Origin: a virus
DNA: 51,948 bases
Direction: 5' to 3' (one strand)
IMG/VR virus record: IMGVR_UViG_3300034407_001903
Coordinates: 1 to 51,948 of that record
The translations under genes were made by a program, and so were the position numbers. The notes under the pieces were generated by a model. That model had not been told where the DNA came from. It saw nothing but the letters and a program-made list of their open reading frames with translations, and ran no database searches. Below are positions 1 through 51,948 of the stretch, piece after piece. How positions within the stretch are numbered: position 1 is the stretch's first letter; each line of letters starts with the position of its first letter.

Positions 1-2
1 GA

Positions 3-827
3 AGTGCTAATAATCCAGCTCTCAAGTTGGAAAACATGGATAATGCTTTTGCAAAATGGTCAACACGTTTACAACGCATACCTGGCATTGGTAAAATTAG
101 ATGGATATTCCTATTAAATGATCTGTTTGGTGATATGGCAGGGATTGCTACAGCTATCATCGAAGAAGAAAATGAACGTGCAGAAGCAGCTGGCGAAGAA
201 TTTGACACCGTAGAAGTTACTAGTTTAATTTCAGCAGCTATATGGACACACCTTAAAGAAGTATTTCCTGCGATAGCAAGATCAGCAGCAGTGTTTATTA
301 CAACTATATGGGCAAGTACAAAAATATTGTCAAGAGTTATTAACTCAATTATGTGGGTAGTTAGAGGATTTGGTCTTGCAACTGGCCCTGGCGCTCCTAT
401 AGTTTGGTTAGGAACTTTTGCTGCACAGATTGGCCTAAGTTGGTTTATGACAACTGATTACGGCAAACAAAAAATGCGTGACGCATGGATTTGGACACTT
501 GAAGCATTGCTTCCAGGAGTAATAGGTTTAGCAGCGTCTATAGCAGTTAAAGCAGGGTTCGAATCTGCTGAAGGACTATCAGATGCAGCTCGTGCAGCTA
601 GTGAAACTATAGCAGATACACTAAAAACTCAAATGGAATCACAAGCTGAAACTATACTAAACGGTATGGATGAATTCGGCGGCGAAGTAAGTGAAGACGA
701 TGTTCAAGACATGCCGCAGGAAATTCAAGATAGACTTAATCAACAAGAACAACCAGATGCTGCACCAACTCCGGCAGCAGCAGCAAATCAAAGTTTTAAA
801 GACATTGTAGGCGCTGGTACTTGGTAA
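3..827 (+). CDS. C-terminal part of an unknown protein with several hydrophobic segments (5' end outside window)
   Basis: The reading frame is open right to the left edge of the window, so this is the 3' part of a longer gene. A TTG at 27 and an ATG at 36 are the first internal start codons, but neither has a clear Shine-Dalgarno sequence. The visible 275 residues hold three or four hydrophobic stretches (around FPAIARSAAVFITTIWAS, GAPIVWLGTFAAQIGLSWF and LLPGVIGLAASIAV). An acidic, Pro/Gln/Ala-rich tail follows, ending in FKDIVGAGTW. It lies beside the tail chaperone and tape measure genes, so a tail or hub protein, or a membrane-contacting virion protein, is possible. I do not recognise the family and assign no function. 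Confidence 0.75.
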   Translation, partial: SANNPALKLENMDNAFAKWSTRLQRIPGIGKIRWIFLLNDLFGDMAGIATAIIEEENERAEAAGEEFDTVEVTSLISAAIWTHLKEVFPAIARSAAVFITTIWASTKILSRVINSIMWVVRGFGLATGPGAPIVWLGTFAAQIGLSWFMTTDYGKQKMRDAWIWTLEALLPGVIGLAASIAVKAGFESAEGLSDAARAASETIADTLKTQMESQAETILNGMDEFGGEVSEDDVQDMPQEIQDRLNQQEQPDAAPTPAAAANQSFKDIVGAGTW

Positions 828-828
828 T

Positions 829-1880
829 TTAAATTAACGGCATTCCGGACTTATTGGTATTTTCCCAATTTTCTTTGATAATTTTATTAAGGATAGCCTT
901 GTCGGCTACATCGATATAATACATTAGGTCTTGATACTGGACACCGCCTCGCATATACCATACCAATCGGTACATTTCGTCTTTGAGGCTTTTTTCTGTT
1001 TCTTCGTACTGTTCAAGAACCGCTTCGATATCAGAGACTTCGAGATTACCTATTAGCTGCCGAAAAAACTTGAATCATCCATTGTGAACAACTGCGTGTA
1101 ACCTTTAGCGCACTCACCGCACTTGACCTCTAGCGGTTTTATTTGCTGATCTTCGTTATTTTTTTCAATTGTCTTTTTTAACAGTTCAAAATATTCTCTA
1201 TCACTTGTTAAAATAAAATCTCTTATTTGTGCTGGATCGTATTCTGAACCATCAGGTGTGATAATTTCAACAACTTGTCCTGCAATACTTTCTTCAATTA
1301 CTTGATTTAGTTTTTTATATGCAGTGTATTCAATTTCTCGCTGTTGTTCAACAGTTAGGTCTTTTTGGCTAGCAGTTTGTGCTATTAAACGTTGTGTTTC
1401 AAAAGATACTTTTTCTATAGCAGTGTATGCATCGTAAGTTAACGGATTAAGTTTAAAAGTTAGCTCGTGCATTTTAACAGTTTCTAAATACTTGCGATCA
1501 CTAAGACTTTCTAAGATATGTCCTAAATGTACTTCGTGTTTGTTTCCCTCACCGCAATGTGGGCAAGAACTGTGTTGATTATATTTTTCTCCGTAGGATG
1601 CTATGCGTATTGCTACTAACAAAAATTCAATGTCTATTATAGAAATATTGCCAGGCTCAACAATACTAGGAATACATGACTTAATTAGATTCTTAGTTGC
1701 TAGTCCACTTAACAATGCTTCTGGATTTTTCATCATAAGTTCATCAGCACCTGACATTGAGTAAATCGGTACTTCTTTGAATGTACTATTACTAGTGCCT
1801 TCTTTTACAAATCTAAATTGTGATGGAATATCAACAAAGATTTTTGGCTGTCTTTTGTGCTTGGTTAAAACCGAACTCAT
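829..1880 (-). CDS. frameshifted long form of the tail assembly chaperone (gpGT-like), about 350 residues
   Basis: If ribosomes slip back one base on TTTTTTC (plus-strand 1062-1068), translation bypasses the TAA TAG pair. It then continues for 77 codons to a stop at 829-831. The added part begins RQLIGNLEVSDIEAVLEQYE. Its middle holds WYMRGGVQYQ, and it ends NKSGMPLI. It reads as a normal helical, charged protein segment and exactly fills the otherwise empty 829-1050 stretch. It has no credible start codon or ribosome site of its own. Tail chaperone pairs made by -1 frameshifting are widely conserved in tailed phages (lambda G/GT). The expected product joins residues 1-273 of the short form to the 77-residue extension. 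Confidence 0.68.
1053..1880 (-). CDS. 26: gp26-like baseplate hub / tail assembly chaperone, short (zero-frame) form
   Basis: A 275-residue protein resembling the T4 gp26 family (Pfam T4 base plate protein). A split four-cysteine, zinc-ribbon-like arrangement is visible: CPHC near the middle and CGEC near the C-terminus. The start ATG at 1880 has an AGGAG ribosome site about 10 bases upstream. By position next to the tape measure, and by the frameshift at its end, it probably acts like lambda gpG: it binds and protects the tape measure before tail tube assembly. The frame ends with two stop codons in a row (TAA TAG) two codons after a run of six U residues. It is transcribed leftward, away from the tape measure gene. 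The gp26 family match is from memory of the family; the chaperone role is inferred from context. Confidence 0.75.
   Translation of the reverse strand: MSSVLTKHKRQPKIFVDIPSQFRFVKEGTSNSTFKEVPIYSMSGADELMMKNPEALLSGLATKNLIKSCIPSIVEPGNISIIDIEFLLVAIRIASYGEKYNQHSSCPHCGEGNKHEVHLGHILESLSDRKYLETVKMHELTFKLNPLTYDAYTAIEKVSFETQRLIAQTASQKDLTVEQQREIEYTAYKKLNQVIEESIAGQVVEIITPDGSEYDPAQIRDFILTSDREYFELLKKTIEKNNEDQQIKPLEVKCGECAKGYTQLFTMDDSSFFGS
1062..1068 (-). other. -1 programmed ribosomal frameshift slippery heptamer
   Basis: On the coding (minus) strand the codons read AGT TTT TTC GGC AGC TAA TAG. This contains T-TTT-TTC, a perfect X-XXY-YYZ heptamer in the correct phase. Slipping -1 re-pairs both tRNAs on U-rich codons and opens the 77-codon extension. 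No obvious stable stem-loop was seen just downstream, so slip efficiency cannot be judged. Confidence 0.7.
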
Positions 1881-1897
1881 CGTGTAATTCTCCTAAG

Positions 1898-1905
1898 GAT
1901 AAATA
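1898..1905 (+). promoter_or_regulatory. T4-late-like promoter (GATAAATA) for tape measure/portal operon
   Basis: GATAAATA matches 7 of 8 positions of the T4 late consensus TATAAATA. It lies 59 bases upstream of the tape measure ATG. It sits in the divergent intergenic region beside an oppositely oriented copy. Assignment rests on motif and position only. Confidence 0.55.
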
Positions 1906-1912
1906 TATAAAA

Positions 1913-1920
1913 GTATTTAT
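1913..1920 (-). promoter_or_regulatory. T4-late-like promoter (CATAAATA) for the leftward chaperone gene
   Basis: The minus strand reads CATAAATAC, 7 of 8 to the T4 late consensus, 32 bases upstream of the chaperone start codon. Together with the plus-strand site at 1898-1905 it forms a compact back-to-back promoter pair. Confidence 0.55.
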
Positions 1921-1964
1921 GCGACATAAAGTGCGCATATATCATTACTGATTAAGGAAAATTT

Positions 1965-3953
1965 ATGACAACAGACGCAGACAGTCAAGCACAACAAGAC
2001 AACGTTCGTTCAAATACTAAAGCTATTCAAGGTTGGACTACTGCGCTGTCGGGCGCAGTTACTGGCGCTACACAGTTTGCTGGCGCTCTTGTATCCGGGT
2101 CTACAAAGATCGCAGACTACACTGGTGCGCTTGGATCTATGGCAAAGGCACTTCCTATTCCAGGAATGGGCGCTCTATCTGACGGATTAAACAAAGCAGC
2201 ATCAGTTATAGACGAGATGAATGCTGGCTACAAATCACTTAGTAGATCAGGATTTTCTTTAAGAGGCTCATTGTCGGGCACAGCACTTGCAGCATCAGAT
2301 GCTGGATACAGTGTAGCAGAATTAGGCAAGTTTGCAGAAGCTAATGCTAAACAGTTAAGAATAATGGGCGGAACAGGCGGCCGCGCAACAGCAATGTTTG
2401 CACAAATGAGTGGTGACTTTGCAAACAGCTCAGAAAATTATGTAAAAGGCCTAACGGCAATTGGCTACAGCAACGAAGAAATAAACGAATCTCTAGTTAA
2501 TTTTGCATCAATTAATAGATTGCAGTTTTTAGAAAATGTAAGAACTGGAACTAGTCAAAATAGATCAGCTATGGCCTTTGCAGTGTCGATGGATAGAATG
2601 GCAACGCTAACTAACCAAAGTAGAAAAGAACTTGCAAAGAAAATGGAAGAAGATAGACGCAATGGTCGAGTGCAAGCATTCCTTGCTGGTCTAAATAAAG
2701 AGCAACAAGTAGTGTTTAACGAAGGCCTGCAAATGGCAAAACAAAACGGACCGTTAGCAGCAAAAGCATACGAAGATATGATGATGCAAGCATCTCTAAC
2801 AGGAGAAAGTGCAAATGCAGCAGCAGTGTATGGTAGCGAGTATATAGACAATTTAGCAGGACTACGTCAGCGATTGTTTAGTATCGAAGCAGGAGACAAA
2901 GCTGCCGGCGAAGCGTTTAGAACACAGTCATTGGTCATACAAGGCGAAGCAATGGATGCATTGCGCAGTCAAGGTAATATACAATTAGGTATGCTTAGAG
3001 GGAACGGTGGGATAATAAAAGATATCCAAGATGCCCTTGCCGGAAGCGTAGACATGTATGATCAAATTTCGTTAGTACAAGCACAATCTAGTACATCACT
3101 AACTAGCGCACAAGCTAGACTTCGAATGATGCAAATGACTGACCAAGAGTTAAGACAAGCAGGATTAACTAAAGATGCAGAAGGTAACATTAAAGTAGCA
3201 GGAGCAGCTGATGCTGCAACAGATGCAGTTAGCTCGTTTGAATCAACTATGGCAACAGCTTCTCGAGCAGTACGAACAGAATTAATAACCACACTGTTAG
3301 GGCCAGCAGGAGTTGGTGAAGAACTACGAGAATTTGCTAGAGATTTAGATTCAACTAGAGTAAAAGTTACTGAAGACATTGCAAAGTTTGGTACTACCTT
3401 TAGAGAAGAAGCTGCTAGAATAGCAGGTGCATATAACACTACTAACGTCGAAACTGGAGTATTAACTGGTCGAGAAGCAGTGCAAAACGCAATCGGCGCA
3501 GGCAATAGCAACGAAGCTAACCAAACTGGCCGTGTACAACGTATACCAAACAACGAAACAAGTAACGATGCTCGCGGCACTGATAACAATATGTTTGGCG
3601 GCATGATGGATGCACTAAGACCAAGTATAGTAGGCGAGCGTGGACCTGAGTTTCTTATTCCAAAAGGTGCTAACAATTTAATTGCAACTGCTCAAACAAT
3701 GGCAAAACAAATTGCACCACAGATGCAACAAATGGCAGAACAGATGCGTCCACAAATGGAACAGATGGCTGCACAATTTGAGCCACAATTAAAACAAATG
3801 GCAAGTCAATTTCAACAGAGCTCTCCAGAAATGGGCCAGCAGATGGAAGTTATGATGGCACAACTAAACGGCAAGTTTGATCAATTGTTGAATGCATACA
3901 AAGACAACACACGCGAAATCAGACGAAGCGGCGGAAACGTATATAGGACATAA
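1965..3953 (+). CDS. tail tape measure protein
   Basis: A 662-residue Ala/Gly/Gln-rich protein with an AAGGA ribosome site before its ATG. Residues about 20-110 hold small hydrophobic segments (such as GATQFAGALVSG), and the rest is mostly helical. Near the C-terminus the motif GERGPEFLIPKG is the Gly-Pro-Glu motif commonly found near the end of phage tape measure proteins. A Gln/Met heptad-like region follows (repeats of QMAEQM, QMAAQF, QMASQF). The protein would sit inside the tail tube, set tail length and be ejected with the DNA. At about 0.15 nm per residue it predicts a tail near 100 nm, close to T4. The divergent gp26-like chaperone beside it supports the call. The alternative is another Ala-rich baseplate hub protein. 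Confidence 0.75.
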   Translation: MTTDADSQAQQDNVRSNTKAIQGWTTALSGAVTGATQFAGALVSGSTKIADYTGALGSMAKALPIPGMGALSDGLNKAASVIDEMNAGYKSLSRSGFSLRGSLSGTALAASDAGYSVAELGKFAEANAKQLRIMGGTGGRATAMFAQMSGDFANSSENYVKGLTAIGYSNEEINESLVNFASINRLQFLENVRTGTSQNRSAMAFAVSMDRMATLTNQSRKELAKKMEEDRRNGRVQAFLAGLNKEQQVVFNEGLQMAKQNGPLAAKAYEDMMMQASLTGESANAAAVYGSEYIDNLAGLRQRLFSIEAGDKAAGEAFRTQSLVIQGEAMDALRSQGNIQLGMLRGNGGIIKDIQDALAGSVDMYDQISLVQAQSSTSLTSAQARLRMMQMTDQELRQAGLTKDAEGNIKVAGAADAATDAVSSFESTMATASRAVRTELITTLLGPAGVGEELREFARDLDSTRVKVTEDIAKFGTTFREEAARIAGAYNTTNVETGVLTGREAVQNAIGAGNSNEANQTGRVQRIPNNETSNDARGTDNNMFGGMMDALRPSIVGERGPEFLIPKGANNLIATAQTMAKQIAPQMQQMAEQMRPQMEQMAAQFEPQLKQMASQFQQSSPEMGQQMEVMMAQLNGKFDQLLNAYKDNTREIRRSGGNVYRT

Positions 3954-3961
3954 GTAATAAC

Positions 3962-5707
3962 ATGAGCTGGAAAAAATATTTTACACCTGTACCAACAGGA
4001 AATCAAGAAGGAACATATAGCCCGTTGGGTAACGGCGCTAATGCTAGTCGACCAGGGCCAGCACGTTCAAATTATTCAAGCTACTTACCAGATGTATACA
4101 CTGGTAGTCCAAATCGTGTTGAACGCTATGGTCAGTACGAAACAATGGACAGCGACAGTGAAGTTAATGCTGCACTAGACATTTTAGCAGAATTTTGCAC
4201 ACAAAAGAATACAAGCAATAAAACTCCATTTACCTTAGACTTTAAAGAAAAAGCTACAAATTCTGAAATTAGAATTCTAAAGCAGTACTTACAGCAATGG
4301 AGTAAGTTACAAAACTTTGAAACTCGTATGTTCCGTATGATACGTAATGTATTCAAATACGGTGATTCATTTTTTATTCGTGATCCTGAAACTAAAAAAT
4401 GGTTTTATGTTGATCCAGCAAAAATAACTAAAATTATTGTTAATGAAAGCGAAGGTAAGAAGCCCGAGCAGTATGTTGTTAAAGACCTTAACATTAATTT
4501 TGGCAACTTAGTTGCTACTACACTAAGCACTGATCCGGGCGGATCAACTAGTTCTGGACATTCGGGATACTTCCAAGGCGGCGCAAAAGGTATGGCAGGT
4601 TCTGCTCCAAGTAGCGCATCAACTGGTTCACGTTTTGAAACATCACAACAAGAAGTTGCAGTTGATGCTGAACACGTTGTGCATTTAAGTTTATCAGAAG
4701 GACTAGACAACAACTATCCATTTGGTAACAGTTTACTTGAAACAATCTTTAAAGTATACAAGCAAAAAGAATTGCTTGAAGATGCTATTATTATCTATCG
4801 TGTACAACGTGCGCCAGAACGTAGAGTATTTTATGTAGACGTAGGCAACATGCCAAGTCACCTTGCTATGAACTTTGTTGAACGTGTTAAGAACGAAATT
4901 CATCAAAGACGTATTCCGTCACAAACAGGCGGCGGCACTAATGTTATTGACAGTAGTTACAATCCGTTGTCAATCAACGAAGACTACTTCTTCCCACAAA
5001 CAGCTGAAGGACGTGGTTCTAAAGTTGAAACACTGCCGGGCGGTACTAACCTTGGAGAGATTGACGATCTCAAATACTTTACTAACAAACTAGTACGTGG
5101 ACTGCGTATTCCTAGTAGCTACTTACCTACAGCAGCAGATGACGGACAAAGTCAGTTTAGTGACGGTCGTGTAGGAACAGCATACATTCAAGAGCTACGC
5201 TTTAATACCTACTGCGAACGCTTACAGAGCTTAGTACAAAGCAAGTTTGATGAAGAATTTAAATTATATATTCTTGAAAAAGGCGTAAATGTTGATACTA
5301 GTGTGTTTGAACTAGGATTTCAACCTCCTAAGAACTTTGCAAGCTATCGTCAAGCAGAACTAGATAACAACCGTATTGGTACATTTACACAGTTACAACA
5401 GATTCCTTATATGAGCCAACGTTTTGCACTACAGCGTTTCTTAGGTCTTAGCGACGAAGAAATTGCAGAAAATGAAAGACTATGGCGAGAAGAAAATGAT
5501 GAAAATCTAAATCTTCCAACTGATGCTAGTGGTGAACTAAGAAGCGCAGGCATTAGTGCAGGTGCTATTAGTGCAGACTTAGGAGCAGCCGAAACAGCAG
5601 CACCTGATGCAGAAGCAGCACCTGAAGCCGGCGGACTAGGTGATACAGGTGAAACTCCAGCGCCTGGCGCAGCGCCAACAGGTCCTGGCCCTGGCGAAAA
5701 CGTATAA
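3962..5707 (+). CDS. 20: portal vertex protein (gp20)
   Basis: 581 residues, slightly longer than T4 gp20 (524). Recognisable portal features are the N-terminal block VERYGQYETMDSDSEVNAAL with ALDILAEFCTQ, the IYRVQRAPERRVFYVDVGNM segment, and the YFTNKLVRGLRIPSSYLP segment in the clip/crown-facing half. The dodecameric ring forms the head vertex through which DNA is packaged, and it joins the neck. The C-terminal 60 residues are low-complexity, rich in Ala, Pro, Glu and Gly. It follows the tape measure stop by eight bases and leads directly into the prohead core genes, matching the T4 order 20-67-68-21-22-23. Confidence 0.95.
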   Translation: MSWKKYFTPVPTGNQEGTYSPLGNGANASRPGPARSNYSSYLPDVYTGSPNRVERYGQYETMDSDSEVNAALDILAEFCTQKNTSNKTPFTLDFKEKATNSEIRILKQYLQQWSKLQNFETRMFRMIRNVFKYGDSFFIRDPETKKWFYVDPAKITKIIVNESEGKKPEQYVVKDLNINFGNLVATTLSTDPGGSTSSGHSGYFQGGAKGMAGSAPSSASTGSRFETSQQEVAVDAEHVVHLSLSEGLDNNYPFGNSLLETIFKVYKQKELLEDAIIIYRVQRAPERRVFYVDVGNMPSHLAMNFVERVKNEIHQRRIPSQTGGGTNVIDSSYNPLSINEDYFFPQTAEGRGSKVETLPGGTNLGEIDDLKYFTNKLVRGLRIPSSYLPTAADDGQSQFSDGRVGTAYIQELRFNTYCERLQSLVQSKFDEEFKLYILEKGVNVDTSVFELGFQPPKNFASYRQAELDNNRIGTFTQLQQIPYMSQRFALQRFLGLSDEEIAENERLWREENDENLNLPTDASGELRSAGISAGAISADLGAAETAAPDAEAAPEAGGLGDTGETPAPGAAPTGPGPGENV

Positions 5708-5710
5708 GAG

Positions 5711-5718
5711 GATAAATA
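5711..5718 (+). promoter_or_regulatory. possible T4-late-like promoter (GATAAATA) inside head operon
   Basis: GATAAATA lies between the portal stop and the gp67-like start at 5724. It is too close to give that gene a leader with a ribosome site, so it would mainly serve later genes. The AGAGGA just before it may be the gp67-like ribosome site, so this could be a chance match. Confidence 0.3.
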
Positions 5719-5723
5719 ATTAC

Positions 5724-5963
5724 ATGATACTTAGAGAACTCTTTTACTTTGATAAAGACACATTAGAAATGAGTAATGACGGACGTTATACTCCTGAAAA
5801 CGATTCTGATGTGATTAAAAAAAGTGACACACGCAAAACACGATTAACTCTAGAGCAGATTAATCAATTGCGTGTTGCTTCCGACCTACACGAACAAGAA
5901 AAAGAAGCAGAGCTAGAGTTTGTTAGACAAATGTACGGCGTACCAGCACAGCCAGGTATGTAA
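5724..5963 (+). CDS. 67: small prohead core protein, gp67-like
   Basis: A 79-residue charged protein starting MILRELFYFDKD. The central TRKTRLTLEQINQLR block and C-terminal EAELEFVRQMYGVPAQPGM resemble the small protein encoded between portal and protease in marine T4-like phages. In T4 this place holds gp67, an internal core (scaffold) component cleaved by gp21. I chose ATG 5724 because AGAGGA lies about 10 bases upstream and because an earlier in-frame start would lie inside the portal gene. It overlaps the next start by one base. Assignment is mostly by position and size. Confidence 0.6.
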   Translation: MILRELFYFDKDTLEMSNDGRYTPENDSDVIKKSDTRKTRLTLEQINQLRVASDLHEQEKEAELEFVRQMYGVPAQPGM

Positions 5964-6565
5964 TGTTATCCTTTGTATTAGGTAACGGAAACTCTCGAAA
6001 AGAATTTAATGTAAAGCACTACAAGCAATATGGAAACATATATGGCTGTAATGCAATTTATCGCGACGAATTAGTTGATTATCTAGTTGCAGTAGATCCA
6101 CCCATGGTTCAAGAGATAATTGACAATAAGGCCCATCTTTTAACCAAGTTCTATACTAGAGAACATAGGCGCTTTACTGAAATCCCTAATATAAACATTA
6201 TTCCAAAACGTCTAGGATGGAGTAGCGGTCCTACAGCATTATGGCTTGCTAGTCATAATAAATCGTCAAGTATCTGTTTAGTAGGATTTGATTTTCAAAG
6301 TAATATAAATACTATTAATAACATATACAGCGGAACTAAAAACTACAAGCCTACAGAAAGCCCAGCAACCTATTTTGGCAACTGGATTAAGCAGGTACAA
6401 CTAACTGTTAGGGATAATCCTAACATAAATTATTATAGGTTAATAACGAAAGAACATAGGTTTACACCCCCGGAATTATTAAGATATTCTAATTTTTCCA
6501 ATATCACATACGAAAAATTGCTTGAAAAATTTAAAATGGCTCGTTTTGAGCCTATTTCAGAGTAG
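5963..6565 (+). CDS. MptE/DUF115-like Rossmann protein (possible glycosyltransferase-type enzyme)
   Basis: 200 residues. The N-terminus reads LSFVLGNGNSRKEF, a Rossmann-type glycine turn. It is followed by YGCNAIYRDE, LVAVDP and, later, SICLVGFDFQS. This pattern recalls the DUF115/6-hydroxymethylpterin pyrophosphokinase MptE-like family, which is often linked to surface glycan or flagellin glycosylation loci in bacteria. Its start overlaps the stop of the gp67-like gene (TAATG), so it is translated with the head genes. It has no counterpart in the T4 head operon. Possible roles are virion glycosylation or nucleotide-sugar handling, both inferred. The family call is from motif memory and is only moderate. 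Confidence 0.45.
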   Translation: MLSFVLGNGNSRKEFNVKHYKQYGNIYGCNAIYRDELVDYLVAVDPPMVQEIIDNKAHLLTKFYTREHRRFTEIPNINIIPKRLGWSSGPTALWLASHNKSSSICLVGFDFQSNINTINNIYSGTKNYKPTESPATYFGNWIKQVQLTVRDNPNINYYRLITKEHRFTPPELLRYSNFSNITYEKLLEKFKMARFEPISE

Positions 6566-6579
6566 TTTATTGTATAGAT

Positions 6580-6587
6580 AGTAAATA
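6580..6587 (+). promoter_or_regulatory. weak late-promoter-like site before the acidic core gene
   Basis: AGTAAATA followed by C resembles the ATAAATAC sites elsewhere in the window but has a G at position 2. It lies in a 66-base non-coding gap, 45 bases before the start at 6632, which has a good GGAG ribosome site. This is a low-confidence motif match. Confidence 0.25.
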
Positions 6588-6631
6588 CTTATTGACAGCC
6601 TTGTAATATTACGAACATATAGGAGAGAACA

Positions 6632-7402
6632 ATGACTGATCGTACAAAATTTGAAAAAATGCTTGAACTCCTTATCAACGAAGACCGTGACGCAGCTGAA
6701 GAGCTATTTCACGAGATTGTTGTAGAGAAATCAAGAGATATTTATGAAGGTCTACTAGAAACTGATCTAGAAGACGAAGACATCGACGAAGCTACTGATG
6801 AAGAAGTGGATGAAGATGAAGAAGCAGTTGAAGAATCAACTGACGAAGAATTAGACGAATTTGAAATCGAAGCTGGAGATCCAGCAGACGATATGATCGC
6901 TGACATCGAAATGGGTGATGGCGATGATGAAGAGGCAGATATGGACGACGAAGGCGACGAAGGCGAAGAAGCTGGAGAAGAAGAAATCGAAGACCGTATT
7001 GAAGACCTCGAAGATGCCCTAGACGAGCTATCAAGAGAATTCCAAGCAATGCTCGGCGGTGACGAAGAAGCACCAGCTGATGACATGGAAGGCGACATGG
7101 CAGACATGGGCGACGAAGCAGGTGAAGATGACATGGAAGAAGAATCTTTCGAGTTTGAATCAACTGAAACAGACGGCGAACAGCTAGACGAGTACACGCA
7201 AAAAGTTGCTGAGCCAAAAGGCGAAGACAACAAAGCAACATCACCAGTAGCTAAAAAGAACGATATGGGCGGCACTGCTGCAAACATCGCAAAAGGTTCT
7301 GCAGAAGAAAAGGGCAGCAAAGCTGCTGCTGCTAAAGTAGACGATGCTGGCAATGTAAATAAATCAGGTAACGCAAAAGCACCTGGTTACTCAAAAGCGT
7401 AA
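6632..7402 (+). CDS. 68: highly acidic prohead core protein (gp68-like)
   Basis: 256 residues. The N-terminal 40 (KFEKMLELLINEDRDAAEEL then FHEIVVEKSRDIYE) look like the conserved start of T4-type prohead core proteins. The middle 130 residues are almost all Asp, Glu, Gly and Ala, and the C-terminal 60 turn Lys/Ala rich. Its place between portal and protease fits a gp68-type internal core protein, which fills the prohead with gp22 and is degraded by gp21 during maturation. The Asp/Glu block codes for a spurious Ser-rich frame on the other strand. The gp67 versus gp68 naming is by position. Confidence 0.6.
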   Translation: MTDRTKFEKMLELLINEDRDAAEELFHEIVVEKSRDIYEGLLETDLEDEDIDEATDEEVDEDEEAVEESTDEELDEFEIEAGDPADDMIADIEMGDGDDEEADMDDEGDEGEEAGEEEIEDRIEDLEDALDELSREFQAMLGGDEEAPADDMEGDMADMGDEAGEDDMEEESFEFESTETDGEQLDEYTQKVAEPKGEDNKATSPVAKKNDMGGTAANIAKGSAEEKGSKAAAAKVDDAGNVNKSGNAKAPGYSKA

Positions 7403-7421
7403 GCCTAAGGAGAACTTGAAG

Positions 7422-8045
7422 ATGAATGTACTCCAAGAGAATTTGACATTTGATCAAGCGAATATGATCGTTGAGACTGCTGAAGAAGGAAAAGATCTTC
7501 ACATGAGCGGTATCTTCATCCAAGGTGGTGTAAGAAATGCCAATCAGCGTGTTTATCCTGTAAACGAAATCGGCAGGGCTGTCAAAACTCTTAACGAGCA
7601 GATCGAGGGGGGATATTCAGTTCTTGGCGAAGTAGATCATCCGCAAGGTCTTAATGTAAACTTAGATCGTGTAAGCCATATGATCACAAAAATGTGGATG
7701 GATGGCCCAAACGGTTATGGAAAACTAAAACTTATTCCAACACCAATGGGGTCTCTAGTAAAAACAATGCTAGAGGCCGGTGTTAAACTTGGTGTAAGTT
7801 CGAGAGGTTCCGGGAACGTAAGTGAAGACGGTTCCGGAGAGGTTAGCGACTTTGAAATTATTACAGTTGATGTAGTTGCTCAACCAAGTGCTCCAGGTGC
7901 CTACCCTACACCAATTTATGAGCATCTTATGAATACCACGGGTGGGTATAAGGCATTTAGAACAGCACAAGAACTTAGGGAAGATACTAAGGCACAACAA
8001 TATCTTAAGAATCAGTTGGTGAATATCATCAACGGGCTCCGATAA
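7422..8045 (+). CDS. 21: prohead core scaffold and maturation protease (gp21)
   Basis: 207 residues, the usual size for gp21. Catalytic motifs of the herpesvirus-assemblin-like serine protease family are visible: His73 in GEVDHP, His86 in VSHMI, and Ser in GVSSRGSG around residues 124-131. It cleaves scaffold, core and capsid proteins, generally after [I/L]-x-E, before DNA packaging. I start at ATG 7422, nine bases after AAGGAG, rather than the in-frame TTG six bases earlier, which would sit only three bases from the ribosome site. It lies between the acidic core gene and gp22, as in T4. Confidence 0.93.
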   Translation: MNVLQENLTFDQANMIVETAEEGKDLHMSGIFIQGGVRNANQRVYPVNEIGRAVKTLNEQIEGGYSVLGEVDHPQGLNVNLDRVSHMITKMWMDGPNGYGKLKLIPTPMGSLVKTMLEAGVKLGVSSRGSGNVSEDGSGEVSDFEIITVDVVAQPSAPGAYPTPIYEHLMNTTGGYKAFRTAQELREDTKAQQYLKNQLVNIINGLR

Positions 8046-8059
8046 ACGAGGAGAAACAC

Positions 8060-9157
8060 ATGTTGGACGCATTAAAATCACTATTTGAAAACAATGTTGT
8101 TTCCGAAAGCGTGAGAGCGGAAATTGAAGAAGCGTGGAATGCAAAAGTTTCAGAAGCAAAGCAAAGTGCAGTGTCAGAACTGCGTGAAGAGTTTGCTCAG
8201 AAATATGCGCATGACAAGGACGTTATGGTAGAAGCTATCGATAAGTTAGTTGAAGACCGTCTTCAAATTGAAATTTCAGAGTTTGCAGAAGACCGCAAAC
8301 AGTTAGCTGAAGCAAAAGCAAAGTATGCAGTAGCAATGCGTGAAAACGCAGATCTACTAAAAGGCTTTGTAGTTGAATCACTAACTAAAGAAGTTTCAGA
8401 GTTACACGAAGATCAGAAAGTTATGGCTGAAAAATATGGCCAACTTGAAGAATTTGTAGTAGAAGCTCTAGCTAAGGAAATTGCAGAATTTCATACAGAC
8501 AAAAAAGATCTAGCAGAAACTAAAGTTGCATTGATAAGAGAAGCGAAGGCTCAGTTTGCAAAAGTAAAAACTACTTTTGTTAAAAAGAGTTCAGCTCTTG
8601 TTGCAGAAACAGTGGCAAAATCACTTAACAAAGAGATTAAAACACTGAAAGAAGATATCGATTCAGCACGTAGTAACGACTTCGGTCGTAAGATCTTTGA
8701 AGCGTTTGCATCAGAATACAATAACAGCTACCTTAATGAGAAATCAGAGGCAGCTAAACTTCTTAGAGTACTAAGTAAAAAAGACTTAGAGCTTGCAGAA
8801 GCGAAAGCAGCTATTGTAGAAAAAACTGCTTTGGTTGAAAGCAAACAGCAAGAAATTGCAGAAGCTAACAGCCAAATGATGCGAAAAGAAAAGCTTCAAG
8901 AACTCCTAGGCCCACTTAACGGTGAGCAAAAGGAAATTATGACAGACTTACTGGAATCAGTTCAGACAGCACGCCTAACAGCACAGTTTGAAAAGTACCT
9001 ACCGGCGGTAATTGACGGTAAAACTCCAGCGAAGAAGAAGGCACTGACAGAAGGCAAAGAAATCACAGGCAACAAAGTTAATACTAGTATCAGTAGTGCA
9101 AAAGGCGAAACAGAAAATAATATTTTCGATATTCGTCGATTAGCAGGAATCAAATAA
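8060..9157 (+). CDS. 22: prohead core scaffold protein (gp22)
   Basis: 365 residues, very rich in Glu, Lys and Ala with long coiled-coil-like heptads (repeated pattern SLTKEVSELHEDQK, ALAKEIAEFHTDKKD, SLNKEIKTLKED). The order protease, this gene, capsid matches T4 gp22, the main scaffold around which gp23 assembles and which gp21 later digests. The C-terminal end (NNIFDIRRLAGIK) is typical of the capsid-contacting tail of this family. The ribosome site is GAGGAG. Short helical repeats at roughly 35-45 residue spacing suggest internal duplication. Confidence 0.87.
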   Translation: MLDALKSLFENNVVSESVRAEIEEAWNAKVSEAKQSAVSELREEFAQKYAHDKDVMVEAIDKLVEDRLQIEISEFAEDRKQLAEAKAKYAVAMRENADLLKGFVVESLTKEVSELHEDQKVMAEKYGQLEEFVVEALAKEIAEFHTDKKDLAETKVALIREAKAQFAKVKTTFVKKSSALVAETVAKSLNKEIKTLKEDIDSARSNDFGRKIFEAFASEYNNSYLNEKSEAAKLLRVLSKKDLELAEAKAAIVEKTALVESKQQEIAEANSQMMRKEKLQELLGPLNGEQKEIMTDLLESVQTARLTAQFEKYLPAVIDGKTPAKKKALTEGKEITGNKVNTSISSAKGETENNIFDIRRLAGIK

Positions 9158-9170
9158 GGAGAACATGAAA

Positions 9171-10337
9171 ATGTCAGAACTACTAGAAAGCCGCTGGTCG
9201 GACACTAAATCAGCACTGCTCGAAGGCCTAGAAGGCAATCGTAAGTCAGTAATGGCTGTTACACTTGAAAATACTCGCAAGTATTTGTCAGAGAGTGCTA
9301 CAGCAGGTGCTACCTCCGCCGGTAACGTCGCAACACTTAACCGTGTTATTTTACCCGTCATCAGACGTGTAATGCCAACAACAATCGCAAACGAATTAGT
9401 TGGTGTTCAGCCTATGACAGGACCAGTGGGCCAAATCCACACACTAAGAGTACGCTATGCTGATTCAGCAACAGGTGTAACAGCAGGTGAAGAAGCTCTA
9501 TCACCATTCAAGATTGCTCAAGGTTACTCAGGTAACGATGCAGCTGATCCAGATGGTAAAGCTAACAACACTGCAACACTTGAAGGTGCAGCAGGTAAGC
9601 GTATGTCAATTCAGATCTTGAAACAGACTGTTGAAGCAAAGTCACGCAAGCTATCAGCTCGCTGGACATTTGAAGCAGCTCAAGACGCACAGTCAATGCA
9701 AGGCATTGATGTCGAAGCTGAAATCATGGCAGCTCTTGCACAAGAGATTACAACTGAAATTGATCAGGAAATCTTAAACAGTCTACGTTCATTAGCAGGA
9801 ACAGCTTCAGAAACCTTTAACCAGGCTGCTGTAAGTGGTACTGCTACTTTCGTTGGTGACGAGCATGCTGCATTAGCTGTTCTAATCAACCGTCAGGCTA
9901 ACAAAATCGCACAACGCACACGTCGTGGTGCAGGTAACTTTGCTGTTGTATCGCCATTCGCGTTAACAGTATTGCAGTCTGCAACTACTTCTGCGTTTGC
10001 ACGTACTACTGAAGGTACATTTGAAGCACCAACAAACACTAAGTTCGTTGGAACATTGAACAATGCAATGAAAGTATATGTTGATACATACGCTTCTGAT
10101 GCAACTGACGTTCTTGTTGGCTACAAAGGTTCTTCAGAATCTGATGCTGCTGCATTCTACTGCCCATACATCCCATTGATGTCAAGCGGTGTTGTACTAG
10201 ATCCAGATACATTCGAGCCAGTAGTTAGCTTCATGACACGTTATGGTTATGTTGAACTAAACAACACTGCATCGTCACTAGGCAATGCAGCGGACTACGT
10301 CGAGCGTGTTGCGATTTCGAACGTAAGCTTCAGCTAA
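9171..10337 (+). CDS. 23: major capsid protein (gp23)
   Basis: 388 residues from ATG 9171 (390 from ATG 9165). I prefer 9171 because AAGGAG is nine bases away, the same layout as gp21; the earlier ATG is only three bases from it. Family features include NRVILPVIRRVMPTTIANEL, VGVQPMTGPVGQIHTLRVRY and, near the end, FEPVVSFMTRYGY. It builds the head shell. A likely gp21 processing site is L-S-E before SATAGATSAG, about 41 residues in, so the mature chain would begin there. It is shorter than T4 gp23 (521 residues), which suggests reduced insertion domains. A strong terminator follows directly. Confidence 0.95.
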   Translation: MSELLESRWSDTKSALLEGLEGNRKSVMAVTLENTRKYLSESATAGATSAGNVATLNRVILPVIRRVMPTTIANELVGVQPMTGPVGQIHTLRVRYADSATGVTAGEEALSPFKIAQGYSGNDAADPDGKANNTATLEGAAGKRMSIQILKQTVEAKSRKLSARWTFEAAQDAQSMQGIDVEAEIMAALAQEITTEIDQEILNSLRSLAGTASETFNQAAVSGTATFVGDEHAALAVLINRQANKIAQRTRRGAGNFAVVSPFALTVLQSATTSAFARTTEGTFEAPTNTKFVGTLNNAMKVYVDTYASDATDVLVGYKGSSESDAAAFYCPYIPLMSSGVVLDPDTFEPVVSFMTRYGYVELNNTASSLGNAADYVERVAISNVSFS

Positions 10338-10357
10338 GTTTTATTTTATATAAAACG

Positions 10358-10386
10358 AAAATAGCACCTTCGGGTGCTATTTTTTT
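10358..10386 (+). terminator. rho-independent terminator after gp23
   Basis: An AAAATAGCACC stem pairs with GGTGCTATTTT around a TTCG tetraloop and runs into a T tract. TTCG-capped GC-centred stems are exceptionally stable. It closes the tape measure to capsid unit. Confidence 0.92.
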
Positions 10387-10433
10387 GACTAAATTTTAAT
10401 GATTATACGTATGTACAAACTGGCCTTAATATG

Positions 10434-10441
10434 TTTAAATA
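10434..10441 (+). promoter_or_regulatory. possible late promoter for pqqA (TTTAAATA)
   Basis: TTTAAATA differs from the T4 late consensus at one position and lies 44 bases upstream of the pqqA start. Because a terminator separates pqqA from the capsid gene, the gene needs its own promoter somewhere in 10387-10472. No convincing sigma70 pair was seen there. Confidence 0.35.
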
Positions 10442-10484
10442 GTATTGCAGTACAATTTTATTAACATAATTTAAGGAGTACACT

Positions 10485-10556
10485 ATGTGGACAACACCGA
10501 CAGCAACAGAGATGAGATTCGGATTCGAAGTAACGATGTATGTGATGAACAAGTAA
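10485..10556 (+). CDS. pqqA: PqqA, PQQ precursor peptide (phage-encoded)
   Basis: A 23-residue peptide beginning MWTTP and continuing EMRFGFEVTMYVMNK. This is the full PqqA pattern, with the conserved Glu15 and Tyr19 spaced E-x3-Y that are cross-linked by the radical SAM enzyme PqqE (with chaperone PqqD) and trimmed to give pyrroloquinoline quinone. The start has an AAGGAG ribosome site six bases upstream. It stands alone between two hairpin terminators with its own likely promoter, inside the head/structural region. No PqqB, C, D or a clear PqqE was found in the window, so host enzymes would be needed, unless one of the phage radical SAM proteins acts on it. Likely role: raising precursor supply for PQQ-dependent dehydrogenases during infection (inference). 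Confidence 0.85.
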   Translation: MWTTPTATEMRFGFEVTMYVMNK

Positions 10557-10617
10557 CAACATTACCAGAAGTAGATATGAGCAAGCTAATAGAAACATTA
10601 GATTGTGAGTAAAACAT

Positions 10618-10642
10618 AGCCCGCTAATATGCGGGCTTTTTT
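10618..10642 (+). terminator. rho-independent terminator after pqqA
   Basis: AGCCCGC and GCGGGCT form a seven-pair GC-rich stem around TAATAT, followed by six T residues. It isolates pqqA from the downstream structural operon. Confidence 0.92.
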
Positions 10643-10671
10643 GTCTGCATATAATGCTTTCAGTCGATATG

Positions 10672-10679
10672 GATAAATA
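10672..10679 (+). promoter_or_regulatory. T4-late-like promoter (GATAAATA) for the structural operon
   Basis: GATAAATAC lies just after the pqqA terminator and 85 bases before the next start codon at 10764. Position between terminator and operon is as expected for a late promoter. The 85-base leader before the gene has no further gene that I can support. Confidence 0.55.
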
Positions 10680-10763
10680 CTTTTGTTATAGAGATATCCT
10701 CTATTGCGAGGAATTATGCGGAAACCCGCCGCGTAGACCTAGAACGTCAAAAAGGAGAAAACA

Positions 10764-11165
10764 ATGGGACGTCCACTTAATAAAAGATACTTCGGAGAAC
10801 CAACTGCCGGAGGAAACGAAATCAAAGTACAATTTCACAATGGAACAGCTAGTGTAAACGGCTGGATCGTTAAACAAAAAGGTTCAAAAAAATTCGTATG
10901 CTCAGACGGAACTGTCGAAGCAACATGCGTACTAGTTGACAAAGCATCAGGCGCAGTAGCAGCTGGTGAAATGACTATTACAGTACTTGACGGTGCAACA
11001 CCACGTCAGGTAACAAAGATTGCTGCACACAAAGTAACAATGGATAACGGTTTAACTATTAACTGGGACTTCACTGGAACTGGTGCAACTGTTGAAATGG
11101 AAGAAGCTGGTGATGACGCTGCACAAACTAATGCAGACGACTTTGAAGGCGATGTAACACCGTAA
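10764..11165 (+). CDS. small virion structural protein of marine T4-like phages
   Basis: 133 residues starting MGRPLNKRYFGEPTAGGNE, an N-terminus that I associate with a structural protein found after gp23 in marine T4-like phages. The body is beta-rich (WIVKQKGSKKFVCSDGT, KVTMDNGLTINWDF) and the C-terminus is acidic. The AAGGAG ribosome site is ten bases upstream of the ATG. It is first gene of the long fibre operon, after the late promoter at 10672. A head decoration or fibre-attachment role is possible; none is demonstrated. An overlapping 67-codon frame at 10654 is a shadow. Confidence 0.6.
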   Translation: MGRPLNKRYFGEPTAGGNEIKVQFHNGTASVNGWIVKQKGSKKFVCSDGTVEATCVLVDKASGAVAAGEMTITVLDGATPRQVTKIAAHKVTMDNGLTINWDFTGTGATVEMEEAGDDAAQTNADDFEGDVTP

Positions 11166-11193
11166 GCTGATATTTTCAATATAAGGAATCATA

Positions 11194-12276
11194 ATGTTAA
11201 GACTAGTTAGTGTACCCGATGGCGACTATAAATTAAAAACTAAACCAGGTGGAAAGATCACACTCGATCCAGGCGCATCTGGTAACGTAGTCGTTGATGG
11301 TAATTTAACTGTAACAGGTAACACTACTACAGTTAATTCTACTATCACAACGATTAAAGACCCTATAATAACTTTAAACGAAGGTGATCCGGGCACACAA
11401 GGAGCTATAAGTTTTAGAAAAGCCGGTTTGCATATTAATAGAGGTAATGGCATTCCGGACACTTATATAGTCCATGACGAAGACGTAACATTCACTGATC
11501 CTTATACTGGAGCACAATCATACGGTGTTATTAACTTTTTCCAAGAATCGTTTACAGGCGGCGGAACAAGAATAGAAACTTCTGTTCCATTAAAGACACA
11601 AAGTATTGTTATTACCCCTGGAACTAAATTTTTATTCCAAGGTCTAGGTAGTACAGGTGTACTTGAAGTAGATAGTGCAGCATATGCAGAATCTATTGAT
11701 CCTAGAGCATCGGGTTGGTTTACAAACGATGACGATAAAATACTTGCTAACAAAGGTTATGTAGATTGGAAAATTGTTGACTATCTAAACATAACTGGTG
11801 TACCTACAATTTCTAGTACACTTGCTGATCCAATTACATTTGCACCAATCTCTACTACTGCAATAACAGTTAAACAAGAAGGTGTTGGCTGGTCGCAAAA
11901 TAGTGAAATTGAAATGACTATCGATGATGTTTCTGCTTTTAGAGCATCTAATGAAGATGGTTTTGAATTTTACAATGCTATTGATGCACAAGGACTTAGA
12001 ATAAAAGGTTACGATAGTGGAACATTAATTGAAAGTATGGGATCAAACTCGGATCTTACACTAACAGTTAGTGGTTCAGGAAGCATACGCATACTAGATG
12101 ATTTATTAATGGTTAAGAATAGCAGCGAGCCTGCACTTCCTCCTCCGGACACTGGAACTAAGTTATACGGTGGAGAAATTGGCGGAGGCGGCACAGGCTT
12201 GTATGCTGCAACTGAAGAAGGCAGGGACGAGTTAGCAAGCAGACGAAAAGCAATCATTTACGGATTGTTGTTTTAA
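11194..12276 (+). CDS. virion structural protein, fibre-like
   Basis: 360 residues, rich in Thr, Val, Gly and Asn. It carries the beta-structured motif NVVVDGNLTVTGNTTTVNST, which recurs in marine phage fibre and baseplate-associated proteins. ITTIKDPIITLNEGDPG follows. The C-terminus has a Gly-rich hinge (GGEIGGGGTGLYAATEEGRD) before a charged end. It shares the 'gnltVtG' module with the two large fibre proteins of this window, so it is likely an adaptor or short fibre component. No enzymatic motif was seen. Confidence 0.6.
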   Translation: MLRLVSVPDGDYKLKTKPGGKITLDPGASGNVVVDGNLTVTGNTTTVNSTITTIKDPIITLNEGDPGTQGAISFRKAGLHINRGNGIPDTYIVHDEDVTFTDPYTGAQSYGVINFFQESFTGGGTRIETSVPLKTQSIVITPGTKFLFQGLGSTGVLEVDSAAYAESIDPRASGWFTNDDDKILANKGYVDWKIVDYLNITGVPTISSTLADPITFAPISTTAITVKQEGVGWSQNSEIEMTIDDVSAFRASNEDGFEFYNAIDAQGLRIKGYDSGTLIESMGSNSDLTLTVSGSGSIRILDDLLMVKNSSEPALPPPDTGTKLYGGEIGGGGTGLYAATEEGRDELASRRKAIIYGLLF

Positions 12277-12287
12277 GGGATATAAAA

Positions 12288-12620
12288 ATGGCTATAAAAA
12301 ATGTAAGAATAAGCACTACTAACGCAACAGAAGTTTTGCTCAATGATCAAGCTGTAGGCGGCGGTAATGATATAGCTGTTACTATAATGATTTTGTGCAA
12401 TACATCTGCTAGCACAGACGTAACAGTTGATCTACACGTTGTTGCTGCTGGTGATGCAGCAGGAGAAGACAATCAAATAATGAAAGATTTGTCGATTCCA
12501 GCAGGCGAAAGTTTTAGTTTAGATACTGAAAAATTTGTTATGGAAGAGAATGACGGAATTCAAGTTGTTGCTAGTACTGCAAACGTAGTTACAGTGACCT
12601 CTAGTTACGTGAGGGTATAA
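12288..12620 (+). CDS. small beta-sandwich structural protein
   Basis: 110 residues, alternating hydrophobic/polar strands (IAVTIMILCNTSASTDVTVD, then IPAGESFSLDTEKFVMEE) ending TVTSSYVRV. The pattern suggests a single beta-sandwich such as a fibre tip, baseplate or capsid decoration domain. Eleven bases separate it from the previous gene and three from the next, so it is translated within the fibre operon. No specific family is recognised. Confidence 0.55.
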   Translation: MAIKNVRISTTNATEVLLNDQAVGGGNDIAVTIMILCNTSASTDVTVDLHVVAAGDAAGEDNQIMKDLSIPAGESFSLDTEKFVMEENDGIQVVASTANVVTVTSSYVRV

Positions 12621-12623
12621 AGA

Positions 12624-15600
12624 ATGAAGTTTTTAAAACGTAATACACTTGCTTCTAAAAATGTAAAAGACGAAGCATTAAAGATTAATAGATATGGTGA
12701 AGTAACATCAGACAGTAAAATGTCTATTGGTAAATCTTCGCGTCCAATTGTAGAATTAGATGTCAACGGAAGTGCAAATGTATCTGATACACTTAACGCT
12801 AACGTATTGCAAGCAACTGTATTAGAACCACAGTTCTCAAATGGCGACTTATCTATACGTGCAAGTGGTACTGGTAATGTTGTTATTAATAACTTGCTTA
12901 CCGTTGGCGAAACTGCAACTACTTTTACAGGCGAAGTTGTTAACATCAACAACTTGAGACTAGATGGCGACGGCGGTCGCACAGGTATATCAGCAATTGA
13001 TTCAAATACCGGACTTTATTTAGATAGTGCCGGTACAGAAGGAATTTATGCTAACGGTGTAGACATTACTAAAACAGAAGGTAATGTAATTTGGGTTACT
13101 GCAAATGGTAGTGACGGCAATACAGGCGAAAGTATGCAAGACGCACTTGCAACTATTAGACAAGCTCTTATTATTGCACGTAACGGAGATACTGTTAAAA
13201 TCGGCGCAGGCACATTTGAAGAAATCTTTCCATTAACTGTATATCCCGGCGTGTCTATTAACGGACAAGGAATACGCTCTACACAAATTAAACCAACTGC
13301 TGCGACACGTGATCAAAACTGTTTCCAGTTTAGAGGCGGCGCATCGGTTAAAGACTTGACTGTTCGAGAAATGGAATATAATAGCATAGCTGATAGAGGT
13401 TATGCTTTCTGTTACGATGAGTCAACAACATCAACATTTACTCGTGGTCCGTACATTATGAACGTAACTGTTCTTAACTTCGGGTCAACAGTACGTTTAG
13501 GCATTAACTCACCGGATGATCCATACGGATTTAGTGCAGGTGATGCAGGTCGTGGTATTAAAGCTGACGGCAGATACGTTAATAGAAATTCTATAGAACC
13601 AAGTTTCCTTGTAAACGAAGCTACATTCTTTTGCCCAGGACAAACTGCTATTGTACTGACAAACGGTATACGTATGGAGTATTTAAACTCATTTGTTTAC
13701 CTAGCAGACAAAGCAATACATGCAACTACAGGAACACAAGGCTGGGGCGGCACTGGGCAAACTTATGTCATTGTTAACAATGTCACTGGCGGAAACTTTA
13801 TTCCGGGCGAAACAGTACGTTACACTTCAACAGATGGTTCAACAGTAGCACAGTTCCAAATATCAAGCTGGGACGTATCAACTCAAACATTGTCAATTAC
13901 AGGACTATATACTGGACTCGACGGAGTTGACTTTACACCTCAATATGGTCAAGGTGGTTCAATTATTGGTACAGTTTCCGGTGTACAAGCAGAAAATATT
14001 GTAGAAGTTACGAAGTTTGAGTTTGGCGCAGAACTAAGAGCAATTGGCTCCGCAATGGTATACGGTAACACAGGTGTTGTTGCTGATGGACCGGGCGTAA
14101 GTTTGCGCTTAATTGGACACAACTTTGCATACATTGGCGCAGGCAAACTAACAACTAACCGTGCTTCGGATGCAATACAAGCAAACGAAGTTGTTGAAAC
14201 TAACGGTGCTAAAGTTCGCTATACATCAACTGACCATTTAGGCGACTTCCGTGTAGGCGATTTGTTTTATGTATCACAAGAAACAGGTGAAGTGCAAATT
14301 GACGGCAGCGGACTTAATTTTGGTGCGCTAGCAGGTGGATTAGTATTTGACGACGGAGCAGGAAACAAGAGTAGTATTACTGCTACTGAACTAACAACTG
14401 GATTTTTAACTTTCACAAGCAACGCTATTGGATCAACTGATATACTAGAAATTGATTCGTTAGATGCAATGACATTGTATGCTGCTGAAGGTGACATATC
14501 AATTAATGCAGCCGACGGAACACAGCAAATAGAAATCACTGGTGGACCAATTATTTTACGAGGAGAAATCCAACTTGGTACTGATCCGCTATTACAAGGT
14601 GATGACTTTCCTCATGTAACTAAATTTAAATCGTTCATTGAAAGCAACGTACAACCAGCTCCTGAATTTACAGGGATATGGGACTTAGGACAACCTGACG
14701 CAGTTTGGGCAACTCTATATGCAAGTGCAGTACAAGTAGACGACATACGTTTAGAAGATAATAAAATCTCAGTTAACAATACTAACTCTAATTTAGAAAT
14801 TATACCAAGCGGTGCAGGTAGCGTTATTATTGGAGGTACAAGCTATCTTAAGGTACCAGTAGGTAATACACCTGAACGTGGTCCAAATGCACAAGCAGGT
14901 GCTATCCGATTCAACACACAAATTCAGCAGTTTGAAGGTTATCAAGGAACAGCGTGGAGTTCACTAGGTGGAATTAAAGATATTGACGGTGATACATATA
15001 TCACTCCAGAAGTTTCTCCAGGGTCTAATGACGATAGATTTGACATTCGTGCAGGCGGAACATTAATTGGACAGTGGGATTTTGACGATCTACTAGTAAA
15101 CTCAACTAGATTTACTAACAACAACTTTACGTTTGAAAATGATGTCATGAAAATGACAGACATTAATACTAACTATCGTTTCGAAATAACTCCAGGCGGA
15201 ACTGGTGAATTCTTCTTTAACAAAACAGTTCATATTGAAGGCGACATTGTATTGCCAGGCGGCACTATTAGTGCGCCTAACGCAACTTTGTCTATTACAA
15301 GTTTAGCAGCACAAAGTTTTGCAAGTGATATTATTCCTGACGTTAATATGGCGTATGACATTGGTCATACTACTTCAATGTTTAGTGCAGCGTACATTGC
15401 AGAAGTTAACACATCAGATTTTAGATTATTTCAAAATAGAATTAGCACTATAAACACTAATGCTGATTTTGAAATTCAAGCAGCTGGTGGCGGTCAAGTT
15501 AGAATCATCGGCGATTCGGCATTAGTATTACCAGTTGGCGGCAATTCTGTAAGACCTGCAGGAGAACTTGGACAAGTACGCTTTAATACTGATACTAATC

Positions 15601-17126
15601 AGTATGAAGGATACAACGGTATTGCATGGAGTTCATTAGGCGGCGTTCGTGATGTTGACGGCGACACTTACATAATTCCAGAAACAAGTCCAGGATCTAA
15701 CGAAGACACATTGTACTTCTATGGCGGCGGCGTTGAGTTACTAAGACTCAACAATCAAGGCTTCCAAGGTGGAATATTAATTGATGGTAATTTAAGCATT
15801 GAAGGCAATGCAATTAAAACACTACAGTCAAACTCCGATGTTGACATTATGCCAGAAGGTACAGGCGAAGTTAACCTTGATGCAAATACAAACGTTACTG
15901 GTGTTTTAAATGCAAGCAATTGGGTAACTACTCCTAGAGCATTTATTACAGGCGAACTAATAAACAGAATTGCATACATTGACTTTCAAAATGAAATACA
16001 AACTAGTGACAACTTGCAGTTTGATGACACTGAATTAACAGTAAATGTTCCTACAAATATTAACGGAAACACTACTATTGATGGCATACTAAACGTCACA
16101 GCAAACATTAACACACCTGAAGTATTTTCAGATTTCTTAACTGTTGCTGAAGATGCATACTTCCTAAAGAATGTTTACTTTGACGAAGTTGGAGTGTTTG
16201 GTACACGAATAGCTACGCTTAATACAAATGCTCCGTTGCAACTTGATGCAGCAGGCAACGGTAGAATTGTTTCAATGAAAAACATGACCGTTGAAGGTGA
16301 GTTGTTTATTGAAGGTGACTTATACGGTAGTTCAACTACTCAGAATGTCTTTAACACAACAGCTACTACTATAAATGCATTCGGTCAAGCAACAAACATT
16401 AGTTTTGGCAACGCAGCAGGTACAACTAGATTTAATTCTAACACTGGATCTTTAGCATATAATAGCGGCGCTGTTGTTATTGGCGGAGGCTTAGGAGTTG
16501 GAGAAAATCTAAATCTATTCGGCGACCTAGCTGTAGAAGGCGGCGAAATCCGTACTGCACAAGAAAACTTTGATCTTCTTAGAGATAACATACAGTTCTT
16601 AAGAGCATTTAACAGTGCAATTAGTATTGAATTCGGCGCAACAACTGGACAAACTTCCTTTGAGTCAACAGACTCTAGCACTAGTGTACTAACAGGTGGT
16701 GCAATATTTAAAGGCGGCATCGGTGTTGCTGAGAACGTTTATGTCGGCGGCATTATTAATGCTACCAATACAGTAGATTCTATAAGTGCAGCAACTGGTG
16801 CAATAGTAACTGAAGGCGGCGTCGGTGTTGGTAAATCACTTTATGTTGCAGGCCTTACAAGACTTGAAGATCCAACTAGTTCTACATCTAGTACAACAGG
16901 AGCGTTATTAGTAACCGGCGGTGTTGGCATTGCTGAGAATATAAACGTTGCTGGCATTATGCAAATCGAATCAACTACTGAAGCAGGAAGTACTACTTCT
17001 GGAGCATTAGTAGTAGAGGGCGGAGTTGGCGTTGGTAGAGATATCTTCGTTGGACAAGATTTAGAAGGCGCTGGGATTGATTTAAGTTACATTAATAACT
17101 TCACAATTGATGGCGGCACATTCTAA
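12624..17126 (+). CDS. large fibre/beta-helix structural protein (1500 residues)
   Basis: The N-terminal 150 residues carry fibre repeats with the motif LSIRASGTGNVVINN. Around residues 155-400 a pectin-lyase-like right-handed beta-helix is suggested by SDGNTGESMQDALATIRQAL, then DTVKIGAGTFEE and VSINGQGIRSTQIKP. This fold is common in phage depolymerases and passive fibre shafts. Two copies of the QFEGYQGTAWSSLGG / QYEGYNGIAWSSLGG unit follow. The last 280 residues hold about five copies of a unit like TTGALLVTGGVGIAENINVAG. It probably forms a trimeric fibre or tail-surface protein for host contact. No catalytic residues can be confidently assigned. Confidence 0.72.
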   Translation: MKFLKRNTLASKNVKDEALKINRYGEVTSDSKMSIGKSSRPIVELDVNGSANVSDTLNANVLQATVLEPQFSNGDLSIRASGTGNVVINNLLTVGETATTFTGEVVNINNLRLDGDGGRTGISAIDSNTGLYLDSAGTEGIYANGVDITKTEGNVIWVTANGSDGNTGESMQDALATIRQALIIARNGDTVKIGAGTFEEIFPLTVYPGVSINGQGIRSTQIKPTAATRDQNCFQFRGGASVKDLTVREMEYNSIADRGYAFCYDESTTSTFTRGPYIMNVTVLNFGSTVRLGINSPDDPYGFSAGDAGRGIKADGRYVNRNSIEPSFLVNEATFFCPGQTAIVLTNGIRMEYLNSFVYLADKAIHATTGTQGWGGTGQTYVIVNNVTGGNFIPGETVRYTSTDGSTVAQFQISSWDVSTQTLSITGLYTGLDGVDFTPQYGQGGSIIGTVSGVQAENIVEVTKFEFGAELRAIGSAMVYGNTGVVADGPGVSLRLIGHNFAYIGAGKLTTNRASDAIQANEVVETNGAKVRYTSTDHLGDFRVGDLFYVSQETGEVQIDGSGLNFGALAGGLVFDDGAGNKSSITATELTTGFLTFTSNAIGSTDILEIDSLDAMTLYAAEGDISINAADGTQQIEITGGPIILRGEIQLGTDPLLQGDDFPHVTKFKSFIESNVQPAPEFTGIWDLGQPDAVWATLYASAVQVDDIRLEDNKISVNNTNSNLEIIPSGAGSVIIGGTSYLKVPVGNTPERGPNAQAGAIRFNTQIQQFEGYQGTAWSSLGGIKDIDGDTYITPEVSPGSNDDRFDIRAGGTLIGQWDFDDLLVNSTRFTNNNFTFENDVMKMTDINTNYRFEITPGGTGEFFFNKTVHIEGDIVLPGGTISAPNATLSITSLAAQSFASDIIPDVNMAYDIGHTTSMFSAAYIAEVNTSDFRLFQNRISTINTNADFEIQAAGGGQVRIIGDSALVLPVGGNSVRPAGELGQVRFNTDTNQYEGYNGIAWSSLGGVRDVDGDTYIIPETSPGSNEDTLYFYGGGVELLRLNNQGFQGGILIDGNLSIEGNAIKTLQSNSDVDIMPEGTGEVNLDANTNVTGVLNASNWVTTPRAFITGELINRIAYIDFQNEIQTSDNLQFDDTELTVNVPTNINGNTTIDGILNVTANINTPEVFSDFLTVAEDAYFLKNVYFDEVGVFGTRIATLNTNAPLQLDAAGNGRIVSMKNMTVEGELFIEGDLYGSSTTQNVFNTTATTINAFGQATNISFGNAAGTTRFNSNTGSLAYNSGAVVIGGGLGVGENLNLFGDLAVEGGEIRTAQENFDLLRDNIQFLRAFNSAISIEFGATTGQTSFESTDSSTSVLTGGAIFKGGIGVAENVYVGGIINATNTVDSISAATGAIVTEGGVGVGKSLYVAGLTRLEDPTSSTSSTTGALLVTGGVGIAENINVAGIMQIESTTEAGSTTSGALVVEGGVGVGRDIFVGQDLEGAGIDLSYINNFTIDGGTF
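16400..17090 (+). repeat. about five protein-level repeats with GGVGV core in the 1500-residue fibre
   Basis: Units centred on VVIGGGLGVGENL, IFKGGIGVAENVYVGG, VTEGGVGVGKSLYVAG, LVTGGVGIAENINVAG and VVEGGVGVGRDIFVG recur at about 35-65 residue intervals. A further diverged copy occurs in the 3920-residue protein (TTGALRVDGGGSFGKNLYVG). They look like stacking shaft elements. Confidence 0.7.
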
Positions 17127-17149
17127 AAAATCCGTATCCTTCTCAAAGA

Positions 17150-17157
17150 AATAAATA
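17150..17157 (+). promoter_or_regulatory. T4-late-like promoter (AATAAATA) for the giant fibre gene
   Basis: AATAAATAC lies in the 68-base gap before the 3920-residue gene, 38 bases before its start codon. It would allow separate late transcription of the giant protein and of the downstream accessory operon. Confidence 0.52.
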
Positions 17158-17194
17158 CATATACAAGAATATCGTAACTGGGAAGTAACCAATA

Positions 17195-20100
17195 ATGGCA
17201 AATAAAATATTACACAAACGAAATAATGTTAGCGGACAAGAGCCTCTTGCAGAGCAATTAGACCTAGGCGAAATTGCTATTAACACTGCTGATGGTAAAA
17301 TGTTTATTAAACAGTCCGACGGCAGTATTAAAGATGTAACGCAACAAATTGAAAAAGGTGACACACGAGTTGTAGTAAACGACCAAGGAAATGGCGTTGT
17401 TACAATGGAAGTCGACGGCATTGAAAAATTACGTGTAGACGGCACAAAGGTTTATGTATCCGATGATTTAGAAATTGATGATCAAGGATCGATTAAATTA
17501 AAAGAACTTGGACAATTTGGTAGTAGTTCAGTTAATATTAAAGCACCGCCAGAATTGGAAGAGTCTTATGATATTATACTTCCAGATACTGATGCTCGTA
17601 AAGGACAAATTTTACAGAATCTAGGCTTTGGCCAAACTAAATGGAGTGACCCAGGCTCCTTAGGTGGTAACAGAATCTACGTAAGTGCAGAGTACGGTGA
17701 CGATACAAATGACGGACGCACAGGCGCTGTTAAAACAATTAAACGTGCTGCACAACTTGCATCCGACGGTATTTTTACACCAGTTGTTGATCCAGGTGAA
17801 AGTGCATATGCAGCTAAAGACCTATTAGAAGTAAACCGAACTTTCTTGCAAACAGAGGTACTAAACTTTAGTACTAAAGCATTTAACATTACATATGATC
17901 AAGCTAAGTGTGAAAGAGACGTTGGCTTAATTATTGATGCAATTGAAAATGACTTGCGCTTTGGCGGCGATGCAGCTACTTCACACGCAGGTGCAGCATA
18001 TTCATTAGAAAGTTCTGCACTAGTTAAACAAGCTCAAGATGTTGCTACATCATACGGTTTACAACGTGCTAGAGATCTTGCTAAATCAGTTGTTACTAAC
18101 ACGCCTATTACTAATACAACACAAGTAGCAGTAGCTCAGCAATTCGACGGTACAAAAACTGCAACAGCAAGCGAAGCAGCAACAGTTGAATCACTAGGAC
18201 AAAAAGTTGTCGACTTTTACGACAACGGCGTTGGCGAAGCTCCTAACGAAAATCAAACACAAGATGTTGGTCTACTAAATGCTGAAACATTAATTGACAA
18301 CAACAAAACCTTTATTCAAAACGAAGTTATTGCTTTCTTAAATAATAAGTACAGCGGATTTAGTTTTGATGCAGCTAAATGTTCTCGAGATACTGGGTAT
18401 ATTGTTGACGCTGCAAATTTTGACTTACTATACAGCGGTAATGCAGAATCTCATTATGCAGGTATAACTTACTTAAATGCAACAGCATCTTTAGTACGCT
18501 CAGATCAAAAGCAAGAAACACTTGCAGGTATTGACTATGCAAGGTCGCTAGCAGAAAAGGTTGTATTAGGTCAGCAAGTTAATTACTTGTATCAGACAAC
18601 AGTAGCACAAAACACTGCATTAACTCCTGGTACGCAAACTGAAGCAACAGTAGTCTTTAATAACATTAGCAAAGTTTATTCAATCCTAAACAGCGGTATT
18701 GGTACTGCTAACGGAGTAGTAACGACTGATGCAGGCAAGTTAAATTCAGAAATACTTATTGATCAAAACCAAGACTTTATTAAAGAAGAAGTTATTGGAT
18801 ACTTAACTACAACTTATCCAGGCTTTTCATACGATCAGAACAAGTGTCGTAGAGATGTAGGATATATTTTAGATGCTATTAGTTACGACTTAACACATGG
18901 CGGTAACAATGAAAGTATTCAAGCAGCACTAGCGTATTACCAGTGGACTGCAAAAGATGCAGTTAACTTGCAATTGGCAGAAACAAGAGCAGGAATCACA
19001 TATGCAATTGATCTTGCTAAACTTGTTATTGTTAACCAAGATCCTGCTACTAGTTATCAAGGTATATTTGCACAGTTTAAAGACGTAAGCAATCCGGGCG
19101 ATGCAACTTCACAAACTATACTTACTGGATTAGGCAGCTTAATTGACGACATCATTACAGATGGCGATAGTACTACTATTGGCCTAGACATTGATCCTAA
19201 TAACTCTGTACCAAGCACAGTTCAAGATACAGTAAATGCTAATGCAATTCTTGCAGCAAACAAAGAATTTATTCAAGCTGAAGTTGTAGCATTTATAGAA
19301 GAAAACTTTGGCAACTTTAATTACGATCCAGTTGCATGTGAAAGAGATGTTGGCTTAATTGTTGATGCAGTTAAGTTTGATATTGAACACGGCGGCGATG
19401 CTGAAAGTATTTTTGCAGGGATAAGTTATTACAACAATGTAACAACTGGCACTGGAGAAATTACAGGCGATGCTATTGAAGTTCTAAGAAAGCAACTACA
19501 GCCTACATTAGATGCTGTAGAATATGCTAGAGATTTGCTTGCAAATGTTGTATTACAAAATGCAGTATCGAATCTTTACCAAAGTGGCACAACTCAAACA
19601 TTCGACGGCACAAATCCAAGCACAACAAGTGTAGCACAAACAGTTTTTGATCGTGCTAATACTATATTAACTATTCTTAAAAATGGATTAGGTACAACTA
19701 ACAGCTTTACAAAAACTACCGGTACTGGTGCTTTAAACACTGAAGCATTATTACAAGCAAACACTGCATTTTTGCAAGAAGAAGTACTTGGGTATATTAA
19801 TAGTGAATATCCTGGACTAACATATGATCAAGCTTCATGCCGCAGAGACGTCGAATTAATCGTTGATGCTATTGCGTATGACTTAACACACGGCGGCAAT
19901 ACAAACAGTATTGCAGCAGGTACAGCATACTATAGACAAGCAGCAGCAATTGTAGTCAGTGGACAAAGTACAGAAACTTTAGCAGGACTTGTACACCTAA
20001 AAGAACTTGCACAAAAAGTTGTTCGTAACGTAACAGTTGATGTAACGTACTCAGCAGAAGCACAAGTATTTGACGGTGCAAACCCAGGTGATGTAACAAG

Positions 20101-23100
20101 TGCAAACACAGTAGGAACACTAGCTGATATTATTATTGATATTGTTGACGATGGACTAAGTCCTTATATTAACATTACAGCAAATGGCGCACTAACAACC
20201 GATCAAGACATACTTGATGCAGGTGCATTGATTGCTTCGAACAAACTATTCATACAAAAAGAAGTAGTTGCTTATGTTGACGGAAGTTGGATTAACTTCT
20301 CAAGTAACTATAATCAAACAACTTGCAGTCGCGATGTTGGTTTAATTCTAGATGCAATTAACTTTGACTTAACATGGGGCGGAACATCTAATGCTGTTGC
20401 TGCTGGTATTGCATACTTTAAACAAAGCAGTCAGCTAACACTACAGCGTCAGTTAGTACAAACTATTGACGGTATCATGCATGCTATTAGATTAGCACAG
20501 CAGGTAGTTGAAAACTATCCAGTAGTAAGTTTCCAAAATACTGCTGCACAAGTAACTGACAATTTAAATCCAGGTAGCGCAGAAGCAATTACTAAGATTG
20601 CAGAACTTGGCGCACTAATCGAAGACATTGTTATTGACGGAGCAAGTGCAACTGCTGGTATTACTATCCTTGAAAACGGTATTGTTCCAAACTCAAATAT
20701 AGTTGTGCAAAACGCAGCAGACTTGATTGCACTAAACAGATCGTTTATTCAAGCTGAAGTAGTAAGTTATATTAATACTTACTTTACAAACTTCACATAT
20801 GACACTGACTTCTGTTACAGAGACGTCGGCTTGTTTATTGATGCAATACAATATGATTTGATCTTTGGTGGTAACGAACGTGCTATTGAAGCAGGTAAAT
20901 CATACTATATTGGTAATACTATTGTTATTCCGGGACAAGAATTCCAAACAGTTCTTGCTAATAGATACTTCCAGTCATTAGTAGACAACCTATTACAAAA
21001 CATTGTTAACAAGAAACTTTATCAAAATGTTACTGGTCAAATTACTGACCCGACTAAGATAGTTGACGGCACAACACTAGGAATTGTTGAAGCAGAATTT
21101 AATACTATTGTTGATATTATTGAAAATGGTCCTACCTCGCCTAACATTCCTACAGAAGTTGAAGGCGCATTTAATATCAGTTACACAACTATTATGGTGT
21201 CAACTGGTGAATATAAAGAAGACAACCCAGTTATTATTCCGGACTATGTATCTGTTGTAGGTGATAACTTACGTACAACTATTATTCGTCCACTAAACGC
21301 TAACCAAGATATTTTCCGTATTCGTAACGGTGCTTATTTGTTAGGTGTTACATTTAAAGATGGACTAGATGCATTTAACGTACCTAGCTTTACAGGTAGA
21401 TACTGTACTGCGTTTGACGATCCGTTTGACACAGGAGTTGACCGTACTGGATATATTGGTTTAAGAGATCGTCCACTTATTACACAGTCGCCGTACATAC
21501 AAAACGTATCTATTATTTCGTTCTTAGGCCTAAGTGGGTGTTTAGTAGACGGTTCAAAAGTTATTACACCAAACGTACCGCGTTTTGCGATTGAAGCTGA
21601 AAATCCAGTATTTGGCGAAACACCTGAACAAGGTAAGTCAATGGTTGCTAACGCATATACTATGCTATCATTTGGTGGTATTGGCTGGCGCTTAACTAAC
21701 GATGCATACGCACAGATCGTTTCGTGTTTCCAAATCTTCCTTGGCAACGGTTGCTGGTGTCAGTCAGGTGCTTACCTTTCTGTTACTAACTCTGCTACTA
21801 ACTTTGGTCTATACGCACTACGTTCGTCAGGTTACTCTGCAAACAGCTTTGTGTTTGACCGTGGTGTTATTGCAGAAGTTGGTGCCCAAGCATCACAGCA
21901 GAAACTTATTACAGTTGGTACTAAGCGTACTCCAGTTAACCAATTTGTTATTAGATTGTACGACGACGACGAGTACAATAACTTAGCAAACGACATTACA
22001 AACAGCTTTAAAACTATTCCAAATATTGTTTACTTTAATGCAGGCGAAGTTGGAGAATTATACGGCGATCTTGCAAACTACGAAGTTGTAGCAGTAGGGT
22101 CAACTACATTTACAGTACAAATAGGATCCGGCAAAAACTTAGGATCTTGGGTCGAAGGCGGCACAGTTGATATTAACGGTGCATTTAATCCAGCGGCAGT
22201 ATTGTCGGCTACGTATAATAATACAAACGGTGCTTTAGAAATTGAAGTAGCTACGTTACCAAGTGTTAGTGACGTAGTAACACTGACTACATTAACGTTT
22301 GACGGAACTAACTACCCTGTATACGAAGAAGGTTCATTAAGTCTTGAAGACAATACTATTACTATTCCAGGACACGGCTTAGTAACAGGTGATGCATTAA
22401 CATATCGCAGAAACGGTAATCTTGAAATTAACGGCTTTGCAGACCAAGGTTTGTATTATGTCGAAGTTCTAACTGATGATATTATTAGACTATATCAAGA
22501 TGACTCAAGAGGATTCGTTGCAGATATTATTGACATATCAACAGGACAACATTATTTCGAAACACAGACTGAAGAATTCTTTATCGATGATATCATTCTT
22601 GATGCAGATAGCAATAAACTAACACACAACAAGTATCAGGTGTTAACACTTGCACCAGGAACATATAACTTTGAACCAGGTGACACTATTGAAGCAACAA
22701 CTGGGGTTTATAGAAACAAAGCGTTTGTTTATACCTACGAATCTGCAACAAGACAGCTGACTGTATCAGTTGAGAAAGCAGACAATTCAGGATCACTAAC
22801 AAGAATCTTCTTTGATGCAACTTCGATTATTGACAGAGACAGTAGTGCTATTCCGCAAAGTAATATACCTGTAACAGGATTTACTTCTAGAACAGACTTA
22901 TTTACAGCAGAGTTTACAATTGATCCAACTATTGTAGGTGGCGTACTAACTAATACAGGTGCGTTAAAGGGAACATTTATTCGCTTGCATAGACCTTCAA
23001 TTGTTAACAGTTCGTCACACACTTGGGAATATGCAGGTTCAGGTACAGACTATAACGCTCTACCACAGAACGGCGGTATTACAAGAGAAGAATACGAACA

Positions 23101-26100
23101 GTTTAGTGACTTGCCAGGACGAGTTTACTCTTCAGGTACTAACGAACTTGGTGACTTTAAAGTTGGTGACTTCATTGTTGCAGAAAACAGAACTGGTAAC
23201 ATTACATTTAAAAACACAGTTACAGTTGGTGAACTTTCAGCATTGAAACTTGCAGTTTCTGATGTTGTTATTGAAGCAATTTCAACTGATCCAGGACTAG
23301 GCGACAACGAACCAGGTGGTGCTACAGATACACGTTTGATTACGCAGAATGCAGCACGTAGCTTCTTAGCAAACAGACTAGGCGACTTTATTGACAAGAA
23401 CGTATCTACTAACTCAGTTAGTGGTGCTGTTCCGCAGATGAACGCACAAGGCTTGTTAAACTCGGATATTATTCCAGCAACACGTAACTTTAGTTTGTTC
23501 ACAACAGATAAGAAGTTTGGTAGATTTAACCTAACTGATGATATTCCTGCGCAGGAACCGCTACAAGGCGATATTGCACAAGAACGTTACTCACGTACAT
23601 TCTTTACATTAAGTGCGCCAATAGCATTGAATGAAGACGATGTTATTATTGAATTAAACACCGGAGCAACTGCTATTGTTGATGAAGACAACGGCGGCGC
23701 GGCTACTGTTTATCTTGCTAACATCGAAGGAACGTTTAGTAATAATATTAGCGGAAACGTACTTAATGTAAGAGGAAGTAACACTACCACATATATTACT
23801 AATACTGGTGCAAGTGAAGTACGAGACATTCAGTACACAATGGTACAAGACTCGTCGAGTCAGTTCCTAAGATACTTGCCATCAGGCGCAACTTTTGTTA
23901 ATGGACAAACCATTACAGCAGCTAATTCAAAAACACAAGGTGTAATTACTGATCAAGTTGAAGGTGTTGCATTGGCACTTGATCTTGGAAATATTAGTAC
24001 AGGTAATGGATATGTTCCATCAACTGGTTCACAAACATATAAAGGTGTTGTACTTACAAATGTTAGCGGAACAGGCACAGGTGCTATTGCAGACATTAGT
24101 GTAACCAACGGCAAAGTTACAAACGTTGACCTTACAAGAGGCGGCAGCGGATATGCTGTTGGTAATGCATTAACTGCAACAGTTGACCAACTAGGCGGAC
24201 AGAACACACAAGACTTCCAGGTTAGCATACTTGGAGTTGATAATAGAGTGTTTGTTGATTTGCTAGCAGGAAAATTTGTTGCTACAACAAGTTCAAATGA
24301 TTATACTGAAGACGGCAACGCAGTAGTAACTACTGTACCGTTAGGAAATACAACACTTACTGCATTTAATGCTGACACTATTGGCAACGGCGGTAATGTT
24401 GATTATCCAGCTTCACAAATAACAATTAATTCGCATATATTTGATAACGGAGATGTAGTTAACTATGCTAGTTCACCAAATCCAGCAATTGGCGGATTTA
24501 TACAAGGTGAAAGTTACTTTGTTAAAGTTATTGATGCAAACACTATTGAACTTTACAACAGATACGATCTAAATGCTGCAAATAAAGTAATATTTACTTC
24601 CAGTTCTACAGGCACACATGCATTTATTATTAACTATGTTGACACACGTAAAGATCGCATTTATGCACAGGACCACGGATTTACTAACGGACAAGCATTC
24701 CGTTTTGTAGGAGCTAATCCTCCAACTGGCATGTCAAGCGGCGGATACTACTATGCTGGTACAGTAAGTCAGAATACATTCTCGGTACACGAATTCCAGC
24801 AAGACGCAGAAAACAGTGTTAATGGAGTAACTCAAGGTGCTATTAACTTTATTCAAACTGGTAGCGGTAGTGCAGACTTTATTCACCAAAATATTACAAT
24901 TTACGGAGAAGTTAACACATCAGGTAATGTAGAAACTAACTGGGCACTAACTGGTAGTGCAAACGTAGACGCATCAAACATTGTGTCAGGTGTTATTAGT
25001 ACATCACGTTTGGCAGCAGTTGGTACAGCAAATAGTGATACTTACTTAAAAGGTGACAGCAGTTGGGATTATGCAACACGTACAGTTCGTACAGCACTTA
25101 ATTCACCGCTTAACATAACTGGTAACTTCTATACAAGTGGCGGTCAAAACTTCTACTTCAAGAACACACAGTTTGATATTGACAGAACTGATGGCACTTT
25201 AGGTAACCAAAGTTTCACTAACATTGGTGTTGCAGCATTTAGTAAAGCACAGTTTAACGTAAACTCAGGCGAAGTTGAACTAAAAGCAGGCGTACTAGAT
25301 GCAGGAACATTAGACGGACTAGATAGTCAATACTTCCTAGATCCAGGAAACTTACTAAATCCAGTTCCTGTATCACGAGGCGGTACACAGATAGATCAAT
25401 ATATTGCCGGGGATATGATTTATGCAACATCTCCAACAACACTAAACAGACTGCCAATTGGTAGTCAAGGTGCTGTTATGGTTGTTGATGAATTAGGAAA
25501 CCCAGCATGGTCAAATGACGTTGCTCCGTTTGTTGAAGATACTAATAACTTTGGTGTTTCAAGACCACTAGAAATACGACATGACGTAACAAATACTCCA
25601 GCAGTTGGTATTGGTGTTGGTATGCAGTTCCAGGTTGAAACTGCTAACAATAACAGAGAAGTTGGCGGCACTATTGACGCTGTTGCATCAGATGTAACAT
25701 TTGGTTCAGAAGACTTTAGCTTTAAGTTTAACTTAATGGCAGCAGGCTTCTTAGCAGAGCGCATGGTACTAGACTCATTAGGTAACTTAGCTATTGACGG
25801 CGATCTAAATGTAGACGGCGGAGATATTAAAACTACTAGAACAAGTGCAACTGTATACGATACTACAGTTACATCACTGAGCATTGGTAGATCTGCAACT
25901 TCAGTTACTATTGGCGCAGATAAAACTGGTGAACTAAGAGTACGAAATGCAACTCTAGTAGTTGGCGGTGACTCAATAGAAACACAGCCAGTTGATGCAA
26001 AAATTAAAGCACCAAATTCACTAGGTACTAACAAGCAAGGTCCAGATTTAACTATTCAAGGCGGCGCAAGTACAGGTAGTGGCGTAGCAGGATCAGTATT

Positions 26101-28957
26101 CATTGATACTGGTGCTAGCGGATCAAGCGGCAGTACTTCAAATACACAAGTAAATCGTGTAGAAATTAGCGGATCAGACAATCATACACATAATTTAGAC
26201 TTTGGTAGAAGTTCACAAGGCACACAACAAATTGGTAAAGTTGGTGTTAAGGGTCCTATTACTGGACAGTTTAACGTCAATGGTTCGGTATTAGAACTAA
26301 CGCCAGGCGCTGGTACAGGTTCAGGACAAGGTGCTAAAGTTAACATTTACGGGTCGAATAGTATCGGTTCTGGTAGTGGCATACAAAGTAGTGAACTAAT
26401 TGCAAGTTTCTCAGGAGACGCTATTAGACTAAACAAAGATGTTATTACACAAGCAACTAGTTTAGGTACAAATCAATCAACATTTGATCTTGTTAATGAT
26501 ACTGCAACAACACTTAATATTGGTGGCGCTGCAACAGCTATTGACATCGGTGCATCAAGTGGTTACTTGCACGTTAACTCCGCTGACCAAGCAGTTAGTA
26601 CTACAACAGGTGCGCTACGTGTAGACGGTGGCGGTAGTTTTGGTAAGAACTTGTATGTTGGTGGTAACTTAGTTGCTGCTGAACTTACACTAACTGGTGC
26701 TATTGATGGTAACAGTTACAATGTAGGCGGTGTTGAAGTAATTGACACTAACAGACGCTTTGTTTCAAGCGGTGGCACAACTGGTGAACTTTCAAAAGTA
26801 CACGGCATTAGCTTTGACTGGGACGGCAACTACGGCGCAGTCGGCGGTTATGTAAACCATGGTATTAGTTCACGTAACGAAACTTGGGGAGCTAACGATA
26901 GTTTAAGTATTAACTCGTACAACAATGTTAACGTAAGACTTGATACTAACTCTAACAATGCTGCTGCAAGTACATTCTTCCGCATTAACAATGACGTAAG
27001 TCAAACTAATGGTAACATTGTACTAAGTGCAAGAGGCGACGGCAAGGTTGGTATTAACAAAGATCCAAGCGGTACTTACAACCTAGATGTTGGCGGTAGC
27101 TTTAATGCTACAACTGGTTACATTAACGGCGGCGCAATTTGGACTGACGCTAATGACGGTGCCGGTTCGGGCTTAAACGCAGACTTGCTAGACGGCTTAC
27201 ATGCAGATAGCTTCCTACGTGTTGATACTGGTGCTGCATTTAGTGGTGGTGTATTTAAGATTAGTGCTCCTGCAACAACAATTCAAAACACTGGCGAAGT
27301 TAACACATTACAGTTATATCAAGGCAACGGTGCTAATAGTTACGATGCATTTATGACATTCCATATTGGCGGTGACTATGCTGTACACTTTGGTTTAGAT
27401 GGAAGTACAAACGATCTAGCATACGGCGGTTGGTCAGCTGGTGCAGTTGCAAACAAAGTATGGCATGCTGGTAATGATGGTAGTGGCAGCGGACTAGACG
27501 CTGACTTACTAGATGGACAAGATAGTGCATTCTTCCGTAATGCAAGCAACCTAAACGCTGGTACATTCCCAGACTTATTTGCAAGTGGTACACGCTATAA
27601 CATTGGATTTATAGACGGTTACGGTGGCGACAGCTACGACAAACTACGTGTTTGGAACAGTGGTTCATACTCAATAGGTATGCACAGTGGTCAAACAATG
27701 GGTTGGCTGAACGACTATGCAATGACCTTTACAATGAACAACGACAGCGATCGTGGCTGGAAATGGAGACATGAGAGTGACGGCGTTGCAGATGGTGCTA
27801 TGTCACTTACAACAGATGGTCGACTAGTTGTTAAACAGTTTATTGCAGTTGGTAATCAAACTACACGTTACCTAAGAGAACCAACAGGTAACTACGGTTC
27901 GATTCAGATTAGCGGTAGTGGATTTGGTAACTGGGAAGGCTTTAGCATTGACGGTCGTGCAGTATTCATGCATGACGGCGGCACTGGAACTGGTATCTAC
28001 AACGATGTAGATAACGAATGGTTGTTCTACGGTGTACACAACGCACAAACTGAAATGATGCATAATGGTAGTTGGAAAGTTCAAACACGTTCCAACGGTG
28101 CAAACATTGCAGGCGAGCTATATGTTGATAACTGGGTACGCATTGAAAGCAATTCAGGTATTTACTGGGAAGGTGGTAACTATGCTGGATGGCACATTTA
28201 TCCACAAGCAACTAACAGAATCCACATGCGTTCAGCTAACAGCGGAAGTTGTGAAGTTTCTCTTGCTAACAGTGCAAACACTATCTATGGTAGATTATAT
28301 GCAGATGATGCATCACAAGGCTTCCTAAACGAAGATGGTAACTGGGCACTACGTTCATACAACAACGACGGTGTTTCACCTGGTTGGAGATTCTACGAAA
28401 GCGGTAACGAAAGCTGGACAGGCAACCCAGGTAATGACGTTGGTAAGATTGAATATCACGCTAACAGATTCTACATTGCATCAGGTGCTAACTCCGATCG
28501 TGTTGTACAGTTTAGACGTGATGGAACAGATGTTTCATACGTTGATAACAGTGGTGTTTACCAAGGTACTGCTGCAAGTGCTAACTGGGCTGACTTGGCA
28601 GAGAAATACTTAGCTGACGAAGTTTACGCACACGGTACTGTACTTGCTATCGGCGGCGATGCAGAAGTTACATTGTTCAAACCAGGCATGAAACTAGCAG
28701 GCGTTGTTTCAACACAGCCGGGCTTGATGATGAACCAAACAGACGATAACAGAGATGATCCGATGTGGCCGTTCGTTGCACTTAAAGGTCGTGTACCAGT
28801 TATGATTAATGGTTCAGCTAAGAAAGGCCAGTATATCATTGCAGATCAAGACGGTAAAGGTCGTGCTGTAGACGAACTAAGTACTATAGCAGAATACACT
28901 TTATTAATTGGTACTGCATTAGAAGATGGTACAGATGTAGTTGAAGTGAAGGTATAA
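17195..28957 (+). CDS. giant tail fibre-like structural protein (3920 residues)
   Basis: The N-terminus (residues 1-45, LAEQLDLGEIAINTADGKMF) is the common fibre-start module also seen in major tropism determinant proteins. Residues about 160-200 (RIYVSAEYGDDTNDGRTGAV) begin a beta-helix-like region. Seven ~160-residue repeats follow (about 212-1290), each with a C-x-RD[VT] motif. Another beta-helix segment starts near 1325 (NISYTTIMVSTGEYKED, VVGDNLRTTIIRP). Mid and C-terminal parts are Asn/Gly/Thr-rich shaft sequence. The last ~130 residues (DLAEKYLADEVYAHGTVLAI, then KLAGVVSTQPGLMM) resemble the C-terminal Peptidase_G2/intramolecular chaperone-like domain found on fibres. Probably a long receptor-binding fibre; polymer and receptor unknown. 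Confidence 0.75.
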   Translation: MANKILHKRNNVSGQEPLAEQLDLGEIAINTADGKMFIKQSDGSIKDVTQQIEKGDTRVVVNDQGNGVVTMEVDGIEKLRVDGTKVYVSDDLEIDDQGSIKLKELGQFGSSSVNIKAPPELEESYDIILPDTDARKGQILQNLGFGQTKWSDPGSLGGNRIYVSAEYGDDTNDGRTGAVKTIKRAAQLASDGIFTPVVDPGESAYAAKDLLEVNRTFLQTEVLNFSTKAFNITYDQAKCERDVGLIIDAIENDLRFGGDAATSHAGAAYSLESSALVKQAQDVATSYGLQRARDLAKSVVTNTPITNTTQVAVAQQFDGTKTATASEAATVESLGQKVVDFYDNGVGEAPNENQTQDVGLLNAETLIDNNKTFIQNEVIAFLNNKYSGFSFDAAKCSRDTGYIVDAANFDLLYSGNAESHYAGITYLNATASLVRSDQKQETLAGIDYARSLAEKVVLGQQVNYLYQTTVAQNTALTPGTQTEATVVFNNISKVYSILNSGIGTANGVVTTDAGKLNSEILIDQNQDFIKEEVIGYLTTTYPGFSYDQNKCRRDVGYILDAISYDLTHGGNNESIQAALAYYQWTAKDAVNLQLAETRAGITYAIDLAKLVIVNQDPATSYQGIFAQFKDVSNPGDATSQTILTGLGSLIDDIITDGDSTTIGLDIDPNNSVPSTVQDTVNANAILAANKEFIQAEVVAFIEENFGNFNYDPVACERDVGLIVDAVKFDIEHGGDAESIFAGISYYNNVTTGTGEITGDAIEVLRKQLQPTLDAVEYARDLLANVVLQNAVSNLYQSGTTQTFDGTNPSTTSVAQTVFDRANTILTILKNGLGTTNSFTKTTGTGALNTEALLQANTAFLQEEVLGYINSEYPGLTYDQASCRRDVELIVDAIAYDLTHGGNTNSIAAGTAYYRQAAAIVVSGQSTETLAGLVHLKELAQKVVRNVTVDVTYSAEAQVFDGANPGDVTSANTVGTLADIIIDIVDDGLSPYINITANGALTTDQDILDAGALIASNKLFIQKEVVAYVDGSWINFSSNYNQTTCSRDVGLILDAINFDLTWGGTSNAVAAGIAYFKQSSQLTLQRQLVQTIDGIMHAIRLAQQVVENYPVVSFQNTAAQVTDNLNPGSAEAITKIAELGALIEDIVIDGASATAGITILENGIVPNSNIVVQNAADLIALNRSFIQAEVVSYINTYFTNFTYDTDFCYRDVGLFIDAIQYDLIFGGNERAIEAGKSYYIGNTIVIPGQEFQTVLANRYFQSLVDNLLQNIVNKKLYQNVTGQITDPTKIVDGTTLGIVEAEFNTIVDIIENGPTSPNIPTEVEGAFNISYTTIMVSTGEYKEDNPVIIPDYVSVVGDNLRTTIIRPLNANQDIFRIRNGAYLLGVTFKDGLDAFNVPSFTGRYCTAFDDPFDTGVDRTGYIGLRDRPLITQSPYIQNVSIISFLGLSGCLVDGSKVITPNVPRFAIEAENPVFGETPEQGKSMVANAYTMLSFGGIGWRLTNDAYAQIVSCFQIFLGNGCWCQSGAYLSVTNSATNFGLYALRSSGYSANSFVFDRGVIAEVGAQASQQKLITVGTKRTPVNQFVIRLYDDDEYNNLANDITNSFKTIPNIVYFNAGEVGELYGDLANYEVVAVGSTTFTVQIGSGKNLGSWVEGGTVDINGAFNPAAVLSATYNNTNGALEIEVATLPSVSDVVTLTTLTFDGTNYPVYEEGSLSLEDNTITIPGHGLVTGDALTYRRNGNLEINGFADQGLYYVEVLTDDIIRLYQDDSRGFVADIIDISTGQHYFETQTEEFFIDDIILDADSNKLTHNKYQVLTLAPGTYNFEPGDTIEATTGVYRNKAFVYTYESATRQLTVSVEKADNSGSLTRIFFDATSIIDRDSSAIPQSNIPVTGFTSRTDLFTAEFTIDPTIVGGVLTNTGALKGTFIRLHRPSIVNSSSHTWEYAGSGTDYNALPQNGGITREEYEQFSDLPGRVYSSGTNELGDFKVGDFIVAENRTGNITFKNTVTVGELSALKLAVSDVVIEAISTDPGLGDNEPGGATDTRLITQNAARSFLANRLGDFIDKNVSTNSVSGAVPQMNAQGLLNSDIIPATRNFSLFTTDKKFGRFNLTDDIPAQEPLQGDIAQERYSRTFFTLSAPIALNEDDVIIELNTGATAIVDEDNGGAATVYLANIEGTFSNNISGNVLNVRGSNTTTYITNTGASEVRDIQYTMVQDSSSQFLRYLPSGATFVNGQTITAANSKTQGVITDQVEGVALALDLGNISTGNGYVPSTGSQTYKGVVLTNVSGTGTGAIADISVTNGKVTNVDLTRGGSGYAVGNALTATVDQLGGQNTQDFQVSILGVDNRVFVDLLAGKFVATTSSNDYTEDGNAVVTTVPLGNTTLTAFNADTIGNGGNVDYPASQITINSHIFDNGDVVNYASSPNPAIGGFIQGESYFVKVIDANTIELYNRYDLNAANKVIFTSSSTGTHAFIINYVDTRKDRIYAQDHGFTNGQAFRFVGANPPTGMSSGGYYYAGTVSQNTFSVHEFQQDAENSVNGVTQGAINFIQTGSGSADFIHQNITIYGEVNTSGNVETNWALTGSANVDASNIVSGVISTSRLAAVGTANSDTYLKGDSSWDYATRTVRTALNSPLNITGNFYTSGGQNFYFKNTQFDIDRTDGTLGNQSFTNIGVAAFSKAQFNVNSGEVELKAGVLDAGTLDGLDSQYFLDPGNLLNPVPVSRGGTQIDQYIAGDMIYATSPTTLNRLPIGSQGAVMVVDELGNPAWSNDVAPFVEDTNNFGVSRPLEIRHDVTNTPAVGIGVGMQFQVETANNNREVGGTIDAVASDVTFGSEDFSFKFNLMAAGFLAERMVLDSLGNLAIDGDLNVDGGDIKTTRTSATVYDTTVTSLSIGRSATSVTIGADKTGELRVRNATLVVGGDSIETQPVDAKIKAPNSLGTNKQGPDLTIQGGASTGSGVAGSVFIDTGASGSSGSTSNTQVNRVEISGSDNHTHNLDFGRSSQGTQQIGKVGVKGPITGQFNVNGSVLELTPGAGTGSGQGAKVNIYGSNSIGSGSGIQSSELIASFSGDAIRLNKDVITQATSLGTNQSTFDLVNDTATTLNIGGAATAIDIGASSGYLHVNSADQAVSTTTGALRVDGGGSFGKNLYVGGNLVAAELTLTGAIDGNSYNVGGVEVIDTNRRFVSSGGTTGELSKVHGISFDWDGNYGAVGGYVNHGISSRNETWGANDSLSINSYNNVNVRLDTNSNNAAASTFFRINNDVSQTNGNIVLSARGDGKVGINKDPSGTYNLDVGGSFNATTGYINGGAIWTDANDGAGSGLNADLLDGLHADSFLRVDTGAAFSGGVFKISAPATTIQNTGEVNTLQLYQGNGANSYDAFMTFHIGGDYAVHFGLDGSTNDLAYGGWSAGAVANKVWHAGNDGSGSGLDADLLDGQDSAFFRNASNLNAGTFPDLFASGTRYNIGFIDGYGGDSYDKLRVWNSGSYSIGMHSGQTMGWLNDYAMTFTMNNDSDRGWKWRHESDGVADGAMSLTTDGRLVVKQFIAVGNQTTRYLREPTGNYGSIQISGSGFGNWEGFSIDGRAVFMHDGGTGTGIYNDVDNEWLFYGVHNAQTEMMHNGSWKVQTRSNGANIAGELYVDNWVRIESNSGIYWEGGNYAGWHIYPQATNRIHMRSANSGSCEVSLANSANTIYGRLYADDASQGFLNEDGNWALRSYNNDGVSPGWRFYESGNESWTGNPGNDVGKIEYHANRFYIASGANSDRVVQFRRDGTDVSYVDNSGVYQGTAASANWADLAEKYLADEVYAHGTVLAIGGDAEVTLFKPGMKLAGVVSTQPGLMMNQTDDNRDDPMWPFVALKGRVPVMINGSAKKGQYIIADQDGKGRAVDELSTIAEYTLLIGTALEDGTDVVEVKV
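17815..21060 (+). repeat. seven ~160-residue repeats with conserved Cys-x-Arg-Asp in the giant fibre
   Basis: The repeats carry CERDVGLIIDAIENDL, CSRDTGYIVDAANFDL, CRRDVGYILDAISYDL, CERDVGLIVDAVKFDI, CRRDVELIVDAIAYDL, CSRDVGLILDAINFDL and CYRDVGLFIDAIQYDL. Their Cys codons start at 17909, 18380, 18845, 19337, 19838, 20324 and 20813. The spacing is 465-501 bases and always in frame. DNA copies are diverged, so the duplication is old. Confidence 0.9.
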
Positions 28958-28960
28958 TTT

Positions 28961-29335
28961 ATGGGAAACATGACAAGAGCCTCGGCAAGAGATTACTTTA
29001 CCGGAAATGCCGGGGCTCAGTTACGAGGATTTGACAAAACTGTTAACTTTGCTGCTACAGTATATGTTGCAGCAAACTATAATACCGGAGCCTCAGGAAC
29101 TGCATACGGTAATAGACGTTATGAATACGTTAATGCTGCAAACAGTCTGTATAATGGAAATGTTTATCCAAACACTACACAAGTAGATGCAACTCATTTA
29201 GTTGATCAAGCACTTAATGCTATTCAGCGTACTGTAGACTTAATTGAAGGCAGGATTGGTAATACTTACTTTGATTGGAGAATTTGTCACGCAAGTTGCC
29301 ATTATAGTTGTCATGGAAGTAGGGGGAGAAGATAA
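28961..29335 (+). CDS. small protein with C-terminal Cys-His-x-Ser triple repeat; candidate radical-SAM substrate (copy 1)
   Basis: 124 residues, starting three bases after the giant fibre stop. Conserved blocks shared with the next gene are FDKTVN-x-AATVY, GTAYGNRRYEYVNA, and the end RICHASCHYSCHGSRGRR. In the tail, Cys109/113/117, His110/114/118 and Ser112/116/120 form three exact C-H-x-S units followed by a basic RGRR end. A repeat-rich tail behind a longer folded or leader-like part is typical of radical-SAM-modified peptides; the His-Xaa-Ser (HxsA) type is the nearest named analogy. Six radical SAM genes lie downstream in the same operon. An alternative is a small virion protein whose Cys/His tail binds metal. 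No homologous family is claimed. Confidence 0.6.
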   Translation: MGNMTRASARDYFTGNAGAQLRGFDKTVNFAATVYVAANYNTGASGTAYGNRRYEYVNAANSLYNGNVYPNTTQVDATHLVDQALNAIQRTVDLIEGRIGNTYFDWRICHASCHYSCHGSRGRR

Positions 29336-29718
29336 TGGCAGGACAGACTCATGCTAATTTAGAAGCTCGATACTACAATAATGCGTATACAAGAATACGT
29401 ACATTTGATAAAACTGTCAACGTAGCAGCTACAGTATATTATGCACGATATGGTGGCCAAGGCCAGGGAACTGCATACGGAAATAGACGTTATGAATACG
29501 TAAACGCTCCCCAGTCTGCCTTTGCCAATACAGATGTCCCAAATAGTGTAGGTGATAATTTATTAATAAGAGCAGGTGATATACAAACATTTGCTGCAAA
29601 CGCAATCAGCAGAACAGTAAATGGCATCGAAGGAAGAATAACTAATCAATATTTTGACTTTAGAATATGCCATTCAAGTTGCCATTATAGCTGCCACGGC
29701 AGCAGAGGGAGAAGATAA
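29335..29718 (+). CDS. small protein with C-terminal Cys-His-x-Ser triple repeat; candidate radical-SAM substrate (copy 2)
   Basis: 127 residues, paralogue of the preceding gene and overlapping its stop by one base (TAATG). It shares FDKTVNVAATVY, GTAYGNRRYEYVNA and the tail RICHSSCHYSCHGSRGRR (Cys112/116/120). The N-terminal 25 residues and the central linker differ, while the last 18 residues differ by a single Ala/Ser change. Codons in that shared tail differ mostly at silent positions, so the tail is under selection rather than freshly copied. Function is inferred from the radical SAM neighbours: a modified peptide or a modified small virion protein. Confidence 0.6.
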   Translation: MAGQTHANLEARYYNNAYTRIRTFDKTVNVAATVYYARYGGQGQGTAYGNRRYEYVNAPQSAFANTDVPNSVGDNLLIRAGDIQTFAANAISRTVNGIEGRITNQYFDFRICHSSCHYSCHGSRGRR

Positions 29719-30780
29719 ATGATAGGCGAAAGTTTTTACTATATCAGTAATAAAAAATACATAGGACGATCTACTGCAATGCTTTCGGCATTATCAGAAA
29801 GTCCTTGGAGCGGAGTTCAATCAAGACGTATTAGTATAATAATGCCAGATGGGCATAGTGCTGTACAAGAAAGTTATGCATCGTCATTAAGTAATGATTA
29901 TCCATTAGCAAACGCTGAAGATATGATAACATTTGCTAATTATAGCGACATTGATTCCTGGGAATACCTCAATAATAATACTAAAGAATTTTTATTATTT
30001 GAATCAGCGCATGAGTTTTTAAAGGTGTATGCAAAGTATACAGCTTCATTATTAAAAACAACAACTAGTAAAGATGTTAAACAAGTTGTTAAAGAATTTA
30101 TTGTATTGGCAACTACTAGAGATGTAACATATTCAACTATGGGTGTTTACAACGAAGGCGATATCAATGCAGCAGTAGAAGAAGTATTTGCAGAAAACGT
30201 ATTCTATGATATTCCTAATGCAACCAGCAAGCACTGGGGTTATGATATTCTTTTCTTTATTAATGACAAGTATAATGAAAATGAAACATATGCAGAAATT
30301 AATGTAACAACAACTGCATTTTTAAGAGAAAAGTTTACAGTACATAGTGATAAAATGATTCACGAAGTTATTAGTATGTTACAATCTAAAATCGGTTATG
30401 TAAGTGTTATTAACAATATTATTGATTGGTTTAATAACAACGGAAACACGGAATGGAATAGAGCTGAGTTTGTAAAAGATGTATTTCAAAATACAAATCG
30501 CATGCAAGCACTATACAGATTGCGTGACTTCTGGAACGATGTAGGTACTAATGAAGAATTGATGGCATTAATTGACGGGCATGACGAATGGGAATACGAA
30601 GAAGTATATAAAGAGTTTGCTAGAACTATTCCAATTGTCATACAAATTGCAGAGGGCGGATTTAATTTTGCAAATAACGAAGCACTAAGAAGTGCATGGA
30701 GCGAAGTAGAGTTTTTCTATAAACGTAAAAGTCGTATTCCTTATTTGCTGTTTAAAATATTACCACTTGTACCGGAGTAA
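29719..30780 (+). CDS. unknown protein in the radical SAM operon (353 residues)
   Basis: Starts immediately after the stop of the second CHxS protein (TAAATG). Mostly helical and charged, with no signal peptide and only two scattered prolines-rich turns. The N-terminal 60 residues contain YYISNKKYIGRSTAML and RRISIIMPDGHSAVQES. The C-terminal half is rich in aromatic and acidic residues (DFWNDVGTNEELMALIDG, HDEWEYEEVYKEF). No radical SAM cysteines are present. Sitting between the repeat-tailed proteins and the maturase-like genes, it could be a partner or scaffold for modification, or a virion-assembly factor. I do not recognise it. Confidence 0.6.
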   Translation: MIGESFYYISNKKYIGRSTAMLSALSESPWSGVQSRRISIIMPDGHSAVQESYASSLSNDYPLANAEDMITFANYSDIDSWEYLNNNTKEFLLFESAHEFLKVYAKYTASLLKTTTSKDVKQVVKEFIVLATTRDVTYSTMGVYNEGDINAAVEEVFAENVFYDIPNATSKHWGYDILFFINDKYNENETYAEINVTTTAFLREKFTVHSDKMIHEVISMLQSKIGYVSVINNIIDWFNNNGNTEWNRAEFVKDVFQNTNRMQALYRLRDFWNDVGTNEELMALIDGHDEWEYEEVYKEFARTIPIVIQIAEGGFNFANNEALRSAWSEVEFFYKRKSRIPYLLFKILPLVPE

Positions 30781-30782
30781 AA

Positions 30783-31490
30783 ATGACACAAGAAAATTAC
30801 ACACTGCCACTAAGTCCAACAGATTTAGCAGAAATATATAAAATAAAAACAAGCTCGGAAGATTACGTTCTCAAGGTTGATTATTTTAAAAGTAAGGAAG
30901 TACTGTCAGTAAAACATATACTTGTATATATTGCTAACACTAACTTTAAAGTACAGTTTGAAGGCATTGACGATGAATTAATAAATGAATATATAATTTC
31001 TAATTTTATGGTTGATTGTCCGTTGCTTTCTAGGTACATTACTCTTATTGCTAAAAGAAAATTAGGTCACGAATATAATCAAGTTGATCAAGCACTGAAC
31101 ACTATAATGACCGATGCTGACATTGATGCATATTTAGAAAAGAACGGAGAATTATTTGACGACTTGTTAGATAAACTAAAACACGTTACACTGTTTTGTT
31201 TAGACCAAGCTAGCAAGTATGCTGACAAGTATAAAGAATTCATACCAGAAGAGATTGAACGTGCAGATGAAGAAACTCAAATTGGACTAAATATTGTATA
31301 TATTGCAACATACTCGTTGGACTTGTTGTATTTGTTAGGTAATAAATTTGGTCCATGGCCTACTAATAAATTAAATGTTAGAGTGTTTAATGATGTTAGT
31401 AAGTACCAAGGAGCAGACCTATATAATACATTACTAAAATATGGTGTTGCAACTAGTATGTTAGAATTATTTGACGAGGAAATAGCATAA
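30783..31490 (+). CDS. unknown protein in the radical SAM operon (235 residues)
   Basis: An acidic, helical protein starting two bases after the previous stop, with a GGAG ribosome site inside that stop region. Segments such as YNQVDQALNTIMTDADIDAY and LDQASKYADKYKEFIPEEIE suggest a helical bundle. Only a few cysteines are present and they show no cluster pattern. It overlaps the first radical SAM start by one base (TAATG). Its place hints at a role with the CHxS proteins or the radical SAM enzymes, such as peptide recognition, but no recognised RRE/PqqD pattern is visible. Confidence 0.6.
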   Translation: MTQENYTLPLSPTDLAEIYKIKTSSEDYVLKVDYFKSKEVLSVKHILVYIANTNFKVQFEGIDDELINEYIISNFMVDCPLLSRYITLIAKRKLGHEYNQVDQALNTIMTDADIDAYLEKNGELFDDLLDKLKHVTLFCLDQASKYADKYKEFIPEEIERADEETQIGLNIVYIATYSLDLLYLLGNKFGPWPTNKLNVRVFNDVSKYQGADLYNTLLKYGVATSMLELFDEEIA

Positions 31491-32671
31491 TGACAATGCA
31501 ACAATCATATTGTAAACAGATGAAGTATAGTGGACCAGAAAGTCTACCTCCTTCACACGCCCAGAAGTTTGACGTATTAATTAACTTTGAAGGCCTCACT
31601 GGCTGCGAATATGGTTGTTTAGGATGCTTTGTTAATAAGAATCAAGACGTTACTACAATGAATCAAATGCTATCAACTGCAAAAGAACTAGCAGATGGCG
31701 TAAAGCGTACAGGTCTAAACTTACGTGAGTTTGTTGTAGGTCCAACAGATTTATTCTCTGCGTCAAATACTGATAGTATTCTTAATAATACTATTATACA
31801 AGATATAATGCGCGAACATACTAATGCACGTATTGCTACACCTAGTAAGATAGACGGCGTGAGTATGGAAAGATTGCGAGAAGTATTTGCAATACTCGAT
31901 GATCCTTCTAAGTATAGAGACGAAATGATCATTGAGTTTATTATGCCAGTTGGCGATGTTGATCGTATACTAAATGACGAAGAATATTTTAAAGATATTA
32001 AATCAAAATTAGAATTCTTTAAATCCGAAACTCCTAAGAAAATTGACTGGAGTTGGACATTACAAGCAAGTAATGTTATGCAAAAACATCTAACTAAAGA
32101 AAACTATAATAAACTGCTATATAAGATTCTTGATGAATATGAAACTATTCTAGAAATGAACCCAGCGTTCTCTAGAGCACCGAGTGTATTACACCAGCGT
32201 AAGAACTTAGTAGCATGGAATAACTTCCTAAAAGAAGTAGTAGATCAAGATAATTTTAAAGACGTTACAATGAGTATGGCTAACTTATATTGTAACTCCA
32301 TGAACTTCATTGGGTTAACTGTTGTTCCTGGATTAGAGACGCCACGTGTATTTTTAAATGTAATGTTACACGAACAAGCATTCTTTACACAGCATAGGGA
32401 TTTAGAAGTAACAGGACTAAGTTTTGAAGAAATTCTAGTCAAGAGGGATCACTTAATAGCACAAGGGTTAGCTAAGTCGTCTAAAGTTAAGGATTGTGCA
32501 GATTGCAAATATGCAGTAGCATGTGCAAACAGACTAATATTCCAAGCACAAGATGCAATGAACATGCACGAATGTTTAATGCCGCTAGAAGTATTAGAAA
32601 TGTATAATCCGTTTGTTACTAGTAACGAACAGTGGAACGACGATGCTTTAAAAATCGTCAATGCTCGTTAA
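31490..32671 (+). CDS. radical SAM protein, GPTD-type paralogue 1
   Basis: 393 residues. The radical SAM cluster motif is Cys39-x3-Cys43-x2-Cys46 in GCEYGCLGCFVNKNQ. Where the usual SAM-binding GGE motif is expected, at residues 84-87, it has GPTD (FVVGPTDLFSASN). The C-terminus has Cys336-x2-Cys339-x5-Cys345-x16-Cys362 (CADCKYAVAC ... HEC), a compact SPASM/twitch-like auxiliary-cluster signature. Such enzymes cleave SAM to a 5'-deoxyadenosyl radical and commonly modify peptides. A second ATG two codons later could be the true start. It is the first of five tandem homologues with overlapping ends, so it is translationally coupled. Substrate unknown; the CHxS proteins upstream are the obvious candidates. 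Confidence 0.8.
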   Translation: MTMQQSYCKQMKYSGPESLPPSHAQKFDVLINFEGLTGCEYGCLGCFVNKNQDVTTMNQMLSTAKELADGVKRTGLNLREFVVGPTDLFSASNTDSILNNTIIQDIMREHTNARIATPSKIDGVSMERLREVFAILDDPSKYRDEMIIEFIMPVGDVDRILNDEEYFKDIKSKLEFFKSETPKKIDWSWTLQASNVMQKHLTKENYNKLLYKILDEYETILEMNPAFSRAPSVLHQRKNLVAWNNFLKEVVDQDNFKDVTMSMANLYCNSMNFIGLTVVPGLETPRVFLNVMLHEQAFFTQHRDLEVTGLSFEEILVKRDHLIAQGLAKSSKVKDCADCKYAVACANRLIFQAQDAMNMHECLMPLEVLEMYNPFVTSNEQWNDDALKIVNAR

Positions 32672-33689
32672 CCTAAACTCAACGCCGACAGGATTTAATA
32701 ATTATATAGAAGGCATAAGCCCTAAGGATAATAACTTTCTTAGGACAGAAGTTCATGCTGATATATTACATGGATGCAGTCAAAAGTGTCCAGGGTGTTT
32801 CATTCCTAGAAAAAATCTTACTAATGCTGATCATCTTACAACACTATGCGATATATTGGAATCTAGTGCATATACACCTGATGATGTTGTAATAGGTCCT
32901 ACTGATATATTTGATGCTGAAAACTTTTGGGACTTAATGGACCATCCTAGTATGAAACGTTTATACAGTATTGCAGCACTAAGTTTTAACTCAACACTAC
33001 TACAGGACTACGATACTGTACTTGCCAAACACACTAAGATTTGGAGTCTTTACGAAGGACTGGATCGTACGCCTGATATAGATTTTAAAATAGTACTTGA
33101 TATTACTAGATATTTACAAGGCGATATTGAAGACATGTGTCGCAAACTAGAACTTTTTAAACAAGGTAGTGTACAGTTTAGAGTAAACTATTACCCGGGT
33201 ATATTTGATCGTGTGAGCTATAATGATTTATGTGATATGATTAAAGAAGACTTCAACGCTCCAGTAGTTATATTGCCAGGCTTCTTAACAGACAGAAATA
33301 GTCGAGGTAAAGTTAGTAAATTACTTCCGATGTTTTTAGACGAGCTACGTAAACAAGATATAAGACCCGAATACAAACAGTTATACACAATGTTTGATGC
33401 AAATTTTAATAGTCACGGATGTACCAATTATAGTTTTTACAACGGCAGCTTGTATATGAATCCATTTGTGTTTGACGGAATATTGCAGCGTACACAAGAA
33501 TTTAAAGTAGACAATCTTAATACTAAAAACTTTTTAGCTGAAAATTTATCATATGCAGCATCTACTAAAGAATGTGAAAGTTGCGAATACTTAATGAGCT
33601 GTGCAGAGCGCAATGTATTGTTCTATATGAAGTCGAGAAATTTAACAGAGTGTGTTACAGTAAAGGAGTATACAAATGCCGGTCATTAA
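32661..33689 (+). CDS. radical SAM protein, GPTD-type paralogue 2
   Basis: 342 residues, the shortest of the five. Cys39-x3-Cys43-x2-Cys46 lies in HGCSQKCPGCFIPRKN. The GPTD motif appears as VVIGPTDIFDAENFWD. The C-terminal cluster is Cys305-x2-Cys308-x5-Cys314-x16-Cys331 (CESCEYLMSC ... TEC), close to the protein end. It overlaps the previous gene by 11 bases and the next by 14. The overall layout is the same as its neighbours, so it arose by gene duplication, but sequence outside the motifs has diverged strongly. This argues for different sites or substrates rather than dosage. Confidence 0.8.
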   Translation: MLVNLNSTPTGFNNYIEGISPKDNNFLRTEVHADILHGCSQKCPGCFIPRKNLTNADHLTTLCDILESSAYTPDDVVIGPTDIFDAENFWDLMDHPSMKRLYSIAALSFNSTLLQDYDTVLAKHTKIWSLYEGLDRTPDIDFKIVLDITRYLQGDIEDMCRKLELFKQGSVQFRVNYYPGIFDRVSYNDLCDMIKEDFNAPVVILPGFLTDRNSRGKVSKLLPMFLDELRKQDIRPEYKQLYTMFDANFNSHGCTNYSFYNGSLYMNPFVFDGILQRTQEFKVDNLNTKNFLAENLSYAASTKECESCEYLMSCAERNVLFYMKSRNLTECVTVKEYTNAGH

Positions 33690-34857
33690 AAATAACTTGT
33701 ATTATGAGCTTACTACAGAAACGCAAACTAAGCCAGTAAGTGCAGTAAAAATACAGCTTGATGTGTTAGACGGATGTGTACACGCTTGCCCCGGGTGTTT
33801 TGTACATCGTAGAGGAAATGCACCTGAAGTTGATCATTTAAAAGATTGCCGAAACTTTGTAAAACGAATTACAGATGTAGGTGTTTTAGTTGACGAAATA
33901 CTCATAGGCCCAACTGACTGTTTATCTAGTGAAAACTTTTATGAAGTAATGAGCAATACTGATTTGTTAGCAATGATAAATGAAAACTCTCCTATACTTG
34001 CTTTTACTACTACATTTTTAGAAAAGGATCTAACACATTTAGATCGTTGGATTACGTTTTTACATGACAATGTGAATACTGACACTGAAATAGAAATTGG
34101 CATAGCAACTGATCCTATGCGATATAAAGATATACTTTATATACAGCAATTAAAACGCTGTATTGCATATGTCGACCAGCATTTAAAACATGAATGTACA
34201 TATACGTTTATTGTTAATATTAGAAACTATGACCTAGACTACGAGCAAATACATGATTTTGTAGTGAAGCAATTTGATACAACAATTGACTTTATTCCAA
34301 GTGTAAGTCGCAGTCATAAAGCAAGTATCATACTACCTACACTAAATCAATTCAATGAATTTTTTGAAGCATTACCAGAAGATACTCATTTAAATAATAT
34401 TATGGTAGATCACACACATGCTGGGCATAATTATACCGTATTAAATTTTAAAGGAGGACAGTGGTATCTAAGTCCGTTCCTTTATGAAAATATGGCATTG
34501 TATGATAATATGTTTGCAGTAAACAATCTAGACGAAGCATATGATCTTACTGTGTCACAAGTAGATCGAGCTAAAGGAACAGTGTGCGAAAACTGTGATT
34601 TATTTTTTAGTTGCTACAATAGAAAAATTATTTTATTACGTGACTACTTGGGTACTAAAGAGTGTATAGCGCCTAAGCAAAATATGTTAAAAAATATACA
34701 TAACTATAATAAAAGTGCTGCTGAAATGTATGACTGGACAGGATATACTGTTGAGGGTGATAAGCAAGGATATCGTAAAAAATTCTTAATAACTAAAGAC
34801 GGCGATGAAAGATTAGATGAAATAAAAAAGGTGTATCATGTCAATCGTAAAGGATAA
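33676..34857 (+). CDS. radical SAM protein, GPTD-type paralogue 3
   Basis: 393 residues. Cys34-x3-Cys38-x2-Cys41 lies in DGCVHACPGCFVHRRG. The GPTD motif is ILIGPTDCLSSENFYE. The C-terminal cluster is Cys304-x2-Cys307-x5-Cys313-x16-Cys330 (CENCDLFFSC ... KEC). It differs from the others by a 63-residue tail after the last Cys, rich in Lys, Tyr and Asp, which could be an extra recognition element. It overlaps both neighbours (14 and 20 bases). Radical chemistry on a peptide is likely; the actual reaction is not deducible. Confidence 0.8.
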   Translation: MPVIKNNLYYELTTETQTKPVSAVKIQLDVLDGCVHACPGCFVHRRGNAPEVDHLKDCRNFVKRITDVGVLVDEILIGPTDCLSSENFYEVMSNTDLLAMINENSPILAFTTTFLEKDLTHLDRWITFLHDNVNTDTEIEIGIATDPMRYKDILYIQQLKRCIAYVDQHLKHECTYTFIVNIRNYDLDYEQIHDFVVKQFDTTIDFIPSVSRSHKASIILPTLNQFNEFFEALPEDTHLNNIMVDHTHAGHNYTVLNFKGGQWYLSPFLYENMALYDNMFAVNNLDEAYDLTVSQVDRAKGTVCENCDLFFSCYNRKIILLRDYLGTKECIAPKQNMLKNIHNYNKSAAEMYDWTGYTVEGDKQGYRKKFLITKDGDERLDEIKKVYHVNRKG

Positions 34858-35932
34858 TTATTGGGAAGCAACAATGGGTCATAAAGACTATAATATCAGT
34901 GTAGGTGATGCACATGATATAAAAGTAAACATGACAGTTGACGTCCTTGACGGGTGCATACATGCTTGTGAAGGATGCTTTGTTAATCGCAGAAGACAGC
35001 AAGCATCTAATGATCAGTTTTCCAAAGTACTAGCTGCACAAAAAATGTTTAATCAAAATAACATTCGATTTAGCAGTATAATACTTGGTCCTACTGATGT
35101 CTTTGGTAATTTAAATATACAGGACGTTTTAAAATTTGATAGTTTTAAAGAAGTAGTAAGTAACTGCACCACTGTCGGAATGATTAGTACACTGCTTAAC
35201 GATGATGCTCATATCAATCCTATAATAGATGGCTTCAACGCTATACCTAAATGTGAAGGTTTCTTATATGACTTTCAAGTAGTTATTGATGTTAAACGAG
35301 CACTTGATCCAGAATATAGAAAGAATCACTTAGCACGTATACATGATGTTTTAAATAGATTTACTGATCCCTTAAACTTTACTATAATTTTTAATATGGA
35401 TCAAGACTTTGCTGAGTTTGGAAATCTAGCAGAAATATGTCGTGTAATAAAAGAAGAGTACGACACTATTGTAGAGCCTATTCCTAGTTATCAGCGTTAT
35501 GGTAAAGGAAAAATACACAACGATATTATTAGGGCGTGGGTTGATATAATAGAAGACACGTTCACTAAAGAAAATCAAGAATACCTAGCCATGACAATAG
35601 CTGACAAAAATCAAGGTGGCGCACTTGAATTAAATTATACATATAGTGCAGGAGAATTTTATTCAACTCCGTTTGTTTATGAAGTTGCACTTATACGTGA
35701 CGAAAAGTTTAGAGTAAAAGATCCAACAGATATTAAAAGTTGGACTAGCTTAAAAACAGACTTGTATATAGATCAGCTTGCGTATTCCCCTAAAACGCTG
35801 CATTGTGAAACATGCAATCGTCGTGAAATATGTTTGAAAAAACACGTATTAAGTTATATGGAGCATTTTGACTTTACAGAGTGTGTGTATCCTAGAGAAG
35901 TATTAAATGAATATAGGCCGTTAACATGTTAA
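34838..35932 (+). CDS. radical SAM protein, GPTD-type paralogue 4
   Basis: 364 residues. Cys40-x3-Cys44-x2-Cys47 lies in DGCIHACEGCFVNRRR. The GPTD motif is IILGPTDVFGNLNIQD. The C-terminal cluster is Cys323-x2-Cys326-x5-Cys332-x16-Cys349 (CETCNRREIC ... TEC). The N-terminal cluster region is very like paralogue 3 (LDGC[VI]HAC), so these two may be the most recent duplicates. It overlaps the previous gene by 20 bases and the next by 7. Its place in a coupled run suggests coordinated synthesis of all five enzymes. Confidence 0.8.
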   Translation: MSIVKDNYWEATMGHKDYNISVGDAHDIKVNMTVDVLDGCIHACEGCFVNRRRQQASNDQFSKVLAAQKMFNQNNIRFSSIILGPTDVFGNLNIQDVLKFDSFKEVVSNCTTVGMISTLLNDDAHINPIIDGFNAIPKCEGFLYDFQVVIDVKRALDPEYRKNHLARIHDVLNRFTDPLNFTIIFNMDQDFAEFGNLAEICRVIKEEYDTIVEPIPSYQRYGKGKIHNDIIRAWVDIIEDTFTKENQEYLAMTIADKNQGGALELNYTYSAGEFYSTPFVYEVALIRDEKFRVKDPTDIKSWTSLKTDLYIDQLAYSPKTLHCETCNRREICLKKHVLSYMEHFDFTECVYPREVLNEYRPLTC

Positions 35933-37053
35933 AAAATGATTGGCAAACTTATCTGCAAAATAATAAACAATCTCTTTCACCAGAGGGGTTTATAGATCCT
36001 GCTGATCAAAACAAGATAAAAATTCAGTTAATGCTTGAAATATTAGAAGGTTGTGCTTACAACTGTTCAGGCTGTTTTGTTAAAAGACGAAAAAACTTTG
36101 GACAGGGATTAGGGCTAGACTATGCTGCACAACTTGTTGACGAGTTAACTGATCAATATGTATTAGATGATATTATTGTAGGACCTACTGATTTCTTCTC
36201 CAGCGGAAATATAATACAAGTCTTAGAAGATCCTAGATTTAAAAAGATAGTGAACGCATTACCCAAAGACGGCGGACTACAGCATAACTGTTCAATAGAC
36301 TTTTTTATAGGAAATGATCGAGTAAAAGAAATTATTACTTATATTGAAAATAGCTATCTAAAGGATCGTCCGTTTGATGTACAAATTGCAGTAGACTTGC
36401 ATATGTTAGATAATCCACATGTACACGATTTAATAAGTGAACGCCTAGAAGCTATGGAAAATAGTTCTGTAGAATATGAAGTAAGCCTGCTGTGTAATAT
36501 AACTCAAGACATTGACGACGATGTATTAGACAAAATTGAAACTGTTAGAAACAAGTGGAATACTGTTGTTGAATGGGGGCCTAGTTTAGTACGTGCCATG
36601 ACAAATAGGCCTGATAAAATGTTAGGTATGATACAAGGATGGAATGACAGTATAGGAAAGGTTGCTAGCATAGATGAAAAGCGTTTTACACAAAACTTTA
36701 TATGGCAACAGAGCGATACTAGTCATAAAAACTTTAATGAAGTAATTGTTACAGTTAATAATGACCAGTTATATATAGTTCCGTTTTTATATGAAAATTC
36801 TCCTATATATCATCCTAGTTTTGAAGTACCAATAGGCAAAAATATATTAAACAGTATTTTTGATAAAAGGCACGATTTGCAATTAACACAATATGCTAAC
36901 ATTCCTAACTTAGTATGCAACGGATGTAAGTATGTAGAAAATTGTAGCTCTAGATTAATACCAACGCTAATCACAGATGTAGTTAAGCATAACCAATGTC
37001 TAATAAATAAAAACATAATGGCATTATACGACAATATAGGATATAATAAATGA
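35926..37053 (+). CDS. radical SAM protein, GPTD-type paralogue 5
   Basis: 375 residues. Cys43-x3-Cys47-x2-Cys50 lies in EGCAYNCSGCFVKRRK. The GPTD motif is IIVGPTDFFSSGNIIQ. The C-terminal cluster is Cys331-x2-Cys334-x5-Cys340-x17-Cys358 (CNGCKYVENC ... NQC), one residue longer in the last gap than its paralogues. The N-terminal 42 residues before the first Cys are the longest of the group apart from minor differences. It overlaps the next radical SAM gene by four bases (ATGA). Function is as for the group: a probable peptide-modifying enzyme. Confidence 0.8.
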   Translation: MLKNDWQTYLQNNKQSLSPEGFIDPADQNKIKIQLMLEILEGCAYNCSGCFVKRRKNFGQGLGLDYAAQLVDELTDQYVLDDIIVGPTDFFSSGNIIQVLEDPRFKKIVNALPKDGGLQHNCSIDFFIGNDRVKEIITYIENSYLKDRPFDVQIAVDLHMLDNPHVHDLISERLEAMENSSVEYEVSLLCNITQDIDDDVLDKIETVRNKWNTVVEWGPSLVRAMTNRPDKMLGMIQGWNDSIGKVASIDEKRFTQNFIWQQSDTSHKNFNEVIVTVNNDQLYIVPFLYENSPIYHPSFEVPIGKNILNSIFDKRHDLQLTQYANIPNLVCNGCKYVENCSSRLIPTLITDVVKHNQCLINKNIMALYDNIGYNK

Positions 37054-38258
37054 GCTGCGGAACAGAAATACTAAAAGCATTAATGCCGGATAACATTACT
37101 GATGATCACTTGTTGGACACAAAGGCACAGCAAGAAGCAAATGCAGTAACACACGCAATATTAGAGCGTAAGCGTCCTCTTATTGGCGAAATTGAAATAA
37201 CACTTTTTGAAAACTGTCCTATTAATTGCGACTTTTGCTTTCATGATAAAGAAAGCGAAGTAGGCATGACATATGAAGAAATGCTAATGAAACTTCCTCT
37301 AGTAGAAGCACACTGTAAAAAGATGCAGGGCAAAGTACATGCTATGCAGTTTAATATGGTAGGCGGAGAGCTGTTTCAAGACCGTGCAAAAGATACATTG
37401 TATCCTATGTTTTTTGATTTAATGGTAGAAATTAAAAAAATAACAGATAGGTACGGACACGTTATACAAGTAGTTTGGGTTAGTAACTTTTTGTTTAAGT
37501 ATCACGAAGATGTACGCAAACTGCTCGACGATCTAAATGCAGTAGACATACCGAGTAAACTGATTGCTAGTTATGATCTAAGTGGACGTCCTACAGGCGG
37601 ACAATACACTAAAAATATCGAACGTTTTAAAGATTATATTTCTACTATCAATTTAGTAGCAACAACAGACAGTATCAATGCATTGTTTGCAGGAGATGAT
37701 TATTTCAATTATCTATATGAAAACTTTGATTTGTTCTTTGATGATTTTATTCCAGATCCAGGATACGATCATTTAGTGCCAGCTGATTCGCTTTACTTAA
37801 AGTTTATGAAATACATTGCTGATAATTATCCAGAAGTAAATCCGTATAAAGAACTTATAGAAAATGATGTTAATCAAATGCATTGTATGAGCTTAAACAA
37901 GTTAACTATTTTTCCGGATAACACAACTGCAAATTGCCGTTGGCATCGTTATACACGCAATGATTTTCAACACGCATATATTAGAAAAGACAACACTAAC
38001 CTCATGCAAGCATACATGGACGAAGTTGGTTGTTTAAGTTGTCAATATTTTGATCGTTGCGGCTTCCGTTGTTACACGCAATGGGACTGGAAGAATCGTG
38101 CTAGGGATTTACCACCTGGCATTTGTCCTATAAAAGAGTTCTTTAATTATGTAGGGGATACTGATCAAACATCATCTCTTCCTCATAATAAGACCTTACG
38201 TCGGGCACCATTCCCGTCTGAGATGAAGGATCAGGAAGGCTTATATGGTCGAGAATAG
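37050..38258 (+). CDS. radical SAM/SPASM protein (GGE-type)
   Basis: 402 residues with a different ancestry from the five before it. The cluster motif is Cys56-x3-Cys60-x2-Cys63 in ENCPINCDFCFHDKES. A classical GGE motif is present (NMVGGELFQD). The C-terminal part has an upstream pair (HCMSLNKLTIFPDNTTANC) and then CLSCQYFDRCGFRC with a later GICP, which fits the full SPASM pattern C-x2-C-x5-C-x3-C-gap-C. SPASM enzymes bind two auxiliary 4Fe-4S clusters and usually act on ribosomal peptides. Its last 39 codons overlap the 3' end of a convergent gene on the other strand, so the true functional end may be around FFNYVGD. Confidence 0.8.
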   Translation: MSCGTEILKALMPDNITDDHLLDTKAQQEANAVTHAILERKRPLIGEIEITLFENCPINCDFCFHDKESEVGMTYEEMLMKLPLVEAHCKKMQGKVHAMQFNMVGGELFQDRAKDTLYPMFFDLMVEIKKITDRYGHVIQVVWVSNFLFKYHEDVRKLLDDLNAVDIPSKLIASYDLSGRPTGGQYTKNIERFKDYISTINLVATTDSINALFAGDDYFNYLYENFDLFFDDFIPDPGYDHLVPADSLYLKFMKYIADNYPEVNPYKELIENDVNQMHCMSLNKLTIFPDNTTANCRWHRYTRNDFQHAYIRKDNTNLMQAYMDEVGCLSCQYFDRCGFRCYTQWDWKNRARDLPPGICPIKEFFNYVGDTDQTSSLPHNKTLRRAPFPSEMKDQEGLYGRE

Positions 38259-38562
38259 CATTGTAAGTTTCTTTATCTTCGCTATAGGGTTTAAAGTATG
38301 GATCATTGCCAGCTAATAAATCTTTATCATCTAGTAGCTCGTAGAAATCGTATTTAAAATCTAAACTTATCCAATACGCATAACAGATTGCTACAAAATA
38401 ACTTTTAGCAGGATACACCCATTCGTCTACACGTTCGTAGAAATGTTTCACTGCCCAAATAACACTGTCTTCTTCTGTACGAATGTCGACTTTGTTTAAG
38501 TCGTCAGTAAATTCTGTTGCAGTACTATTAAATAGTTGTAATCTAGTCTTCCAGTTCAGCAT
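38143..38562 (-). CDS. unknown 139-residue acidic protein at end of minus-strand operon
   Basis: Rich in Asp, Glu, Tyr and Phe (VIWAVKHFYERVDEWVYP, YAYWISLDFKYDFYELLDD) and ending in SYYEEEMMFDQYPLHN. It overlaps the upstream minus-strand radical SAM gene by 20 bases, so it is coupled to it. Its last 116 bases overlap the end of the plus-strand SPASM gene tail-to-tail. The amino acid composition looks like a real soluble protein. It may partner the radical SAM enzyme before it. No family is recognised. Confidence 0.6.
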   Translation of the reverse strand: MLNWKTRLQLFNSTATEFTDDLNKVDIRTEEDSVIWAVKHFYERVDEWVYPAKSYFVAICYAYWISLDFKYDFYELLDDKDLLAGNDPYFKPYSEDKETYNAILDHISLPDPSSQTGMVPDVRSYYEEEMMFDQYPLHN

Positions 38563-39460
38563 ACCAGTCTATTAGTCCCTTATATCCATTACAGCCGTTG
38601 TTTAAGTCTTTAACATATCGATAATGTTCAGTTAAGCATTTACCGTAGTATTTACAATTATGACATATTTCACTGACGTTTTCTGTAGACTCTTTTGAAG
38701 CCCACAACAAGTATTCGTCAAACGTATTATATTCTTCAAAAAACTCATTATCGTTCTCGTCAAATTCAAGCACACCGAATTTAGCATCAGGCGTAATGTA
38801 TACATGATCGTTACTAAATGCATTACGATTGCCTTCTAATACATCTTCTAAATCATCTACGTTAACAAAATCAAACTGCTTTAATACAGGAGATTCTATC
38901 CATTGCTGCACATGTTGTTCAAAATCTCTATGTGTAACAGGGTGTGCATTTGCTTGATTAGTTGAGTAAGGTTTTATTTCTACACACTTAACATTTTGCA
39001 TCATATTAAATGTATTAATCATTAAGTCTACATTAGTAGCTAATACCTTAGGACTTGCTAAAACTAGTACACTAATATCCTTAGGAAAAAGCATCATATT
39101 CTGTAATACTTTATCACTTTGTTCCCGAGCTTCAAAGTCATAGCTTACACTAATATGCACATCGTCATCTAAAAAGAAATCAGGCCTTGCACTTAAATTA
39201 GTATTGATGTTAATTCTACCACTAAAATATTTTCTAATAACAGTTTTCAAACTATAAAAATATTCTTTATCTAGCATACCTATTTCGCCACCGTATAAAT
39301 CTACGTGTGTAATCGGTACAGACACTTCACTAAGACGCTTGTCTAGATCTTCCGGAGCAATACGCTTTTTATTACCTAGTTGGGCTGTAGTAAGATAACA
39401 AAAGTCGCAGCGAAAGTTACAAAAATATGTAGGATTTATACTAACAGTAAATTCAGTCAT
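38543..39460 (-). CDS. radical SAM protein (minus-strand operon, third)
   Basis: 305 residues. The cluster motif lies at the very N-terminus, Cys14-x3-Cys18-x2-Cys21 in YFCNFRCDFCYLTTAQL, with GGE in HVDLYGGEIGMLD. The C-terminus has CHNCKYYGKC followed by a Cys 15 residues later, a short auxiliary-cluster signature similar in spacing to the GPTD group. It overlaps both neighbours (8 and 20 bases). The catalytic barrel is compact. It is likely a peptide- or small-molecule-modifying enzyme; no named subfamily can be given. Confidence 0.78.
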   Translation of the reverse strand: MTEFTVSINPTYFCNFRCDFCYLTTAQLGNKKRIAPEDLDKRLSEVSVPITHVDLYGGEIGMLDKEYFYSLKTVIRKYFSGRININTNLSARPDFFLDDDVHISVSYDFEAREQSDKVLQNMMLFPKDISVLVLASPKVLATNVDLMINTFNMMQNVKCVEIKPYSTNQANAHPVTHRDFEQHVQQWIESPVLKQFDFVNVDDLEDVLEGNRNAFSNDHVYITPDAKFGVLEFDENDNEFFEEYNTFDEYLLWASKESTENVSEICHNCKYYGKCLTEHYRYVKDLNNGCNGYKGLIDWYAELED

Positions 39461-40487
39461 ATTCCCTCACATAAGGAGTAACGCTATCAGGGTCTTGGTT
39501 ATTCAACTTTAAAATAGTTGGAGCAAGTTGTTTCATTTCAAAACAATGTTCTTCTACTTGACCTTCACGCTTATGATCTCTAACAGTTTTACGACAGCCG
39601 TTACATATTCTAAACATAGGACACGTTAGGCATGCCTGCTTCATTGAAATTAGTTCTGGCGCATCTTGCAACGGTGTACTAAATCCACCTGACATTTCAT
39701 ATTCAAAGTCGATAGGATAATCTTTGTCGTCACCTAAACTACCGCAACTATAATAGTCGCCGCCTGGATTGAACGCACGTATGCCTTCGTCACAATGTCT
39801 GTTTTGAGGACAAGTAGTTGTATCACTTTGTAGCCTACGAACCATTTGTTGTGTATTGTATTCCCAGTCCATTAGTCCGGCGTTGTAAATATCAATGTAT
39901 GCTTTATATATTTTACTAAGACGATATGTATAGCCCTGCTCGCCGCTTGCCATTGCATAGTTTACTTTGCAAACTACATTCATCTTTTTAGCAAGCTCTA
40001 CTGTTTTAATAATAGTATGCTCGTTCATGTCGTCAATAACAGCAATAAACTCAGGACGATAACCACAAAGTTCTAACATTTTATCTGATACTTTCCAGAA
40101 GTCTTCTTCTGTAAATATTGAAAAGTCACCTTTAAGTCTACCAGCACCGTATTGAAAACTAGTCGAGATTCCCATACGTGGGTGATTGAATAAATCTATC
40201 CACTTTTCGGGTTTAACGTAAAACGGCCATAAGTTACTAGTAAAGCTAATAGTTGCCGGCATGTCGTGTATATCAAGATATTCTATTATTTTCCAATAAT
40301 ATTCTGGAGACATCATGAGTGGATCACCACCGTTAACGATAATTGTATTAGTGTCGGGGTATCTATCTAAAAATCTAAAGATATAATCGTGATCTAATTG
40401 TCCTGCATTATTAGGATCGATCTTAGTCGAAGAACAAAATGTACATTTGAAGTTACATGCTTCAGTGGGTTTAATAATAAGATCCAT
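39453..40487 (-). CDS. radical SAM/SPASM protein (minus-strand operon, second)
   Basis: 344 residues. Cys11-x3-Cys15-x2-Cys18 lies in EACNFKCTFCSSTKID. A GGD variant of the GGE motif is present in IIVNGGDPLMMS. Auxiliary cysteines are abundant: TTCPQNRHCDEG, YYSCGSLGDD, then CLTCPMFRICNGC and a final EEHC. That matches a SPASM-type C-terminal domain (C-x2-C-x5-C-x2-C). It overlaps the next gene by eight bases and touches the previous one. The substrate is unknown; the operon also carries two oxygenase-like genes, suggesting multi-step modification. Confidence 0.78.
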   Translation of the reverse strand: MDLIIKPTEACNFKCTFCSSTKIDPNNAGQLDHDYIFRFLDRYPDTNTIIVNGGDPLMMSPEYYWKIIEYLDIHDMPATISFTSNLWPFYVKPEKWIDLFNHPRMGISTSFQYGAGRLKGDFSIFTEEDFWKVSDKMLELCGYRPEFIAVIDDMNEHTIIKTVELAKKMNVVCKVNYAMASGEQGYTYRLSKIYKAYIDIYNAGLMDWEYNTQQMVRRLQSDTTTCPQNRHCDEGIRAFNPGGDYYSCGSLGDDKDYPIDFEYEMSGGFSTPLQDAPELISMKQACLTCPMFRICNGCRKTVRDHKREGQVEEHCFEMKQLAPTILKLNNQDPDSVTPYVREYD

Positions 40488-41515
40488 TACGGTGCTAACT
40501 CCAACATTAGTGTTTTAGGAGCAGGACATATATCGCCTTCCCATGCAAGTTTGTAACAATCGCCACCACAGTAAAACTGCACAGGACATTCATAACATTT
40601 AGAATTTCTATTCATTTCAGCTGCAATATTGCACATTCGACTTGGATGAAATAATACATGATCTATGTCATCAGAAATGTGTGCATAGTGTGCAGTCGGC
40701 GCACTATTGGGACAACCTGCAATGCGGCCGTCTGCATTTATAGTAAACAGTTTTTGTTCACAGTCTCTACAGAATGTACTTGCACGAGTAATGCCATCCT
40801 CAAACTTCATATATACACTTTCAATTGTAGAGTTGTATATTTTATCTCTAAGATTTCTTGCTTGTGTTTCCTTGTGCAACTGTAAGTACCAATCTTGTAT
40901 TTCTATATTAGTAGGAAATATCTTAGGATTGCGCACAGCATTGCCGTCTGAAGTTAATCTTTCAAAGTCAACTTCTTGTATACCTAAGTCGATCAAATAT
41001 TCGATAACATCTGCAGGATTTTCTTGTATCATGTCTTTACTTAAACTAACAAAACACTTGATGTCTACTCCATCTGCTGTTAGTTGACGCACATTATCTT
41101 CCCATAGTTTTTGCTGTTTAGCATTAGCCCAACGTATAAACGGATCGTAACTTGTACCTAAACGTTTGTGTAGTATTCCGTATATTAGATCAAGTTTCTC
41201 GTCTGTAAGTTTATATGTTAAGTTAGTGGTCATGCCGTAGTAAGCTCTGTCACCCCAAACATCATAAGTCAGTTTGTGAAACAGTTTCATATCTTCTACG
41301 GGTGCAAGCATAGGTTCACCGCCGTGGAACTCGAAAGCTATTCCGCTATTGGGCATTTTAGCATACAGTCTATTAAAAAAATCTGCTGTAGCACGGGGAT
41401 CAAAATAAATCTTACGTCCGTTGATACCATTAGTAAAACAATGAGAACAGTTTAAATTACAAGTCTCAGTTGTTTTAATATAAGACATATACTGTGTGGC
41501 GTTATGTACGGTCAT
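40487..41515 (-). CDS. radical SAM/SPASM protein, anSME/PqqE-like architecture (minus-strand operon, first)
   Basis: 342 residues with the most canonical layout of the nine: Cys19-x3-Cys23-x2-Cys26 in ETCNLNCSHCFTNG, and GGEP in FEFHGGEPMLAP. The SPASM part has CRDCEQKLFTINADGRIAGC, then CYECPVQFYCGGDC and a last C in GDICPAPK, i.e. C-x2-C-x5-C-x3-C-gap-C. The order of cluster motifs is that of anaerobic sulfatase maturases and PqqE-type peptide enzymes. Given the phage pqqA 30 kb away, PqqA is one possible substrate, though no PqqD partner is seen. It overlaps the cupin-like gene by 14 bases. Confidence 0.82.
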   Translation of the reverse strand: MTVHNATQYMSYIKTTETCNLNCSHCFTNGINGRKIYFDPRATADFFNRLYAKMPNSGIAFEFHGGEPMLAPVEDMKLFHKLTYDVWGDRAYYGMTTNLTYKLTDEKLDLIYGILHKRLGTSYDPFIRWANAKQQKLWEDNVRQLTADGVDIKCFVSLSKDMIQENPADVIEYLIDLGIQEVDFERLTSDGNAVRNPKIFPTNIEIQDWYLQLHKETQARNLRDKIYNSTIESVYMKFEDGITRASTFCRDCEQKLFTINADGRIAGCPNSAPTAHYAHISDDIDHVLFHPSRMCNIAAEMNRNSKCYECPVQFYCGGDCYKLAWEGDICPAPKTLMLELAP

Positions 41516-41978
41516 CTAATCCCCAAGATAGCATAATGCTATTGTCTTTATTTAAAGCACGGTGCGGTGTTTCTGCAGGCACAAACAAGCAATGTCCACT
41601 ATGTGCTGTTATCTCTGTACCGTTTATTTCTAATGTTTTACTTCCATGAGTAACTTGCAATACTAAGTCTACAGGATCGGTGTGAATACCGAATGATGGA
41701 GAATTAGGCTTTGCGTAGAACACATGACAAGTACCATTATTAAAATTACAAATCTGTTCATACTTTTCTAATTTAATTGTTATATCATCACGAAGCAAAA
41801 GATTATCTACTACTCCGAGATATGAAATATAATCATTTTCGGTTATATAATGTTGTAAGCCTTCACTGTCAATGTAGCTGGTCATTACTCTATTATATGC
41901 TAAGTCACTGCGGAGTATATCATAAAACTCTAACATTGACATTTTAACTTTAGGAATCATATCAACACCACACGTCAA
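41502..41978 (-). CDS. cupin/JmjC-like Fe(II) oxygenase-type protein
   Basis: 158 residues from ATG 41978, or 152 from ATG 41960, which begins two bases after the previous stop and may be the true start (no clear ribosome site decides). A double-stranded beta-helix is suggested by FGIHTDPVDLVLQVTHGSKT, with a His-x-Asp metal motif, and by HCLFVPAETPHRAL, with the second metal His. This HxD...H layout fits cupin_8/ROXA-type 2-oxoglutarate hydroxylases, though a non-enzymatic cupin is possible. It sits between another oxygenase and a radical SAM gene, so it may hydroxylate the same target. Confidence 0.55.
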   Translation of the reverse strand: MTCGVDMIPKVKMSMLEFYDILRSDLAYNRVMTSYIDSEGLQHYITENDYISYLGVVDNLLLRDDITIKLEKYEQICNFNNGTCHVFYAKPNSPSFGIHTDPVDLVLQVTHGSKTLEINGTEITAHSGHCLFVPAETPHRALNKDNSIMLSWGLDDRT

Positions 41979-42492
41979 ACGGCATGCAAATTCGCATGTC
42001 TTTTACAGTCTCGACATTGTGCCAAACAAAGCTAGGAAATATAAACAAATCACCAGCCTGAGGCTTTAATACAACAGGTTCAAATATATGATTTAAGTTA
42101 CTGTTGTAACCTCTATTAGCATTACCTCTAGGATCGTGTAATACTAGTTCTCCGCCTACAGGAGGAGTTGCAAGATAAAGTATTCCAGTAAACTGACTTC
42201 CTAAGTGGTTGTGTATATGATGTGTTGCACCTTGTCTATAAACATGTACCCACCAGTTAAAAGAAAATGATTTCTGTTTTGGAAAGTCTGATTCTAAATA
42301 AGATTTAATAGAATTGTCAATAAACTCGTGTGCTAATTTTAATTCTGAATACTCGTCAATATCAGGACGCTCGTGATCACTTATACCATCAGGAAACTTC
42401 ATGATAATATCGTTAACTACATTGCCTAACGCAATTTGATCATCCCACGTAAACTGTGCAAGTGTAGTAGGCCAAAGTTCATTAAGTATCAT
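41962..42492 (-). CDS. 2-oxoglutarate/Fe(II)-dependent oxygenase
   Basis: 176 residues, typical of the phage 2OG-FeII_Oxy_5-like family. The metal/cosubstrate region reads HHIHNHLGSQFTGILYL, then GGELVLHDPRG. A distal AGDLFIFPSFVWHNV holds the second metal His, and an Arg (KDMRICMPF) for 2-oxoglutarate binding follows. Such genes are frequent in marine T4-like phages; substrates are mostly unknown. It overlaps the Nudix gene by 11 bases and the cupin-like gene by 17. It is likely a hydroxylase of protein or nucleotide. Confidence 0.8.
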   Translation of the reverse strand: MILNELWPTTLAQFTWDDQIALGNVVNDIIMKFPDGISDHERPDIDEYSELKLAHEFIDNSIKSYLESDFPKQKSFSFNWWVHVYRQGATHHIHNHLGSQFTGILYLATPPVGGELVLHDPRGNANRGYNSNLNHIFEPVVLKPQAGDLFIFPSFVWHNVETVKDMRICMPFDVWC

Positions 42493-42934
42493 TGTGATCC
42501 TCTATGTATTGCAAAACGTCAACTGCCGTCATGACTTTAGTCTTTATTGTAGCATTGTTTAATGTATTTCGCAACCCCTGATGTAAGGGTTTTGGCCAAT
42601 TTCCAAATGTAACCCAACAGTAACCTGAGTGTTCGTCATTTAACAACGGAATAAATTCGTCATTTACAAAACATAGATATGTATGAAAATTAAACTTTTC
42701 ATCATTTGATACAAATAGCTCTAATGGGATAACTTTAGCAAAAGAAGGAAGTGTGCCTAATTCTTCGGTTATCTCTCGTTGTAGACCTTCCCAAGGAGTT
42801 TCGCCATATTCATTTTTGCCGCCTACTAGTCCCCAGTGCTCAGGCTGTTTAACATGAGTTCGTTGTAATAGTAATACACGTTTAGTTTTAAGGGAACAAA
42901 TCAGAGCTCCACTACAAATTATTTTCTCGGACAT
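42482..42934 (-). CDS. Nudix hydrolase
   Basis: 150 residues with a perfect Nudix box at residues 39-60: G-x5-E-x7-REITEELG (GKNEYGETPWEGLQREITEE). It hydrolyses nucleoside diphosphates linked to another moiety; the exact substrate (oxidised dNTP, sugar nucleotide, NADH, ADP-ribose or RNA cap) cannot be read from the box. It starts 16 bases after the gp15-like stop and shares its operon. Its C-terminal IEDHNDT overlaps the oxygenase start. It is the first non-structural gene of the minus-strand accessory run. Confidence 0.9.
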   Translation of the reverse strand: MSEKIICSGALICSLKTKRVLLLQRTHVKQPEHWGLVGGKNEYGETPWEGLQREITEELGTLPSFAKVIPLELFVSNDEKFNFHTYLCFVNDEFIPLLNDEHSGYCWVTFGNWPKPLHQGLRNTLNNATIKTKVMTAVDVLQYIEDHNDT

Positions 42935-42950
42935 ATAATATATAGTAGTT

Positions 42951-44381
42951 TTAGAGGATGACTTGCCAGTGTCCTGGCTTATATAAACCTTCCCATGCCT
43001 TAATCCATTGCTCGCCGTCCCATTTAAATTGTAGGCCGCTGTTTGGATTAATGTTTGTTACATATACCGGGTCACCTGTGTACTCACTTGCGTCGAATAT
43101 AATAGTCCAAGCAGTTCCATTCCATTCGATAATGTCGTTTGCTCCAGCAACAAAGTCGACACCATTTGTGTTCTTCCAAAAGTCTGGACCGTCGAGGTTG
43201 CTTTCGCTTCCGATATCAGCTGTAAGTAAGAATCTAACACCTGGAACGATTGCCGGAGGATTTCTCACAGGATCAACTACTGCATTAATATTTCCATCTG
43301 ATCTTAATGGTCCTACTAAAGTACTATTTGTTGGCTGAGTGTCAATATCCCAATTAACAGTAAGTTGTGTCTCGTCCAGTGGATTCAAAGTTAAGTAACC
43401 AACAATAGGAGTCTTTGAATCGTCTCTACGTAAGAATATCTTAGATAGTCCTGCTCTATATGTTCCTGGTAATGCATCTAATACACCTTGCCAGTTACCT
43501 TGAGCACCACTAGGCGTTGCTTTTTCGAGCTCAGACGTATTACTAAGACCCATTGGTTTAACAAGTTTGATTGTGTTGCCAAAGACAAGTGAATGCCAAC
43601 TTGCTGCTGCGGTATCTAGATTAGCACTAAATGCATCAGGTACAGTTTGATCCCAGCCTGGGAAGAGAATTGAATCACCCGGTATGTTGATACCAGTTTC
43701 AATTGTGCCTCTGTCTTCGTCACCAATGCTCATAGCAATAGCTGTAATAACACCTAGTTGTTTTACTTTTACTGGAGGACTAATATAAATCGGAGTACTA
43801 AACGATAATGTTGACACATCAATTTCTGTTTCAGTACCTTGTGGTATTGAACGAGAGCTCCATGTAATTCCTTCTAAGTTTACAACACTTAAACTAGTCC
43901 AATCAATAAAGTTATCTGTAGTTTGTATTTCTAAACTTGGGTTGAATAGCGTTAAAATTTGTTCTATAATTTGTAATTTTTGATCAGTGTTCGTTGACCA
44001 AATATCAGCACTTACTGTTAGAGTGTACGGACTTGGCATTAAGCGTTCAACTGTATACGAGTTGCCTTGCTGTGTAGTGTAACGCTGGTTTACTTCGTCA
44101 AAAGCACGTTCTCTAATGTTTACTTTACTAACTAGTGTTGCATCAGACGTTCTAGTCCTGTCTTGCTCCATTGCTGTAACATACATACCTATGCGAGGTG
44201 CGCTTGGTATTTTATTTTCTGAATTATCACGAATAATACTTGACACTTGACGTGTGATATCGCCATACATTACAGGCACAGGAGTAATTTTTCCTGATCC
44301 GTCTTTGTATGTAAAGTTGCTTAGTAAACGCAACATTTGATTTAAATATCGTCTTACTTGGCCGTCATAAAAGTGCTGCAT
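42951..44381 (-). CDS. 15: gp15-like tail completion / sheath stabiliser protein
   Basis: 476 residues. The N-terminal half aligns by eye with T4 gp15: HFYDGQVRRYLNQM against YFYNSSFRRYATLM, PSAPRIGMYVTAME against LPRINLHLVDFS, and RLMPSPYTLTVSADIWSTN against QYNPSPIKMIYELSIFT. KLQIIEQILTLFNPSLEIQ is the strongest block. gp15 caps the finished tail and joins it to the neck. The protein is about 200 residues longer than T4 gp15 (272); the extra C-terminal part (TNGVDFVAGANDIIEWNG, then LQFKWDGEQWIKAWE) looks like added beta domains. Its start overlaps the gp14-like stop (TAATG), keeping T4 order 14-15. Confidence 0.78.
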   Translation of the reverse strand: MQHFYDGQVRRYLNQMLRLLSNFTYKDGSGKITPVPVMYGDITRQVSSIIRDNSENKIPSAPRIGMYVTAMEQDRTRTSDATLVSKVNIRERAFDEVNQRYTTQQGNSYTVERLMPSPYTLTVSADIWSTNTDQKLQIIEQILTLFNPSLEIQTTDNFIDWTSLSVVNLEGITWSSRSIPQGTETEIDVSTLSFSTPIYISPPVKVKQLGVITAIAMSIGDEDRGTIETGINIPGDSILFPGWDQTVPDAFSANLDTAAASWHSLVFGNTIKLVKPMGLSNTSELEKATPSGAQGNWQGVLDALPGTYRAGLSKIFLRRDDSKTPIVGYLTLNPLDETQLTVNWDIDTQPTNSTLVGPLRSDGNINAVVDPVRNPPAIVPGVRFLLTADIGSESNLDGPDFWKNTNGVDFVAGANDIIEWNGTAWTIIFDASEYTGDPVYVTNINPNSGLQFKWDGEQWIKAWEGLYKPGHWQVIL

Positions 44382-45748
44382 TAATTATCGCTCCTTGCTC
44401 TCAAAGCTTCTGATAAACTTTGACGCTGTTTGACTCTGTCATTATAGAAGATAACTTCCCATAAGCCTGCATCAATAATTTCAATAGGCAAGTTAAGTTT
44501 TACTAGATTCGGAATATTGTTTCTAGTATGAGTATCGTACATATTAGGATGTTCGTTAGAATCAAATTCTACCTTGTATCCATTTATTTTAAGCATAATA
44601 AATCTAGGATTATCAACTTGTGATTCTACATCAGTTAGTACTACAGTGTCGCCTTTAGCAAGTGATACTAAGTCGGTTGCTATTTGGTCAATATATGTAT
44701 ATTCGTTATTGTTAATAAACGATGTTTTTTGTGTTTGTCTTGCATCGTCGCTTGTTAAGTTCATTCTCATATTATCACGCATCTTAACCCAACGTTCGCC
44801 GTCATATCTAAAAAGTCTATTTGGCATAAAGTCTACACGTAAGAAATAATCGCCTTCGGCTACTTCTAGTGGAAATGTAATACCACTACCAAACGGTGCA
44901 CCATCAGGTGCTTCTGTAGAGCCCAGTAAGTAACCACTGTATCCGTCTTTTCTAGGAGTGTTTCTTAATGCATCTACTGTAGCTAAACTTCCTGCATTTA
45001 ATGAACTATCATCAACTGTGGCTAAATCAACAGTTCCGTTTTCAGTTGACAACGTATAAAAGTTAGTAATGTCATATCCTGACTTAGGAGCACCTTTTTC
45101 AGCTTCTAATAAGTTAGCATTATTAATTTGCATTTCTGCATCATATGTTGATAACAAGTCACGCAATGATCCTTGATCAGGTGCATCTTCATTCATCGGA
45201 AGATCAAGTATTTCTTTAAATTCTTGACTATCGACAATTTGTTTTAGTTTAACACGGTACAAGTGCGGATACCACGTGGGCGAAAATCCTTCAGCTGCAC
45301 GGTTAACATCTTCTACAACATAAAAGCGTTTAAGTGCTACTTCATAGTCGTTAGCAGCATATTCATCTTTTAAATGTGGCAATTCAATTACGTCTCCAGG
45401 CATAATTTTTCTGCCTAAAGAATCAACGCTACTGTTAATATGAATAGTCATAAACACTGTATCGTTTTGTAAAAACAATCCAAACTGACTTAGATCAAAG
45501 TCGATATCTTGGACATTATATATTCCTCTTAAGGAGTAAATATCCTGGTCGTACTTTCTATCTCTATTTTCTAAAAACAACAGATCTTGAATTTGTCGCT
45601 CGTCTTTCACAGTGGTGCCGTCGTCTGTACCAATGTATTTGTGTACTAGAACATCTGTCCCACCAATTTGGAACATTTCGTATATCTGTCGATCTAAAAA
45701 TTTATAGTCTCGACCTTTTTCTGGTTTATATAAACTGAGTCTGGGCAT
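44381..45748 (-). CDS. 14: gp14-like neck protein
   Basis: 455 residues from ATG 45748 (MPRLSLYKPEKGRDYK). An in-frame ATG 30 bases earlier (45778) would put a late-promoter-like element inside the gene, so I prefer 45748; neither has a good ribosome site. The early part (YEMFQIGGTDVLVHKYIG) and DLSQFGLFLQNDTVFMTIHI followed by MPGDVIELPHLKDEY recall T4 gp14 (FSNFGMQVQDEVTLSINP and EGDLIYFPMDN). The C-terminal region has extra beta domains (YFLRVDFMPNRLFRYDGERW). It attaches with gp13 to the portal after packaging. Immediately followed by gp15. Confidence 0.72.
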   Translation of the reverse strand: MPRLSLYKPEKGRDYKFLDRQIYEMFQIGGTDVLVHKYIGTDDGTTVKDERQIQDLLFLENRDRKYDQDIYSLRGIYNVQDIDFDLSQFGLFLQNDTVFMTIHINSSVDSLGRKIMPGDVIELPHLKDEYAANDYEVALKRFYVVEDVNRAAEGFSPTWYPHLYRVKLKQIVDSQEFKEILDLPMNEDAPDQGSLRDLLSTYDAEMQINNANLLEAEKGAPKSGYDITNFYTLSTENGTVDLATVDDSSLNAGSLATVDALRNTPRKDGYSGYLLGSTEAPDGAPFGSGITFPLEVAEGDYFLRVDFMPNRLFRYDGERWVKMRDNMRMNLTSDDARQTQKTSFINNNEYTYIDQIATDLVSLAKGDTVVLTDVESQVDNPRFIMLKINGYKVEFDSNEHPNMYDTHTRNNIPNLVKLNLPIEIIDAGLWEVIFYNDRVKQRQSLSEALRARSDN

Positions 45749-45756
45749 AGTACAAG

Positions 45757-45764
45757 TATTTATT
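45757..45764 (-). promoter_or_regulatory. T4-late-like promoter (AATAAATA) for the minus-strand neck/accessory operon
   Basis: The minus strand reads AATAAATAC eight bases before the preferred gp14 start. The leader would be only a few bases or absent. It lies back-to-back with the plus-strand site at 45781, repeating the divergent arrangement at 1898-1920. Confidence 0.5.
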
Positions 45765-45780
45765 AGATTCCTGCTCATAA

Positions 45781-45788
45781 GATAAATA
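45781..45788 (+). promoter_or_regulatory. T4-late-like promoter (GATAAATA) for the 1557-residue fibre gene
   Basis: GATAAATAC lies 35 bases before the start at 45823, within the divergent gap between the neck operon and the fibre gene. Same motif as at 10672 and 17150. Confidence 0.55.
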
Positions 45789-45822
45789 CTTTAACAAATG
45801 CAATGCTAGGAAATAGGATACT

Positions 45823-48800
45823 ATGACTCAAGAAATTATTAACGTTGGCAGCAGCCCGGACGCAGGTGATGGCGATACATTACGTTCTGCGCTAACAAAA
45901 ACAAATTTAAATTTTACAGAATTATACGGTAAGGTAGGCGGATTTCCGCAATGGCAAGACGGCCTACAAGGTCAAGTTCTTATTGTAGGTATTGACGGAT
46001 CTATTCAATGGGGCAGTGCAACATCATCAAGTACTGACGCTGCTACATTAGGCGGCCAACCTCCTAGCTTTTATTTAGATTATGACAATTTTGCAAACGT
46101 TCCGGCATTAGTTACTTCGCTTTCAGCATTAACTGATACAAGTGTAGGTTCTGCAACAACAGGCCAAGTACTATCATACGACGGCGCTGTGTGGACAGCG
46201 ACTACTCCAGCAGCAGTAGCACAAGCATTAGGTGATTTAACAAACGTAAGTGTAGCCAATCCTAGCAGTGGGCAAGCACTTGTGTGGAATGGCGCCGCTT
46301 GGGTACCTGGAAGTGTTGCAGCGGATATTGGGTCAACTAGCATTAACGCATTAAGTGATGTAGATACAACTACAACTGCTCCTAACAATGGTGAAGCACT
46401 TGTGTGGGACGGATCAAACTTTGTACCGGGAACAGTATCGTCTACAGACATTTCAACAGCAAGCATTAACGACTTATCAGATGTAGATACAGCTGGTGCA
46501 GTATCAGGTAGTGTATTAAAGTATAGCGGAACTGCTTGGATAGTAGGAACTGACGATAGTGCAGGCGGTATTGCATTAACTGACTTATCAGCTAATACTG
46601 TTGCTGCCAGCGGCACTGGTACACTAACATATAATAATACACTAGGACTGTTTACTTTAACACCTCCTGATTTATCAACATATGCAACAACAGCAAGTTT
46701 AGCAACTGTAGCAACAAGTGGAGCATATGCAGACTTAACAGGCACACCAACATTAGCAACTGTAGCAACAAGTGGCGCATATGCAGACTTAACAGGTGCT
46801 CCTACCATTCCTACAAACGTAGGTGACTTAGCAGATGTAAGTGCAGTTGCGCCTACAACAGGTCAAGTATTAAAATGGGACGGAGCTGTATGGGCACCAG
46901 CAGCTGACTTAACATCAGATGGCGGCGTAGGCATTGCACTAACAGATATTAGCGGCACCGGAGATATTGACTTTAATCAGGTTACTGGTGTTATTAGCTT
47001 TACTAACAGTACCGGTTATATTACAGGTATAGGCTCTTTTAGTGTAGGCGCACTTAATGATGTAGATATCACAACAGCAGCACCTACTAATGGCCAAGCA
47101 CTTGTATGGGACGGAAACGATTTTGTTCCGGGCAGTGTTGCAGCTGATATTAGTGCTACAAGTATTGATGCATTAGCAGACGTAGATACAACTACAGCAG
47201 CACCTACTAACGGACAAGCACTTGTGTGGGACGGATCTAACTTTGTACCTGGAAGTGTTGCTAGTGATTTAAGCACATCAAGTATTGATGCATTAGCAGA
47301 CGTAGATACAACTACAGCAGCACCTACTAACGGACAAGCACTTGTATGGGATGGTTCAAACTTTATACCAGGAGATGTAGCAAGTGTAGACGGAGTTATT
47401 AACTTTGCAGTAACAGCTGATGGAACAAATAACTACGTATTCAACGGTGGCGGCACAACAGCAGCATTAGATCCAGAAATATATCTATCAAGAGGACAAA
47501 CATACACATTCTCAATGGATGCAACTGGTAGTCCATTGTTCATTAAGACTGTAAATTCTACAGGGACTGCAAACGCATATAATGATGGCGTTACTGGCAA
47601 CGGATCAGAAACAGGTACTATTACATTTACAGTACCAATGAATGCACCTGATACACTGTACTATAATTCACAGTACTATCCAGGAATGTCAGGTACAATT
47701 AATGTACTTGATGTGTTTACACAAGCAGACTGGAATGTAATGTTTAGTACTAAGTCAACTGATGATATATCAGAAGGCTCACTTAATCAATGGTACACAG
47801 ACGAACGTGTTGATGACCGCGTAGCTGCATTAATACAAGCCGGTGACGGAATTGCATTAACATATGATGATGTTTCTAATACACTATCAATTGCAACTAC
47901 TGGTGGCGGCACAGGCGGCTCGAGTACATTCTTAGGATTAACAGATACTCCAAGTAGCTTCTTAGGCTTTAATAACAAAGTTCTTGCTGTAAATGCAGAT
48001 GCAACAGCAGTTGAGTTTACAGATATTTCTTCAGCAATATGGGGCAGTGATGTCAAAGGTAGTGTGTTTGGTGATGACTCAACAGTACTTGTTGATGCAG
48101 TATCTAATTTAATCACAGGCGATGTAGTCAACGATAGTGTACGTACAGACAACCTAGGCGGATCAACTGGCACAACAATTAATATTGCTAATAGTTCAAT
48201 CCTTAGCTTTGGCACAGGCGGATACATTTTAGGTCGCCCATTAGCAACACTAGGTGCTTCGCGCATTGAACAGGGCGGATTAACATTCTATAGTACATTG
48301 CCTATGACAGTTAAAGTAGATCCAACAAGTCCAAGCCAAAACTTGAGCTTTGAAGGCTTCTTTACTGGTAGTTTAAACGGTAGTGTTAATGGTACACTAA
48401 GTGGCGATGTTACAAGTACAAACACATCAACGTTTAATAATTTAACAGTTAATGGAACATTTACTTCAACAGGAACATTAGAGTCTGACTTGCAAGGTAC
48501 TATTATCCTTGGTGGCTTAAATAATGCAATAATTAAAACTGAATTTGATGATACTATTATTAACGAGTTCGGCGAAGTACAAAATCTAAACGGTCAGCTC
48601 CCTAGCTACTTCCTTGATTGGGACAACTTTGTAAACAAACCTGCTATTCCTACAATTACTGATCAAATATCAGAATCGGGCGCTGGCGCAACTAACAAGT
48701 ACTTTACAGATGCAAGAGCAAGAGCAGCACTAAGTGGCGGCACAGGTGTAACATATAATAATACAACTGGTGTTATTGCACTGGGCCAAGATATTGCAAC

Positions 48801-50496
48801 TAATGCAAGTCCAACATTCCTTAACTTAACACTTACTGGTAACTTAACAGTTCAAGGTACAACTACAACTATTGACACAACGCAGTTACTAGTCGAAGAT
48901 AACATTGTGACTCTTAATTCAAATGTTACAACTGGTGCTCCTACAATAAATGCAGGTATCGAAGTAAGGCGTGGCGATGAAGGAGTTAAACAACTCGTTT
49001 GGGACGAAGCTGTTGATAAATGGTCAGTCGGCGCAGATACTTTTGTAGCAGCAACATTTGAAGGTAACTTAAACGGAAGTATTACAAGCCCAAGTGCAAC
49101 TATTGAGTTGACTAGTGCAACTAACAAAATTAGAAGTTACTATGCAACATTAGTTGACTTACCAGATGCAACTACATATGCAGGTATGATTGCAACAGTA
49201 CAAGCAACTGGCGAAGTTTATAGTGCTGTTAGCGGAACATGGAATCAACTTGTTAGAGTAGGTGGCGGATTAAACACTGATGGAGTTCCAGAAGGTGATA
49301 ATAATCTATACTTTACTGAAGCAAGAGGCGACGCTAACTTTACTGCAAACTTGTTAGCAATATCAACTGACAGTTTAGCAGAAGGTAGTTCAAATAGATA
49401 TTATCAAACTAGCTACTTTAACCAAGATTTTGATTATCGTTTAACTAACCTACTATCAAGTGATATTGAAGAAGGTACAACTAACTTGTACTGGACAGAA
49501 CAACGATTTGACGATAGCTTTAGTTTAAAAACATCAGATGATTTAGCAGAAGGCATTGCAAACTACTACTTTACAAATGCAAGATTTAATACAGAGTTTG
49601 GCAATAAAACTATCGATGATCTAAGTGGTGTACAGCTAGGTGCCCCGGCAACTGGTGACGTATTACAATGGGACGGAACACAATGGACTAATGGTAGTAC
49701 ATTTGCTACTATTGCAGGTGACTTGAAAGGTTCTGTATTTGCAGACGATTCGAGTGTAATGGTAGACGGTCTAACTGGTGAAATCAAAGGTACTATTAAC
49801 AACGACGATATTAGTATATTAAAACAAGGTTCGGATGTATACATTACTCCAGCTACAGTAACAGATGGAATTAGACTTACTGTTGGTGCTAGCAGCTTAT
49901 TTTATGTCGACGGTGACACTAATCTTGCTGGAACAGTAGTTGTTCAAGGCAGTGTACAAACAGCAACTGGCGTAAACGTATTACCAGAGTTTGATTTAGA
50001 CGGCGACATTGGTAGTGCAGATTTTAGATACGGAAATATATATGCAGGTACTATTGTTTCCGATGACTTTAGAGGCGATATTACAGGTAGTGTATTTGCT
50101 CTAGACAGTACACAAATTATTAACGACATTGACGGCACTGTAGTAGGTGATGTAAATAACGCTAACGTAACAACTGGCGTATTAAAAACAGGAAAACTAT
50201 CTAGAGGTTGGACTGAACTGATAACTAGTGTAACTGCTGAAGCAGGCAGTCACTATATTGTAGATACTAGTGTAACAGGTGGAGTAACTATTACGCTTCC
50301 TACTGTTGCAGAACTAGGCGATGAAATAAGAGTAATAGACGGATTTGGCACAGCTAGCCAGTTTAACATTACTATTGCAAGAAATGGACATAATATCCAG
50401 GGTAGAGCAGACGATTTGATTATCCAAACTGATCGTTCTGCATTTGGATTAGTTTATTACAATGCAGAGCAAGGTTGGATATTAACGGAGAACTAA
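45823..50496 (+). CDS. large fibre/baseplate-associated structural protein (1557 residues)
   Basis: The N-terminus INVGSSPDAGDGDTLRSAL with KTNLNFTELYGK is a widespread start module of marine phage fibre and baseplate proteins. Residues about 90-520 hold repeats of SIDALADVDTTTAAPTNGQA followed by LVWDGSNFVPG, plus two copies of ATSGAYADLTG. A cupredoxin-like segment may be present around YVFNGGGTTAALDPEIYLSR, then TYTFSMDATGSPLFI and YYPGMSGTINV. Later units include NLTLTGNLTVQGTTTTIDTT. The C-terminal ~90 residues (HYIVDTSVTGGVTITLPTVA and FGLVYYNAEQGWILTEN) form a domain often found at fibre tips. It probably forms a fibre or baseplate spike protein for host contact. Confidence 0.7.
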   Translation: MTQEIINVGSSPDAGDGDTLRSALTKTNLNFTELYGKVGGFPQWQDGLQGQVLIVGIDGSIQWGSATSSSTDAATLGGQPPSFYLDYDNFANVPALVTSLSALTDTSVGSATTGQVLSYDGAVWTATTPAAVAQALGDLTNVSVANPSSGQALVWNGAAWVPGSVAADIGSTSINALSDVDTTTTAPNNGEALVWDGSNFVPGTVSSTDISTASINDLSDVDTAGAVSGSVLKYSGTAWIVGTDDSAGGIALTDLSANTVAASGTGTLTYNNTLGLFTLTPPDLSTYATTASLATVATSGAYADLTGTPTLATVATSGAYADLTGAPTIPTNVGDLADVSAVAPTTGQVLKWDGAVWAPAADLTSDGGVGIALTDISGTGDIDFNQVTGVISFTNSTGYITGIGSFSVGALNDVDITTAAPTNGQALVWDGNDFVPGSVAADISATSIDALADVDTTTAAPTNGQALVWDGSNFVPGSVASDLSTSSIDALADVDTTTAAPTNGQALVWDGSNFIPGDVASVDGVINFAVTADGTNNYVFNGGGTTAALDPEIYLSRGQTYTFSMDATGSPLFIKTVNSTGTANAYNDGVTGNGSETGTITFTVPMNAPDTLYYNSQYYPGMSGTINVLDVFTQADWNVMFSTKSTDDISEGSLNQWYTDERVDDRVAALIQAGDGIALTYDDVSNTLSIATTGGGTGGSSTFLGLTDTPSSFLGFNNKVLAVNADATAVEFTDISSAIWGSDVKGSVFGDDSTVLVDAVSNLITGDVVNDSVRTDNLGGSTGTTINIANSSILSFGTGGYILGRPLATLGASRIEQGGLTFYSTLPMTVKVDPTSPSQNLSFEGFFTGSLNGSVNGTLSGDVTSTNTSTFNNLTVNGTFTSTGTLESDLQGTIILGGLNNAIIKTEFDDTIINEFGEVQNLNGQLPSYFLDWDNFVNKPAIPTITDQISESGAGATNKYFTDARARAALSGGTGVTYNNTTGVIALGQDIATNASPTFLNLTLTGNLTVQGTTTTIDTTQLLVEDNIVTLNSNVTTGAPTINAGIEVRRGDEGVKQLVWDEAVDKWSVGADTFVAATFEGNLNGSITSPSATIELTSATNKIRSYYATLVDLPDATTYAGMIATVQATGEVYSAVSGTWNQLVRVGGGLNTDGVPEGDNNLYFTEARGDANFTANLLAISTDSLAEGSSNRYYQTSYFNQDFDYRLTNLLSSDIEEGTTNLYWTEQRFDDSFSLKTSDDLAEGIANYYFTNARFNTEFGNKTIDDLSGVQLGAPATGDVLQWDGTQWTNGSTFATIAGDLKGSVFADDSSVMVDGLTGEIKGTINNDDISILKQGSDVYITPATVTDGIRLTVGASSLFYVDGDTNLAGTVVVQGSVQTATGVNVLPEFDLDGDIGSADFRYGNIYAGTIVSDDFRGDITGSVFALDSTQIINDIDGTVVGDVNNANVTTGVLKTGKLSRGWTELITSVTAEAGSHYIVDTSVTGGVTITLPTVAELGDEIRVIDGFGTASQFNITIARNGHNIQGRADDLIIQTDRSAFGLVYYNAEQGWILTEN
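46700..46805 (+). repeat. short 54-bp tandem repeat coding ATSGAYADLTG
   Basis: Two near-identical 54-base units encode LATVATSGAYADLTG followed by TPT or APT. This short module occurs widely in phage tail fibres. Confidence 0.75.
47041..47400 (+). repeat. three 120-bp tandem repeats in the fibre gene
   Basis: Units 47041-47160, 47161-47280 and 47281-47400 are each exactly 120 bp (40 codons). The second and third are identical for about the first 64 bases; the first is more diverged. Related, less regular copies occur at 46340-46560. In-frame units allow fibre length change by recombination. Confidence 0.85.
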
Positions 50497-50497
50497 T

Positions 50498-51948
50498 ATG
50501 TTTTTAGCAGAAATAAGAAACGAAGCAGCCAAACCAAAAGTAGTTGAAGAAGGCTACAATGCTGGTGCAGGCGACACAGTCATTGTAGAGGCTCTAAGTA
50601 GAGTTGCTTCGGATGGTTTAGCAGATTTTAGACCAGGATTTGCAATTAACTTTCCGACTACTCCAGCAGATGGCGATGTAATAAGAGTTATTGTAAAAGG
50701 ATACGGGCATACTCAAAATGCTGTAAGCATTAGAGCGCAACATCCTATAGATTTTAGAACTACAGCACAAATACCTGATGCAACATATGTTAATCAGTTC
50801 CTTGGAGATCCTAAAACATTGTTACTTTCAGATGATAATCTAGAAACAGTGTTTGTGTATAACGGCGAAACAAGTAAATGGGACAGTAGTACAAATGTTG
50901 CATCTTTAGATTTTAGAAGATTGCGCCCAACAGAAGCAGAACTAGCAACTAAAAATGTTCAATTAGTAACATGTGATTTTCAACCAGCAATGTGGGACAA
51001 TCCGTTTAACTATGACGGAACAATTGCGCAAGAATCTGTATATGGATGGAGTGCTCCTACTGCCGCAGCAAATCACTTAGGATTTATTGAAAACAAGTAC
51101 GGAGTGCAAACATTTGGTGATGGCGCAGATTATCCAAGTTCTGGAATATATGCACAAGGTGATCCGCAATGGCACGATCATCAATATGACGGAGCTCGCC
51201 CAGCTAATACTGTAACTTATGCAACCCAATTAGCAAGTCCTGTTACTGACTTTGGATGGTATTTTGGAACTAATGGCACTGGCGCAGCAGATAATGGCGC
51301 ACTTCCAGTGGGTGTAACAAGCGGCACTACTATTAACAATTTCTTGTTTGGATATCGTGCTTTTAACAATCAAATTGGAGAAGGCGCATTGAACGCTACT
51401 GCAACATCAGTTAGCTATAATACTCAAGATGTGTTTCCTGATCCATTAGCTAACGAAGGTTACGCAGCAACACTAAATGAAAACTTTGATGTTAACTTCC
51501 AAATTGTTCGTGATGATATTGCTAACAACCGTCCATTCTTTGTATGTTGGAGACACTGGAACATTACTGAAAAAACTACCCCTGCTAATAAACTACCACC
51601 TGAAACAGTCGGTGGCACAAGTATGTGTAAGAGTTTACCGGTTAAGTTTTACAGTTGGGGAGCGCCAGCAGCTACCGGACCATTCAATGAAGATTATTAT
51701 GTCGGCGGCGTAGACGATTTTGAATCATCAGTAGGACACTGGACGTTATGTGTTGGGTACATAGAAGTTGGAGCGGGTTATACTACTACGCCTGAAAATG
51801 CAACACATCCGCATATTTCACCTTCGAGTAAATACTTAATAGTTGTTGACGATAACGCTCAAACAGATGCAAACGGTGCAAGTGCATTGAACGGAATGGA
51901 TCAGCGTGTGCTAAAAGCAATACCTGTAATTGAAAACGGTGTTACTAC
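50498..51948 (+). CDS. virion structural protein, 3' end outside window
   Basis: ATG 50498 follows the previous stop by one base, with ACGGAGAA as ribosome site. The frame stays open to the window edge for 483 codons. The start (MFLAEIRNEAAKPKVVEEGY) and early NFPTTPADGDVIRVIVKGYG resemble the tip domain at the end of the previous gene (GVTITLPTVAELGDEIRVID), suggesting a shared module. Later parts are rich in aromatic and Asn residues (FGWYFGTNGTGAADNG, FFVCWRHWNITEK) with several cysteines. It is probably a fibre-tip, receptor-binding or baseplate protein; the family is unknown and the C-terminus unseen. Confidence 0.72.
   Translation, partial: MFLAEIRNEAAKPKVVEEGYNAGAGDTVIVEALSRVASDGLADFRPGFAINFPTTPADGDVIRVIVKGYGHTQNAVSIRAQHPIDFRTTAQIPDATYVNQFLGDPKTLLLSDDNLETVFVYNGETSKWDSSTNVASLDFRRLRPTEAELATKNVQLVTCDFQPAMWDNPFNYDGTIAQESVYGWSAPTAAANHLGFIENKYGVQTFGDGADYPSSGIYAQGDPQWHDHQYDGARPANTVTYATQLASPVTDFGWYFGTNGTGAADNGALPVGVTSGTTINNFLFGYRAFNNQIGEGALNATATSVSYNTQDVFPDPLANEGYAATLNENFDVNFQIVRDDIANNRPFFVCWRHWNITEKTTPANKLPPETVGGTSMCKSLPVKFYSWGAPAATGPFNEDYYVGGVDDFESSVGHWTLCVGYIEVGAGYTTTPENATHPHISPSSKYLIVVDDNAQTDANGASALNGMDQRVLKAIPVIENGVT

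Follow-up and report, generated by a model that had tools for sequence, protein, structure and literature searches.

The window analysed here (51,948 nt; IMG/VR record IMGVR_UViG_3300034407_001903, positions 1 to 51,948, one strand) belongs to a T4-like phage and contains two adjacent small proteins that end in three C-H-x-S units followed by RGRR (CHxS proteins), together with nine radical SAM genes, six on the plus strand and three on the minus strand. Such tails stand at the C-terminus and co-occur with radical SAM enzymes and a partner protein, u235; one of the enzymes carries the SPASM signature, and copies of the system lie in Bdellovibrionota chromosomes. The best explanation as a whole, held with moderate confidence, is a post-translational modification system for a protein of the attachment apparatus. 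The features of the locus are as follows.

17195-28957, plus strand: 3920-residue ORF, tail-fibre-like/structural, directly upstream of the CHxS pair
28961-29335, plus strand: CHxS protein 1, 124 residues; tail codons 29285-29332, CHASCHYSCHGSRGRR (phrog_35144, E = 4.8e-6)
29335-29718, plus strand: CHxS protein 2, 127 residues; tail codons 29668-29715, CHSSCHYSCHGSRGRR (ORF, tail motif)
29719-30780, plus strand: u353, no assigned family, accompanies the paired-CHxS type (24 related ORFs in the fetched loci)
30783-31490, plus strand: u235, near-universal partner protein (68/69 loci; confident model)
31490-32671, plus strand: rs1, GPTD-type radical SAM, core Cys 39/43/46, CxxCx5C at 336 (phrog_31457)
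32661-33689, plus strand: rs2, GPTD-type radical SAM (motifs, PHROG search)
33676-34857, plus strand: rs3, GPTD-type radical SAM (motifs, family searches)
34838-35932, plus strand: rs4, GPTD-type radical SAM (motifs, PHROG search)
35926-37053, plus strand: rs5, GPTD-type radical SAM (motifs, PHROG search)
37050-38258, plus strand: rs6, radical SAM of the widely shared set, CxxCx5CxxxC (phrog_1802, E = 2.7e-24)
38143-38562, minus strand: m139, small island protein, tail-to-tail with rs6 (phrog_20737)
38543-39460, minus strand: m305, radical SAM of the widely shared set (PF04055 over cut-off)
39453-40487, minus strand: m344, radical SAM of the widely shared set (PF04055 over cut-off)
40487-41515, minus strand: m342, core radical SAM/SPASM enzyme (SPASM domain TIGR04085 over cut-off)
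41502-41978, minus strand: m158, cupin-type protein, usual neighbour of m342 (Cupin_2 26.8 bits, just below the 27.2 cut-off; JmjC_2 23.3 bits, passing the cut-off of 22)
41962-42492, minus strand: m176, 2OG-Fe(II) oxygenase (PF13759, E = 9.3e-18)

The CHxS pair had been picked out in an earlier, sequence-only reading of the window, and its two triple C-H-x-S ends with RGRR are present at 28961-29335 and 29335-29718. The same reading placed the pair directly after a giant tail-fibre gene, at the head of a tight operon; three bases separate the 3920-residue ORF (17195-28957) from the first CHxS gene (28961), and from the pair through the two unknown proteins to the six CxxxCxxC proteins (31490-38258), all with auxiliary cysteines in a CxxCx5C arrangement, genes are spaced by -20 to +2 bases. 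Its extent for the island (28961-38258) holds for the plus-strand part, but its total of six radical SAM genes does not: the minus strand (38143-42492) adds three more, with a cupin-type gene and a 2OG-Fe(II) oxygenase. A NUDIX gene adjoins the island.

The two window CHxS proteins are 57% identical to each other, and the CH..CH..CH DNA pattern occurs twice in the record, with no occurrence of the backward-read control. A degenerate DNA pattern for CH..CH..CHG[S/T]R, requiring neither a C-terminal position nor RGRR, matched 108 IMG/VR stretches; the motif lay inside an ORF in 105 of these, with no such ORF in L051 and L105, and the ORF ended exactly three residues past the motif Arg in 115 of 116 ORFs (the exception is L102). 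The usual tail is C-H-x-S/N three times, then a terminal R-[GS]-R-R; L027, with five CHxx units, ends in SSGGW instead. Among 138 dereplicated proteins (5'-open ORFs and L152, a copy of the Atu_ph07 protein, removed), 125 have Ser as the fourth residue of the first unit and 124 have Gly at position -3, the C/H/R positions being imposed by the search patterns and the Ser of the last unit imposed in part. The proteins range from 104 to 364 residues, and their bodies are rich in T/A/N/G/S and poor in Lys and Cys; those of the short type are mostly 30-39% identical to the window bodies. A tblastn search of phage records with three CHxS proteins gave chance-level matches or none, presumably owing to the divergent bodies and the shortness of the tail. 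A PDB sequence search with the CHxS profile returned nothing useful. The AF2 model of CHxS protein 2, of middling confidence (pLDDT 70.5), comprises a helix-hairpin-helix and a low-confidence tail and found no PDB fold match.

Phage fibre and spike tips with His-bound iron are known (T4 gp37, P2 gpV). With this precedent and the spacing of its Cys and His residues, which fits metal binding, a CHxxCHxxCHxx tail might stay unmodified and form a metal-binding knot at the tip of a fibre or spike, with the radical SAM targets elsewhere. We consider this improbable, since all 69 loci have a radical SAM gene no farther than 2.5 kb away and Bdellovibrionota tails such as CHGNFPPPCHGSRGRR and CHSSHSSHSSHSSRGRR keep the operon while lacking the metal-site spacing.

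Members of the window's gene set stand beside proteins with a C-terminal CHxxCHxxCHxx-RxRR on about 100 IMG/VR contigs and also in jumbo phages that infect Burkholderia, Agrobacterium, Sinorhizobium and Pseudomonas. DHFR genes occur within the Burkholderia phage islands. Co-occurrence had been set beforehand as a check: where 2.5 kb of flank was available on both sides, a radical SAM gene lies no more than 2.5 kb from the CHxS gene in all 69 loci, so CHxS proteins are not widespread without radical SAM neighbours in this sample, and u235 is present in 68 of 69 loci with flanks of at least 2.5 kb. These counts are not dereplicated and take in the window and five isolate loci (L109 and L110, copies of the window, and L205, a copy of L112, were left out); after dereplication they become 54/54 for radical SAM and 53/54 for u235. 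At 1.5 kb, 9 of 96 loci have no radical SAM ORF, the window among the nine, and L197 carries CHxS and u235 with no radical SAM ORF over 8.5 kb upstream (1.6 kb is available downstream). The gene directly upstream of CHxS is m342 in 115 of 162 cases and that directly downstream is u235 in 121 of 176; homologues of the last ~300 residues of the 3920-residue ORF lie upstream in 54 of 105 loci with at least 3.5 kb of upstream sequence.

Starting instead from m342, CHxS was present in 40 of 80 loci (the best 80 of 383 confirmed m342 loci). Further m342 contigs searched whole (21 of 22; another 18 m342 loci that lacked CHxS, with less than 4.5 kb downstream, fell outside the test) contained CHxS in 14 of 21, against 0/21 for a backward-pattern control. 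Seven contigs lacked the strict pattern: a variant tail is present in one, and the other six (7.9-40.8 kb) are also without u235, including the 40.8 kb contig G015, where m342 is present and CHxS and u235 are both absent. The plasmids searched contained no m342 at E ≤ 1e-20. Three of the 19 contigs from a bacterial-genome scan (L119, L120 and L126) have no C-terminal CHxS ORF and look like chance matches. A PF04984 sheath search of 13 genome bins gave a match in three, over cut-off in two, both on m342-bearing contigs (G027 and G028) that are taken as phage contigs inside those bins. Among the papers listed by literature searches, no title or abstract opening dealt with CHxS proteins or connected them with radical SAM genes.

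All nine window radical SAM proteins contain the CxxxCxxC core, and only m305 and m344 pass the PF04055 cut-off. Proteins rs1-rs5 carry GPTD where rs6 has GGE, and all six share CxxCx5C near the C-terminus. The SPASM signature, Cx9-15Gx4C ... CxxCx5CxxxC ... C, is complete in m342 and invariant in 15 sequences (the others are 38-55% identical to the window m342), and the window m342 scores 28.6 bits against TIGR04085 (SPASM domain; cut-off 27). Across loci the commonest island enzymes are m342, rs6, m344 and m305, the five GPTD enzymes being less shared. The pairing of a repeat-tailed candidate substrate with SPASM-type enzymes in the sequence-only reading is supported, but its set of enzymes is incomplete: of the four that recur, it omitted three. 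The GPTD set, the oxygenases and m139 are not universal in the island and could serve another purpose. Relatives of m344 in cultured jumbo phages are 56-61% identical, and relatives of m158 are annotated as cupins in SURPRISE13 and FLC6. For both m342 and m344 the second-best NCBIfam model is anaerobic sulfatase maturase, a type of enzyme that alters Cys or Ser within a full-length protein, and the nearest models of m342 include the peptide maturases PapB, DarE and DynA. The CHxS tail is very probably the substrate of the radical SAM enzymes.

A multi-enzyme set and the DHFR and NUDIX genes noted above would suit a battery directed at nucleic acid, nucleotides or cofactors, for hypermodifying phage DNA or evading defence; CHxS would then be a structural gene linked to it. 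We give it little credence, as the enzymes are of the SPASM peptide-maturase type and remain linked to u235 and the tail gene both in unrelated phages and on bacterial chromosomes; moreover, the other isolate islands read have no annotated DHFR or NUDIX, with many genes there labelled 'hypothetical'.

The model of u235 is confident (pLDDT 93.4, pTM 0.91) and had no PDB fold match at E ≤ 0.001; in BFVD at the same threshold it matched five phage proteins, including those of Atu_ph07 and RSF1. A PDB sequence search with the u235 profile gave nothing useful, and u353 matched no family above cut-off in the family searches run.

Virion genes (tail, baseplate or others) precede the CHxS gene in the window, in Atu_ph07, in the Sinorhizobium phage Phosso and in Burkholderia and Pseudomonas phages. 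The Atu_ph07 CHxS protein (FDI40_gp170; YP_009611835.1) ends in ...CHSSCHASCHNSR, and its gene is exactly the first of a protein cluster, 'CDS 170-215', published from virion ESI-MS/MS (Attai 2018); with gp numbering checked, this concerns the span of the cluster rather than detection of the single protein. The cluster ends with the major capsid protein gp215, which was detected in virions (Attai 2018). Its boundary may be conventional, because all three clusters published there comprise 46 CDS. The phage CHxS protein is probably located in virions, and could act in attachment or penetration, a role to which we give an even chance.

A modified virion protein and a peptide product had both been raised as side options, and the former fits better owing to the size range, the T/A/N/G/S-rich, low-Lys/Cys bodies of structural type, the tail/baseplate position and the Atu_ph07 cluster start. 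Were this a true RiPP, the body would be a leader and the tail would be cleaved to give a small modified peptide for release or injection (a toxin, an anti-competitor or a host-takeover factor); a C-terminal repeat tail with SPASM enzymes is RiPP grammar, and PapB, DarE and DynA are among the nearest models of m342. Proteins of up to 364 residues with structural-protein composition, conservation that reaches the last Arg and a place at the edge of a virion-protein cluster make this unlikely, as does the lack of a conspicuous protease or exporter in the isolate-island annotations read, a non-systematic survey. Early proposals of a redox or electron-carrier role exist for HxS-like cassettes, and the cupin, oxygenases and numerous Fe-S enzymes would agree with a mycofactocin-type redox protein working inside the infected cell; the low-complexity body of structural type, the closeness to tail genes and the edge of the virion-proteome cluster make this highly improbable.

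Among 368 genomes of Bdellovibrionota, which include relatives of the predatory Bdellovibrio, 18 contain m342, and in the stretches read 17 of these 18 have a gene for an RxRR-ended tail and 11 a pilin/S74 fibre-type gene nearby, the S74-type proteins being pilin-like at the N-terminus. The island is chromosomal there, as seen from a contig of chromosome size (4,153,408 bp, L321) or from housekeeping flanks: S20, thiolase and acyl-CoA dehydrogenase genes (L307), MetRS and cytochrome oxidase genes (L310/L311) and a pyruvate kinase gene (L309). A phage-only distribution is thereby ruled out. Eight Bdellovibrionota tails hold just one or two CH pairs, so three CH units are not essential. A relation between the predators' neighbouring 192-209-residue 'RHWV' protein and the phage fibre end was considered and rejected (hhalign probability 12.6); the phage fibre-end profile gave no match in hmmsearch, and the reverse search reached E = 0.001 at best. 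The fibre end in the window lacks an S74 domain.

In the modification system that we favour, the CHxS protein would be synthesised as a full-length structural protein, which phages would incorporate into the virion (tail/baseplate region). Its C-terminal CHxS tail would be the target, with the Cys/His/Ser units altered by the SPASM enzyme m342, then by rs6, m344, m305, the variable GPTD enzymes and the cupin/2OG-Fe(II) oxygenases, and with u235 putatively dedicated to a carrier, recognition or chaperone role. Once modified, the cationic tail would be exposed and work at the outer membrane of a Gram-negative target. More tentatively, we suggest that several unrelated tailed-phage lineages and Bdellovibrionota share an undescribed attachment or penetration tip, in which four to nine radical SAM enzymes and oxygenases, with u235 as dedicated partner, turn the CHxS-RGRR tail of a structural protein into a cross-linked, non-standard tip active on Gram-negative outer membranes. 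If so, phage virions hold ribosomal proteins rebuilt through radical chemistry, which to our knowledge is known in no virus, and the many radical SAM genes found in certain marine T4-like and jumbo phages would gain a substrate. The shared system ties together two kinds of Gram-negative envelope breachers; it also brings in several radical SAM families not yet classified, along with a conserved partner whose fold has no match in PDB. It is directly testable, since cultured carriers exist (Atu_ph07, Phosso).

Parts of the system touch on published observations. Bdellovibrio MAT fibres are phage-like S74 fibres used on prey (Caulton 2024; PMC10769870); the account as consulted gives no link to CHxS or radical SAM, and the S74-type proteins described here differ in their pilin-like N-terminus. 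The jumbo-phage 'cupin, radical SAM, 2OG-Fe(II) oxygenase' genes annotated in the FLC6 and S13 papers are genes of the CHxS island, but appear in the passages concerned as annotation lists, with the CHxS protein (gp72) unnamed and no substrate put forward (PMC8066314, PMC11898562). The T4-like marine genome TARA_ERS488813_N000010, whose 12 radical SAM genes were discussed as Fe-S cluster metabolism, resembles the window, by description, as a radical-SAM-rich T4-like marine virus (Nishimura 2017; PMC5332604). In line with the sequence-only reading, which matched the island to no named system, the repeat-tailed candidate with its SPASM-type enzymes matched no named family in the searches run. 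With the SPASM maturases (PapB, DarE/DynA, FxsB, anaerobic sulfatase maturase) m342 shares the full Cys pattern and passes the SPASM-domain cut-off, but all named equivalogs are far below theirs (PapB, 42.8 of 340 bits for the window m342 and 51.3 of 340 for L016). HxsA models (TIGR03979, NF038309, NF038296) matched neither the two window CHxS proteins nor seven other CHxS proteins in one scan, nor the four of a second scan; the Bdellovibrionota tail CHSSHSSHSSHSSRGRR (L329) gave a weak match (E = 0.0091, 16.0 of 121.65 bits). The best scores for HxsB and HxsC were 33.5 of 370 bits (window m342) and 21.5 of 267.9 bits (window m344), and HxsD was found for none of the 14 window proteins scanned in NCBIfam (best 25 families for m344 and m342; m158, m176 and the NUDIX gene lay outside the scan). 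Membership of the His-Xaa-Ser system is rejected on the curated cut-offs of HxsA, HxsB and HxsC, all of which are missed. Both systems combine short C-terminal repeats (His-x-Ser in HxsA) with radical SAM/SPASM enzymes, whereas the CHxS system is set apart by Cys in its units, an R-x-R-R end, u235, a cupin, up to nine enzymes and a virion setting.

The window is a record of 51,948 bp from a T4-like phage, in which a giant fibre-like ORF is followed by genes for CHxS proteins (small proteins with C-terminal Cys-His-x-Ser units and an R-x-R-R end).

Features of the window
3962-5707, portal
7416-8045, head maturation protease
9165-10337, major head protein
12624-17126, baseplate wedge
17195-28957, fibre-like ORF of 3920 residues, directly before the CHxS pair
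28961-29335 and 29335-29718, plus strand, CHxS pair
42482-42934, minus strand, NUDIX hydrolase gene that closes the operon of the minus-strand island and lies, as far as seen, outside the shared island set
42951-44381, sheath-type gene

Past the fibre-like ORF, the two CHxS genes, u353, u235 (the partner protein) and six radical SAM genes follow on the plus strand with a spacing of -20 to +2 bases (overlaps or gaps). Facing this run on the minus strand are m139, the radical SAM genes m305, m344 and m342, a cupin-type gene and a 2OG-Fe(II) oxygenase gene. An N-terminal CxxxCxxC is present in nine of the 24 window ORFs of at least 250 residues, which are exactly the nine radical SAM proteins; their pairwise identity is only 18-27%. 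The six radical SAM genes counted in the sequence-only reading are correct for the plus strand, but the total is nine, with three more on the minus strand.

For loci fetched from IMG/VR, phage isolates and bacterial genomes (designated L), ORFs were assigned to profile families made from the window genes. A radical SAM ORF lies within 2.5 kb in all 69 CHxS loci with at least 2.5 kb on either side, and the same loci contain u235 (68), m342 (57), cupin (52) and rs6 (40), the last of the plus-strand radical SAM genes. After dereplication, a radical SAM ORF (at least 250 residues, with the core motif) is found in 54 of 54 loci and u235 in 53 of 54, and the co-occurrence check proposed from the sequence alone thus came out in favor of linkage in the loci sampled. 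Within 1.5 kb, a radical SAM ORF is present in 87 of the 96 loci with at least that much sequence, the window being among the nine without. Directly upstream of CHxS is m342 (115 of 162 loci) and directly downstream is u235 (121 of 176). One locus (L197) shows no radical SAM ORF over 8.5 kb upstream, its downstream sequence being 1.6 kb only.

A degenerate pattern encoding CH..CH..CHG[S/T]R was used to search the DNA of IMG/VR for the tail and matched 108 stretches, with the motif inside an ORF in 105; two stretches read as protein (L051 and L105) contain no motif-bearing ORF. The ORF stops exactly three residues past the motif in 115 of 116 motif ORFs, the exception being L102. The single contrary case, L027 (contig IMGVR_UViG_3300028886_000026, 504 kb), was matched via a Ser codon and contains five CHxx units near an m342-like gene, with SSGGW, not RxRR, as the C-terminal end. 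A second pattern, in which no Gly was demanded and RxRR plus a stop were, matched at least 120 stretches (many shared with the first scan) and 19 bacterial-genome contigs. Among the matches listed, 233 C-terminal CHxS ORFs, including copies of the window and of phage Atu_ph07, occur in 199 of 205 collected loci, and the 210 complete ORFs reduce to 138 dereplicated proteins of 124-364 residues. The C, H and R positions of the tail are not evidence because they were demanded by the search patterns. Position four of the unit is Ser in unit 1 of 125 of the 138 proteins, Ser/Asn in unit 2 of 134 and Ser in unit 3 of 128, with Gly at -3 in 124; the tail of L154 has four units. The bodies are high in T, A, N, G and S and low in K and C. 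The body model (pLDDT 70.5) consists of a helix, a long hairpin and a helix, with a low-confidence tail, and has no significant fold match in the PDB; PHROGs places the tails in phrog_35144 (function unknown). Short CHxS genes form tandem pairs of ~125 residues each (window 28961-29718; L024, L025, L033, L150, L181), the products of which may be hetero-oligomeric. Longer genes are mostly single, with pairs in L026 and L167.

All 15 aligned m342 sequences carry HGGEP, CxLxCxHC as radical SAM core and a complete SPASM signature, C251-x10-G262-x4-C267, C306-xx-C309-x5-C315-x3-C319, C329 (numbered as in alignment A4, in which the start Met is missing, i.e. protein number minus one). The SPASM domain model is passed by m342 with 28.6 bits against a cut-off of 27, and PF04055 is passed by m305 and m344. 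All named maturase models on m342 score far under their cut-offs, the best being PapB (42.8/340 bits) and anaerobic sulfatase maturase (42.0/349.45 bits), and no Pfam or NCBIfam family was assigned to the CHxS proteins, u353 or u235, in agreement with the earlier view that the island matches no named system. The u235 model (pLDDT 93.4, pTM 0.91) has no fold match in the PDB at E≤0.001 and five in BFVD at this threshold, all phage proteins, including those of Atu_ph07 and RSF1; the 357-residue u235 relative in L016 is equal in length to the RSF1 protein of BFVD.

In the reverse direction, starting from the best 80 of 383 confirmed m342 loci, a CHxS gene lies within the locus in 40 and directly adjoins m342 in 33 of these. 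Loci without CHxS and with at least 4.5 kb downstream numbered 22, and whole contigs were searched for 21, L209 sharing its contig with L074, a locus that has the pair; a further 18 with shorter flanks fell outside this search. The CHxS pattern was found in 14 of the 21 contigs and in none of 21 in a backward-read control. One of the other seven (80.9 kb) has u235, with a protein ending CHYSCFTSSCHFSRGRR between m342 and u235; u235 is also absent from the remaining six. In the viral loci L039, L085 and L103, the island has an additional m342-like gene that is more distant (E about 1e-28 to 1e-30).

Separate tblastn searches with m342 and m344 gave an identical set of seven phage records: Burkholderia phages SURPRISE13 (S13), FLC6 and FLC8, Agrobacterium phage Atu_ph07 (two), Sinorhizobium phage Phosso and Pseudomonas phage pPa_SNUABM_DT01. 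In all five isolate genomes opened, the gene next after m342 carries a CHxS-type end (CHSSCHTSCHGSRGRR in SURPRISE13 and FLC6, CHSSCHASCHNSRSRR in Atu_ph07, CHTSCHASCHSSRSRR in Phosso and CHTSCHTSCHSARGRR in pPa_SNUABM_DT01). These carriers span unrelated phage groups: S13 and FLC6 are Chimalliviridae, nucleus-forming phiKZ-type phages (PMC11898562), and Atu_ph07 groups close to Rak2-like phages of the T4 superfamily (PMC6102473). The accessible portions of the FLC6 and S13 papers name cupin, oxygenase and radical SAM genes and give no role (PMC8066314, PMC11898562); radical SAM ORFs are also present in Ralstonia phages RP12/RP31. The Burkholderia jumbo phage island contains two dihydrofolate-reductase genes (L111:20391-21568; Pfam match for the first).

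By ESI-MS/MS, most Atu_ph07 virion proteins came from clusters CDS 31-76, 170-215 and 284-329 (Attai et al., 2018; PMC6102473), and CDS 170 (RefSeq tag FDI40_gp170) corresponds to the CHxS gene. The numbering fits, as baseplate proteins gp181 and gp182 of the paper adjoin the 4449-residue structural gene 180. The far edge of this cluster is gp215, the major capsid protein, and one edge of the first cluster is gp31, a tail fibre protein; the authors detected every tail fibre protein as well as the capsid protein (PMC6102473). Since one cluster edge falls exactly at the CHxS gene and other edges are detected proteins, the data suggest that the CHxS protein may be among the detected virion proteins, although all three clusters are 46 CDS long and the edge may be conventional. 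A related phage, AP-J-162, has its structural cluster at ORFs 49-63, with the large structural protein as ORF 58; from the gene order of Phosso, we predict that ORF 63 would be the CHxS gene. A homologue of the window fibre gene end lies on the same strand, at most 3.5 kb upstream of CHxS, in 54 of the 105 loci with enough upstream sequence.

Eight of the 19 pattern-bearing bacterial-genome contigs are titled Bacteriovorax, Bacteriovoracaceae, Halobacteriovoraceae or Bdellovibrionaceae. The Rhodobacteraceae Water_Bin34 and Bacteroidetes UBA4009 bin contigs are probably phage, because tail sheath is encoded on the same contigs. The islands in the opened Bdellovibrionota regions are chromosomal, with neighbours that include ribosomal protein S20, thiolase and acyl-CoA dehydrogenase (L307), Met-tRNA synthetase and cytochrome oxidase (L310/L311) and pyruvate kinase (L309); the L321 copy is on a contig of 4,153,408 bp. 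At E≤1e-60, m342 occurs in 18 of 368 Bdellovibrionota genomes, and 6 of 191 match the strict pattern for the tail. In the stretches read, 17 of the 18 m342-bearing genomes have a tail gene that ends in R[GS]RR, with three CH units in nine and variants in eight (including CHTNVPTPPPCHASRGRR, CHGNFPPPCHGSRGRR, CHSNHCSHSNHGSRGRR, CHSNCYTPPPKSRSRR and CHSSHSSHSSHSSRGRR); none was seen in 13 kb of the other genome (G184). In G031, one of the nine, the tail gene and the best m342 match are on different contigs. A protein of an S74-chaperone-domain family, mostly with a pilin-like N terminus, is encoded within ~10 kb in 11 of the 18 genomes, the family being based on Pfam S74 matches in two tested, a pilin motif over cut-off in one and, for the rest, a profile to those two.

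Genes near the Bdellovibrionota islands
L307:12655-13692, L310:9628-10920, L321:11576-12706, L323:10683-11783, fibre-like proteins with a pilin-like N terminus and an S74 chaperone-type C terminus
L323:10235-10603, L324:11000-11368, L328:2190-2558, L321:11118-11495, ~122-residue protein encoded between m342 and the S74 fibre gene, its N terminus (MNRRxF) resembling an export signal
L310:10929-11528, L312:17129-17755, L118:7150-7704, L134:1563-2156, RHWVxVK-ended protein

A pilin-anchored S74 fibre, if these proteins form one, would be without a precedent known to us. The second half of the MNRRxF protein resembles a repeat of phage tail fibres. The RHWVxVK-ended protein is conserved (184-209 residues), is encoded next to the S74 fibre gene at ten loci in Bdellovibrionota and has no Pfam family in two tested. 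A tree built from 70 dereplicated m342 proteins places all 15 predator rows (predatory lifestyle being taken from lineage names) in one group with support 100/99, which also holds Atu_ph07 and three IMG/VR contigs and needs three label changes. As the predator rows group with Atu_ph07, the tree suggests that m342 may have moved between giant phages and Bdellovibrionota, in either direction, unless the three contigs are bacterial.

Four elements are shared most widely: the R-x-R-R end, one Cys-His pair or more, m342 and u235. In the proposed mechanism, RGRR and the CHxS body would guide the enzymes, m342 would change the Cys/His/Ser units first and other enzymes would act next, all of this chemistry being putative, and u235 may present or protect the tail. 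The product would act in attachment or penetration at Gram-negative envelopes, a role proposed because the genes lie close to phage tail genes and, in Bdellovibrionota, close to a gene of S74 fibre type. B. bacteriovorus uses its S74 MAT fibres on prey (PMC10769870).

Nishimura et al. reported 12 radical SAM genes in the genome of a marine T4-like virus, and the accessible part of that paper names no substrate (PMC5332604). The titles and abstract openings of the literature searched contain no description of the CHxS system. His-Xaa-Ser cassettes have the same grammar, but the CHxS system fails the His-Xaa-Ser models. The product of L329:4310-4918 has a tail of H-S-S repeats (CHSSHSSHSSHSSRGRR) and may bridge the CHxS and His-Xaa-Ser proteins. 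We rate the CHxS system as belonging to no named kind and its enzymes as members of a well-known superfamily.
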